Origin: Daphnia pulex
Taxonomy: Eukaryota > Arthropoda > Branchiopoda > Diplostraca > Daphniidae
Length of the DNA stretch: 64,000 nucleotides
Reading direction: 5' to 3'
NCBI RefSeq assembly: GCF_021134715.1
Contig: NC_060027.1
Span: forward strand, 2,356,001-2,420,000
This document shows positions 1 to 64,000 of the stretch, one piece after another; the first letter of the stretch is position 1, and every line of letters starts with the position of its first letter. The notes under the pieces are model-generated. The model was given only the letters and a program-made list of their open reading frames with translations, did not search any database and was not told the DNA's origin. The translations under genes were made by a program, and so were the position numbers.

Positions 1-1004
1 GAGATATTCAGTTTACTACCATTAGACATTTTGATTTTCTTTTGGGTTTCCTTTAAGACTCAAATTCCAATAGAAGCGCAGCATCAGCGTATTTTGAACC
101 TTTTGAAATGCGCGCGCACTTTTCGGGTTTCACCTGGAAATGAATAAGAGTTGTTTGAAAATAATTAAAATTGAAGCTGAGAAATAGGAAATAGACTTTC
201 TGAAATGTCGGATTTAGTAGACTTACGTTGGCATATTATTTAACGACACACTTTTCTCAGCCGTTTGTTATAGCGGACAATAAGGATGGCGACGAATGGC
301 GAGCACGCGATAATGAGAAATACTAACCGCACGTGATGAATGATGGATTCGATGGCGACTGGGCCATCTCATTTTCGCTCTGCAACAATGGCCGTTCCTG
401 TCGTTATTTTTCAGATGTGACTGAAATCAAAGTGAACTTAATTATTGTTTTTTCGGATGGGAAAAGAGCAATTAAAATAATCACAGGTAACGTTGGAAAA
501 TAATTTTTGAATCAAGCGGTTGGTTTTAGACAGCACTGCCATCTATGAATAGTTGTTCCAACTCCCCATGGCGGTTCAAAATTGAAAACCAAATGAGGTA
601 GGAATAACCAAATGAGGTAGGAATAAATAAAAATGTACGGCTAATTCAATCAAATCAGGTGAAAAATAAAAAACAAACGCGCCGAGCTGTTTCATTTTCC
701 CAACTCTATTCGCCCGGAACTAAATTCGATTTCGAAATAACCGCCGCCGAGCTAACGAAAATGAGTTTACACACTTGATGACGACGTTGGGTATATCATA
801 GCTCTTCCTCCAGGAATGACGCGCTCCGGGATAAATGAACGTCGGCGAAAGTTTTTCTGTTTTTTTTCCAATAAGCTCCCGGAACGGGAGGGGGGGGGGT
901 AGCCTTTCACGCGGTTGAAAATCAACTCTCGAGATTTTTGCGCTGAGCTTCTTTTTTTGTTGTTGTTGTCTATTTTATGATTTTTATCTACTTATTGTTG
1001 GTGG
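1..1004. other. Leftmost 1 kb without a recognisable gene
   Basis: No coding region could be supported here. The stretch is AT-rich with short homopolymers. The only structure seen is a tandem pair of a 19 bp unit (587-605 and 606-624). It sits outside the inverted-duplication homology that starts near 1005. Confidence 0.5.
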
Positions 1005-1640
1005 TAGAATGGCGGCCAAACTTTCCATTTTACGAGCGCCGGGGACAGGAACCGAGTGTCGAAATGGTAATGGCGACCGCAACAATATATCGCGGACACG
1101 TACGTTACGTTATATACATGTCCATGACACACGAAATCCACAGGGAAAGATAATACACACACGTGAGGAGGTAGTCGGGCGCGTCATTGTTTTCGAAATC
1201 GTAATGGCCCGTCCACAACTCATCGTTATATGCGATTGGAGCAATACACGCAATAGAGATCCCCTCCCCCCCGTTATTATCCCCCTTTCGCAACGAAATG
1301 ATCGCATTCCATCGGTGGAGTCTATAACCGTCAATCTCAACAGATCTGAAAGTCTTAACGCTGGGGAAAATTTGCTCTGTAGCTTTGTAAAAGCCTGATT
1401 TTATTATGATTTTTTAAATAAAGGCATCCTTGCAAAACAAATTGCATTTACTTGATTTTATTACTAATATGAGTTAATATCAGCTACCTGCAGTGTTTGT
1501 TATTTTGTAAACATTTAAGCCATCTAGTGAGAAATCAAACAACTAAAAACTCCCAGACGTCACTTGTATAAAAGGCAACACCGCTTCTCACGGAAGTTCG
1601 TCTGCAGTGCTAAAGTTGTCAGGCGCCACAGATGGTGAGG
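1005..1640 (+). repeat. Left flank of an old, diverged inverted duplication
   Basis: Read on the minus strand, this segment aligns with plus-strand 17300-17885. Shared blocks include a stretch around CTCCTCACGTGTG, the stretch TTTCGTGTGTCATGGACAT, and TTCGTCTGCAGTGC followed by AAAGTTGTCAGGC. Order is conserved, but there are many substitutions and indels that are not multiples of three. The homology therefore looks like old duplicated DNA, not a conserved protein. Its partner lies beyond the far side of the large palindrome, so an inverted duplication predates the near-identical inner arms. Confidence 0.7.
1567..1605 (+). promoter_or_regulatory. Candidate TATA promoter
   Basis: TATAAAAGG lies at 1567-1575, and an arthropod-like initiator region (TTCGTCTGCAG) follows about 28-33 bp downstream. 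A short leader then reaches an ATG at 1632 followed directly by a possible donor (GTGAGG). Further splice-like sites occur near 2130-2190 and 2733, so a short spliced transcript is possible, but no protein could be built. The inverted partner copy near 17385 has lost the TATA box. Confidence 0.35.
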
Positions 1641-3308
1641 TTGCGGGTTGTCTTCTGCATAATGTTGCGAAGTTTCAAATTTTTTATTCAATGAATTATT
1701 TGATTGTAGCGATTGTAGTGAACATTTGTAAATAAGTCTTTTTTTGTAAAAGATTGCTTTTGCTTCTCGATCGTTCTACCCATTGGTATGGTGTGCTTGG
1801 GTAAGACATTTTAGTTCCCTTCAGATGGATTGTGATGTCATGGACTTATGGTGATGTCTTTGTTTTTCTTCATTTCCTGAACCAAGTTCAGTTTATTCTC
1901 TTGTAGGTGTACCATCTTCTTCGATTCCTTTCATATTCATGGAAATTTGATTTGTTGTCAAATCTGTTTAATAATTTTGTCATCTGTATTTTAATATTTC
2001 CCAAACGTGTTTTCTTTGTGTGGGATTATGCATTTAATCCTTTATTTTGTCCATAGGTTTACTACATCACATCATAATATATGGAGCTAGTCAGATTATG
2101 TTCAAAGTGTGTGTTTCTGTTCAATGTGCAGGATATTATCTGTGACCACTCACACTGACGAGGAAGAAAAGAACATGTCCTGACTAGGTAAGAAAATGTT
2201 AAAAAGTAGGGATTATCTTTTGGGGTTGGAAAAAAGTTATTTTTCTATGCTGGCAGACTTTACGGGTAATGGGAACCTATGGTCACTGGTCACTTGTGAG
2301 AAGTCGTCAGAATTGACTCACATGAAGTAGTAAAAGCAATTGGTTCTACCTGCACTCTATTTCATCCAATTTTGTTAAAAAAGTGAAATCATTAATTTAA
2401 AATAATTTAGAAATTCAGTAAAACTTGTGCAATGCTAGCTTAGATTCTTGCACATTTTAGTAATTTTGAATGCCACTATTTTTACGCTACAAATTATTTT
2501 CCAGAGAAATTAATGTACAAGATTTAAATTTTGCTCATATTTTGTGCTGATTGAATTGAAGCAACCAATCGTAGTTTGGCTGGGTATTCAACCAGGAAAT
2601 CGCGATTGACTTGACTTGAGAACATCTCCGGAGAACTTTTTTCTCGCTTGGTAACAAAATTCAAAGCAGTATTCGTCGCAGAAGAATTAAAGATCAATTA
2701 TAAATGATTAATAATTTTACTTCTGTTTTTAGTCTTCCAGTGACGACGATAGACGAATAGACGACGATAGTTCAATTGTTTTCTGGAATCCATTGGAACA
2801 GGATTTGACCAAAAAAATAAACAGGTTCTCTTCTTTTCAATACAAATGGCTTTTCATAATTGCTATTTGGATTAGAGATATTATTAATTGCTATTGCAAC
2901 CGAGATAGATTCCATTTGTCCTGGTTGTCCACCCGATCGTCTGCGGATGGTGATTCCCAGTGGCCGTTGTTTCACCTGTTGAAAATAAGGTACTAGAAAC
3001 GCAAACGTTAATGTAGTAGTTCGTTTGTTTGATTCTTTTTCTCTTAATGTAAAACGAACGCGAAAGAATTGCAATGTGAACGTGTTCCAACTGTTGCAAA
3101 TATTAGCACCCGGTACGTATTCCTTTAAGAATATCTTCGACATTAAAGTATCCCATTTTTACTACATTCAAAGTTCAAACATTTTTATTTTCCTATAATG
3201 TGTGTGACTAGAGTAGATTTTCCATTGTTTGGGAGGGGGGTCATGTGGGCACATTTTTTAACTTGGGTTAACAATTTTCCTTCAAAATTCTTATTGTTTT
3301 TTAATTGA
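1641..3308. other. AT-rich spacer without a supported gene
   Basis: Splice-like signals are present (acceptor near 2131, donor near 2190, acceptor near 2733), but short frames on either strand do not join into a convincing protein. I see no recognisable domain. The segment lies between the old duplication flank and the sharp left edge of the large palindrome at 3309. Confidence 0.4.
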
Positions 3309-3535
3309 GCTTATGAACCATAGGATCATTTCTGAATCTTGCAATTTTGGTGGTGTACCCTGTAACAGCATGTTTGTTGTTTTGGCTGTTTTTACTTTGG
3401 ATTAGAAGGCAACCCAGCTAAGAGTTAGTTAGAGATTTATTTCTTATAGGTAAATTTGTGTAAATTTGTAAATACTAACGTAGATAATTTCCTTGTCCCA
3501 TTGCTGCTTAGAGTTTCAGTCACAGCAAGAGTGTG
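3309..3535 (-). repeat. Boundary repeat R, copy 1 (truncated)
   Basis: Reverse-complement copy of the repeat also seen at 8298-8820, 9020-9543 and 14430-14930. Recognisable by CAACCCAGCTAAGAG and the AAATTTGTGTAAATTTGTAAAT block. This copy is cut off at 3309, exactly the outer edge of the palindrome, which suggests the edge was made by recombination inside R. Confidence 0.75.
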
Positions 3536-3733
3536 TAGTGAATAACCTGTAATGTGTAGGTACATGTACCAGATCTGTACATGAAAACATGTATGAACAT
3601 GAGTACAGACACATAATAGGAAACAATTTTATTTTTAAAACCCATATAGCCGATAATCATTTTATTCTTTCCAACAGATGTACAAACACGAATGTTGTGA
3701 ATTTCGTTTTGGGGTCAATGGAGTTGGCGCAGG

Positions 3734-4232
3734 TTGCCGTTACTGGCCTTTTGCGATGTCCTGATATCAGTTTGGAAGAAGAGCTCTGGGGAATCGTCAC
3801 TCATACTCGAGGTAACCTTGCAGTCAACATATGTGAGGAATTTTAGATTCGTTACATTATTTGCATGTCTTCGTTGTGTTTTTTGCATGCAAGTCAACCT
3901 GCAGACAGGTCGACCAGTTTGTCCAGACAGGATGTCCTTCTCGCTTGAAGGTCACGAGAAACATTACGTAAAACTGGCATGCGGAGGTGTAGAAGGTTGG
4001 GTGAGAATGACACGTGTTTCATCATTATCAAGCAGGTACAATAGCTGCAAGGTTAAGCTATTTGGTTTTCATTTTGATATTGGTTTTTGTAGACCCATCC
4101 CCAGCAACTTCATCCTGCAGAAGGAAAGGCCAGTTTGCATTTCAAGCGAAGGTCATGGAGATCATTATGTAGAACGTGTCAGTGGTGTAGAGGTTGGGTG
4201 AGAACGGGAAGTTTTGCATCATTATCAAAAAG
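3734..4232 (+). pseudogene. Duplicated Cys-containing exon pair, possible transposase remnant (left arm)
   Basis: Two related exon-like blocks of about 140-170 bp (about 3895-4037 and 4092-4232) each encode a variant of RPVC...EGHxxHYV...GWVR and each end in a donor-like AG|GTA. They are separated by an intron-like gap ending in TTTTTGTAG. The second block is shifted out of frame after HYVE. The pattern of His/Tyr followed by a Cys pair loosely recalls the Cys-rich tail of piggyBac-type transposases; this is a weak guess. A mirror copy is at 13729-14227. Confidence 0.3.
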
Positions 4233-4276
4233 GTAAAATAACCGGAAGGCTTAAGAGGAGGGGTGAGAAAAAGTCG

Positions 4277-4312
4277 TATAAAAGGAGAGAGAAAAGTCGA
4301 TAGGGATCAGTC
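4277..4312 (+). promoter_or_regulatory. TATA/Inr core promoter of the Tyr/Thr-repeat cluster (left arm)
   Basis: TATAAAAG at 4277-4284 is followed 32 bp later by the initiator ATCAGTC with its A at 4309, the spacing expected of an arthropod core promoter. Two downstream duplicates of the same module (about 4503 and 5060) have degenerate TATA equivalents (TATGTAAG, TATGAAAG), so only this first one looks functional. Confidence 0.65.
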
Positions 4313-4316
4313 GAGC

Positions 4317-4990
4317 GAGAACCTCCGACACGGTAAGAGCTGCATTTCACTATTTGCCATTCAGCTGCATTCTTCATCGTATTATCAGTTCTCAATCATG
4401 GGTAAATTTTCTGTTGTTCTATGGAGTTATGTTCAATTTTTTTTTTCTCTTTGTTAATATGCTAGTTATTTTTGCATATTATTTTTAAAATATTTATTGT
4501 CTAGTCGTATGTAAGGGCAAAGAAAAGGCGAAAGAAATCAGAGTGAATATCTCCGATATACAAGAGCTAAAGTGCACCATGTGTCACCAACTGCATTCTT
4601 CGTCGCGCTACCAGTTTCAATCATGGGTGAATATTCTGTTTTTTGTATGGAAAATTTATATTCTATTTTTATTTCAATTTGCTATTAGCCAGTTATTGTT
4701 GAATAATAATGTTTGAATTTATTAATTGTCTAGTAAACTGTGCTATCGTTCATAGCTGGGTCGACCACTGGTGTACCGATGACTCTTGGGTGTGGCGGAT
4801 ACCAAAGCACTACACTGCCGCATTACTACACAACATACAACACAACCAGTTGCTACACCAATGCCTTAAATACTACATCACCAAGGAACCAGAGTGTTAC
4901 ACAACTACAAATGCCGCGCCAGCTTATTACACCGAGGCTCCCTAACACAACACCACCAAGGCATCGGAGTACTACACCACTACATATCAT
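4317..4990 (+). pseudogene. Decayed Tyr/Thr-rich secreted protein gene, copy 1 (left arm)
   Basis: Leader exons ending in ATGG|GT (about 4401 and 4627) are followed by an intron and a body starting at 4733 after ATTGTCTAG. The body encodes a hydrophobic start and then YYTT- and YYTEAP-type repeats, but these fall in different frames: HYYTTYNTT in one, KYYITKEPECYTT in another. The reading frame is therefore broken. By composition the ancestor was a small secreted, tyrosine-rich structural protein such as a cuticle, carapace or adhesive protein. Similar repeats are, from memory, common in Daphnia predicted proteins. Confidence 0.55.
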
Positions 4991-5055
4991 GGGTAAATAT
5001 TTTGTTACGTGGAGTTTTAATATGCCAACTACTAAATACACAAATTATTTATTTT

Positions 5056-6027
5056 CTAGTCGTATGAAAGGAGAGAAAAGGTGAAAGAATTCAGCAGCCG
5101 AGTGAGCATCTCCGTTACGGTATAGGAACTGCCGTGCACTATTTGTCAACAAGTTCATTCTTCGTCGCATTCCAAGTTTTAAATAAAGGTAAACAAAAAT
5201 TTCCATAGAGTGTGAATCAACTCTTCCCTTTTTCTATTTGTTATTATACCAGTACCATAATTGAAAATGTTAAAATTTATTAATTGTCTAGTAAACTATG
5301 GCGTCGTGTTGCTGTTGGGTGTTGTATCGTTGATGGTTGGTTCGGCCATGGTGTACCGATATCTCCAAAGTATGGGGTGTACCAACAACAACATACGCAA
5401 AAACCGGTTACTACACTGAGACCTGCAAGTGCCACACCACCGAGGATAACTTGTTACCCCACCGAAGCGCCCAAGTTCTGCACTACAACCTACGTCGCCC
5501 CAGCTTACACCACGAAGGCAGCGGAGTACTACACCACGAAGGCAGCGGAGTACTACACCACGAAGGCAGCGGAGTACTACACCACGAAGGCAGCGGAGTA
5601 CTACACCACGAAGGCAGCGGAGTACTACACCACGAAGGCAGCGGAGTACTTACTACACCACGAAGGTAGCGGAGTACTTACTACACCACGAAGGCAGCGG
5701 AGTACTACACCACGAAGGCAGCGGAGTACTACACCACGAAGGCAGCGGAGTACTACACCACGAAGGCAGCGGAGTACTACACCACGAAGGCAGCGGAGTA
5801 CTACACCACGAAGGCAGCGGAGTACTACACCACGAAGTCACCGTCACGATACACCATGGCTCCAGTTTACTTCACTACAACCCACGCTGCTCCAGAGTAC
5901 TGCACTGATGTTCCAAAGTACTACACCACCAAAGTCATCCGAGTATTACATCACTACTTTCGTTAGTACCAAATCCTACACCGAAGCTCCCAAAGCACTT
6001 CTTTGCCCCGAGTTACTACACCACTAA
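5056..6027 (+). pseudogene. Decayed YYTTKAAE-repeat protein gene, copy 2 (left arm)
   Basis: A leader module (5056-5187) precedes an intron and a body exon from 5292. The body encodes a hydrophobic signal-like stretch (VVLLLGVVSLMVG), then YGVYQQQ, then an array of YYTTKAAE octapeptides, then YFTTTHAAPEYCT-type repeats to about 6027. Four lesions are visible. The leader lacks the ATGG start seen in sister modules. One base is missing near 5350 relative to copy 1. Two 4 bp TTAC insertions (about 5648 and 5679) each shift the frame inside the array. All are shared with the right arm. A polyadenylation-like AATAAA lies near 6183. Confidence 0.6.
5504..5838 (+). repeat. 24 bp tandem array, about 14 units (left arm)
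   Basis: The unit TACTACACCACGAAGGCAGC plus GGAG encodes YYTTKAAE and repeats almost perfectly, interrupted by two TTAC insertions. The array is about 335 bp, against about 455 bp on the right arm. This is the main length difference between the arms. Confidence 0.95.
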
Positions 6028-6633
6028 CGCAGCCGAATAACACCCCAAACTACGATTCCGCAATTTTCTGCAAGGAAATTCCTTATTATTAGAGCCGAAA
6101 TTTCTACTCGGGGTTATTTATATGTATCGGTTATTTTCATGGTAATTGGTCGCTGGGAATCAATTGTTGATCTTAAATGAGAAAATAAAAGTTTTAATAC
6201 GGGTAACTCTTTTGTAAGACTTTGTTAGTAACTTCAAGCCTGTTAACATTGCTACAGGTGTCTTTTGGTGTTGGATTTCTTCAAGGCCAGTATGCTGAGT
6301 TGTAAATTATTTTATGTTAGACTACTGCCTTAGTTACTCTCATTGTTGTTATGGTTTGACGATGACTTTAAGGGCGAAATAAGAAAGAAACTTGTAACCG
6401 TTGATTTTTTCAAATCTTATTAGTAGTTGGCAAGTGACTGACCTTTGTATAAATGAAAAACTTTGAAGTTGATAAAAATATATTGATACAATTCCTAAAC
6501 AAAACTTGGTATTAATTTAGAAACAATGAACAAAAGACTTAAAAAAAGAATTGTGTTATATTGTCCCACCTCCACCCACAATTCCACCACATTTTACAGT
6601 CACATACATACATACAGATATACATACACTAAG

Positions 6634-6909
6634 TTAACCCATTGGCTGCCACGCCATACAACCCGTAGGTTGCTCTCTACTACTCTACGCGCCACGTCAG
6701 AAGGATCCATGACCAAGTGGGACTTGCCATTGCTGACAAGTCCGTGCTGAAAAGGGGGAACTATGGTGCATTGCCTGAAACAGGCGCCTTGCGGCAAATT
6801 TTGGGCTTGGCGACTCTCCGACCCCGCGGCTTGTAAACCACGAGACCGAAAAGCGCGGCCCGTGCTAAGGAGCTAGGGGAGAACAAAGGCGTGGCAGCCA
6901 ACGGGTTAA
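6634..6909. mobile_element. TTAA-flanked MITE (left arm), piggyBac-type ends
   Basis: A 268 bp element (6638-6905) has terminal inverted repeats CCCATTGGCTGCCACGCC and, inverted at the other end, CCCGTTGGCTGCCACGCC. TTAA is duplicated on both sides (6634-6637, 6906-6909). A TTAA target site with CCC-starting ends is the hallmark of piggyBac-superfamily elements. No transposase is encoded, so it is non-autonomous. The body is GC-rich compared with its surroundings. Confidence 0.8.
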
Positions 6910-7160
6910 CTAACACTAACACAAACGAAATAATACCAACAATACTATGATCCACGTTGATGACGAGTCTCGGAATTCCATCTTCTCGACGTCTCCTCTG
7001 CATTACCTGAATAAAGACAAAACAAATTTTATTTAGTGACATGCCAATAAAAGTTACATAATACAGATAGAAACAATAATCAGGTTTTTAAGCTCAAACA
7101 TTTAAAGATTCAATTTTTTTAACTTAAAATCAAGCTCGCAATATTGAGAATTGTAAACAG

Positions 7161-7549
7161 AACAAAGCTCACTTGCTAGTCTTGAAAAAAAATTCCGGAA
7201 GTATACCGGAAGTAACCACAGCGTCTCAACCATTGAGCTGTCGTCATATTAAACCACATATTCGTGATCTCCATGAAATTTGGGGTCGAATAGGTGTGAT
7301 TTAAACGAAATCCAAAATTTGGGCAAAATCGAGAATTTTCCTGAACTATAGTTCAGGAAAATTTTCGAAACCGGAAGTACGAAAACGTAAAAAAGATAAC
7401 ATGAACTTTACCACAAATTCGACGAGGATCACGAATATGTGGTTCTTTTGCTCCTCGAATGAATATTTACTGAACTACTGACTGAAATGAGCAAACCGGA
7501 AGTAGAAAAAAAAAGCAAAATATCGAGAATTTAACAAGTGAGCTTTGTT
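7161..7549. mobile_element. Foldback MITE (left arm)
   Basis: About 389 bp bounded by AACAAAGCTCACTTG and its exact reverse complement. Internal halves also pair: CCACATATTCGTGATC at about 7254 pairs with GATCACGAATATGTGG at about 7427. CCGGAAGTA motifs recur on both sides. A perfect 30 bp palindrome (7334-7363, centre CTATAG) lies within. No coding capacity. A target-site duplication was not clear. Confidence 0.7.
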
Positions 7550-8297
7550 GCTGGCATAGTAATCGTCAGTTATCACTAAATATTTCAAAATAATAACTGC
7601 CGATAAATGTTAAAAGACATGTGCAAAGTTTCTGAAACTGACTGTTTTGACAGCTGTAAATTTTCAAAAAGCCATCTAGCGTTCGAAAAAAGAAACGTCC
7701 AAGTAAAACTTCGTTGGAGCGTAATAAAGGCCTGATTTTGGAAACTATTACACAGACAGAGTCTAACGCAACTAGACTATTAATAGATAACCTACGAAAA
7801 TAAGTCAATTGTTGGGTACCTGGGCATAATCCCGTGGTGAGTGACTCCAGGTGTGTAACAGCGGACGGAAGCGATCACTGAAGGTATCCAGAATCTCGCC
7901 AAGTCGCCAATGAAGTAAAACAAATTGTGTTTAGAAGTTAGATGAGCGAAGATAAGGATGGAGAAGAACGTTGATGGAAGTCCCTCTTTCGTCATGGACA
8001 AAGGTCAGCATGGGCACAAGAATCTCCGTGCCAGGACCACACGATTCCATAAAGAAACTGCGTGCTCTGTAAAATAAAATGTTTCACATTAATGAAAATA
8101 TAACAAAGAATAAAGCATATCAATCTTTACCTTTTCTAAGTAGCACAATGAAATGTTCATGATGAAAATACCGTAAAAATGGAATTCTCAGCAACCAACA
8201 GCATTACTCCACGTGTTGAGATAAATTTCCTGATTCTCAAGAAAGTGTCATGAAGTATTGCAGTAGCATGGTGATAGGTGGTTCACTCTTCATGTCA

Positions 8298-8820
8298 CTG
8301 AAACTCTAAGTGGAAATGGGACAAGGAAATTCTCTATGTTATTTACAAATTTACACAAATTTACCTATGAGAAATAACTCTGTACTTATCTCTTAGCTGG
8401 GTTGCCTTCTAAACAAAAGTAAAAACAGCCATAACAACAAACATGCTGTTGCAAGGTACGCCACCAAAATTGCGAGATTCAGAAAAGATCCTATGGTTCA
8501 AGATTACCTATGTTATACATGAAAATCTGAATTTTAATGGTCTGGTAGCAGTAATGGAGAAATACCTGAACTCGGCAGATTTGTATTCCACTATATGCGA
8601 GTTTCAAACATCAGTTTTAGGCTTTTGGCTGCATGAGGATCTAATGGATGGAAATTGACTGAGCGCTAAGTCAACTTGTTGGAATGACTGACAGTATGCA
8701 TCTAAAATTGGAAGAAATAAAATGATACAGTATAAAAATAAGGAAACTAGGTAAATATAAACCTACATAAGTTACGAAGTTCAATTTGGTATGTGAAATC
8801 ATAGGAATATAATTTGTTTC
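8298..8820 (+). repeat. Boundary repeat R, copy 2 (inner left)
   Basis: Plus-strand copy of R. It includes a 71-codon open frame (8443-8658) beginning MLLQGTPPKLRDSEK with no recognised domain. The frame is identical in copy 3 but broken in the outer copy 4, so it is probably not a real gene. Similarity to copy 4 runs past the palindrome end, through GCATGAGGATCTAATGGATG and beyond. Confidence 0.75.
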
Positions 8821-9130
8821 GCTCATTTCGCCTCGTTTCACCATGAAAGAACAACAAGGGCGACACTAGCGACATCTGGTAATAAGTTTTGAATCAAGTT
8901 GCCAACTCAAAACGGAACTCTTCAAAACTCATTACCAGATGTCGCTGGTGTCGCCCATGTTGTTGTTCTTTCATGGTGAAACGAGGCGAAATGAACGAAA
9001 CAAATTGTTGCAAATTTATACTTTTATTCCTGTGATTTCAATTACCAAATTGAACTTTGTATCATATTTCATATGTAGGTTTATCTTTACCTAGTTTCCT
9101 TATTTTTATACTGTATCATTTTTTTTCTTC
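8711..9130. repeat. Diverged centre of the palindrome with a short loop
   Basis: The two halves still pair, but with many substitutions and indels; the pairing sum drifts from 17841 to 17814. An unpaired loop of about 27 bp lies around 8894-8920. The innermost paired stretch includes GACATCTGGTAA against its complement at about 8931. The centre being more diverged than the arms is unusual, and it argues against a simple read-through artefact, which would be most identical at the turning point. Confidence 0.85.
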
Positions 9131-9543
9131 AAATTTTAGATGCATACTGTCAGTCATTCCAACAAGTTGACTTAGCGCTCAGTCAATTTCCATCCATTAG
9201 ATCCTCATGCAGCCAAAAGCCTAAAACTGATGTTTGAAACTCGCATATAGTGGAATACAAATCTGCCGAGTTCAGGTATTTCTCCATTACTGCTACCAGA
9301 CCATTAAAATTCAGATTTTCATGTATAACATAGGTAATCTTGAACCATAGGATCTTTTCTGAATCTCGCAATTTTGGTGGCGTACCTTGCAACAGCATGT
9401 TTGTTGTTATGGCTGTTTTTACTTTTGTTTAGAAGGCAACCCAGCTAAGAGATAAGTACAGAGTTATTTCTCATAGGTAAATTTGTGTAAATTTGTAAAT
9501 AACATAGAGAATTTCCTTGTCCCATTTCCACTTAGAGTTTCAG
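9020..9543 (-). repeat. Boundary repeat R, copy 3 (inner right)
   Basis: Inverted partner of copy 2 across the palindrome centre. It is nearly identical in the part inside the arm (9131-9543) and diverged in the central part. Confidence 0.75.
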
Positions 9544-10291
9544 TGACATGAAGAGTGAACCACCTATCACCATGCTACTGCAATACTTCATGACACTTTC
9601 TTGAGAATCAGGAAATTTATCTCAACACGTGGAGTAATGCTGTTGGTTGCTGAGAATTCCATTTTTACGGTATTTTCATCATGAACATTTCATTGTGCTA
9701 CTTAGAAAAGGTAAAGATTGATATGCTTTATTCTTTGTTATATTTTCATTAATGTGAAACATTTTATTTTACAGAGCACGCAGTTTCTTTATGGAATCGT
9801 GTGGTCCTGGCACGGAGATTCTTGTGCCCATGCTGACCTTTGTCCATGACGAAAGAGGGACTTCCATCAACGTTCTTCTCCATCCTTATCTTCGCTCATC
9901 TAACTTCTAAACACAATTTGTTTTACTTCATTGGCGACTTGGCGAGATTCTGGATACCTTCAGTGATCGCTTCCGTCCGCTGTTACACACCTGGAGTCAC
10001 TCACCACGGGATTATGCCCAGGTACCCAACAATTGACTTATTTTCGTAGGTTATCTATTAATAGTCTAGTTGCGTTAGACTCTGTCTGTGTAATAGTTTC
10101 CAAAATCAGGCCTTTATTACGCTCCAACGAAGTTTTACTTGGACGTTTCTTTTTTCGAACGCTAGATGGCTTTTTGAAAATTTACAGCTGTCAAAACAGT
10201 CAGTTTCAGAAACTTTGCACATGTCTTTTAACATTTATCGGCAGTTATTATTTTGAAATATTTAGTGATAACTGACGATTACTATGCCAGC

Positions 10292-10680
10292 AACAAAGCT
10301 CACTTGTTAAATTCTCGATATTTTGCTTTTTTTTTCTACTTCCGGTTTGCTCATTTCAGTCAGTAGTTCAGTAAATATTCATTCGAGGAGCAAAAGAACC
10401 ACATATTCGTGATCCTCGTCGAATTTGTGGTAAAGTTCATGTTATCTTTTTTACGTTTTCGTACTTCCGGTTTCGAAAATTTTCCTGAACTATAGTTCAG
10501 GAAAATTCTCGATTTTGCCCAAATTTTGGATTTCGTTTAAATCACACCTATTCGACCCCAAATTTCATGGAGATCACGAATATGTGGTTTAATATGACGA
10601 CAGCTCAATGGTTGAGACGCTGTGGTTACTTCCGGTATACTTCCGGAATTTTTTTTCAAGACTAGCAAGTGAGCTTTGTT
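10292..10680. mobile_element. Foldback MITE (right arm mirror)
   Basis: Mirror of 7161-7549, including the 30 bp central palindrome at 10478-10507. Duplicated with the arm. Confidence 0.7.
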
Positions 10681-10931
10681 CTGTTTACAATTCTCAATAT
10701 TGCGAGCTTGATTTTAAGTTAAAAAAATTGAATCTTTAAATGTTTGAGCTTAAAAACCTGATTATTGTTTCTATCTGTATTATGTAACTTTTATTGGCAT
10801 GTCACTAAATAAAATTTGTTTTGTCTTTATTCAGGTAATGCAGAGGAGACGTCGAGAAGATGGAATTCCGAGACTCGTCATCAACGTGGATCATAGTATT
10901 GTTGGTATTATTTCGTTTGTGTTAGTGTTAG

Positions 10932-11207
10932 TTAACCCGTTGGCTGCCACGCCTTTGTTCTCCCCTAGCTCCTTAGCACGGGCCGCGCTTTTCGGTCTCG
11001 TGGTTTACAAGCCGCGGGGTCGGAGAGTCGCCAAGCCCAAAATTTGCCGCAAGGCGCCTGTTTCAGGCAATGCACCATAGTTCCCCCTTTTCAGCACGGA
11101 CTTGTCAGCAATGGCAAGTCCCACTTGGTCATGGATCCTTCTGACGTGGCGCGTAGAGTAGTAGAGAGCAACCTACGGGTTGTATGGCGTGGCAGCCAAT
11201 GGGTTAA
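10932..11207. mobile_element. TTAA-flanked MITE (right arm mirror)
   Basis: Mirror copy of the 6634-6909 element, with the same ends and TTAA duplications (10932-10935, 11204-11207). It was copied as part of the palindrome, not inserted independently. Confidence 0.8.
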
Positions 11208-11813
11208 CTTAGTGTATGTATATCTGTATGTATGTATGTGACTGTAAAATGTGGTGGAATTGTGGGTGGAGGTGGGACAATATAACACAATTCTTTTTTT
11301 AAGTCTTTTGTTCATTGTTTCTAAATTAATACCAAGTTTTGTTTAGGAATTGTATCAATATATTTTTATCAACTTCAAAGTTTTTCATTTATACAAAGGT
11401 CAGTCACTTGCCAACTACTAATAAGATTTGAAAAAATCAACGGTTACAAGTTTCTTTCTTATTTCGCCCTTAAAGTCATCGTCAAACCATAACAACAATG
11501 AGAGTAACTAAGGCAGTAGTCTAACATAAAATAATTTACAACTCAGCATACTGGCCTTGAAGAAATCCAACACCAAAAGACACCTGTAGCAATGTTAACA
11601 GGCTTGAAGTTACTAACAAAGTCTTACAAAAGAGTTACCCGTATTAAAACTTTTATTTTCTCATTTAAGATCAACAATTGATTCCCAGCGACCAATTACC
11701 ATGAAAATAACCGATACATATAAATAACCCCGAGTAGAAATTTCGGCTCTAATAATAAGGAATTTCCTTGCAGAAAATTGCGGAATCGTAGTTTGGGGTG
11801 TTATTCGGCTGCG

Positions 11814-12905
11814 TTAGTGGTGTAGTAACTCGGGGCAAAGAAGTGCTTTGGGAGCTTCGGTGTAGGATTTGGTACTAACGAAAGTAGTGATGTAATACTC
11901 GGATGACTTTGGTGGTGTAGTACTTTGGAACATCAGTGCAGTACTCTGGAGCAGCGTGGGTTGTAGTGAAGTAAACTGGAGCCATGGTGTATCGTGACGG
12001 TGACTTCGTGGTGTAGTACTCCGCTGCCTTCGTGGTGTAGTACTCCGCTGCCTTCGTGGTGTAGTACTCCGCTGCCTTCGTGGTGTAGTACTCCGCTGCC
12101 TTCGTGGTGTAGTACTCCGCTGCCTTCGTGGTGTAGTAATCCGCTGCCTTCGTGGTGTAGTAAGTACTCCGCTGCCTTCGTGGTGTAGTAAGTACTCCGC
12201 TGCCTTCGTGGTGTAGTACTCCGCTGCCTTCGTGGTGTAGTACTCCGCTGCCTTCGTGGTGTAGTACTCCGCTGCCTTCGTGGTGTAGTACTCCGCTGCC
12301 TTCGTGGTGTAGTACTCCGCTGCCTTCGTGGTGTAGTACTCCGCTGCCTTCGTGGTGTAGTACTCCGCTGCCTTCGTGGTGTAGTACTCCGCTGCCTTCG
12401 TGGTGTAGTACTCCGCTGCCTTCGTGGTGTAGTACTCCGCTGCCTTCGTGGTGTAAGCTGGGGCGACGTAGGTTGTAGTGCAGAACTTGGGCGCTTCGGT
12501 GGGGTAACAAGTTATCCTCGGTGGTGTGGCACTTGCAGGTCTCAGTGTAGTAACCGGTTTTTGCGTATGTTGTTGTTGGTACACCCCATACTTTGGAGAT
12601 ATCGGTACACCATGGCCGAACCAACCATCAACGATACAACACCCAACAGCAACACGACGCCATAGTTTACTAGACAATTAATAAATTTTAACATTTTCAA
12701 TTATGGTACTGGTATAATAACAAATAGAAAAAGGGAAGAGTTGATTCACACTCTATGGAAATTTTTGTTTACCTTTATTTAAAACTTGGAATGCGACGAA
12801 GAATGAACTTGTTGACAAATAGTGCACGGCAGTTCCTATACCGTAACGGAGATGCTCACTCGGCTGCTGAATTCTTTCACCTTTTCTCTCCTTTCATACG
12901 ACTAG
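11814..12905 (-). pseudogene. Decayed YYTTKAAE-repeat protein gene, copy 2 (right arm mirror)
   Basis: Minus-strand mirror of 5056-6027: leader module 12774-12905, body 11814-12669. It shares the missing start, the missing base in the signal-like stretch and both TTAC insertions. It differs only in array length and a substitution in one repeat unit. Long open frames through the array exist in two frames because the 24 bp unit has no stop in them; this is not evidence of an intact gene. Confidence 0.6.
12003..12457 (-). repeat. 24 bp tandem array, about 19 units (right arm)
   Basis: Mirror of the left array with five additional units upstream of the TTAC insertions and a point change making one unit KAAD. 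The extra units show slippage or unequal exchange after the arms were last made identical. Confidence 0.95.
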
Positions 12906-12970
12906 AAAATAAATAATTTGTGTATTTAGTAGTTGGCATATTAAAACTCCACGTAACAAAATATTTACCC

Positions 12971-13644
12971 ATGATATGTAGTGGTGTAGTACTCCGATGC
13001 CTTGGTGGTGTTGTGTTAGGGAGCCTCGGTGTAATAAGCTGGCGCGGCATTTGTAGTTGTGTAACACTCTGGTTCCTTGGTGATGTAGTATTTAAGGCAT
13101 TGGTGTAGCAACTGGTTGTGTTGTATGTTGTGTAGTAATGCGGCAGTGTAGTGCTTTGGTATCCGCCACACCCAAGAGTCATCGGTACACCAGTGGTCGA
13201 CCCAGCTATGAACGATAGCACAGTTTACTAGACAATTAATAAATTCAAACATTATTATTCAACAATAACTGGCTAATAGCAAATTGAAATAAAAATAGAA
13301 TATAAATTTTCCATACAAAAAACAGAATATTCACCCATGATTGAAACTGGTAGCGCGACGAAGAATGCAGTTGGTGACACATGGTGCACTTTAGCTCTTG
13401 TATATCGGAGATATTCACTCTGATTTCTTTCGCCTTTTCTTTGCCCTTACATACGACTAGACAATAAATATTTTAAAAATAATATGCAAAAATAACTAGC
13501 ATATTAACAAAGAGAAAAAAAAAATTGAACATAACTCCATAGAACAACAGAAAATTTACCCATGATTGAGAACTGATAATACGATGAAGAATGCAGCTGA
13601 ATGGCAAATAGTGAAATGCAGCTCTTACCGTGTCGGAGGTTCTC
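12971..13644 (-). pseudogene. Decayed Tyr/Thr-rich secreted protein gene, copy 1 (right arm mirror)
   Basis: Minus-strand mirror of 4317-4990 with the same broken frames (body 12971-13228, leaders about 13334-13458 and 13560-13644). Confidence 0.55.
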
Positions 13645-13648
13645 GCTC

Positions 13649-13684
13649 GACTGATCCCTATCGACTTTTCTCTCTCCTTTTATA
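13649..13684 (-). promoter_or_regulatory. TATA/Inr core promoter (right arm mirror)
   Basis: Minus-strand mirror of 4277-4312, with identical TATAAAAG and ATCAGTC. The two promoters point toward the palindrome centre, so transcripts from the two arms would be sense copies of the same sequence converging on the middle. Confidence 0.65.
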
Positions 13685-13728
13685 CGACTTTTTCTCACCC
13701 CTCCTCTTAAGCCTTCCGGTTATTTTAC

Positions 13729-14227
13729 CTTTTTGATAATGATGCAAAACTTCCCGTTCTCACCCAACCTCTACACCACTGACACGTTCTACATAATGAT
13801 CTCCATGACCTTCGCTTGAAATGCAAACTGGCCTTTCCTTCTGCAGGATGAAGTTGCTGGGGATGGGTCTACAAAAACCAATATCAAAATGAAAACCAAA
13901 TAGCTTAACCTTGCAGCTATTGTACCTGCTTGATAATGATGAAACACGTGTCATTCTCACCCAACCTTCTACACCTCCGCATGCCAGTTTTACGTAATGT
14001 TTCTCGTGACCTTCAAGCGAGAAGGACATCCTGTCTGGACAAACTGGTCGACCTGTCTGCAGGTTGACTTGCATGCAAAAAACACAACGAAGACATGCAA
14101 ATAATGTAACGAATCTAAAATTCCTCACATATGTTGACTGCAAGGTTACCTCGAGTATGAGTGACGATTCCCCAGAGCTCTTCTTCCAAACTGATATCAG
14201 GACATCGCAAAAGGCCAGTAACGGCAA
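13729..14227 (-). pseudogene. Mirror copy of the duplicated Cys-containing exon pair (right arm)
   Basis: Identical on the minus strand to 3734-4232, including the same frame break in the second block. It carries no independent information about function. Shared damage shows that the decay predates the last arm homogenisation. Confidence 0.3.
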
Positions 14228-14429
14228 CCTGCGCCAACTCCATTGACCCCAAAACGAAATTCACAACATTCGTGTTTGTACATCTGTTGGAAAGAATAAA
14301 ATGATTATCGGCTATATGGGTTTTAAAAATAAAATTGTTTCCTATTATGTGTCTGTACTCATGTTCATACATGTTTTCATGTACAGATCTGGTACATGTA
14401 CCTACACATTACAGGTTATTCACTACACA

Positions 14430-14930
14430 CTCTTGCTGTGACTGAAACTCTAAGCAGCAATGGGACAAGGAAATTATCTACGTTAGTATTTACAAATTTA
14501 CACAAATTTACCTATAAGAAATAAATCTCTAACTAACTCTTAGCTGGGTTGCCTTCTAATCCAAAGTAAAAACAGCCAAAACAACAAACATGCTGTTACA
14601 GGGTACACCACCAAAATTGCAAGATTCAGAAATGATCCTATGGTTCATAAGCAAGAATACCTATGTTTTATGAAAATACCTTATCTTGATACATCTGTAT
14701 TCCTCTATGTGTGGGCTTCAAACATGAGTTTTAGGCTTTTGACAGCATGAGGATCTAATGGATGGAAATTGACTGTGCGCTACAGTCATTTAGTTGGAAT
14801 GACTGACAGTATGCATCTAGAATTTGAAGAAATAAGTTAGAATAACATAAAAATAAGAAAAATAGGTCAAGCTGAACCTTTATTAGATATGAAGTTAAAT
14901 TTGATATTTGAAATCACAGAAAGAATGTTA
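14430..14930 (+). repeat. Boundary repeat R, copy 4 (outer right, extends past the palindrome)
   Basis: The longest outer copy. It starts inside the right arm and continues beyond the arm end at 14652. It aligns with copy 2 on the same strand through ATGACTGACAGTATGCATCT to about 14930. Divergence from the inner copies is much higher than between the arms, so R copies predate the arm homogenisation. Confidence 0.75.
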
Positions 14931-17299
14931 TAGACACGAATCTCTCTCCGGTTTTGGAGCTAACTTTGGTGCCAGTGTGTAGGGAGCAACCGCAACAACG
15001 CTGATTTACTTTCAAGCCCATATTGACAATGCCTTAAAGTAGGTTTAACTAGTCAAATGGTGAAAAATATAAATACAAGAATCTTGTACAAATACTGGGA
15101 GTTTAAATATCTAGCACTATTACCACAACGCAAATCTTTCGGAGAACTGATTACGGTATAACGGTGTAGTAGCGTCGGTGGGTGCTCACCGTTTAATAAG
15201 AATTTTGTCGTAAAGCAACCTTTTGTAGTAATGCCACTTAGTCGACTAAGTCGACTAAAATTACCAAATGAACAGCACTGATCAGTGCTGTTCATTTGGT
15301 AATTTGCATTTTCTCGCAAAGTAACCTAAAAATTACGACACCGAAAAGAAAAGAAAAAAGAAACGAGAAAGCTTTATTTACACGAATTTATTTAACGAAT
15401 ACGCTTATCGCACGGCTGGCTAGATTTCTTTCGATGATCTAATCTAATTAGGGCTCAACGTGTTTCCGCGAGTTCCATAAAAGACACAAGAAGTTCCAAT
15501 CCAAAATTTCACTACTGATGAAAAGATAAAACAATTCAAAAAGCGCATCGATTTGAGATTGAATAAGATCAGAACAAAATGCGATGTGAAGGCGTTTCGG
15601 GAGGAAAACGTGAAGCTATCTAGCGAGTAAAGTGTCGAGCCATCATATAACGAGTATAATAAAAGAAACTTCGAGGCGCGCGGTTCAAAAAAATCCAAAG
15701 AAGACAAGAGAGGAAACCAACTTCCTCCCGTAAATTGACCAAGCGTCTATGATCTCCATGAAATATGTTATAGAATGTTGTGGCATTTTTGTGAAACAAC
15801 TGAGTTTATAAAATAATAATTTTAGCAACAAGCGTGATTTTACATTTCCACGATACACTCTCACTGAAGAACACAACTGTACGCTGATTTGCTGGAAATT
15901 ACCGATCCATTCTGTTTGGCTGAGAAAACCTCAAAATATTATACCCCTTGAACTGGGGGCATAATAATTTCAATTCAACAGGAATAAATCTGACTTTTAA
16001 AGGATTGAAGAAACTAATGGACGCCAGACACAACAGTCGTTATTGCAGAGTGGCAATTCATTTAGGAAAAATCGGTATTTTTCACAATCAACTGCCACTA
16101 ATATTTGCCACTAAGTTGAAAAGTATAAAGCTAGAATAACACTATTTACCTTGAATATAAATTTGCGGACGCTGAATTAACGAGGACTCCACTAAAATAA
16201 TTTACTTTTTTTTATGTGCAGATCACTGCACCTGGCGAAGAAAGAAAACAAAAGACACAAGGTTAATCTCTCTAGCAACTTCGTCGTTCGTCGAGTTCCA
16301 GATAGAAATTGTTGTTGCCTAAATACAAGGAATTAGCCTTTTCTAATGATAAAGGAAGAGAAAGAAAGTTGAATTGTATGCACCTGATGCTTATTTGTGA
16401 ACTATAACGCGGGAGTCACCTGCCTTCGAAGGAAGAGCTGGTGATAAAAGGGTCTTTTCAAATTCTTTAATTCTATTACTTCAGCAACAGTCCATTAGAT
16501 CGCATGAGCAGTGTCAGAGTTTCATCACCAAGCCTATTTCTTCGCAGAAGTCAGTTTTTTCAACAAATATTTCCAGTGAACCACACTATATCGGTCACAA
16601 CACAAAGACTTCAAATCTGAAAAGAGAAATGAAGAAGTTCATTAAAATATCTAAATTTTTACTTAATCAATCACATGTTGCCAAAGTCTTATTCAATCAT
16701 ATTGTTGTTTATATTGTAAGAGATTGGCTGTAGAAGATGTTGAATATAAAGATTTGAAGTTGTCAGTCTGAACTTTTTGTTCATTGAACTGTGAACATGG
16801 AAGCAAAAACTGGGTTGTGTTTCGATGATTCCTCCCTTCTTTATATACCAACATTGATGTTCACATTGAATTTTCTTCAACATTGATATTTTGTTGCCGA
16901 TATTGGACTGTAATACATCCCAATCTGCATGTTGACTGGAGATTGGGATTCTTCTTTTTTTAGGCAAACATTGTGTCTGGCAGTTCACATATGGTATTGC
17001 TGTCACTGGACGTTTGAGTTCAGTTCATTAAGTACTTAATATGCATTGCTGGATTCGTCACTAGCAGATATAACTGATCTGGGCACATGGGCTGTTTCAA
17101 ACATCCCCTTAATTTGACTGTTTTGTTTCAACCACGTTAGGGGATACCTAGGCAGCCGTTGACAACACAGGTTATGCAATCGAAGAACAACAGAAAACTC
17201 TGGGAAGAACGGACTCGTTTGCCAAATGCTCACTGCAATCATATTACAATCCAACAATTCAATGATTGAAACTTTGGAACAATACGCTGATGGAAGCCT
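14931..17299. other. Unassigned accessory DNA right of the palindrome
   Basis: Only short frames occur. The best are on the minus strand at 16689-17006 and 17036-17356 (Cys-containing, e.g. NCQTQC and CEHQC), with no recognised domain and no clear splice joins. They may be remnants of an old mobile element or gene. The left-hand equivalent (1641-3308) is shorter, so the two flanks of the old duplication have diverged in content. Confidence 0.35.
15258..15305. repeat. Perfect 48 bp palindrome
   Basis: Twenty-four bases on each side pair perfectly around 15281/15282, centre CACTGATCAGTG, with no loop. A neighbouring GTCGACTAAGTCGAC run (from about 15241) is also self-complementary. It could be a dyad-symmetric protein site, a cruciform, or a scar of a small inverted insertion. 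Confidence 0.9.
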
Positions 17300-17885
17300 C
17301 CTGTATGTATGTTTGTGACGTGTATCAGTGTGACCTCGGCCTGACAACTTTGGCACTGCAGACGAACTTCTGTGAGAATGAGAACTGGGAAAGCGGTGTT
17401 GCCCTTTTCTGAAGTGAGGGAGTCTTTAGCTGCTTGATTTCGCACTAGATGGCTATAAACTATAACCGGGATTTCAAAATCAGAAACAGCCCCCTTGCTA
17501 ACGCAGGAAGCTCAACTAACTAAATGCAACTTGTTTTGCGATTATGCCTTTATTTTTTTAAAAATCTACCTTTAACAGAGCGTGTTTTCCCCAGCGTAAA
17601 TACTTTCAGATCCTTTTAGATTAACGGTTGGACCCTATCACCCTACTGATCAAGGCAACCATTATGTTGCAATAGGAGATATAACGGGGATCTAAATTTG
17701 CATAAGTCGTGGAGGGACATTATTTCGGAAACAAGACGTGCCCGAATGCCTCCTCACGTGTGCATCTTTCCTAGCTGATTTCGTGTGTCATGGACATACA
17801 TTTGTGTCCGCGATGTTGCGGTCACCACCACCGTTTCGGTCTCGGTACCACTGTTTCTATTCCAGCGCTGATAAAATGCAAAGTT
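17300..17885 (-). repeat. Right flank of the old, diverged inverted duplication
   Basis: Partner of 1005-1640 in inverted orientation. On the minus strand it reads GCCATCTAGTG, GGCAACACCGCT, TTCGTCTGCAGTGC and AAAGTTGTCAGGC in the same order as the left flank. The TATA box seen on the left is absent here. Confidence 0.7.
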
Positions 17886-18056
17886 CAAATCTCTCTTCTT
17901 CAAACATATAATTTTATTCATTACTTTCCCTTCTTAAGAGAGAAAAGAACTGTTTGTAAATTTTATAGATCCAATGTATTGCCTATAGTTCTATTAATGA
18001 AGCTACACATAACTATTTTAATAACAATCAATCATGGAAAACATATGACACAATAT

Positions 18057-20142
18057 TTAAACATATTTCTCAGGGCGACTATCTTTACCTTTTGGAAATT
18101 GTTTCGGGGTTTGGGTTTTTATTGGTCCCTTATTCCTTTCTGCTAATGTTTTAATTTCTTCAATTACCTTCTTACATTTGTCTTGAAGACTACGCTCTAG
18201 TTCTCCTGGGTTCTCTCTTTTCGTCATCATCTGCTCCACTTCTGCAAACAATTCTCCAATATTTTCCCTGGATCCCTCCAGGTAGATCTCGATAACGGTT
18301 TTAACCAAAAGCAAGTCTTCCTTTGTCTTATTCAAGTTGAGCGAGATTTTTTCGGAATGTTGGTGGCTCCAATGGGTAGACGTACGATTTGCTTCTTCAA
18401 CAATTTCGAGGTTCTTCTTGGCACCAGATTGAATGTCTCTAAAAATGGCGACAAATTTGTTCCAACTGACGTCCAGTTTTTTTAAATTATTTTTCCTCAG
18501 CCGATTAAGCGGGTCGCTAGTGTTCCCAAGCAGTTGCAAGTCTTCATTAAGTTGGTGCATTTCGTGTCTCAAGCTTTCGGCTGTGATCAGTAACTGATTT
18601 TCTTCTTCTCTTTTTTTCCGGGCTTCTTCTTCTTTGGCATGAAGGAATTTCATCGTGTTTTCTAGTTTTGATTTAGCTATTCCTGTTGACTGATTGGCCT
18701 GCTGAATTCGGTAAGGATCAGGTTCGGAACAGTACCAAATGTCCCATCTCACAGTTCTCCAGTTATATGCCCAATCGCAATTAGTTTTTTCAGAATGCAA
18801 ATCTTTTAAGGCATCCATAGTATTATTAAATTCTGCCTCATCCCTTTGTTTTTTCCTTCTCCAGTTCTCGATCTCATGTCTAATGAAAACAATTTCCTCC
18901 TCGATTTTCTTCTTCCTGACGTATCTCGACTGTATCTCAGCGGAGGTGGTCTTCAACTGTTGCTCTTTATCTGACTTGGACGAAGTGTGAAATTTAGTAA
19001 GCTCATCGACTAAATAAACCAATTCTCCAAACTCGCTGGCTATTTGACTGGAGAGATTTAAAGTTTGGTCGCTGGTCTCTTTCAAGTTCTTCAACGGTAA
19101 ATATATAAATTCGATTATTCGGCTGGAATTTTTGAATTTCTCCAAATAACCGGCGACTTCTTTTACTTTGCTAGGCACAAAGAGACTGTGCATTTTAATC
19201 TGGTCTGCATTGGTAAGGGAGACTAAGAAAGCGTTGTTAAGCTTTTGACTAATCTGCAACAGAGTGGTGCGGAAGCTGTGGGTATACTGAACAACTGGAG
19301 ACGGATTTCTTACAGTTCCCCGGAAAGCTGAGTCAAGATTTTGCATGGACATACTCATCAATCGCGTAAGAAAATACGCGATGCGAGGAAGTGGCGTAAG
19401 CAAGTCTTCAGCACGAAAGATTTCGTTCCCTTCAGACCCGATAGATTGTTCTGCGTCTGCTTTTAAAAAAGTATGATTAGAATTTATGTCTGTTTCTTGC
19501 AATCACGCTGAGTATGTTGCTACCTTCAGCAGTCACTGGGGTTGGAGTGGATGTTGCCCAATTAGGCCCGTGTGGCGGCGATTCTCTTGGAGCGTTTCCC
19601 TTGCTTCCCGGTCTATGTGTGTGGGACACGTCTTGTTGGTACGGCAAATTTGTCTTGTTCCCAGAACGATAAATATTATTCAACTGTTTTTGCTGTTCTC
19701 CATTTCGAGATTTCTGCGATTCTTGTGGCATCTCTGACATTGGATTATCAGGCGAAGGTTGGATAGTAGTAGTAGGGTAGGCCAAAGTTGAAGTCTCGGT
19801 CTGATATGCAGTTTCAGTTGCTAAAGAAAAAAAAATTTAATTCACCATGTACGTATCTAACGGGTGCAGTTATTACGATGAACTCACTTGTTATTTCCAC
19901 TGGATTAGCTAGAGTTGTAGTTGATGTTATATTTGCTTCGGTACCTGATTCTACCCTTCGAGCTAAATATTGAGACCTCAACGTTTTAAGATCCCCTTAT
20001 AGTTAATAAAAATTTGAATTAGACAGTTTATCCAGTAAAATGATTTAGTCATAAAAAAATTACCAGAAGGAGATCCGATGGCGGAAGATAGAAGAAGAAA
20101 TAAAATTGCAACATGACAACTTTGTCGATTAAATGATGCCAT
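18057..20142 (-). CDS. Secreted large helical (coiled-coil) protein, member A, 617 aa
   Basis: Four exons fit in phase: 20142-20064, 19962-19888, 19820-19524 and 19459-18057, all joined at phase 1. Exon 1 encodes a signal peptide (MASFNRQ...FLLLSSAIGSPSG). Exons 2-3 encode a Thr/Pro/Ser-rich linker. The long last exon encodes helices and coiled coil rich in E, K, R and Q. SFRTTLLQI (about residue 212) and SWNKFVAIF (about residue 484) match motifs in the large neighbours at 24328, 27437, 31888 and 35106. A Cys/Trp-rich patch (NCDWAYNWRTVRWDIWYC) lies between the long helices. Divergently paired with 20665-21726. Function is unknown; secretion is supported, and any pore-forming or structural role is inference. 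Confidence 0.8.
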
Positions 20143-20664
20143 AATGCTATTACTCTGATGAGCGAGCGATCCCACTATGAAAATCTCTTAGTTTTCTGCC
20201 TCCTTTTAATACGATAAAGGGCAGTCCGGATTCACCCAGTTCCCTCCCACTTCTATAATCGTCTGGGAAATTTTAATTTTGCAACGTTTTCGTGTCATAT
20301 TTCAAAGTTAGATAAAAATCAGTCGACGGTTTCTGGTTACGAAGAGGTCCATGGATTTTGGATTCTTTCCAGTTAAGGGAAATCTATAGCGTAAGATTTA
20401 ACGAAAATTTAATTAACATTGAATGCTCCTCGTTTCTCTGATGAATCATTGTAATACGACCGTCTTGTTTGTTGTAGTTGATGGCCAATAGACGTCGATC
20501 GGCAGCATTTATTTATCAGACTGGGTTTTTCCTTTCCCATGCACAGCGAAACGCACGATATTCCGTTTCTGCCAGCACATCTTAAAGCCGGGGGAAATCG
20601 GCCGGCCCTGTGGAACCGCATTAAACACATGTCCGCGATAGCGCCTAGAACAGTCACATCTAAA
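20143..20664. promoter_or_regulatory. Shared divergent intergenic region A/B (522 bp)
   Basis: Both flanking genes start outward from this interval. A TATA/Inr is visible only for the minus-strand gene. Co-regulation of the pair is inferred from the layout and from the same layout in two neighbouring pairs. Confidence 0.45.
20175..20211 (-). promoter_or_regulatory. TATA/Inr promoter of member A
   Basis: On the minus strand a TATTAAAA box (20211-20204) precedes an initiator-like TCATAG with its A at 20178, a spacing of 33 bp. The first ATG after this start is at 20142, which supports that as the coding start. Confidence 0.5.
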
Positions 20665-21726
20665 ATGCAGAGTCTTGCGGCAAAAATCGGAATCTTGGTC
20701 GTGCTAGTAGGCAAGTCTTTCCTTTACACACACCAATTTTGCTATTCATTCAAATTCAATAAGCGATTATTCACCCACGCGAATACGCACATTTATATCT
20801 TTTTAAAACTTACGTGAATTGGAATTTCCTTTGTTTTTCTTTCTTCAGGTTCATTAGAGTGTGTTGCAGTAGCTCCTCCAAACCCATTGCAAGAAATGGT
20901 TCTAGAGATTCGCCCATCTTTCGGTGAAGGATTGCAGCATCTCGAAAATTTGTTTGACTTGTTCCATCTAACTCTGACTGGAACAGAATTTGAAATGGAA
21001 GCCCCTAGTAATAAAGAGGAGATACAGTTAGCTATTCGCCAGACCCACGATTTTTTTTCTGAAACCGAGAAGATCACAGCCAAGCATCAGAGACTCTATG
21101 ATGAGAAGTTTCTTTCTCTAACTCACAACATCTCTGTCCTTGAAATAAACATAAATCAGCAAGAGAATGAGCTTACCCAGTTGAAACGAGAAGAAGGCAA
21201 AAAGCAAGTCGAATCCGCCAAACTAGTCGTGAAAAACATTTTTTCATTCAGGAAAGGTAAAATCAGTTTACGAATATAAGACTTATGCACATTTAATTCG
21301 ATTGGAACTTAAAATAATCTATAATATATATTGACCCTTACAGGCATTAACAGAGAGATTCTAGCTAAAATTCTAGCAATAAAAGCAACCGTGAAAGAGA
21401 TTGTTGATCGTCACAATTCGATGGCGGCATCCATATCAAGCTTGAAATCAAATCTGATTTCTTCTCGTTCGGAACTCAGCAGACTGAGAGATGAAAGTTC
21501 GTTAATTGGGAGCTTGGGCTCCAAAATCAGATCCATCACTACGTTTTTGACTGTGCTTCATGGAAAAGTGAACGTCATGTCCAACACACAGCAGTGGCGG
21601 TATGAGTTTGAACCCTTGCTTCTATCCATTGATGATTTGATCAAATTTCTCCAAAGTCGTGAGGATCTGATGACGTCACTGGCGAACAAACAAATCGTGG
21701 ATAAAATTAGAGATAAATACTTTTAA
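20665..21726 (+). CDS. Small secreted helical protein, member B, 278 aa
   Basis: Three exons: 20665-20710, 20849-21256 and 21344-21726. The signal peptide (MQSLAAKIGILVVLVG) is split by the first intron. That intron starts with GC inside a strong AG|GCAAGT donor consensus, the only donor that keeps the frame. Then LECVAVAPPNPLQEMV, a long coiled-coil helix, a short hydrophobic/basic stretch (LVVKNIFSFRKG) and a second coiled-coil helix. It is a clear paralogue of 22537-23675: shared LQxMVxxI, LQHLENLFD/LSHLENLFD, and GxKIRxITTxLTVxxGKV. The helix-hydrophobic-helix layout is seen directly; what it does is unknown. It may act with its divergent partner A. Confidence 0.8.
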
Positions 21727-22536
21727 ATACTTTAAAAATTAACCAGTTTTTTACTCAGCAGTAATGTTACGCTTTTAACAAATTCATAGGCTAGTGATGA
21801 CAACCGACTAATTTCTGCACAAAAGTTAAATACAATTTAAACTAAATAAAAATGTGTGAATTTAACTGCAAAGTGGACTTGCCAATAAACTTTCAAATAG
21901 CTGCAACAGTACATGTGGAAATTCTGAATGAATACAAAGCTGAATTTTATTTGAAATACCCACTAACCTTAAACTGCTTTAACGAAAAATGGTCCATTAG
22001 GCAGAAAATATAGTTTGCCTTCATACAACAGCTTTTTTAAAACTAGATTTATCATTTCATCTTCCTACACGGTTTGTTTTAATTGCACACATCGGAGTGG
22101 TCGTTAATTTTTGTAAAATGTTATCATAGAGAGCAGAGTAGTCGTTATAAAAACTACGCAGCAAAATGATGGAAATACTATAAAATCTGATATGTTTGTT
22201 ATCATTGTTATCAAAAACTTTTCTCTGCTGTCGAGAAACATGATACACTGTTTAGAAAAGGATGGCTGGGAAAATTTAATGGACTTGGACTGTCACTGAA
22301 CCTCCGCTGAACCTGAACGAAATGTGTTATCCATTTTAGCAGACGAAACTAGAAGAAAGATGGATGTCGCCAGTTCGTTGTTGCCGGGCACGCCGGGCAT
22401 ACTGATAACCTCTGGGTTTTTCCATTACAACAGAAACCAAAATATCTATAAAAAACAGGATTGCCCTACTTGAGCTATTAAAAATCAGTGCTTCAAAAAA
22501 GGAAAAGTCAAGAGAAACGTGCTTCGCAAGCTCACA

Positions 22537-23675
22537 ATGTCTTCAAATATTTTCAGGGTAATAGGGTTAATAACTCTATATTCCTTAATAATAGGTAAAT
22601 TACTTTAATACTTTTGCTAATTGATTGTCGGCGTCTTCATACCATTTTCATGGCACTTTTTTTTGTAACAGGGACATTGCAGGCTCTTCCGTGTGCCAAT
22701 CCTTTACAAAAGATGGTCATCGATATCCAACAGCCGTTTACTGAAGGACTGTCGCATCTCGAAAATTTGTTCGATATGGTAATGAATTACGATGACAATG
22801 ATGGCCACACCACGGAAAAGCCAATCGTCTACGCACCGATACAGAGAGCGATTCGATGGACGTTCGACTCTATGAGTGACTCGGAGCTTTTGACACAAAA
22901 ACATTTGAAACGATACGAGGCAAAAGTCTTGGCTCTGGCGGAGGATATTGCCGACAAAGAGAAACGAATCGTTAAGGAGAAAGCTGCATTGGAAAGTTTG
23001 AAAATCGAGTTATCCGAGAGAAAGAAGCAAATGAAAGTCCTCCGTGAACAAGTTTCGGATATTGAAACGAAGCTCAGACAATCTGAAGAGAGAGCCCAAT
23101 AACGGGCCCGAGACGAAGCCTCTAGACGGAAGAACAAGAGAGTTGGATGGATATTTGCAACCATTTTTACATTTGGTAATAATTTCTAGATTTGCAAACA
23201 TGCAATAGTAGTAGTGGATTATGTTTGTTACACAGGTCTGGTCAACGAAAAGGAATTGCAAAACGCTGAAAGAGACCGTGATGCTCATCAAAGTAACGCC
23301 CACGAGCGTCGTCAAACGTTAATCCAATTCGAGAGCAATTTACGCGATATTTCACTCCGCCAAGGGGCCACGGAGCAGTCAATCGTGGCGACGGAAGCCA
23401 GTCTCACTTCGGTTCGATTTGTCCTCCATAAATTGAAAAGCCAAGATCCGGCCATGAGAGGATTTGGGGATAAGATTCGCAACATTACCACCTATCTGAC
23501 TGTTTGTCAGGGAAAGGTGGAAGTGATTTATTCCCAGCAAAAATTATTGGTCCTCTTTGAGCCGCTTCTGAAATCAATCGACCAACTTGTCTTGTTCTTG
23601 GAATCTAACGATGAGACCACGTCTCTCTTGGCCGAAAAGAATATCGTTGAAAAAATACGGAAATACATGAATTGA
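22537..23675 (+). pseudogene. Small secreted helical protein, member C (paralogue of B) with an in-frame stop
   Basis: Exons 22537-22594, 22672-23175 and 23236-23675 join at phase 1 and would span 334 codons. It encodes a signal peptide (MSSNIFRVIGLITLYSLIIG), CANPLQKMV, a coiled-coil helix, a hydrophobic stretch (VGWIFATIFTFG), a second coiled-coil helix, and GDKIRNITTYLTVCQGKVEV as in member B. A TAA at 23100-23102 interrupts the frame, but coding-like sequence continues on both sides with good splice sites. It is therefore a young pseudogene, a polymorphic null allele, a read-through gene or a sequencing error. The intact equivalent region in B supports a real gene originally. Confidence 0.7.
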
Positions 23676-24327
23676 GATTGATGTGACGCTTAAAAATGTG
23701 TTTATTTGTTGTTGACTATTTTTAAATTTCATGTTAACGACGCAAATGAAATGGCGTTGTTGTGTTGCAGATAAAAAAAGAGTTCGTTTTTCATAGCTAC
23801 TATGAAATTTGGACTTGTTCGTTGAGTTCCTGATAACCTAACATGAACGATTCCATCCGATCATATCATTTCTGTGAATTGAACACATCGAAATATGAGC
23901 AAGGGTATTTCGAAATTTTGGGTTGGTCTGAAAGTTTGACAGTTTCACTTGCTGCGTATTTATTTGCCCCGGGTGTAATCTATATAGTACGATCAGCAGT
24001 TTCGAGAAGAAGAAAAAATGGCAAAAGTAGTTATCAGTATACAAATAGTTAAATACAAGACTTTTAACCTTTATTTCAAGCAATGCGCCATTCCATATCT
24101 CTTTGTTGATAGCACAACGGATCTTTTACACTTTGGGGTTTTCCGTTGGCGGGCGTCAGCAGCATTTCCAACACATGGAAAATCTGTACTAAAATTGTGC
24201 CGATTTCACTTACTATTAATTGATGAACAAAATACGCTTAGTCTTATCATTTAAAAATGTCTTGTATTGTAAGCGGTATTCATACAATTTATGTCCTGAA
24301 TTAAAATCAATAACGTAAAACGCTTTC
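23676..24327. other. Spacer between members C and D
   Basis: A convergent 3' to 3' interval of about 650 bp with AT-rich sequence. No gene supported. Confidence 0.4.
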
Positions 24328-26739
24328 TTAAAGTTCGTTGTCTTCGGGAGATTTGCAGTTGGTTATCCATCCGAATTCTCTCGTGATTTCATCATGCCGC
24401 TTTAGTATTTTATTTTCAATCGAATCCTCGTCGTCCTTAATCATTTGCAGGATCCCTTCATAAGCTATTCGACCGTCTTCCGACAGTTTGTTTTGCTGCC
24501 TCTTGATTCCAACTAGTCCAACCTTGTTGACGTCAATGCTGATCATGGTGTCCAAATTAGAAATGCTGTCTAGGATGTATTTTTCTGAAACGGTCACGTA
24601 CATGTTGGCGATCTCGTGGACGAGGAAGGCCGCTTCGTTGGCTTTTCCAATGTGACCCAGCAGTTCCTCAACTAAGACGGTAACATCCAAGCCGGAAATA
24701 TCCTCACTTAACGAATGGACGGCATCAATAAACGCGAAACTCTCTTTGGCGGCGTCGTCGATGAATTTGGCGATATTAGAAAAGAATCGAATCAGTTTAC
24801 TCCAATTTTCTTTCAACTGTCCCAGCTCGATTAGGGCTTCTTTCAGAGCTTGGATAGCCTCTTGATATGTGACTCTGTTTAAATTCAGACTCTTAATAGA
24901 GCTTAATATTTGCATCGTCTTTTGTCGTCGAATGTCCGTCCTCTGCGCGTTGAGGCTCAGCATACGTTTGGTTGTTTGAATCATTTCCTCCAGCATTTCA
25001 AATTGGTTCTCGTACACCTTGGTCCAAGTGTCAGCCAACTTAACGTTTTCCATCATGGTCGATTTTTCCACGGCAACTTCTTTGATTTTTTCCGCACGCA
25101 GGTGGTTCACGAGAAAAGCCAAATCGTCCATTTCTTCTGTCCCCGGACACATCATTTCCAGTTTCCGCTTGGCGTCAAAATTGGTGTTTTTCAATTTCTT
25201 GATTAATTCCGCTAATTTGGCGAGAATGACTTTTACACTCGTACAAGGCTGGAAGCTGTTGTATGTGTTGTTTAGCGACTCAACATTTCCGGTAAAATTG
25301 AATTGCTGGTAGTCGGAAGATCCTTGCCAAGTCTCGTACACATCTCTAAATTGGGCCATTTGAATGAGCAGGTCAAGCAGCTGTTGACTGTTCTCTTCAT
25401 AACAAGGATCTCTGTTGATGCTGTTTTCTTGAAAAGTGTACTTCCAGTTGCCGGCACGAAAAAAGATGTCCGGGTGTTTTTCGTGACCTCCTTTTTCTCG
25501 CTCCCTGCTCAGGTTGAGATTAAGACATTCGTCCCCGTTAGACGTTTCGACGTAAATGTCTTGCTGACGTCTCTCAAAGTTGCCCAACATTTTGGCCAAT
25601 TGTTTTTCTTTCTGTTTCAGCAAATCCGCTTCGTCATCTGAATATTGTTTGACTATCTCGGTCATCTTCAGATCCGTTTCAACCCTCTTCAACGTGATCT
25701 TCTTTTTATCTTTGGTATCGGCCACTGCATTGATAGTCTCCTCAATCAGATTCATTACCGTGGTGAATTCGGCAACCACTTCTTGCGAAAGCTCTTTACT
25801 CTGGTCGGCCGCTTCTTTAATGCGTCCCAGCGATATGGGCAGTAAGTTGACGATGTAAAGCTCTTGTTTGGACATCAGGTAGCGGGTGGCGTCCTTGATG
25901 TGGCTGGGCACGTTTGAATTGTACATTCGGATCTTGTCCATGTTGGTGTGAGCTTTTAGGAAGGCCAGGTAACCACTATGGCTGATTTGAAGTAAAGTGG
26001 TTCGGAAACTCTTGGGGTACTTGATGTGCTTGAAACCGCCGGTTGGTAAATTGACATCGATGGGAAAATCCATTCTCTTGTTAGACATGAGGATGAGTTG
26101 GCCTAGAACACTGATGGCAATGGGAGCGGGAGCTAGAAGTTCACCCCAATTGTAGTACGTTTTCATTAGTGTTCTTATTTCGTCGTAAAGATTGGTCTCG
26201 TCAAAAGCGAACTTCTCCGAAGAATGGTATCGTTCTTCACATGAAACTTTAATAACAGGCAAAAAAGTAATTCAATTTTAGACTTCTCCGTATCACACTT
26301 GTGTCACAAAAGTGTTGTCTACTTGTTCTAGGGCATTTTTAAGGTAACTTCGATAAACGTATATACATAAAACCGAAATAACCAACAAGCTTATAGTTAT
26401 AGCCTAGCTACTTGTCTATATTTTTGAATTGATAAACACTTACGGTTTATTGACGGTGTCATCACTGGGCTATTTTCTAAATCCGCAGTTAGATTCCAAG
26501 CCGGTGTCTGCCCATCGCGGAGTCTTTTTAGTTCATCTGAAAAATAATTACAGCATACAAAAAAAATTTAGTGAAGTTATATAATTTTTGAATTTTAGAC
26601 ATTTTAGAACAACCCGAGTTTAACAAATCTTACATAGCCCAAATGATGGCACTGCTGTTGTCCAACCAAAAAAAGTTAAACAAACAAGCAACTGGACATA
26701 AATTCCCGGTCTGACCGTATTAGGATATTGCGCAGCCAT
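24328..26739 (-). CDS. Secreted large helical protein, member D, 705 aa
   Basis: Three exons fit in phase 1: 26739-26634, 26536-26444 and 26246-24328. It encodes a hydrophobic signal region (VQLLVCLTFFGWTTAVPS), a short linker, and one very long helical exon. SFRTTLLQI is at about residue 146, followed by AFLKAHTNMDKI and VPSHIKDATRYL. LKENWSKLIRFF is at about residue 548. The middle (about residues 250-370) is charged and Cys-containing, without the hydrophobic segment seen in 35106-37690. A 289 bp stretch (25800-26088) is almost identical to 28090-28378 in its divergent partner, far above the rest of the gene. Role unknown; the family is discussed in the findings. Confidence 0.85.
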
Positions 26740-27436
26740 TAAACAGTGTGTTAATATGGGAAAGAAAATTTCTTTTTGTGTCCAGTATTATCTGACCCAC
26801 TCGTCAGAGCAAGACCAAGCTTGCACAAGCTTGAGACGTTGAGAGAGACTTTGTAACGCAGTGTGCGTAGAATAAAACCAAGACAAACCGCTGCTGGCAA
26901 ACGGACAAAATAAAATACGTATAATAAAATTTAAAAGAATTTTCATACATAATGAAATGCAATGATTAAAAATGTTTTCTAAACTAAAAAAAAATAATTA
27001 AAAAAAAAGAAATCACTGTAAGATTTCTTCACATCTAACTAAACAAAAACACAGAAAATCGATCCTTGCTTCTGGAGATAAACCAGTAAACATTTTTTGG
27101 GGTTTTCCGAGTGCTCTTTCTGACACGACATTAAATTTGTCGCAAACATCAACATAATCCATGTCGATAAACTTTATACTTTTTTTTTTATTTTAAGTCC
27201 CAGTTACATGACTAACTAAATCAGCGATTCTTGTGTAGTGTCAAAAGTGCAAAAGTCAACCTTGTTTATTTTTTTGCGGGTTTCATTTTACACATCTATT
27301 GGATGGATGCTCCACAATTTCAATTTCCTCCAGTTATATGTTAGAAGTAGGCGTGTCAGTAGCTGTATGATGGACTTGAGTTGCTTTAAATACGTATACA
27401 CTTCCTTGAGTTTTACGAGTTTTATGAGCCGTCAAA
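26740..27436. promoter_or_regulatory. Shared divergent intergenic region D/E (697 bp)
   Basis: Separates two outward-facing paralogues. A weak TATA-like TTTAAATA (27385-27392) lies about 45 bp before the plus-strand ATG. Nothing clear is seen for the minus strand. Confidence 0.4.
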
Positions 27437-29669
27437 ATGGTTGCACCAAATCGTCGCAACGGTGGGGCCCAATTCCTTCTACTTTTAGCAGCCGTTATCA
27501 GCCTCGCTTTGGCATCCCCTGCACCATCGCTACGTAAGAATTTATACGCAATCTGACCAGCTGAATGTAACCTCCCATTCCTAATTTGCAATTGTTTTTT
27601 TTTTTATATTTTTTTTTAAAGAAAATTTGAAGAAACAACGAGAGAAAGCAAAGAACAGGCTGTTTTCAACTACTACCACTACACCAGCTCCTTCTTCTAA
27701 TGAATGTGAGTCATTAATTAATAATAACTATAATGCAGGTTTAATTTCGCGAAATTATTACTTTACATTTGTATCTTTTTTTATCCATGGTTATGTGGTA
27801 GTTTTGTGTGCATAATCTGATAAGATAATCAAATGCATTGATAGTATAATATTGATCGTGGTTCAATTTTAAATTTTGTTTCGCTGTCAAAATGAGGCAA
27901 ATCAAATAATAATTTGTATTTCCTCTTTCAGTAACATGCGAGGAAAAGTTTAAAAACGCAGAAAAATTCACTTTCAACGAGACAGCATTGCACGGCGACA
28001 TCAGGAAACTGATGAACACTTATTACGATTGGGGGGCTCTGTTGGCTCCGGCTCCAGTAGCTATAAGCGTGTTGGGGAAGCTCATCCTAATGTCTAACAA
28101 GAGATTGGATTTTCCCATCGATGTCAATTTACCAACCGGCGGTTTCAAGCACATCAAGTACCCCAAGAGTTTCCGAACCACTTTACTTCAAATCAGCCAT
28201 AGTGGTTACCTGGCCTTCCTAAAAGCTCACACCAACATGGACAAGATCCGAATGTACAATTCAAACGTGCCCAGCCACATCAAGGACGCCACCCGCTACC
28301 TGATGTCCAAACAAGAGCTTTACATCGTCAACTTACTGCCTATATCGCTGGGACGCATTAAAGAAGCAGCCGACCAGAGTAAAAAGCTTTCACAAGAAGT
28401 GGTAGAGGAATTTAAAGACGTTGTGGGGTTGATTCAAGAGACCATTCTAGCCGTGTCAGACACCAAGAGCGATAAGGAGGTCAAGTTGAAAGGAGTTGAG
28501 CTCGACATCCAACTCAAGCACATTACACCTTCTATGATCGGCAAGTAAAGAACGACAGGTGCGCAGATCAAAACACCCAACATCTATCAGATGTTCTGGT
28601 TACGGTCGGTCAATACAGATTAAAGTACGAGTCGTGGCAGAACTCGAGAGCAACTCGACCCTTTAATGGTTTGGAAGATGTAAGTAAATTGCAACAGATT
28701 TTTATTACCATGGTTCGATGTGATTCTGTCGTGGAGCTGATGGACAAAGGAGGAAGATTGGTCAATATGTTGCAAAGCGCCAAGTTTGAATTATTGCAGA
28801 AGAATAGCACGCGCCCGGGAGCTGAAGAGATGGACGATTTGATCCGCATAATCCATCACGTTCGGGTCTCTGCTAAAGTACAAGAGAAAAGTGTGGTCAA
28901 TTCAACAAATTTCCGCGGCGAAAGTTTGGTGGATATGTGGGAGTTTTCTTTCAAGCATCAACTTCAAATGTTGCAGAGCATGATCAATACCACCACCGAC
29001 ATTTTGAATGTCAATCACAGGCAAATGAAATTACAGCGGAAGAAAAACGAGGAGATCATCGGAAGAATCAAACAGCTGGACCTAGCCAAAATCAGCCACA
29101 AAGAGGCGATTGAAGCGCTGAATGACGGACTGGAAGTGTTGGGACTATTGCAGCGAGACTGGCTGAAGTTAATCGAATTTTATGAGAAAATGTCGCGCTT
29201 TATAAGCAAAGCCACCGAAGAAATCGAAGCTCTCGTTGAGGTGGTCAGAGTAATGAGTAAAGATGTGTCAAATTTGGATGACGACGAAATGTTTGGAAAT
29301 TTACTGGAAGCTGTTGAAAAATCTAATCAAGCCGCGTTCCTCATCCACGGAGTATCTGAAATGTATGTCAATGTATCGCAAAACTTTATAATGGATCGTG
29401 TTGCCAATCTGGATAACATGATGAACATCAACGTCAATAATGTCGGGCTATCTAAGGTTCTTGAAGAGCAGAGATTACTGAAGGAAAGCGCCCAGACTGC
29501 TTACGATGGCATCATCCAGTACATCAAAGATGGAGAAGATATTTTAAAAAATAAGCTGCTGGAGCGCCGCAATCAAATCATGGACGAGTATCATTGGATG
29601 ATGGACTGCGCGGAATCGGTGGATCGTGAATTTAGCATTACCAACAGAGGTGATCCTGTAAACCAATAA
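27437..29669 (+). pseudogene. Secreted large helical protein, member E, probably broken by a deletion/frameshift
   Basis: Exons 27437-27533 (signal peptide, FLLLLAAVISLALASPAPS), 27622-27705 (TTTTTPAPSS linker) and a long exon from 27932 join at phase 1. The frame then ends at 28546-28548, just after the SFRTTLLQI/AFLKAHTNMDKI/VPSHIKDATRYL domain. About ten bases later it resumes in another frame (about 28560 to 29669), with DRCADQNTQ..YESWQ aligning to DPCYEENSQ..YETWQ of member D. About 80-90 residues present in D are missing at this junction. LQRDWLKLIEFY and the C-terminal helices remain open. No in-phase splice pair was found to bridge the gap, so a pseudogene or assembly error is favoured over an intron. 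Confidence 0.6.
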
Positions 29670-31289
29670 AACTGATGCCTTGTTAGTTGTTGTTTTTTCA
29701 TGTACCACATCAAACTAGAAAATATAATAAACCCATCTACAGTTTTCCAACGCCTGTTAGATTTTTCTCTCATGGCATTTCTTTTTTTTTGGGACACGTT
29801 CCCTGTATCTGTTGTACCCTCCAGTAACATAATGGCGTCGTAGTTTCAGTTAATCGCGGTGATATTGTAGTCCGGTGCGATGCAAACGACCCAAAAAATA
29901 TTGGCAAATCGGCGACAGCAAACGGGCGAACAAGTTCCAATCCCTTCGGCGGCTTCTGTTGATCAATCAAATTGTTCAAGCTGAATATCAGAATTAAAAT
30001 ATCAACTTTCAAAGATGTTCCTGCTCCCACTTCAATTTTATTGGCAAAATCATCAGAATCACGATGACTTGAATGTGGGTCTTGTGGGATGAGTTTGAAT
30101 ATTCAACCGATGAAATTTAGCCATCTTTTATTTCCTTTTTTCTTTAATGTAGTTGTGGAAGCATTGATTCTCCATCTGGTTTATGATTTAAACAAAACTT
30201 AATAAGTATTAAGGACATTTTTAATTTGATGGCTGGTTTATCTTCTTCCTGGTTTACCTCAAATACTGACATGAACACCTTGATGATTTGGAATATTATT
30301 GAGCCGTTGTTCCTGATTTCAACTTAGGTTATTACCAACGTGATTGTTGGTACCTGCGTCAAAGTAGTTTTTGACTTTGAAAAAGGCCTAGTCTCAAAGT
30401 GCTGCTGGTCATCGTGTTGGTTGTAGAACACAGTCTATGGAAGGGATTAAGAAAAGATTTCAAGTTGTGTAGCAAAATTTAAATTTTGCAAACTGGACTA
30501 TTAATGATTGTGCTGTGCACAACTTCTCTTACATTAAATACTTACACTGTGGCCTAACTGTTAGTGCTGTTGCCTGTTGATCTGCTTTCAGTTGGAAGAT
30601 AGGTAAATCAAAGATGATGTTCAGACCTACAAGGATAGCTTTAGCTTCACAATAAGGGAATGAAAAAGATATAAAAAAATTTAAAAAATGTTATGACTGT
30701 AAATACAGCAAAATAGTGTGACCTTTCAAAATTGAATAAAACTGAAATATGCAGCATCCCATTTGAGAGTTGGACAGGTTCAATTAATAGCTTCGGACAG
30801 TTTCCTTAAAAAGAACCAACACAAAAAATATATATTTTCTCAAAATTTGTTATTTTTTTATGCACATAGTTCTGTCATGGTATAGGATTTGGTTCCGTCG
30901 TTCTGTGCCCAAAACTTAGAAAACAAAATGACATAATATGGTTCATCTCTACTTTACACAGGTACAGCCACAGGTTAAATAACAAATATTCCATACAAAG
31001 TAATCTTAAGTTTCTGTTCTTCGACCGTACCAGACAGAAGACGATACAGCATACAGTCAACTCAAACTCCACCAAGCAACAGCGTTACAGCGAAAAACGA
31101 TTCCCGCGCAGACGAACGATGCATGATTCGATAAAGAAGTACAAAATTCCTCTACTAGAGTACAAGGTGTCATAAAGAATGTCAATGAGATGGATGTAGA
31201 GTTGTGGACTCCTGGGGGTTCAAGCCTTCAAGGGGGTTCATCTGGGTTCAACTTGAATAAGACCAAAAACGTTATTGTTATCAACAATT
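29670..31289. other. Intergenic stretch of about 1.6 kb
   Basis: AT-rich, with a polyadenylation-like AATAAA/ATAATAAA region shortly after member E (about 29722). No gene supported on either strand. Confidence 0.4.
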
Positions 31290-31460
31290 GTAGAAATTAT
31301 CGCAGCAAGTGGAACAAATGATGACGAAGAGAAAGAACCCAGGAGAACAACAGCACTGCCGTCGTCCAGGAAAATGTGAGAAGATATCGTATGAAATTAA
31401 AACGTTAACAGCTAAAGGAATAAGAACCTGCATCCCGAAAATAATTCAAAAAGGTAATTG
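31290..31460 (+). pseudogene. Orphan 3' fragment related to member A
   Basis: The translated stretch contains VEQMMTKRKNPGEQQ, KCEKISYEIKTLTAKG and a trailing IPKIIQKG. This matches VEQMMTKRENPGELE, KCKKVIEEIKTLAERN and QFPKG at the C-terminus of member A (18057-20142). Nothing upstream matches the rest of A. It is a partial copy on the opposite strand about 12 kb away, evidence of local duplication and loss. Confidence 0.7.
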
Positions 31461-31887
31461 TCGTTCTGAGAATTGTTTGAAAGTCGGGTCTTATGGAGGG
31501 AAGATGAATAAATACAAAAATATGATGGATGAGAGCTTTAATAAGTGAACTTTGATGCATAAAAGTAGAAATAAAGTCAGAGACGGAATCATGGCAGTCA
31601 AAGTAAAACTCGGTGCAAGATTAGCGTTTAGACTGTTATAACTACACTTCAATAATCTACCAGTCCTTCGCCTTGCAAGAACATAAAATAAGATATTAAC
31701 ATCAGGCTGTAATAAGCTATCCTTAAAAAATTACTTTTGCTTATAATTGACATATACCTACAACATTTTCAGGATAGGTATTTATTATTATTTTTCAGCA
31801 GTGTTTTTTAAAAGTACATCTAATATTCAAAGTAAACATATTACTAATTAAATGGGGGCAACAACGCGGAAATATTGCGCGGTGAAA

Positions 31888-34485
31888 TTAAAATTCTTCT
31901 TCTTCAATAGGATCTTGACTCAAAAAGATATCCTTTTCAATAGTAGTTTTAACTTCTTTCTCCACTTCAGCTTGTAATTCTTCTTCCGGTAATTGTCCAA
32001 TCAGAACAAGATTGTTTTTTTCTTCAGATATCTTCGTTCGTTCTTCTTCTTTTGCTCTCTCTCTCAAATCGTCCAGAAATTTGTATTCATTCTTGACCTG
32101 GCGAACTCTAGCTGCTACCTGCTCGACTAGTTGAAGTCTTCCATCGACAATCAGGTGCCCGATTTCGGCTGAATCACGCTCACATGATTGCAACAGCAAC
32201 TGGCGTTCGTAAGGTATCTGGTAAGGCTTCAGACCCATAAGTCGGTCCAACTTTTGAACATTGGGCATCAAATATTTGGTGGATATCTTGAAATAAGTGT
32301 CAGCCATTCCGTGAACTAGGGCGGTAGCTTGATTCGCCCGGGTCGCTTTAACGTGAATACCGTTGATGACGCTCATTTTGTGGATATTTCTCACCGATTG
32401 GCTAGTCGTTTCAATATCTTTGCTGAAGTCCTCTAGATGTTTGTTGCCAATCGACTCGATGACCGAGGATATGCTAACAAAGAAACGAACCAAATTAGAC
32501 CAATTTTCCTTTAATTCACTCAATTGAGTCAGCCCCATGTGGAGCATTTTAATGGCCTTCTCGAATTGAATCTCTTCTGTTTTCAAAATGGACATCTCTT
32601 GTAAAATTCGGACCAATTCTTCGGTTTTATTTATCGCCAATTTCCAATTCTTATCCAAATTGTTTCTCAGCTCCTCGAGCGATTTCGTGTGCAGTTTGAT
32701 TTTATAATTGGCCATGGCCATTGCTTGGCGACTTGCTCGCGACTCGTTGGGAATTTCTGAGGCCACAATGGGAGGTATGTTGGCTGTAGGTACCTTCTGA
32801 GCCATTTCTTTCAACTGGAGACATTGACCGATGAAACTCTTTTCCAGTTTCTTGATGCGAGAAAATTCTTTTCCCCTCTCTTCTTCAAAGGCGCGCGATG
32901 CTGTTTCTCGATCACTTTTTGAACTTTTTTCCGGAAGAGTTGGGGTTTTATGCGCCAGCTTGTGCATACTTTCAACATATTTCTGTCCGGTGACAATGGC
33001 ATCGCTGATAGGCTGACAATTGGTTACCTTTTTCAAAGCGGAAGCCAAATAATCTGAGTGTGTGGTGGCGTTATAACGACCGTTCTTGGAATTGATGGAT
33101 TCTAACGTCGGATAGTCGGTAGAAATTGATTGGCCGGTTGTGTAAAGAACAATTACCAGAAGTGAATGCATGGGAATGCAAGGATCGTTGTAGGAAGAAT
33201 TGCTCGCGGAAGTGGAATTATTTTCATCATTGGTCTGCGGTTTGTTCCAAGAACTTTTCCCAAAGGAAAACAGGCCAAATAATCCGCCTTAAAGTACAAG
33301 TGATTTTTATTACCAGAACTCAAATTTGAATAAATTTATGGTTTTCACCCAAAACATCGTTTAGAAAAAATTGTCCAATGTCCATGCCCAAGCGTTCAAA
33401 GGCTGTCGGTTTGGAAAGCCAGGCTTGCAATAAGTCTTCATGAGCTCGATCACTCTTCTTTAGGTCGTCCTTTAACTGCTTTTCAATTTGATTTAGATGC
33501 TGTTGGACACTATCGCTCGTCAGCTTTTTAAGGGACTGTTGTTCGACCACACTCAACTTGGTACCTTCTTTAGCACTTTTGGAACTAACAGCCGTCAAAT
33601 GGACCTCATCCGTCAGATTGGACAAGTACTCGAATTGGATGGCCACTTTCAATGACCAGTTTAAACTGTCGTTAATGGCAGTTCTCACAACTCGTAATGG
33701 TCGATGAAGACGGGATTGAATGACTGTAAAGTTACCAGTTGCTAAAATTCGAGTAGCTTCGTTCATGTAGGAGGGAACAGTGAGTGTCGACAGTCGAATC
33801 TTGTTCATATTGCTGTGTGCTACCAGGAAGGCCTTGTAACTTTCGTGACCGATTTGCATCAGAGATTGGCGAAAACTGGTCGGATGTCGCATGTACTGAA
33901 AACCTCCAACGGGCTTGTGATCGTTGATGGTGAAATCGTTGGTTTGCGTAGCTGACATCATTAGACTGCCGAGGACTCCCAGACTAATGGGAATAGGAGT
34001 CAGAAACTGTTCCCAATTCATATGCTGACTGAGTTTAGCCATGAATTCAGCCTCATCTCCTTTGGCAATGTTCCGATTGGCAACATCAAGTTTTTCATAT
34101 GGTGTCACTGCAATTTACACAAAATCAATCCAGTATTAATTTTTTAATATTAACACACCAAAAATATTTCTACAGCATAATGTAAACGTGACTTACGTTC
34201 GTGGTAAGGTTTAGGTGTCGTAGTCGTCGTAGTTGTGGTGGTGGTAGTTGGAATCCCAAGTCTGTCTTCCTCTGCCCATCTTTTTTCGGCTGCTAGTCTT
34301 CTCTTCTCCTCCAAATATTTTGCTCTTCTCTGAGCTATTTAACATAAAAACAAATTTATAACTGCTACTTTTTAGAACATTAATATAATCTTACAAAATG
34401 TCTCTTGTGTTGTTGCCACAGAAAATACGACAGCCAAAATGACAGACCACGAATAAAACCGTGAGTATCGTCTGCTTTGGGCCAT
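31888..34485 (-). CDS. Secreted large helical protein, member G, 795 aa
   Basis: Four exons, all joined at phase 1: 34485-34395 (signal peptide, SVILAVVFSVATTQ), 34334-34197 (charged helix then a run of about ten Thr), 34107-33349 and 33287-31888. The 61 bp intron (33348-33288) is required; without it the frame ends at 33320. SFRQSLMQI lies at about residue 154 and LKENWSNLVRFF at about residue 590. The join of exons 3 and 4 creates a Gly/Phe/Leu-rich hydrophobic stretch (FFLNDVLGGLFGLFSFG) between two long helices. The C-terminus is acidic (QDPIEEEEF), like that of its partner at 35106 (EEVEPEEF). Best paralogue in the window: 35106-37690. Confidence 0.85.
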
Positions 34486-35105
34486 AGTTGAAGAAGGTGA
34501 TTTCGCTTTAGAAAAATTAAAAATGTGTTGGAGTAATTTTAATTTTGCTGAAACTAGTCGACCAATAATTCAGCCACTTAATTGTACAAGATTCACTTAA
34601 CAACTGAACTGAAAGAAATTGAGAGGCAAAAGTTTCTTTACGAAATCGTTATCGCATATTTTAAAAAATAAGCATGATTCTTTCATTCTTTGAAACCGAT
34701 TTCGAATTTCTAGACTGCTAAAGTAATTGAATCCATCTAGATAAGGAGTCCAAAGTGGCAAAGTCAGGGTCTGTAAGACTTTTGACTTTAATGACATCGG
34801 TTTTTCCCACTTCCAATATTAAAACCGATTAAAACTTTGTTATTGAGTTATTGTTGATAACCGTGAGGTCACACGTATACCGACCAATGTTGGTAATAAA
34901 GTAAACCAGCAATTGCGCAGCTCTTAATTTTTTCAGTAGAAATGATTGCGACAGCGTCTTAACACAGGATTTTCCAAATCTGATATGGCTGGCTTATGTT
35001 TCTGTCGCGTTGAATTGATAATTCAGAGCGAGGTTTTTCAAAAAGTCAAGTTTTGTTGGCCGATCAGACCAGAAACAATTTCGTTGCTCGTCGGCATCAC
35101 AAGCC
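34486..35105. promoter_or_regulatory. Shared divergent intergenic region G/F (620 bp)
   Basis: Lies between two outward-facing, closely related genes. No confident TATA box was found for either. Inferred to hold both promoters. Confidence 0.4.
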
Positions 35106-37690
35106 ATGGATTCGTCCTCAAAGAGTTTGTACGATTGGCTGCTAATTATTCTTTTAGTTCTTACAGCGGTTCCAACTGGTTCTTCTGCAACTCCAGTTGC
35201 GCAAAAAAATGCTCGTGAGTTACTTATTTTTTTAAAACATACTATTTTTCGAATTGTGTCGCCAACGCATTTCATATTTCCATTTCAGTGTGTCAAAATT
35301 TTCAATTTGAAATGCGGAATTGGTTTTCGTGTCTGCTGTATTTCCCTTTTATTTTGTGGTTATTTTTTTAACAAATGTAATTAATTCATTGCTGATTTAT
35401 GTTCTTGTTTTATCGCCCAATTGAAACATTTTTAGGAAGACTTTCTCAATTCGAAGTGAGCGCCAGCCTTACAGTCAATACTTCCGCTATAATAGCTGCC
35501 AACAACGCTGTAGCTACAAAAGCTGCTGTCGAAGAAGATTTCATGACTCAATTGAGCCTTCACATGGACTGGGAACATTTGCTGTCACCTGCTCCACTCA
35601 GCATCGGACTTTTAGGCGATCTCATCATCATGTCGTCCCAGGCTCACGATTTTGCGATCGACAGCGAACTGCCAAGGAGCGGTGAAATCAAGTACGTCAA
35701 ATACCCCAAGAGCTTCCGCGCCACTTTGGTTCAAATCGCCAACGGAGGCCACCGCGCTTTCATGATGGCCCACAACAACATGGACAAAATCAAACTGTTA
35801 ACGGGCGACGTTCCGGCCTACATGAGAGAAGCCACTCGAATTCTGGTGACGGGCGACGAAGAGCTGGTTCAGGACTATCTTCCGGCGCCATTGAGTCGCA
35901 TCCGGGAATCGGCTGTTCAGAGCGTCCTGCTGTCCAAAGCGGTCGTCTACCAATTCGAGCACGTCATGAATTTGACGGCGGAAGTGCTTGAAATGTGTAC
36001 CAGCGAAAAGAGCCAACAAGAGATGAATCTAAGAGAAAATCTGGATAAGGAGAAGATTCTCAACTTTACAATTCCGTTGGTCCAGCAAGAAATAGACCAA
36101 CTGAACCAGACCGTGATGAAAGATACGGCGATAATGGATCGGGCCGAAGACGATATGCGTCAGGCTCTGAAAGAAATGCCATCAGGATGGCAAATAATCG
36201 GCATGGATTTCACCGAGAGTGTGGCCAATATGGCGACCTCGTTCTTGACAGGATTGGGAAGGATTGCCAATCCTATCTCATTTTTTACTGACTTCAAAAA
36301 GGCTGTTTCCCAGGGGTATAATCCAGAATCGGATTCCAGCAATGATTCTACTTCCGGCGCCCAAGTTCCTGAACCGAGTTTGTGTCTCTTGCAGCACCGT
36401 ATGCAAATCTATAATCTGTTTGGTATTGCCAAAAAGTTGTGTCAAACCAACACGACCTTACAGTCCATCGACTCGGCTAAAGGAATATACAAAGCCACTT
36501 CCGACTTGAAAAGATTGGACAAGATGCTGGATGCAGTCAGCGAATGTCAGCCGATCGTTGACGTCATTGAAGAGGCCAAGTCCGTCGCAAATCAACTAGC
36601 AGACTTGGCCAAACTGAAAAAGTCAGAGAACGTTACGGATGAAGATTTCGCCCAAGAACGAAAATCTTCCTTCGAAGACTTGAAGGAACAAATGAAAAGC
36701 TTGCAAGCTTATGCTGGAAATTTGCACGAATTGGTGCTGTCAAATCAGCAGGCCGTCCCCAACAAAACACCGCTATTGTCCAGAGCTCAGCAGGCCAATT
36801 CTGGTGGCACAGCTAGCCAACAACAGCTGGCCAATTGCCGCTTTAAGGCCGACACGGCACGGGCCACTTTTCAGCATACCCGTGAATCACTCGACAAGAA
36901 ACGCGCATTGATGATGGAACACAATAAAGAGTACATCAAATTGCTGACGGAACAGCAGAGTCTGAAACTAGACCAGGTTCGCTACGACGAAATCATCGCC
37001 GCCTTGCAGGAAGGTCTCAGGACATTGGGTGTATTGAAAGAGCATTGGACCAAATTGGTCATGTTCTTCCAAAAGATAGCCAACATTGTCGAGCATGTCG
37101 CAGCCAAGAGCATTGAAGATTTCGCCAATCACATTGAGACTACCAGTCAGAAGCTCAAGCACGTCCATAAAGAATTCGTCATCGATGCCATCTATTCCAA
37201 AGCTTTGAAAGCTACTCAGGCTACCGCTTTGGTGCACAATATGGCCACCACTTACCTGGATGTGTCTGGTAAATATATCATGCCCAGCGTAGCTATTCTC
37301 AGTCGACTTAACGCCATCGATCCGAGAACGGCTAATGTTGAGCGTGCCAACTTATTGGCCAAGTGCCAAGAGGATTCGCAAAATATCGTCGATCTCATTA
37401 TTGTGGAAAAGGAAAAAGTCATCAGGAAAGTCGAAGCCCGTGAAGCGCAAATCAAGAAAGAATATGCCTTCCTCAACGACATAAGATCCAAACAAATTGA
37501 ATTTCTACGGCAGAAAACGCAAACTGAAATGCAACAGCAAGTTAAAAGAGGTAAATTGAATCAAAACCAATTGTCGGCCGCAGTGGAACAGACACTCGTC
37601 AAAAGGATTGAAGACGACGAATTCTTGAGAGAAAATCACGTTTTCAATTATCAAATCAACTCGGAAGAAGTTGAACCTGAAGAATTTTAA
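35106..37690 (+). CDS. Secreted large helical protein, member F, 787 aa
   Basis: Two exons, 35106-35214 and 35436-37690, joined at phase 1. Exon 1 encodes a signal peptide (WLLIILLVLTAVPTGSSA). The rest is almost entirely helical. SFRATLVQI is at about residue 129, with AFMMAHNNMDKI following. A hydrophobic stretch (MATSFLTGLGRIANPISFF) is at about residues 301-319, then a Ser-rich acidic loop (SDSSNDSTSG). LKEHWTKLVMFFQKI is at about residue 573, and the tail is acidic. The overall plan of long helix, hydrophobic hairpin-like segment and long helix recalls ClyA-type alpha-helical pore-forming proteins, but no sequence signature proves this. It is the most complete family member here. Confidence 0.9.
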
Positions 37691-37997
37691 ATTTTATTAA
37701 GGTTTTTAAACGGTGTTGTTGCCAACAACTCAAACCAAACGGGAATAGACAATACAAGTTAGTTTACACAGCAATTTGTTTAGCATTATTAACCCTCTGG
37801 TATTAAATATACATCCATGTAAATGATTTTGTAATGGCGTCGACTAGCACTAAAGCGTGAATATTTCATACACCAAATAGGCAATTTTCGAAGAGCAGTA
37901 AAAAGCCCAACCTAGATAACTACAAAGTTTATTGGAAGCATAACGGTATGGCAGTTGTGTACTACACACTGTTGGTATTTTCAAAAGACAATTTCTC
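37691..37997. other. Convergent 3' interval between member F and the asparaginase gene
   Basis: About 300 bp holding the 3' untranslated ends of two convergent genes. Nothing else seen. Confidence 0.5.
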
Positions 37998-40988
37998 TTA
38001 GCGATTCGTCAGCATTTCAAGAATATTTTCATGTTTAAATTTTCGAGCGACGTCTGCTGCCGTGAGTCCAAAGTCATCTTTCTTATCGATCAACACTTTA
38101 TTCTTCAGCAGAAACGTTACACACGAGTCCTAATTAAAATACATTCCTAATTATTAAACAATTTTAACCACTGGATGGGCAAAATAAGGTTTGTACCTGC
38201 TTGTGGTGAACTGCTAAATGAAGGGCTGTTCGATTGCTGACATCCGGTTGATTCAGATCAGCTCCAGCTTTCATCAACGAGGTCAGCCTTTTGACGTTTC
38301 CTTTAGCGGCGGAACTGCACAGCATTTCGCCAATCGTGTGAGGTCCATTCGTCAAGTGAGCACCACACTGGACCAAAACTGATATCTAAATAGTCAAATT
38401 AAAAACAGAAGAAGTTTATAAAAAATCCAACAGTAAAATGAAAACAATAATCAACACGTACAACTTCCTGATGATCACCAGACACGGCCGACATCAATGG
38501 CGTGTTTCCTAATCGATCCCTCGAATGGACGGATGCTCCTCTGCCCAGCAGGAACTCTACAACCGACAATCGGCCTTCACCAGCCGCCACATGAAGTGGA
38601 GTTCTACCATCACTGTCAGACGCAGACAAATTAGCACCGTATTTCTCCAACGATTCGAGTTTCGATAAATCTTCCGTCTATACACGCGACAAAAACAGAA
38701 TCAAATTACACAAAGCTGAAAAATACAAAGAATAATAGTTGAAAATCACCTTGACAGCGGAACAAATGAGTGAAGGAAAGAGAACATCTTTGAGTTGGTC
38801 CATTTCTTCACTGGAAGACAAGTGCAGGGATCGCGCCAAAGCTTCAATCAGTTCCATTTCTTTGACCAGCGTCGTATGCGGAAGCGTCAATTCTCCCCTC
38901 AAATTAGTCATCATCATTTGCCTCTTTGTGTCGAGATCCCACTCGTCTTTCGACAAAACGTACGACAATTTCGTCAGGGCGGCCTCAGGAGTCATATCGG
39001 CACCGGGGATGACTCCAGCTTCCAACAGCGCTGCCCCAGTTTCGTAAATGGCCTGAACAGCGCCGTGGCAGCACTGCGTCGTATTGATAATCAAAACGCC
39101 CTTTTGGGTAGCCCTACGCAGTTCATCGATGAGATCCAGACGATTAGAAGGGACGTTGCCTAGAACGACAAAAAGAAGATATTAAAATAAGTTGTCGATA
39201 GTGGGAAAAGCTACTAGACGGTCAAACTTACCCGATCCGTATGTCTGCATGACAATGCCTTCGATTGGCGGATGAAGAAGGGCGCGAACAGTTTGAATGG
39301 TGATACTGGGAAAGAGTCGAAGCAAGCAAACATTTCGATTCAAAATGGAATGGACACGAAACCGATCGATCGTCACCGGTCTAAAAACAGATCTGTATTC
39401 CACTAGAAAATTGAATGTCAAGCCCAAAGTTAATATTGCAAAAGCGACGCAAGAGTCTCGCATATTCATATTCAATTACCGTGCACGTCAATGCCAAAGT
39501 GGGCGAGCGACGGAAGATTGGGAGAGTCGAACGCGTCAAGGGAACCGTTGGAGCGTTTAACCGTCCGGTTGCCACGGTAGAGTTTGTGGTTGAAAAAGAC
39601 GCAAACCTCGGGGATGCAATAGCTTCCGGCCACGATCAAAGCCCCGAGGAAATTATCTCTTCCGTCGCTTCGGATTTCGAAAATGGGAATCTGCGAACCG
39701 GTGACAATTACCGTCTTGCCCAGGTTCTCCAGCATGAAAGACAGCGCCGAAGCCGTGTAGGAGAGCGTGTCGGTGCCGTGGAGGATGACGAAACCATCAA
39801 AGAGTTCGTACGATCGCTGCGTAATCGAGAAACCCGTTAAACGTCAAACGCAATTCATCAGCGCGTCAAAGAGAGAGAGGTAGGAAATGCAATCTCACCC
39901 TCAGATCCTTGGCGATATTGATCCAGTCATCCATTGTCATGTTCGACGAGTCCAATAACGGCTCGTACTCGTAAATGGTGTAGAGAATGCGCTTGGCGTC
40001 GGGACCGAGCGAAGGCAGAGCCAAAGGAGCCTTGTGGGTGTTTCCGGCGCCGAAACGAGCCGTCGCGTATTTCTCGTCGTGCAAATGGATGGCCTTTCGG
40101 ATCATTCGTTCCAGCGCATTCGCCATGGGCACCAGAGCTAAAAAAAAGCAATAAGAATCAAGGTCACAAGATGTTGCGCAACACGGAGGAATTCGCGTAA
40201 CATATCCAAGGCCAAACATCAAATAAAGCATCCAGGGACTCTATAAACAATTACAAGCCTTCGACATAACTCCGCCGAGTTCCTATCTGCCACGAAATTA
40301 AAATAAAAAAGGCAAGTCATGTAATTTGCTTTCCTTATCAGTCACATGGCGTCACAACAATAAATAACTTATCACCCTAGAAAAACAAAGGAGAAAGTTT
40401 TCGGCGAAAAAGCTATCCGGGTTTAATGACTTTTGGCATCTTCCGCCGAGAATGAAGACCAAACTGGTTTAAAAATACCGAAAGAAAAAGAGGCGTGGCT
40501 GAAATTTAAATTTAAAGTAACACGATTACACGCTGACAGCGTCAGTCGTACCATGTGACGTCAATCCGGCCTTCCCACAACCGGATCGATAAAAACGAAA
40601 AGGACCATGTGGGTATATAAGAGTAAACAAGGCTTAATTCTTACCTCCATTCTCGTTTCTCATCATGCCGATCGTTCCCCCTGTAAAATGAAACGAAAAA
40701 AGAAACAAAATAATTAAAGACCATGTTTTCATTTCAATCCAATCGTTCGCCATTTATACCCGTGTAGAGAACCAAGACTTTCGATTCGTTCTTGGCTTCG
40801 AGGTTGGCGCAGACGTCCATAGACGAGTGGCGCCATAGTTTCTTGGGAACGTGAGCCGCGTCGATAGGAGGGCCAGCGTTTCCCGGCGATGTAGAAACAA
40901 TTTCGCTATCGTCGTCCGCTTCCAACAAGGCACAAGACGCCGTCGCCATCGCCTCCGTCTCCTTGCGGCTGCTGCTGCTGCTCAGCAT
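37998..40988 (-). CDS. ASPG: L-asparaginase with C-terminal ankyrin repeats (ASPG/60 kDa lysophospholipase type), 652 aa
   Basis: Nine exons fit in phase: 40988-40760, 40680-40645, 40137-39899, 39816-39480, 39402-39232, 39159-38750, 38677-38462, 38385-38197 and 38129-37998. The type I/II asparaginase signature TGGTIGM (about residues 76-82) is split by the first intron; its Thr is the expected nucleophile. The second active-site motif HGTDT is at about 181-185, followed by SDGRDNFLGA. Ankyrin repeats occupy about 475-652 (DGRTPLHVAAGEGRLSVVEFLLGRG, NRTALHLAVHHKQ). Catalysis would be L-asparagine to L-aspartate and ammonia in the cytosol. Animal ASPG proteins share this asparaginase plus ankyrin order. 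ATGs at 40988 and 40949 are both possible starts. Confidence 0.92.
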
Positions 40989-43924
40989 CGTCTCTACCGT
41001 CTAGCCAGAGTTACAGAATGTAACCCAAATGCGTACAGCAGCACGATAAAATCAAAAGAAAGACAAAAATATCGGATTAAACCAAAAACAAACATCGAGA
41101 AAGCAGATAATGTCAAAAAACAACTTGATTATTGGAAAAGAAAAAAACAACAAAAAACTACAGAATCAACGCAACTACTATTTACACTTCGTACCTCGTC
41201 GTTCCACTTTTGAGAGGAAAAATAAAAAAACCCCAAACAAACGACGACGCTGCTACTTTTGATTTTTTTCGTTTGGTTAAAAGACGCACAAACCTGCGCT
41301 GTGAATTTCACTGAGGGCCGAGAGACGATAGCGATTTAACAACTTGGCTTTTTTTCGTTTCGCGAAGGAGATCTCCTACGAGCGTGTCTGTGTGTGCGCA
41401 ACGGCTCCCAATGTGTGATGTCGAGCGCGCGCAGTTTCCTCGCAGAGTTCGTTATTTTTTTTTTAAAGCTGACACACACACACAGCAAAAAGAGGCTGAT
41501 GCAATCGAGCTGCGAACCCGAGTAAAATTACACGAGACAAACACACACACACAAGAGAGAACAGAGCATCAGAATGAGTAGTAGGAGCACAGAAGCAGCT
41601 TTTACTCGTTTTGGTGAATGGGGGAGCCAAAGTGGGTGTGGTCAAAACGAGAATGGAGGAGAGGTGGGAGTGGCCAAATCGAGAAATGTCGAGCCATCGG
41701 ACGAGACGCAGAGCAAATAGATTTGTCGATTTCGCCTTACTCTCCCAAGGACATGCGCAGCGTCTCTCATTTCTCTCTCGACTGGGGGGGATAGATAGGG
41801 GGAAATGGCAACATGGCATGCCAAATCGAAAGGGCGGGAAAATGGCAATCAGTTTTATGTTTAAATTATATGAACGAGTCAAGTGATTCCAAAATGCAAA
41901 TGTTGAAAAAAGTTTACAAATGTTGAACACGAATCAAATTGATTAATTCATTTCCAAAAATGGGGTCCGACGCCGATTTCTCTTCTTCGAAATAACCCGA
42001 ATCTCTTACCTGATCTATTTTTAAGCAATCGTCCCGTCACACACCCACACACGCACAAACACGCGCTTTTGAAAAATGTCTACACGGAAGAAACGAACTC
42101 GGTAGGCGGATCCACGATTTTCTTTTCTTTTTCGCAGACGGTCGGAAGAGCGCGGGTTCTCGTTTATTTGATTGCCGGCGAATCAATTCGGTTCGATTGC
42201 TCTACACACACACAATTTCGTTTGTGTGTTGCCTTGCCTAAAATAGATGCGATAATTTTGGTTTGAATTGAATGAAGAGAAACACCCGAGCTCGTCGCAC
42301 CTGCAAGGCCCGACGACGAAAACGTTTCGATTTCTTGTTTTTGGGTTGAGCATCCACAAAATGGTCGTGTATTCTTTGTCTTGTTTTTCATGACGTGTCG
42401 CTTTTCAGCCAAAAGAAACAAAGGTCTTACAAAATATTTCGAATCAAATCGCACCGTATGATCGGGGGGGTTGAGGGCGGGAGGTGGTTTGGAGCAGATT
42501 GCAAAGAGAAAAACGATTCTCAAATTTGTTTAAAATCATGTAAGAACTTGCAAAAAAAAAAAGAGAATAAAGGTGCGATGGAGACAAAAAAAAACGAGGA
42601 GATATATAATGCAGACGACGTCATCGGGGGGCAAGAATGTCTTGGGTGGGTGGGATAGGATTCAGTAATTTTCTTTCCAAAAATTGTTTTGAGAAGTTTA
42701 AATTTCAAACTAACCGCGTACATTTGAAATGACCAAATGACGGAAAATTCTGATCCATCCGGAAGAACGACTGTGGGGGTGTGTAGTAGGAGAGGGGGAC
42801 GATGATAATAACGTTGAACGGAAATGAGGATACAAACAAGTGACAAGTACTAAACAACTACTTCGATCGATGATTTGAGAGACAGAATTTTAAGAAAAAA
42901 AAGGAGAAATAAACAATTTTGAATCCTTTCTCTCTCCGTGTGTGAAACTTCTTTTCGCTTTAGACTCTCGGGCACGCGACGCTCACTTCTCCATCGTCTT
43001 TCAAACGGCCGCGCTGCAAAAGCCAAGGAAGAGGTGGACATTTTGTTTTTTAAGAGAGAGGGAGAGAGACCGGATGTGTTGAGGTGAAAAAAGTCTCATC
43101 GCCTTTCAATTTTTTTCCAGTTGCGTCACACATTTTTCTTTATTGTTATCAAATTAATATTCAGAACGCACGAGAAGGGCGACGACGATATGAGAACACG
43201 AATCGGTGAATTATTGTTTTGAAACTTGATAATTTTTTTTTCCTTTTTAATTTGGTTGTCTTTTATAATTACTTCCCACAAGGACGACGCTGCGCGCACA
43301 TACTTCCGATTCTTTTAGTTTTTCGCTTTTCTTTTTGTGTGTGTGTCTTAATAACGGCGGGGAGGCAGGTCTCGATCTCCGAGTGGGGCGGCGCCCGGAT
43401 AGCTGTTGGTACAACGGTAGAGAGAGCATAGAGACAAGTGTCACGAATTTGGACGGTCGGAATATACAGCAAATTCAACAAAATATTTCAAAATGAAAAT
43501 TTTGATTTACTAATGAGAAGATGTAAAAAAAAAATGAAAAGAAACTACGACAGCCATGGAGGGGCTGTATTTGTGTCGGATCTACGCAAAGTGGACCGCG
43601 AAACGGTCAGCAATGAATCGAAAGAAAATCAAAAGCCAAAAAATTTCCCCGGTCTTTCACCGCGTTCACTTGGCCTAGACCACCACACACTTTTTAGAAT
43701 GCTACTTTATTTGCGTCGAATAAGTTCCTATTGGCGAGAGCAACGACTGGACGACAACGATAGAAGGCTAGAGATAGCTTACCGTCTAGAGCCGTATGGG
43801 TCAGATGGCACCGCTTCGTACACGTCACGATCAAATCGACCACTGAAAAGTTGCACAAGGAAATGAAATTAAAACCACGAAATGCCGAATTCTTTCCGCT
43901 GCGGTTTCAGGCAAAGGTAGCTTA
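40989..43924. other. Gene-poor stretch between asparaginase and RRM genes
   Basis: Probably contains 5' untranslated exons and promoter of the minus-strand asparaginase gene; a donor-like CGCAG|GTTTGT is near 41291 on the minus strand. Otherwise CA/GT runs, poly-A and poly-T. Overlapping short frames on both strands are not conserved-looking. Confidence 0.4.
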
Positions 43925-44855
43925 CTAGGTGTCACCCATTGGGCCAGGAGGTGGAGTCCTTCTGCGGTATTCAGGTCCGGCACGTGATGGCGGGTAATCG
44001 GCTGAGGGTGGTGGGCGCCTGTCGTATGGTGAACCGCCCATCGGAGGCATTGGGCGACGATCCCGATCACCGCCACCGTAACGGTCTCCATAAGCTGGCT
44101 CGTAACCACGTCGCTCGTATGACGGTGGGCCATAAGGATCGCGGGAAACAGGAGCAGGTCCACGCCGACCGTACATGTCAAAGTCCTCATAGTATCCTGG
44201 AAAATACATTTATCGTTAAGATTTTGAAATTTGCAACCAAGACATTTTGAATGATTGCCTCCACCATTTGAAGGAGGTAGACCACCTGGAGGGCCATATC
44301 GGTCTCCAAGACCTCTTGGACGGTCATAGGGTGAAGGCCTGCCACCACCGAAACCTCCATTGCGTCCAACAGGGCCACCTCCACGACCACCACCTGGTGA
44401 CCGTCCACCTCTGCCTCCTCCACCACCACCACCTCCTCCTCCGGCTCCTTTCTTTCCAGTTGAGGGCTGAAACGAAATGCAATGTATCATTAGTCTACAT
44501 TCGATGAAGTAACTTGACATCAACAGTGGAAACATTACCTCAACAGTGATGCGAGAGCCCATAAATTCAGAGTTATGCAACGCAGCGATAGCTCGTTTAG
44601 CCATTTCTTCAGATTTCATGTGCACAAAGCCAAAACGGTTAAGGACGTCACATTCTGTAATGACGCCATACTTCTCAAACAAGGCGCGTAGGTCTTCTTG
44701 CTTCGCATCGAGAGGCAAACGTCCAACGAAAATTTTTGTCTAAAATTCCCATTCAATTAGAAAACAGAGACATTAATGAAATGACTTTTTCGGAAATTTT
44801 CAGGCGGTATCAACCCTTTTTGAAATGTTTGGTAACTTACCGGCGGTGCGGCCAT
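43925..44855 (-). CDS. RRM and RGG-rich RNA-binding protein, 238 aa
   Basis: Four exons: 44855-44841 (MAAPP), 44739-44539, 44466-44238 and 44196-43925. A single RRM covers about residues 6-72, with RNP2 KIFVGR at 7-12 and RNP1 RFGFVHMK at 40-47. Then a Gly-run/RGG region (GGRGGRSPGGGRGG) and a Tyr/Arg/Pro-rich tail ending PPPGPMGDT. The RRM resembles the Lark/RBM4 type (LRALFEKYG, ECDV), but no CCHC zinc knuckle is present. The donor of exon 3 (CTTG|GTTGCA) is weak; it is chosen because it alone keeps frame with the tail exon, so the tail may be alternatively spliced. Probable nuclear mRNA-binding or splicing factor. Confidence 0.85.
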
Positions 44856-47800
44856 TTTCTGTCTAGTAAGTTATATAAAAAAAAATCACACAGCGCAAAA
44901 GTCCCTTGCAAAGTTGTTCAGCTATTTAAATTGACAATAATTTCAATACAAGATTGGATGTCGAAGGATTCAGCGAGCGCACGAAATTCGTAAAAGTTTC
45001 ACACGTAAAGAGCCTTTTTTTCTTTTTCTCTCCTTTTGGCTGGGTAAGCGTCAGAAGCCGGGACCGAGTTGCCAGATTGACTAAATAATTTCTTTTTTTT
45101 TAACAATTAAAAATAATGTTGATATATCGATATATTGAAAGTAATTGACAGCTAAAATCGATTTCTCATTTTTCTCATTTTCTTTCCCGGGTTATTCAAA
45201 TAAAATTAAATGTTTTACTTAACTTTTAATAGCTTGAGAAAACAAACCATGCAGCAATGCAATAAAAAAAAATTTGCTATCCTACTCTCTCGAAATGGTC
45301 CAGCCATCTCAATATTGTATTACCATCAACTTAATTACATCGGTAAATCGCATTAAGTGCTGCCGACCATGCCCGTCGTTTATTCCACGAACCGCACTTA
45401 TTTCATGCTCACCCCAAAATGGGGTTATAATGTTACAGCTGTTACACAAAGGGCAGCAGCAGCCTTTTCATCTTGACACTCGCGCGAATGCGAATAGATT
45501 AATTTCCAGGTATACAAATGTGTTTTGTATATATATGTATGCCACTACATAAAAGCAGGAACCATTTCGAAGAAAAGTAGTTATTAAAGTATACAACATC
45601 TCTAGCAAGTAGAGTACCACTTGACACTTGCATAAAAGAACCCTATATCCTTTCGACGTCGGGCCAATGGGGCTGGCACTTAAAAAAAGCGAGCATTGGC
45701 AGCCGAATAAAAAAAAGAAGTATTTTATATCCTGAGCACATGTATATGCACGACGTCATTAGTGCTGTGTTATATGGTTCTTTCTTAATGGCATTGCTGG
45801 CCTTGCCCCGCGCCTTTTGACATTTGATCCTATATAGTGTAATCGTCTGAGCTGGGACTATAGAGATGAAGCAATATACATACATCTGCATTATTACATT
45901 GCGATTATGTATAGTCGGGGGTAGGAGCCTGTTTTTTCCTGTGGCGCGCTAATATAAATTATCTCTCGGCGCTGGAAAGAAGCTCGAGAGCATCAGCGGG
46001 AGGCTAGAGAGAGCCCTCAGTTATGCACGCTAATTAGTGCGCTATATATCCCACACTCCCGAAATATAATGACCGCATTGCGTGAGTTATATCCATTTCC
46101 CTTTTGTATTTTTGCCTGCCTTCGCTAGATGGCGATCGAATGAGCCGAAAAAGAAATAAAGAAAAAATTACTTTAGCCGAGCTAGAATAGAATGAAATGG
46201 AAATTGAATTACTTTCCATTTCGAAAATGAGGTGGGACAGCCCAGCGAGGGATCTTCGTCGGCGGCCCTTACAAGCGGAAAACATTCCCCCGGGTATATT
46301 TATTCTCTAAGCGCGGTTAAATTGAGTGGAATTGAATTCGACTAGACGGAAATACACTTGGAAATACATATCTAAGGTCTTGGAGGTTTTTATAGACCGT
46401 CGTCCTCCTCCACAAGGCTAAAACGGATAAGACCCCCCTCCAAAATAACCAACTTTTGGGGTTCTTTTGTTTTGTTTTACTATCAAAGACCATCTTAGAG
46501 AAAAAGTCGTCCTCTCTCAATGTTCATCCGGGGTAAACTTTCTTCTTCTTCTTCTGCTTGCGGGGTCCGAATCTAAACTCTCTTTGGTCCCTTGATGGGA
46601 TTATAGGACGCGCGCAATGGGCTGGGCAGCAGCACAGCACAGCTATATATATGGGTGTTGCACTGCTGCTGCTGGTTCGAAACATGCCAGCATCAGAGAA
46701 AAGAAGAAGAAGAAGAAAAAAAACCATTTCGTGCTCCTGATTCAGGATGCTGATGCGTTCTTTGAACATAACCCGCACCAGCACCGACCAGCCCGTCTCT
46801 CAAGAGGATCGACTCGTCGGATGTGTGCGCTTAACAATTCTGTTGAATCAAAAGAAAAGAAGATATTACATAAGATGTATTCCGCAGCTCAAAGTTAGTA
46901 TAGAATAGAAAGAATAGGCCTATATAATGCAAACTGCTTTGAAATTACATCAAATGTTGTATTTACGCGTTTGATGTGTAGACATATTTAGACGACGACC
47001 GCTTGTGCTTGAATTCCGCATAAATGTTATTATTTGACGAGTGATATCAGCTTCAAATTCTATACGAGGTTTGATATAGATGTATGAATGGTTGATGTTG
47101 TTATACGCTCTTCATCAATTGCTTTTCCTAGAAACGGGATTCACCAGCATAACGCAAAAAGGAAAAGAGAGAGAAAGATCAAGAGATTGATAGATATAAA
47201 AAGACTATTGCGGATGTATGAGCCAGCACGGGCTAATGAAGCGATTCACTATATTATATATAGCGCTCGGGGATTCTCTATATATATCGGTCGCATAGAT
47301 ATAAATGTCATTCCAAAATGGCGTCAGAAACGAACGTGATTCGGCTGAAACAAGTCCAAAAAGGCCTCAGAATACAAGAAAGATATGTAGCACTCTTTTA
47401 ATCCATATTAATAAAGGACAATTTGTTTTGTATAGACTCGCAATATTCCGTTCCCATCGCTCTCCTTTCCATAGATTGGCTCTATACTCTCTCTCTTGTA
47501 TATTCTATATATCTATGCTGAATCCCTGCTGAGATGCGCAGCGTGTAACACACATAGTATATATAGATCCCATTTCTATTCTATGCTGCATTGACGTCAC
47601 CCCATCATTCGACACTGCCGTCGGTGGAGGCATTTGATTCCTGCAAAACACTATAAACCATAGCTGTATAACCTTTATTGATACGACGGCCGAACAGCAT
47701 CAGCAGCATAGCCAAAGAAATATAGAGGAAAACATTTTACTTTTATAGTGCTGCTGGAGATAGTAGTATAATACTATACAGCATCTCTCTCGGCCAAGGC

Positions 47801-50800
47801 CCTATATGGATTCACAGACGCGCCGATATATATTGCTGCCTTTAGAAAATAGACCATCCGATATATAGGAAACGTTCATCCGTTATTTGTCTCTCTCTCT
47901 CTCTCTCCCTTTTTTTGTTGTTGGAAAGATATATATATATAAAAGAGAGGTCGACATCAGTACCATCTGGTTTATACTGTCCTATACACATCGCTGACGA
48001 CAGGGAATTGCTTTCCAGCAGCCAGCAACCTCCCCTTGAAAACATATATAATATATAAAATCCAGCAGCAGCAGGACTATCACAGGCTGGTGGTGTAATA
48101 ACTATTATCGATTTCCTTATATATTATAAGAAAAGCGATTATTATTTTTTCGGCTTTTTCGGTTCAAGTTATTACGTAATAATATCAGTGTCCTATATAC
48201 ACACCGGGGGTTACAAGTTTTTCTATATGCGGGAAATGCAACGATATACGCAATTGAGATGGATCGTTCATCAGTAGGCCTATTATTATAGGCCTACAAC
48301 ACACAGCACAGCCCGGAAGTCTCAAATTATACATGCATGCAGCAGCACCTTGTGTATATGTGTATTTTAATAATGCATCTAGCCAAATCAAAAAGCGGAG
48401 AGCTACATTAGAGCCTACGTCCCTTGGACTGCGCTTTGCTCTGAGCTGTTCCGCTGCTGCTGGGGGTTTTTGATTGAATTTTATGGCGATTTTGCGTGTG
48501 CTGTTATGTGCTTGATGACGGCCACCCACACACACACAGAGTGGGACTTTTTCTTTTGTCCTCTATGCTTATTTCCTACATATATATTCCGCCTTTATAA
48601 ATTACGTTTCAACTAGGCAGCTGCTGCTGCTGCTGGCTATAGCACAGGATTATAATATAGCGGACGGTCGTGAGACACAAAGAGTTTTAGCCATATAGCG
48701 TGCAAGATGTTCAAAACGGCGCGCGGGCTGATTGAAACGCTCTGGCCCGCCGAGAGAGCTATATAGCTGATGCTATATCCTATATAGACTTGCCTTTTGC
48801 GCTGGCCCGGCCCATTTTCCTTTGTATATACATGTATAATATATATAGCCAAAAAGCAAAAGAGCCGATGATCGATGGAGCACACAGTCCAGCAGCAGCA
48901 GCAAACGTCTATATGGCCATATACACAAGCACCAGCATGTGTATAGGCTATATATAAGGCCTATAACATCACATATCTACAATTCTACATCCATAATCAG
49001 AGTTTATTCGTGCATTCAAAAAAGTTGACGGGACGATGGTGGATTCAGCGCAGCAGAGTCCAATATATTCTACTTCTTATATTTCGCTGCTGTGCATCAC
49101 AGTCTACACAAATATGAAAACAATGTGAAATGAGTGGGCAGCGCGCCATCACCGACGCTGTGCTGTGCTGCGACGACATGTGGAATATATGAATATAGAG
49201 AGCGAGAGAACATGAGCTATACACACATAACTTTGAGGTATGTGTGACGCTGTTGTGTGTGTCGTTTCAATATACAAGAGTCGCGGGTTCGTCCTCCCTC
49301 GTCTCTTTTCATGCATATAAAAACTCTGATCAAAGCTCCACCCGGCTCCTGACTGACTCCTGACTGACTGGAGCGGAATAAGCTCATCACCATATGCTGT
49401 ATACATGTATAGATGATGACGAAAAAGAACCACAGCTAGATAGCGAGAGGAGCGGTCTAGACACACTCTATATGCTGCGCGCTGTTTGGCTCCTGAATTT
49501 AGATAAGACCGCGGGGCGTGAAATCGAAGATGATTCACGCAGCTTGGCACATCTCCCTGACGCAAGCATCTCATATTTAGATTATTAATACATGTCCTGA
49601 TAATCAGACTCTTATACTGCGTTGAACAGCAGATGGCTCCTAAGAAGAAACTTGATACTGTTATGGACGTTATAATTGAGCAGATAAGCTCCTATATATA
49701 TATTTCTAGAACTGGTCTAATTCGTACGTAGTATTTAGGAGCCTGGCGAACTTGGTAATTTGACCAGCAGGGGACGGAACGAACGCTGCAGTCTATATTG
49801 CGTCAAAGATATGTGTGAGCATTTTGATGATGTGCTGCTACTGCTGCTCATTAACCGTCGATGCTAAAGTTGCTGGATGATGTTGAGTCTCGCCCCTCCG
49901 GCGAAACTTTCCTTATATAGGAGCAGAAGAGAAACATATAGACTCTCTCTCTCTCTCAATATGTAGTCTCTAGATATCAACGCCGAGACGAACGTCATGT
50001 CTTTTGTCTTGTCTCTAGCAGCAGGAGCTAGCTAGCTATATAGCAGGAGCGGCAGCAGCTGCAACTTTACCCGAAAAGTTCTCCATTGTGTGTGCTCCTG
50101 TTTGTTTGCCGTGAATATATATGTACATTTTTGTTTCGTCTGTGATAGTATAGCCCTGCTCCTTCTCGTCTAACTTTTTTCTTTTTCTCGGCCAGCACAG
50201 GGCCGGCTATCACATCACTACAACACTTTGGAGTTTACACGCTCCTATAAAGTGCCGGGCTCCATGCTATATCGGGGAGGGGGTATAAGGAAATGGAGCG
50301 TGTTGTAATATGGGAAAATAAAGGGACGACGATATATACGTAGCTGCCAATCTTCACTTTGCTTTTTCTCTTTTAGACCCTACTCGCTAATCACAGAGCA
50401 AAGCCGACACTAATCACTAAATAACCGGGACACCCAGCAGCACACAGCAGTAGTAGGCTATAGCTAGCGTTAAATCAATATAGATTGGCCTATGTTAGAC
50501 ACACACACAGGGCTCCTATATCGTTTTTCGGTGTATATATTCAGGAGCTGTGTGTTTCGTTTCTATTATATAACCAACAAACTTATTTTACTCCCACTTC
50601 TTCTTAGATTCATTCCATCATAGACATTCTCTACTGTGCGTTAGCTCTTTGTGCTGCTGTTCTATATATGGCGGAAAAGCGTCAGGAGCCCCGGTTATAT
50701 ATATATATAGTAGTATAGGCTCCTACGGGCTCCTATAGATATATAATTTATGTAGTAATGTCGTATACAGGCTGGGCGATTTTCTCCTACTTTTACAGCC

Positions 50801-52351
50801 CAGCAGTAGGCTATAGTGTGGAATTTATTTTCGGTATATATAGATCTATGGAGAAGGAGGAGCTTTTTATCTGTTGACGATATCTATAAAACAATAAATC
50901 GTTTGATCATTTCCCCTTTTGACGCCATCATATCACATGATTGTGAAGCTGAGAAGGAGCCACACACACACCAAGTGTGTAAAGACTCTCAAATGATGAA
51001 CGACCCTCTTTCCTCCCTCCTTTTTGTGTCTATTCTTTCTTTCGCTCCTGACGATTTTACACGTCGCCAAGTCTTATCGCCGTAGGCTATACTCTGTTAT
51101 TTTCTCCCCCTCGTGCGCCCTCGTGTTAGGAGCTGAAATAACAGTTTTTCTGTGTTTCTTTTCTTTTCGCTCTGCCTGACAATTCCATTTGCATCGTCCT
51201 CGCGTATCTTCTCTGGCGTATTGATTTCCCCTCGAGATTTTCTCTCATTTCCTTTTCTTTCCGTTAGGAGCCGGTTGTGTTTTTTTTTGTTGTTTTGGCA
51301 GGGAGCCGCCATTTTGAAGTCGTTTGTTTCGCGCTATACGGTGGGTGGGCAGCGTTGCCAATATTATGTCAGGGCACATTACAACCCCCTTTCTCTCCCT
51401 TTCACGGCTCGGTGCGATTCATACATTTATCAAGGCCAATCACGTAGCAGACGACCGACTCCACAGAGAATTCCCCACCATATAAATATTTATAACAAGA
51501 ACTTGGTGGTGGTGGTGGTGGGGAATTGCATAAAATCATGTCGGGGCGGGTTGAGAGAGAGAAGAAAAAAATAAATTCAAAAGACCGCCGCCTTATGGTA
51601 ATGTGTTGTTGTTGTTGTTGTTGTTATGAGAGCCCGTTTGAAAGGGAAAAGGGCTCCTCCTTATAACAACTTGATAAATTTGACGCCTTTATAGTGTTTG
51701 TATGGGTGTTGAGGTATAACGAGATGATTTCTATGCTAATATACGCCCCTTGCTTTAGTCTAGGAGCATCGCTGTAGTGTGTAAAAAAATCCATCGCCAA
51801 CCTTTTCGTGTTCACGACACGCCAGAGAGATTTTTCCGAGACTCTTGTTATATATATATATAAACTTATAAAGATGGCGACACTCGAGGGAACGCTAGAG
51901 GCCATGTATATTCGTTGCGGTTGTATTTTATTTTATTTTCTTTCACACAACACTTGAATCGACCCCAAAAAAGAAATAGAGAGGCGAACACTAAAAAGGG
52001 ATTTTGTTAGCGGAAAAAATCATTATTTATTATGACATTCCGCTAGATGGCTCTATGGCGTGTCTATTCAAAAATCCATCAAAAACCGTCTGCAGCTGCT
52101 GCATCAGCCACCAACAACAAAACGTAAACAACTCGACGACGTTCCTTTCACACACACACAAGTTTTTCTTTTTTTAACTGGAAAGGATTGTGTTGGGAAA
52201 ATATATAAAGCATAATAATATTGAAACTGTCGAGCCGGAAGGGGGTTTGACACGCGGAGGAATTATTATTTATATTCCCTAGTTTTGTATTGTTGTCGTC
52301 GAGGTCTTGCGTGAGAAGTGTGTGGACTGCGGTCTTGTTTTGCATAAAACG
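44856..52351. other. Gene desert of about 7.5 kb, rich in simple repeats
   Basis: No coding region supported. Contains many TATATA runs, CTGCTG/CAGCAG runs, a CT run at about 47890-47907, a GTT run at about 51605-51625, and very frequent GCTCCT/AGGAGC motifs, densest at about 49.3-51.8 kb. It may hold regulatory DNA for the flanking genes. All frames here are short and low-complexity. Confidence 0.5.
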
Positions 52352-55300
52352 ATGAGCATGGATGATACGCGAAAGAGGGTGCAGGATCATTTGAAAAACA
52401 AATGTCGTGTCGCGTCGATGACGGTCCCACGTGAATGGATCGATGGCTGTGTGGCCTTCTACAGGAACTCACACTCCAACACCAATCTCAACGCTCTGCT
52501 GGAATTTGTGGCGCAGCAGTGGTTCCTGGTGGACTTTGAGTCCATCAAGCTCAGGTCGCTGCCCGTCAACTTGAGCAAGTCAGCCCTGGTCAACTTGAAC
52601 GAGAACTATGTTCTTCAGGTATTCACCTTTTCCCCGATTCACATTCACGTGAGCCAAATGTAAATTTATTTTTAACAACTAGCTGATGTCTGTCCTGAAT
52701 ATCGGCCAGTCTGCCTACTCCCAGCACACCAAAATCACCCAGGGTCTGGACAACAACAGCGAGGTGTCAGCGGACAAGAAAATCCCTTCCAAATGGGAGC
52801 CCAAAGTCAGGAGGATGCTTCGACTGGAGCTCACCGATGGCAGTCAGAGCATTCAAGCCATAGAGTACAAGGCCATCAATCACCTGCACTTGGACTTGAT
52901 TCCCGGGACCAAGATCCTCGTCAAGGGGCCAGTCGAGTGCCGACGAGGAGTGATTCTCCTCCGCCCCAATAGCGTCGAGCTGCTGGGTGGAGAAGTGAGT
53001 GATTTGGTGCAGAAGAACGCTCCCGAGAACGTCCTGGCCCGTCTCATTGGCAAGCCAGAGAACGCTAACCCGGTCTACGGCAGCTACACGGAGCAGACGG
53101 CGGCCATCAACGACGTCGAACAAGATGGAGGTATATATAATATTTCCCCTATTTATCCTGCCCAAGAAAACTTTTAGGTTAGCCTCATTTCAAATTAGTT
53201 TTCACTTCACGTCCGTTGAACGGTGAAATGCCACGACGGTATATTCTATAACTCGCCGCAAAACTTTCAACAGCTCAACCGCCTTCACGTGCGCACACGT
53301 TTAATCGACGGCCACTGCAAGTGGGCGGCAACGTGAGGGGCTGGTTAAATCCGTCCGTGGAGAGTTTCCGCCCGTCAAAGTACATATAGTGAGAGCAAAA
53401 TCGCCAGGGGAGAGAGAAAACGGCGTCCTCCCCCAAGATAAAAAAAACTTTTGAGGTGGGCGGCTGGTCAAAAAGCTCTTGTGATGTGCCCAGGCAGCTT
53501 TTAAGTTGAGCAATTTCTTTTTAATATTCTTTTGACACGCAGAAGGAGAGAGAGAAACAATTCCCTCACACACGTACAATGACCCGGAATGTTTCTTACG
53601 CGATGATGATGACCTAATCTGTGGTCTTTTTAGGGAGGGTTGGTCATGGTGGTTTTCTTCTTCAGCCAAAAAAACAAAAGGAGGAGGATATATTCTTGAC
53701 TTCCGGCCTGCCCCGGAAGTGTTAGCACTCGGTCATGGCTGCCAAACCTTTCACCCCCTCTAGAGAGAAAAAACAACAGAAAAACAAAGAAAAATAGACA
53801 AGAACTGAGAGGGGGGGTCTTGGGTCGATAATGAAGCTGAGCTGCTGCATCTCTCGCCATCCGCCCGGATCGGTGGTGCGGTGGTGGCCGTGGTAAAGGG
53901 TCGACAGTACATATACCAACACAAGCGGCGCGCGCGCTGGTGGTGGTGATTGATCGGACTAGAGTGCGCCGGCCCGGCAAAGATCTAACCTCCCCTCTCT
54001 CTCACGGACGACGACGGATATCCTGGCGGAAGAAAAGAAAAGAAAGAAAATGGAAAATGGATCTTGTTCTTCCATCATTTCCCCCACCCTCGCCCTGTCA
54101 TAACTATCAGAAAAGTCAAGAAAGAAAAGAAAGAAAAATAGAAAAGGGAAAAGAAGCAAAAGTGACGAATGGATTTTTTAACTTGGCCAAACAATTCCAA
54201 CTGGGCCGAACGGACGTCTTGTCCGCCCGTTTTTTATACATTTCACGAATTTTTATTTTATTTTTTGCTTGGCGACCCGGTTCAATCGATTAGGAAAGTG
54301 GGAGGAGACATTTTAAAAGAACCAACCCCCTCCCACCCAGCTCTTTGAAATTTCAAGTTGGACTACAACAACTAAACAATTGAGGATCGTTTTGTTGAGG
54401 CTGGAACTTTCACGATCTTTGATTGTTGGTGGGAGGAGCCCAACTTTTTGTCCCGAATCAAAGTAGGTAAGTCTCGAGCTATCGGGGGGAAGGAAAAACC
54501 GTTGCGGCAGGTTAAGTCCAAACAAGGATCGGTCCTTTTTTCAGCTTTTATCCCGATTGGTCTAATACTCGGAAAACAAACAAAACAGAGAAACTTGAAA
54601 AGGAATCAAACGGAAGAAAAAGGGGGCCTCGGCAGGATCGCAAAGTGGTGAGCACCCCATCTACTTTGGTCGAAAGTAGGTAGTAAAAAACCATCGGAAA
54701 ACTTTTTCCCCAGGATGGAGTGGGGGAGCTATTGATATTGACAGTGAGACTGAACTGTCGAAAAGAAAGGATCTATTCAATTTGCTAAGAGTTTTTCATT
54801 TCCTCCGCATGGAGTGGGGGTACCACTACTACTACCACAGTCGATATATATCTAAAAGAAAACAACAACTTTGTGCGTTTCATCCAGGGATATATATATA
54901 TAAAAGAGAGCTATAGAGAGCTAGAGTTGAGCCAGTCATTTCATTAGCGTTTGTTTGTTTGTGTGTGTCCTTGGCCGGAGTAGATGGAAACGTGATTTGG
55001 ATGTCGTATGAGGATGGAGCCTGGGGCGTGTGTCGTTAGTTATTGCTACTTGTGAATGTTGATTTGTTATTTTTACGTTCAACAACAAACAGACGATGAA
55101 TTCTCATCCGCCAAATGCAGCAGCAGCAAGGAGTCGAGACTGGCAAACGCCCACCAGCGCAAAGGTGGCGGCGGCGGCGGAGGCAATTGCGGAGGGCCAG
55201 CCAATCTCAATCACCGTCATCAAGGTCCGTCGAGCGTCACCGCCAGAGGAAACACAACAACCACAACAACAACCAACGTGAAAAGAGAGAAAAAAAGAAG

Positions 55301-57226
55301 TTTGGACGATTGCGACCAACAGCAGCACCCAGACGACAAAGCATCCGGCAGCTCTAGCTCCTATCCGCCGGCCAAGAAAATGGTGCAGAACGTGAAGAAA
55401 GAGGAGCAGGATCTTTTCCCGGATGATGACGACGATTACATTTTCCACACAGCGGTCGCCGTCGAAGAAGAAGAAGAAGAAAAGGAAGTGGACATGTTCC
55501 CGGACGACGATGATGACATCCTTTTCACGGACATGAGCGGTCCTCCCGCCGTCCCTACGGAGCCAACCACCGCAACAACAACAACAACAAGGACGAGGAC
55601 AGAACAACAAGGACAACATCAAGTTAAAATCAGTGGGACTGCTGCTGCTGCTGCTGCCCACACAATTGAAAGGCCGTTCACATATTTATCGAGTCACCTC
55701 CGCAAGAGGGCCAGCAACGTCAAGTGTCAACAGGAATCCATTTGCGTCAAGGTTGGACAGGACATCTAACAAATTCAATCAATGTTGTTGTTTTCGACGT
55801 TTGTGGCTTATTTCCGTTGTTGTCATTGGAACCGTAGGGGTTCGTGTCGACCATCACGGGCAAGTTGGCGGCGACGAAATCGGAGACGGGCGTCAGCCAT
55901 TGGCAACTATCGGCCGTCATCAACGATGGATCGGCCGGATTGAAAGTCGATTTCAGTCCACAAGTGAGTCGGAGTTTATTTCTACTTTTCAGATTTCCTT
56001 TGTATATCTGACGGATCTTTTATCTCCACTCCATTCACGAGGTCCTGGAGGAGCTGATTGGACATTCCCCTGCAGCGCTGAAATCAATGATGGCCGTCGT
56101 CGGTGACGACAACAAACGCCGAGGACTCGAAGTAAGTCGACTAAATAATTTCACCGCCCGTTCTTGCATCTACGTATGTACCACCGGATGATGCATAGTT
56201 TACTAGCCTGGGAGAGAATTGATTGGGATCCAGGGTCCTGGGCCAAAAAAAGAAAATAAGTTCCTGGACATGAAATGAAAATGGAGGGAGGATTTGCTCA
56301 GGCAAAACACAAGAAAACAAATAAAATCCATTTGAATAAATAAATCAAATGGACATGGTTGCTGATCCCCTTTTTCGGGCTCCTGGGTTGCATATCCTCC
56401 ACTCATCCGCATTATTCCGGCCGGAAGAAATCTTGTTTTTTTTTTCTTTCCTTCCAAATGGAAATAATTTAGTAGTTTGGCTGATTAGGAGTCTCTTTTC
56501 CATTTTCTCAGGAGTCAGTCTATATGTACGTAAGGAGCCCGGAGTTGATTGTAAATGCAAAAAAGGGTGGGTGGGTGGGTGGGCTCGTACGTATTTTGTG
56601 AAAAGGAGAAGATCAAATAAGTCGAGGAGCCCAGCCGTAGCATTAACTGTTACTACAACAACAACGGGTAGTAGTACCACTTTCTCTGTCTGTCTATATC
56701 CTGTAGGGGCTGTGCGCCCTTGCCTATATCCCCGCCCGCCAGCCCGCCGACAACATGCGCCAGTGAGTGGATGGAATGGAATGGATCGCTGCACAAAGCT
56801 CCGCACTACAATCAGTACACACAGACACAAGTGGGAGTAGTAGGAGCCAGGGCTCCTGACTGGGACGACGGGGGGGGGGGGGGTTGTATAAATAGACACA
56901 CACACACTGCCGCGCCTCCGGCTAATAAGAAACTTGTGAATTAAAAAATTGAGAAATTCCGGATGGGAATCTTATTAATTTTTTTTCATTTAAAACATCT
57001 TTTTATTTAAAAGGTTTTGGAGGAGGCCAAGCAGAAATTGATCCGATTGAATTGCCTGATGCACATCCGCTGGCCAGCAGCTCCTGATGATCCGGATTGT
57101 GCTAGCAACGTCAGTAGCAGTAGGAGCAGACAAGTCGGAATTCCGGCCACAAGCCATAAGTTGCCCGTCGTCTACCGTTTGGAGGACATCGAGCGCCGAC
57201 ATCTCGAAATGTTACAACTTTTGTGA
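52352..57226 (+). CDS. RMI1: RecQ-mediated genome instability protein 1 (RMI1), 600 aa
   Basis: Six exons keep frame: 52352-52618, 52683-53130, 55093-55751, 55838-55963, 56042-56131 and 57014-57226. The N-terminal helical region (VPREWIDGCVAFYR, FVAQQWFLVDF) leads into an OB fold (MLRLELTDGSQSIQAIEY, LDLIPGTKILVKGPVECRRGVILL) at about residues 1-235. An acidic, Gln/Thr-rich linker follows. The C-terminal OB fold runs from PFTYLSSHL (about 432), through GFVSTITGKL and INDGSAGLKVDF, to the end. This is the two-OB plan and near the usual length of animal RMI1, the scaffold of the BLM-TOP3A-RMI dissolvasome. Intron 2 is unusually long (about 2 kb). ATG 52358 is an alternative start. Confidence 0.92.
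53131..55092 (+). other. RMI1 intron 2 (about 2 kb)
   Basis: Bounded by GGAG|GTATATATAA and an AAACAG acceptor. Contains purine-rich and poly-A tracts and a TATATATATATAAAAGAGAG run near 54890. No additional gene seen on either strand. Confidence 0.7.
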
Positions 57227-60200
57227 TTGGTTCAACACACACACACACACACACCCAGCCTCTACAGCCACCCACCCCAGCCAGCCACCCATCTCTACTA
57301 GCACTTAGCGCCCCGCGCTACGAGCTCTTCCATCAGATCATAATGGAAAGAAGAAGACGGAAGAAAAAAAGGAAGAAGGAAAACACATCAAGAATGGGAA
57401 GGCGACGACGATAGAAAAAAAAGAAGAGCTGCAGCTCCCTCCCTGTGTGTGTATCTACACACATAATGTGTGTGTGTGTGTACCTGCTGCTGCCAGAAAC
57501 AGCTGGATCGATCGGTTTCGGCTCTCCCCGAGTTTCCTTCTCATCTTCTTCTTTTCCCTCCTTGTAAAAACAAAAAAAATTCGCCACCTTATACGAGACA
57601 CAAGTGGGAGCGGCTGTCTAATATAATACTGAGACTACACACACTCTGGACGTTATCAGCGACGATTTTTCTTCATGATTCCGTTCTTGCACTCGTGGCT
57701 ATAGTAAAAAAAAAGTCATCAGCAGAAGGCCACGTTAGTTGTGTCAAGCCCCTCGACTCTTTAGGTCCACTCGAATCCCCTCATTAAGGTGTGTGTCCGA
57801 GTAGTAGTAGTAGTACAAGTTGCCAGTGTTCCAACACAAGATACTACACTCTCTCACCTTTCTTTGTGTGTGTTGTAATGCCATCACTTGTAATTTTCAG
57901 ACGAGAAAAGAAAGTTCTACCGGCCATCTTATTTTGTGTTAGTCTGGCGAAATTTTCGGGGGTAGAATTTGATGTTTCCGCACACAGGCAGGAGGAGATT
58001 GCGGGTCGATGACGCCTCGGCAAAAGTCTGATATATATCCTCTTGTGTGTGCTGCTGCTGCTGCTTTGTGTGTGTGTATGTCTAAACTATTGAAAACGAT
58101 GGGACGGTCGTTGAGTGGGAGGGAGAGAAAGGAGGGGGCGGTGGGGATAAACATGTCATGTTATATATGGTTTAATGAAGAATCGATACTTGGCAAACGG
58201 GAAAATATCGTCAGACTTGAACTCCCCCACCTCCCCACGAGACTGTAGAAACAAACTTTTAAAAAATAAGCTTTTAAATTCCATAGGAAGACACACTCAT
58301 AATTCATTCCACCATCAACTCCGAAGTAGAGGGAAAAAAGGTTCGACGACACTATCAGGGTATTTAAATATTACATAAAAATCCAAGCCTTTTATATAGA
58401 AAGGAAACCTAAGAAAATGGTTCTTCTTTCTTTTATGAGATGCTCTTGAAATTTATACGAGAAATAGTCACAGAAAAAAAGGAAAGAAAATCTTTCGTTT
58501 TTATAGTTGCAAAAGGAGGGCGGAGCTTTTGTGTTTTTGCGCACCGGAGCGCAGCTCGGTAGAGTATGTGTGCCCAGTCTTTTATTTTTGCTCTCCGTTT
58601 GAGCCATCAAATGTCTATAATCTTTTCTATATAGACAAAAGAAGGACTTTTCTTTCTCTTTTCTATATCTTTTTTTCCTTTTTGAAAAGCCCGACGGCGT
58701 ATATAACGCGACATGCAACACACAAGCGCAAAAACATCCAACTGAACACCGCAGGAATGTTTGGCATGGGCACACACACACATATATATATCTAAATATT
58801 ATTTCGTATATATACATCACACAGACGGCATTTTGTTAAATAAATATAACAAAATAATTTGGTTTTACTTTAAAAAAAAAGTTTTATTTGCGCAATGTCG
58901 CGAACGAAATGGAGCTGCTGGTGGCAAGGATAAATGGGATTTTTCTGAGATAGAAAAGTGGCCGTCCGGGTCGATTACTGTGGCGAAAAAACAAACAACT
59001 CGTATATATATCTGTGTGGTGCTGGTCCATTGTGATGAATTGCTGTTTGTGTGTGTGTGTGTGCCTTTCTAAATAGTCTTGTCTATCCATTTAAAGTTAA
59101 TACCCTCTTTCACAGCTCTGTAGTAGAAAGACCCCTCCCCAAAGAAAAAAAGTTGATTGGAACCCCAGCAGCAACGTGAGCTGGAACATTTTGGCGAGTC
59201 CCAAAAAAAGCCAGGCTATCTCTTTTTCTTAGGATTCTTTATGGGCCTATATATATTCCAACTGTTATGGGGCAACTGTGTAGTATATTCTGTGTGTGTG
59301 TGTTGGAATCGACCTCGGACGATATAACAGCTCGAGAGAGAAAAGACTCGGCTCGGTCGTCGAAATGGTATACCTAATACTACTCTCTCAATCTTCTTCT
59401 CCTTGATATAGAGAGTGTGTGTGTGTGTGCGGGTGCCGACGAACGGAACCTTCTCTAACCGGCGTCACATCTATACAAAAGAGGCGGGGACATGTCGCAT
59501 CGATCTGTCCCCCCCCCCCTCTCTTCACGAGCTTATTCAGCACACACACACATATATATAGTTTTTCTTTTTATCTATGGAGAACCATCCACAGCGACGG
59601 ACCTATATAACACATCAACGCTATATGGCCTATTTATAAAGCTAGTTCATTTAGACGTTTTGGGGATGGAAGTAAAGAAATGGACTGATTGATTCGCAAA
59701 ATTGTGTCGAGTCAAATGATCTTTGATTTTGGAATCAGTCGGCTGGATGTTACCGGGAAATTCCATCTGGCGGTTCATAATTAGACCCCCCATCGCTGAT
59801 TCGACTGAACTATATCTTTCAAGTGTTCCTTTTTAAATAGATTTTTATTTTATTTTTTAATAACCTGATTTACATGTTACATCATAGAGAATCTTGGAAT
59901 CGCCTGGTGGGCCATATATAGATTTACATAATTCCGCACAAGATCAGACCGCCGATTGATCTTTTCTATACACAAAGTTGGAGAATTATCCAGCAGAAAA
60001 TAAAAAAAATATACCTGGGTGGAGGACAAAGTTTACATTTTATTTTTTTATTTCCTTTTCAATTCCCAACAGAGTCGAGAGGAAATGCAACTTTGTAGAT
60101 CTATCGGAAACACACACAAAAAAGAAATGATAAAAATTGGACTGAGCAGAAGAGACGACCGCAGCGCAGAAGCACCTTGTCGAGTTCAAGTTTCTGCCAC

Positions 60201-60526
60201 CAGTGGCGCTGGCTCTGCCCCGGGTAACGTCGGCGGCTAGACGTGCACGAGGCCGGTCAGAACGCTGGTGCTACCGCTAGGAGCAGGGAGCAACGGCAGT
60301 TGCTCACACGTTCGTGAGACATTCTAAAAGTTAAAAGATTTTTCATTTTCGTACGACATTTTTTAAATTCAGTGGTGGATCAAGTGCTAGGCAATTTTGA
60401 ATCAAAGAAAATTGAATTATTACCAGTGATTTTTGAGTGGACATACGTGAGTGAATATACGTGACCTTATCGATTTCTGAATAAAACTGGTGAAATAAAA
60501 AGAAACAATTTAAAAGACGAAAGAAA
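57227..60526. other. Intergenic stretch before the channel gene, microsatellite-rich
   Basis: CA/GT repeats occur at about 57236-57254, 57466-57481 and 59046-59064. The last few hundred bases (about 60060-60526) are probably the 5' untranslated region and promoter of the channel gene. No coding region supported. Confidence 0.5.
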
Positions 60527-63500
60527 ATGTTGTCGATCGTGCAGCTCGTGTCGAAATGGACCGTCTTCTTATTGGGTGTCGTCGTCATTTTGACGCCCGG
60601 ACCGACGTCGGCTGCATCCGACACTGGGTAACGAAATTCTTCTTCCTTCCATATTGTGTGTGTCTCGTTCGTTTGTTATTTCCACGTTTTGTCGAGCGTG
60701 AACGACAGTATATTATAGAATAATAAGCCATGTGTCCATCATCTAACCGCTAAGAAATGAGAGTGGACACGCTTCCCAAATCTCTCGAGGATATTATCGC
60801 GTCGAGAAAAAATCCAAGTGACACACGAGGCGTGTGAGGAGGGGGGGTTAGATATTTTTCTTTTTTCTGGGAGGATGGGTCATCAAAAAAAGAAGATGGC
60901 CGCTTTTCTTTTTTGAATTTTTGATTCCCCCCCTTTTTTAGGAGGGAACGACAACAATAGGCCAGTTGATGCACAGCATCTATTGTGTAAATTCAAATTC
61001 CATGGCCCGGGAAGAAACAAGAGCATCATTATAATAATGTATTATTAGTTGGGTACACACGATATTTCACAGTAAAGGGGAGAGCCGAGTAACAATTGTA
61101 TTGCATATTATCTGTGTAGAAACAGCTGGCCACGTCACACGTACGTAACTATTTCCATCGTCACACACAATATTCGTGCGCAATTTCTCCTGACGTTTCT
61201 TGATATCTCAATGTGCCCGTCGTTCTATATAATATAGAACAAGGAAACCTATTTTACTTTTACCCCCCGACGACTTTTGATGTATCCTAGATGATGTATA
61301 GGAGCTGTAAGGAGCGTGTGTAGTAGTAGTACATTCCTTTTTGTTGATATCCCTCAGGACAAATGGCATCTCTCGGGATGGTGTCAGCATCACAGTTCCG
61401 TATCTTTTCACAGTTCTATCCTGTAATAATGTCCAACTTAAAATAACGGGTCCGTCTTTTATGTGCGTGTGTCTCAAAACAAAACAAAAATCTATAATGG
61501 ACTTTAAATTGACAGATATACACACAGCCCGGGAGAAACTGAGTGTAAATAGTTATCGATTTTGTTACGCTGTGGAAATCTTGTCACAGACTAGGGAAAA
61601 TTCCTTTCCAGTTGATTTTCATTCCCCGTGACGACGACAGTTTCATTTTGCTAGGAATATTTAATCGATAACAGAGAGACCCTGATGATGATGATGATGA
61701 TGGTAAAACTCTGCTGCTCTCGACGACTCTCGCCAAAAACTTTTGGGCACTAATGACTTTCTCCCAACTTTGTGTGTGTGTTACCTTTTGCATGTAACCC
61801 CTTCTATCTTCTGCGACACGGCGGATTACACACCACTGCGCAGGAAGCATCATTATAACATCTCCGGCATCCTCAACGGACTTCAGATCGGCTATGACAA
61901 ACGCGTTCGTCCCAATTACGGCGGTGAGTTTTTTCTATATCTTTTTGTATTCAACATTAAATTCTGTCCATATTTTTATTATAGTTGAGATTTTGTCTGC
62001 GCTTTTCTGATTATACGCTAGCTAGGATGTCGAGTTATTTATTACGGCCGGGGTAGAACGGTGTGTGTGTGTGTGTGTAATAATAATAATAACAATGATG
62101 TGGCGTAAGTTTTGATGGACAAACATCACGCTCCGGTGATGGCCACTTATTGTAGGTACCTACTGCTACACACATTATGGCCGCTCTCCTTCATTCCCTC
62201 CCTAGCGAATAATGCTCATATTCTCTGGCCGACTTCATCTTTTCTTGTTTTAATAAGAAGAAGAACAGTAGAGATTACTCTTTTTATATTTATTTTTTGG
62301 CTGGCGGAATGAGACTTATGGCCGTCGTCATTTGATGACTCTCAATTTAACCTCAATAAATAATAAAAAAAGCCTGATAGGGCGCAGAGGCAGGGTGTGG
62401 TATTATCAATTAAGGAGCCGGAGCTAAACAAACCGGAACAAATTAGACGTGTACACACACAGACAAGAGAGGCACACAAATCAATACAGCAACTATTTTC
62501 TTCTATAGATTTGCGCCCAGCTCCCGCCTTTTTTGTTTTAATATAATAATAACTTTTTTAAGCCGATGACATAGAAAACAAATGGCCGGGCTATTAAAAA
62601 CCTCATCTCTCGCACACATACACACACAACCGTTTTCTCTAGTTGTGTATATAAATCTATATACCCTGTCGTGTTATTGATTTCCATCCCTCCTCTCTCT
62701 GTATGTGTGTGTGTTTGTTCTCTTCCGGCTGTCAGAGTTATGTACGTGTGTGTGTGTAGATACACACACGTATAATATCCGCCACAAACCGTGTTCCATT
62801 TCGAGATGTTTCGCCGATTATTCTTCCTTTTTTTTCGTCTGCTATTATTAAAAAATAGGAGGCTGATCCAGGAGCATGAGGTATAATAGGACATGTGCAA
62901 TTATTGTTTGGGCCGGATAAGCTCTTAGCTATCCGCTAGAGAGCGAAAGTTTATGTTTACATCTATATAAATCGTTTCTGGGGTGAATCGGTTTACGTCT
63001 TAACCGAATTTCTGTAAGAGCCTGTGAAATGGCCCAACCCTCACAACCTCCTACTCGGCGAAAAGTGGATGAAGGCCAGACGGAACAATGGCTGGGCAAT
63101 AGAGCAGCAGCAGCAGCACAGCTAGAGCAAAGTGTGAGAGAGCGAGAGCAGCAACTAAACCTAAATGAAAAATCAATCCGACCCAGCTTCTGTGTTCTCC
63201 CTTTAATGGTCCCCCCACCATCGTCTTACATCGAGAGAGATAGCAAAGGCTATTATCTCTACGTATAAAACAGTTGTATTTCTAACGTTGGATAGTAGTC
63301 GCTTCTCGTTGTTTGAGCTGACGCTGCGGTTTGGCAGCCTATTAAGAAAGCCGGCCGCAGCTGGGCAACATCATTTCACGGAAAGAAGCTCCGCAATTAT
63401 TGTTATCAAAGAGTAATAGCCCTCGAGGTCCGATCCTAAAATCAATAACTCTCAAAGACGAAAGAAAAAAAAGATCGGGCAGGACCTTTTTTCTTTATTT

Positions 63501-63874
63501 TATTTTATTTTTTTTTGGAGGGAAGTTGGAAAAGTCTTAATCGGATCAAACCGTTTGCCTGGATCTGACAGCAGACAGACACTGGCGAATATTCCTTTTT
63601 TCTAAAGAATAGGAGAATGTTATTTGATGAAATATTGATCCGCATATTTAGAGAGAGAAGACCGCACAAACATCCCGACTCTTATTATTATTCCGCATTT
63701 ATTAAAATTTGAAATGTCTGCGGCTACGCGATACCTTCAAAAAAATAAGAAAAATTATGACGAACTGAATTTGATCGAATCTTTTTATTATTTTCTCTTT
63801 TTACAGGAATTCCGGTGCAGATTCAAGTTTCGATGGGCATCATCACCATCAGTTCCCTGTCGGAAGTGACGATG
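60527..63874 (+). CDS. GABA-gated chloride channel subunit, RDL/GRD-like (5' part, truncated by window end)
   Basis: Three coding exons join in phase: 60527-60627 (signal peptide, VFLLGVVVILTPGPTSA), 61844-61923 and 63807-63874, giving 83 codons before the window ends. Exon 2 encodes NISGILNGLQIGYDKRVRPNYGG and exon 3 IPVQIQVSMGIITISSLSEVTM. This is the start of the extracellular ligand-binding domain of a Cys-loop receptor; YDKRVRPNYGG and SISSxSEV are typical of insect RDL and GRD subunits. The 68 bp third exon matches the size I recall for Rdl exon 3, which is alternatively spliced in insects. RDL, GRD and other GABA subunits cannot be separated from this fragment. Residues 21-22 of each quoted stretch are the exon borders. 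Confidence 0.85.
60628..61843 (+). other. Intron 1 of the channel gene
   Basis: About 1.2 kb, donor GG|GTAACG, acceptor TGCGCAG. No internal gene seen. Confidence 0.7.
61924..63806 (+). other. Intron 2 of the channel gene
   Basis: About 1.9 kb, donor GCG|GTGAGT, acceptor TTTTTACAG. It contains a GT run with an AAT run at about 62058-62095. If exon 3 is mutually exclusive with a second version, that copy would lie beyond the window or here; no second version was recognised within this intron. Confidence 0.65.
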
Positions 63875-64000
63875 GTAAGTCTGATCCTAGTCTATACTTT
63901 TCTCTCTCTTTTTTAAATTCATTTGTTGATTCTATTTGGATTCGGCGTCACGTGTCGTACGTTTTTTTCTTCTTTTTACAATGGCGCACACAGCTCCTAT

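Follow-up and report, generated by a model that had tools for sequence, protein, structure and literature searches.

What are the apparently secreted proteins encoded back to back within a 64,000-nucleotide stretch of the Daphnia pulex genome (C11:2356001-2420000, hereafter the window; genome of 133.19 Mb in 13 contigs), and what does the arrangement of their genes say about how they work? With splice sites read by hand and frames tested by script, the cluster was modelled as follows (positions within the window).

18057-20142, minus strand: G1, large family; 627 aa, 4 exons, GT-AG introns of 68, 67 and 67 nt
20143-20664: divergent gap 1, 522 bp, between G1 and G2
20665-21726, plus strand: G2, small family; 278 aa, 3 exons, first intron GC-AG
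22537-23675, plus strand: G3, small family; 3 exons, in-frame TAA at codon 163 as assembled
24328-26739, minus strand: G5, large family; 705 aa, 3 exons
25766-26217, in G5: arm of a putative conversion tract; 452 nt, 89% identical inverted repeat
26740-27436: divergent gap 2, 697 bp, between G5 and G4
27437-29669, plus strand: G4, large family, sister of G5; frame broken near 28545 relative to G5, as assembled
27961-28412, in G4: other arm of the putative conversion tract, inverted match to 25766-26217
31285-31458 (C11:2387285-2387458), plus strand: relic of a G1-like 3' end, from a genome search with the G1 open reading frame
31888-34485, minus strand: G6, large family; 795 aa, 4 exons
34486-35105: divergent gap 3, 620 bp, between G6 and G7
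35106-37690, plus strand: G7, large family; 787 aa, 2 exons

The cluster, which a preliminary description had drawn as three divergent pairs, is real, but it holds seven genes, G3 having been missed. The reported gaps are exact at 522, 697 and 620 bp, lying between starts at 20142(-)/20665(+), 26739(-)/27437(+) and 34485(-)/35106(+). The large members are G1, G4, G5, G6 and G7, whereas the gene starting at 20665 belongs to a second, small family. Because of the in-frame stop in G3 and the broken frame in G4, two of the seven genes look damaged in the assembly. In all seven the first exon encodes a hydrophobic N-terminal leader, as judged by hydropathy alone. The relic at 31285-31458 has 49% identity to residues 414-473 of the G1 query and carries one stop.

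Homology among the large members, as read from their sequences, is far above chance: with G7 as query, the N-terminal halves of G1, G4, G5 and G6 were each found at E 6.4e-12 or better. Translations of the five large members all contain the motifs first pointed out for them, SFRxxLxQI, then AFxxxxxNxxxI, plus a VP motif; the C-terminal LxxxWxxLVxFF, also proposed as shared, is kept in G6 and G7 but gives way to LIRFF in G5, LIEFY in G4 and, loosely, SWNKFVAIF in G1, the most divergent large member, which has a Thr-rich N-terminal extension. Searching protein sets with G7 returned 15 large-family proteins and searching with alignment A1 returned 16, each search scoring only the 7998 candidates with most shared words, so that remote relatives could be missed. 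The relatives P0002, P0008 and P0009 are Daphnia proteins, and the named best relatives come from Daphnia pulicaria, D. carinata and D. sinensis, with D. pulicaria P0002 at 84% to G7. The small family yielded 2 proteins among 1137 candidates, one of which, D. pulicaria P0017, is identical to G2 at 272 of 278 residues. P0002 and P0017 are each encoded on a contig of 4,432,852 bases, and thus probably on the same D. pulicaria contig. Sequence homology between the large and small families was looked for and none was detected.

Both families have further copies in the D. pulex genome. At E <= 0.001, G7 found 35 matching stretches; G1 found 14, a short paralogue found 33, and P0017 found 10 at E <= 0.01, these sets overlapping between queries and one gene being able to give several stretches. 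Further large-family places lie on C10, C8, C3, C11, C2 and C4, including a cluster at C3:360-384 kb with seven places on the plus strand and, near 376 kb, one fragment on the opposite strand; further small-family places lie on C3 at 4.23, 12.70 and 13.02 Mb. There are also six short paralogues, with open frames of 355-441 aa, that match both ends of the large-family profile and are without most of the middle. Several copies of the families carry stops, which, on the sequences as assembled, is a birth-and-death picture.

The earlier view of an apparently secreted, helical and unnamed family agrees with these searches, in that all organism-named matches were from Daphnia. A strong match to a described domain would have told against it; Pfam and NCBIfam gave nothing above curated cut-offs, and the PDB gave no convincing sequence match. 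The rows with the lowest E-values were coiled-coil or short-stretch matches and were rejected: LIS_MGM1 for P0017 (E 0.00098, 19.7 bits against a cut-off of 27), KH_DTX3L for a piece of G3 (E 0.0012, 19.1 against 27.4) and a PDB membrane protein for the small-family profile (E 0.0091). The Pfam, NCBIfam and PDB sequence searches contained a single ClyA-family row, an alpha-xenorhabdolysin subunit A model for one short paralogue at E 0.067, put down to chance given the similar scores of SMC and other coiled-coil models. Scans with A1 confirmed no bacterial relative among 66 pattern matches in genome contigs and no viral relative among 136 in viral contigs.

Structure models gave a more specific indication. 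The large family, for which P0002 was modelled, is predicted to consist of two conserved helical halves with a variable insert between them, and the small family of a long helical hairpin with little else beyond shorter flanking helices. VIA-align ranked the same toxin family, the ClyA type, first for both models; Foldseek also ranked it first for the small-family model and was by itself weak for the large one, and fold matches of this kind carry the caveat that long-helix proteins often align with one another. Searched by fold against BFVD, the large model had no match with E <= 0.001, and none of the 50 matches listed was toxin-like. Thus, for two clustered Daphnia families that lack a detectable sequence relation, the predicted folds both resemble ClyA-type pore-forming toxin components, and this shared predicted fold is what the analysis adds.

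The literature describes alpha-pore-forming toxins of the ClyA type as bacterial proteins. Excerpts of PMC6162564 describe a five-helix bundle common to all components, systems of one, two or three components with 15-45% sequence identity among them, and differences concentrated between helices alpha4 and alpha5, the region with the membrane-active part. Like members of this family (ClyA, Cry6Aa, XaxAB/YaxAB, Hbl/Nhe, AhlABC, SmhABC and MakABE), the Daphnia proteins have an extended helical bundle, in their case predicted, a variable region between long helices and more than one sequence-diverged component. Unlike them, the Daphnia genes belong to an animal, contain introns and encode an N-terminal hydrophobic leader, the large members have an extra insert of ~185 residues and an N-terminal extension, and the likeness is one of predicted fold, with no sequence match above cut-off. 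We therefore write "ClyA-like" and do not claim membership; at the 15-45% identity reported among described members, a profile match is not a strict criterion. Among the matches listed in the open-access literature, with most subscription journals and preprints outside it, none reports a ClyA-type family in animals and none is a paper on these Daphnia genes; one review brings Daphnia and ClyA together, Daphnia appearing just in a cited title, and PMC3750612 has ClyA only in its reference list. The sole eukaryotic precedent among those matches comes from the oomycete Saprolegnia parasitica: a haemolysin E-like family in nine copies, which excerpts of PMC3681718 describe as absent from the other oomycetes compared, named for its resemblance to bacterial HlyE and regarded as recently acquired from enterobacteria. 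As far as those excerpts go, it resembles the Daphnia families in being eukaryotic, multicopy, toxin-like and of the same fold class (predicted in Daphnia), and differs in that no bacterial sequence relative was found for the latter.

The middle of the large proteins is variable. G7 and P0002 have an identity of 0.89 over residues 61-278, 0.72 over 279-310, 0.73 over 311-495 and 0.92 over 496-763. Among 12 large-family sequences, identity in 311-495 fell under that of both halves in 66 of 66 pairs, and in 279-310 in 54 of 66, the pairs being non-independent. For P0002 and P0004, compared pairwise only, the drop was small (0.98, 0.91, 0.92); P0004 ends in an unrelated tail, and its second half is hence no fair comparison. 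This pattern is consistent with a conserved assembly body and a diversifying contact end; a floppy insert under relaxed constraint would give a similar picture.

We tentatively favour, at somewhat under an even chance, the reading that both families are apparently secreted, membrane-acting effectors with ClyA-type-like predicted folds. Under this model, soluble helical bundles would be released into the gut lumen or haemolymph, the tip between the long helices would meet a target membrane, and the proteins, possibly large and small members jointly, would assemble into membrane-damaging or membrane-coating oligomers serving as defence or digestive effectors. If the resemblance holds, it would reveal an unexpected animal system akin to membrane-perforating bacterial toxins, and an intron-bearing family that is expanding and specific to one lineage would, in an organism used as a model of host-parasite coevolution, be a candidate uncharacterised immune or digestive effector. 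The strongest competitor, which we regard as doubtful yet deserving real weight, holds that these are secreted helical proteins with a structural or carrier role (lipid carriers, or components of the peritrophic matrix, mucus or egg coat), their toxin likeness being only geometric. The weak Foldseek result for the large model and the readiness of long helices to align favour this view, as do the acidic/Ser-rich variable inserts, of a kind common in extracellular matrix proteins. It accounts poorly for two sequence-unrelated families both ranking the same toxin family first, and for the stop-bearing copies, birth-and-death being more usual in defence or conflict genes.

The gene layout had suggested instead that the pairs are co-expressed partner subunits, driven by bidirectional promoters and duplicated as pairs, a reading that we now consider unlikely. 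With seven genes oriented at random, 8 of 128 arrangements (0.0625) contain three divergent neighbours, the most possible, so that by itself the layout does not count as strong evidence, and the nearly one-stranded C3 cluster indicates that head-to-head placement is not a property of the family. Comparison of the three intergenic gaps for a shared element gave only matches of 10-19 nt, the best being a 14-mer in gaps 1 and 3 (E 0.003). G4 and G5 are sisters, with support of 99/99 in the N-half tree and 96/97 in the C-half tree, so that they look like an inverted duplication. Their N segments share 88% amino-acid identity (dN 0.07, dS 0.46) against 37% for the C segments, and the 452-nt inverted stretch at 89% identity points to gene conversion in the former; sisterhood as a conversion artefact was rejected because the separate C-half tree still joins the two.

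Duplication as a pair does fit G6/G7, although not as a general rule. A head-to-head pair at C10:16.085-16.090 Mb comprises one G7-type and one G6-type gene, placing this combination at two loci. The C10 plus-strand gene joins G6 (98/99 in the C-half tree, 100/99 in the mid segment tree), which is also the best match for all three of its pieces; the minus-strand gene falls with G7-type proteins, beside those of D. carinata and D. sinensis (100/99 N-half, 92/86 C-half). G6/G7 thus appears to have been duplicated as a pair, an event that, on a correct tree, came before these Daphnia lineages parted; several rows, including the C10 plus-strand gene, G4 and G1, are flagged as long branches of unsure place. 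The plus-strand gene lies in three open pieces and the minus-strand gene in two, through introns or damage. Partner subunits are plausible, since one divergent pair, G1/G2, unites the two families, both with ClyA-like predicted folds. The fullest version of our preferred reading is an animal multi-component alpha-pore-forming system in Daphnia, made of two clustered, partly head-to-head ClyA-fold families with conserved bundles, a rapidly diversifying tip that sets the target, and a G6/G7-type pair predating the split of carinata/sinensis from pulex/pulicaria; taken as a whole, we rate this as improbable, if not strongly so.

In 16 large-family rows, with G1 and G4 left out, we scored the best 19-residue window in the 75 residues following a landmark that comes after the first long helix. 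In 15 of the 16 rows the landmark was found, G5 being the exception, and the mean hydropathy of the window was only 0.45-1.47. Compared with all windows of its row, it held a rank of 1-13 out of 624-717 in 13 rows; in the C10 N-terminal piece it came 11th of 289, and in the C8 copy 41st of 684. Choosing the best window favours a high rank. Such merely moderate hydrophobicity, the missing landmark in G5 and the same VIA-align and Foldseek matches would also suit ClyA-fold proteins that have lost pore-making and bind membranes or neutralise same-fold bacterial toxins by mixed assembly, but with no bacterial relative found by sequence in the genome contig scan we think this the least probable of the readings. 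Within the small family, G3 and likewise the three copies on C3 have a hydrophobic stretch close to the tip of the hairpin, on an alignment inspected by eye; the corresponding stretch of G2 is amphipathic, and the most hydrophobic window of G3 after its leader lies in the C-terminal helix.

Comparison of the head-to-head large-family genes G4 (+) and G5 (-) revealed an inverted stretch of 452 nt with 89% identity (window 25766-26217 and 27961-28412), beyond which the identity of the two genes is far lower; gene conversion between them is probable. Another head-to-head pair, comprising a G7-type and a G6-type gene, lies elsewhere in the Daphnia pulex genome (C10:16084702-16090389), with each gene split into more than one open piece in the present assembly. 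Within this pair, the minus-strand gene has an N-terminal piece to which the database protein P0015 is closely similar, and the two share an end point.

Relatives on two other contigs were as follows.

C2:12318943-12320598, distant relative, best found with the large-family gene G1 as query
C3:7318070-7319491, distant relative, best found with G1 and also matched by the family profile
C3:12697525-12698850 (-), small-family copy whose open frame continues past the matched part

In both distant relatives a longer stretch stands ahead of an N-terminal hydrophobic segment, and these proteins are possibly membrane-anchored instead of secreted. Beyond its matched part, the small-family copy reads repeated LDSDARLEQVQ-type units, a possible coiled-coil tail.

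Three genes neighbouring the cluster, recognised by eye only, showed no relation to it on such inspection.

38164-40231 (-), ankyrin plus asparaginase-like gene
43834-44739 (-), RRM protein gene of NONO/PSF type
52283-53174 (+), RMI1-like gene

At the left of the window, a large perfect palindrome spans 3309-14652, explained either by an inverted duplication of recent date or by an artefact of assembly.

5506-8769 / 9072-12335, inverted arm pair 1, 3264 nt, 100% identity
3309-5650 / 12311-14652, inverted arm pair 2, 2342 nt, 100% identity

Its central spacer measures 302 nt. The palindrome contains 24-bp tandem repeats that translate as YTTKAAEY.
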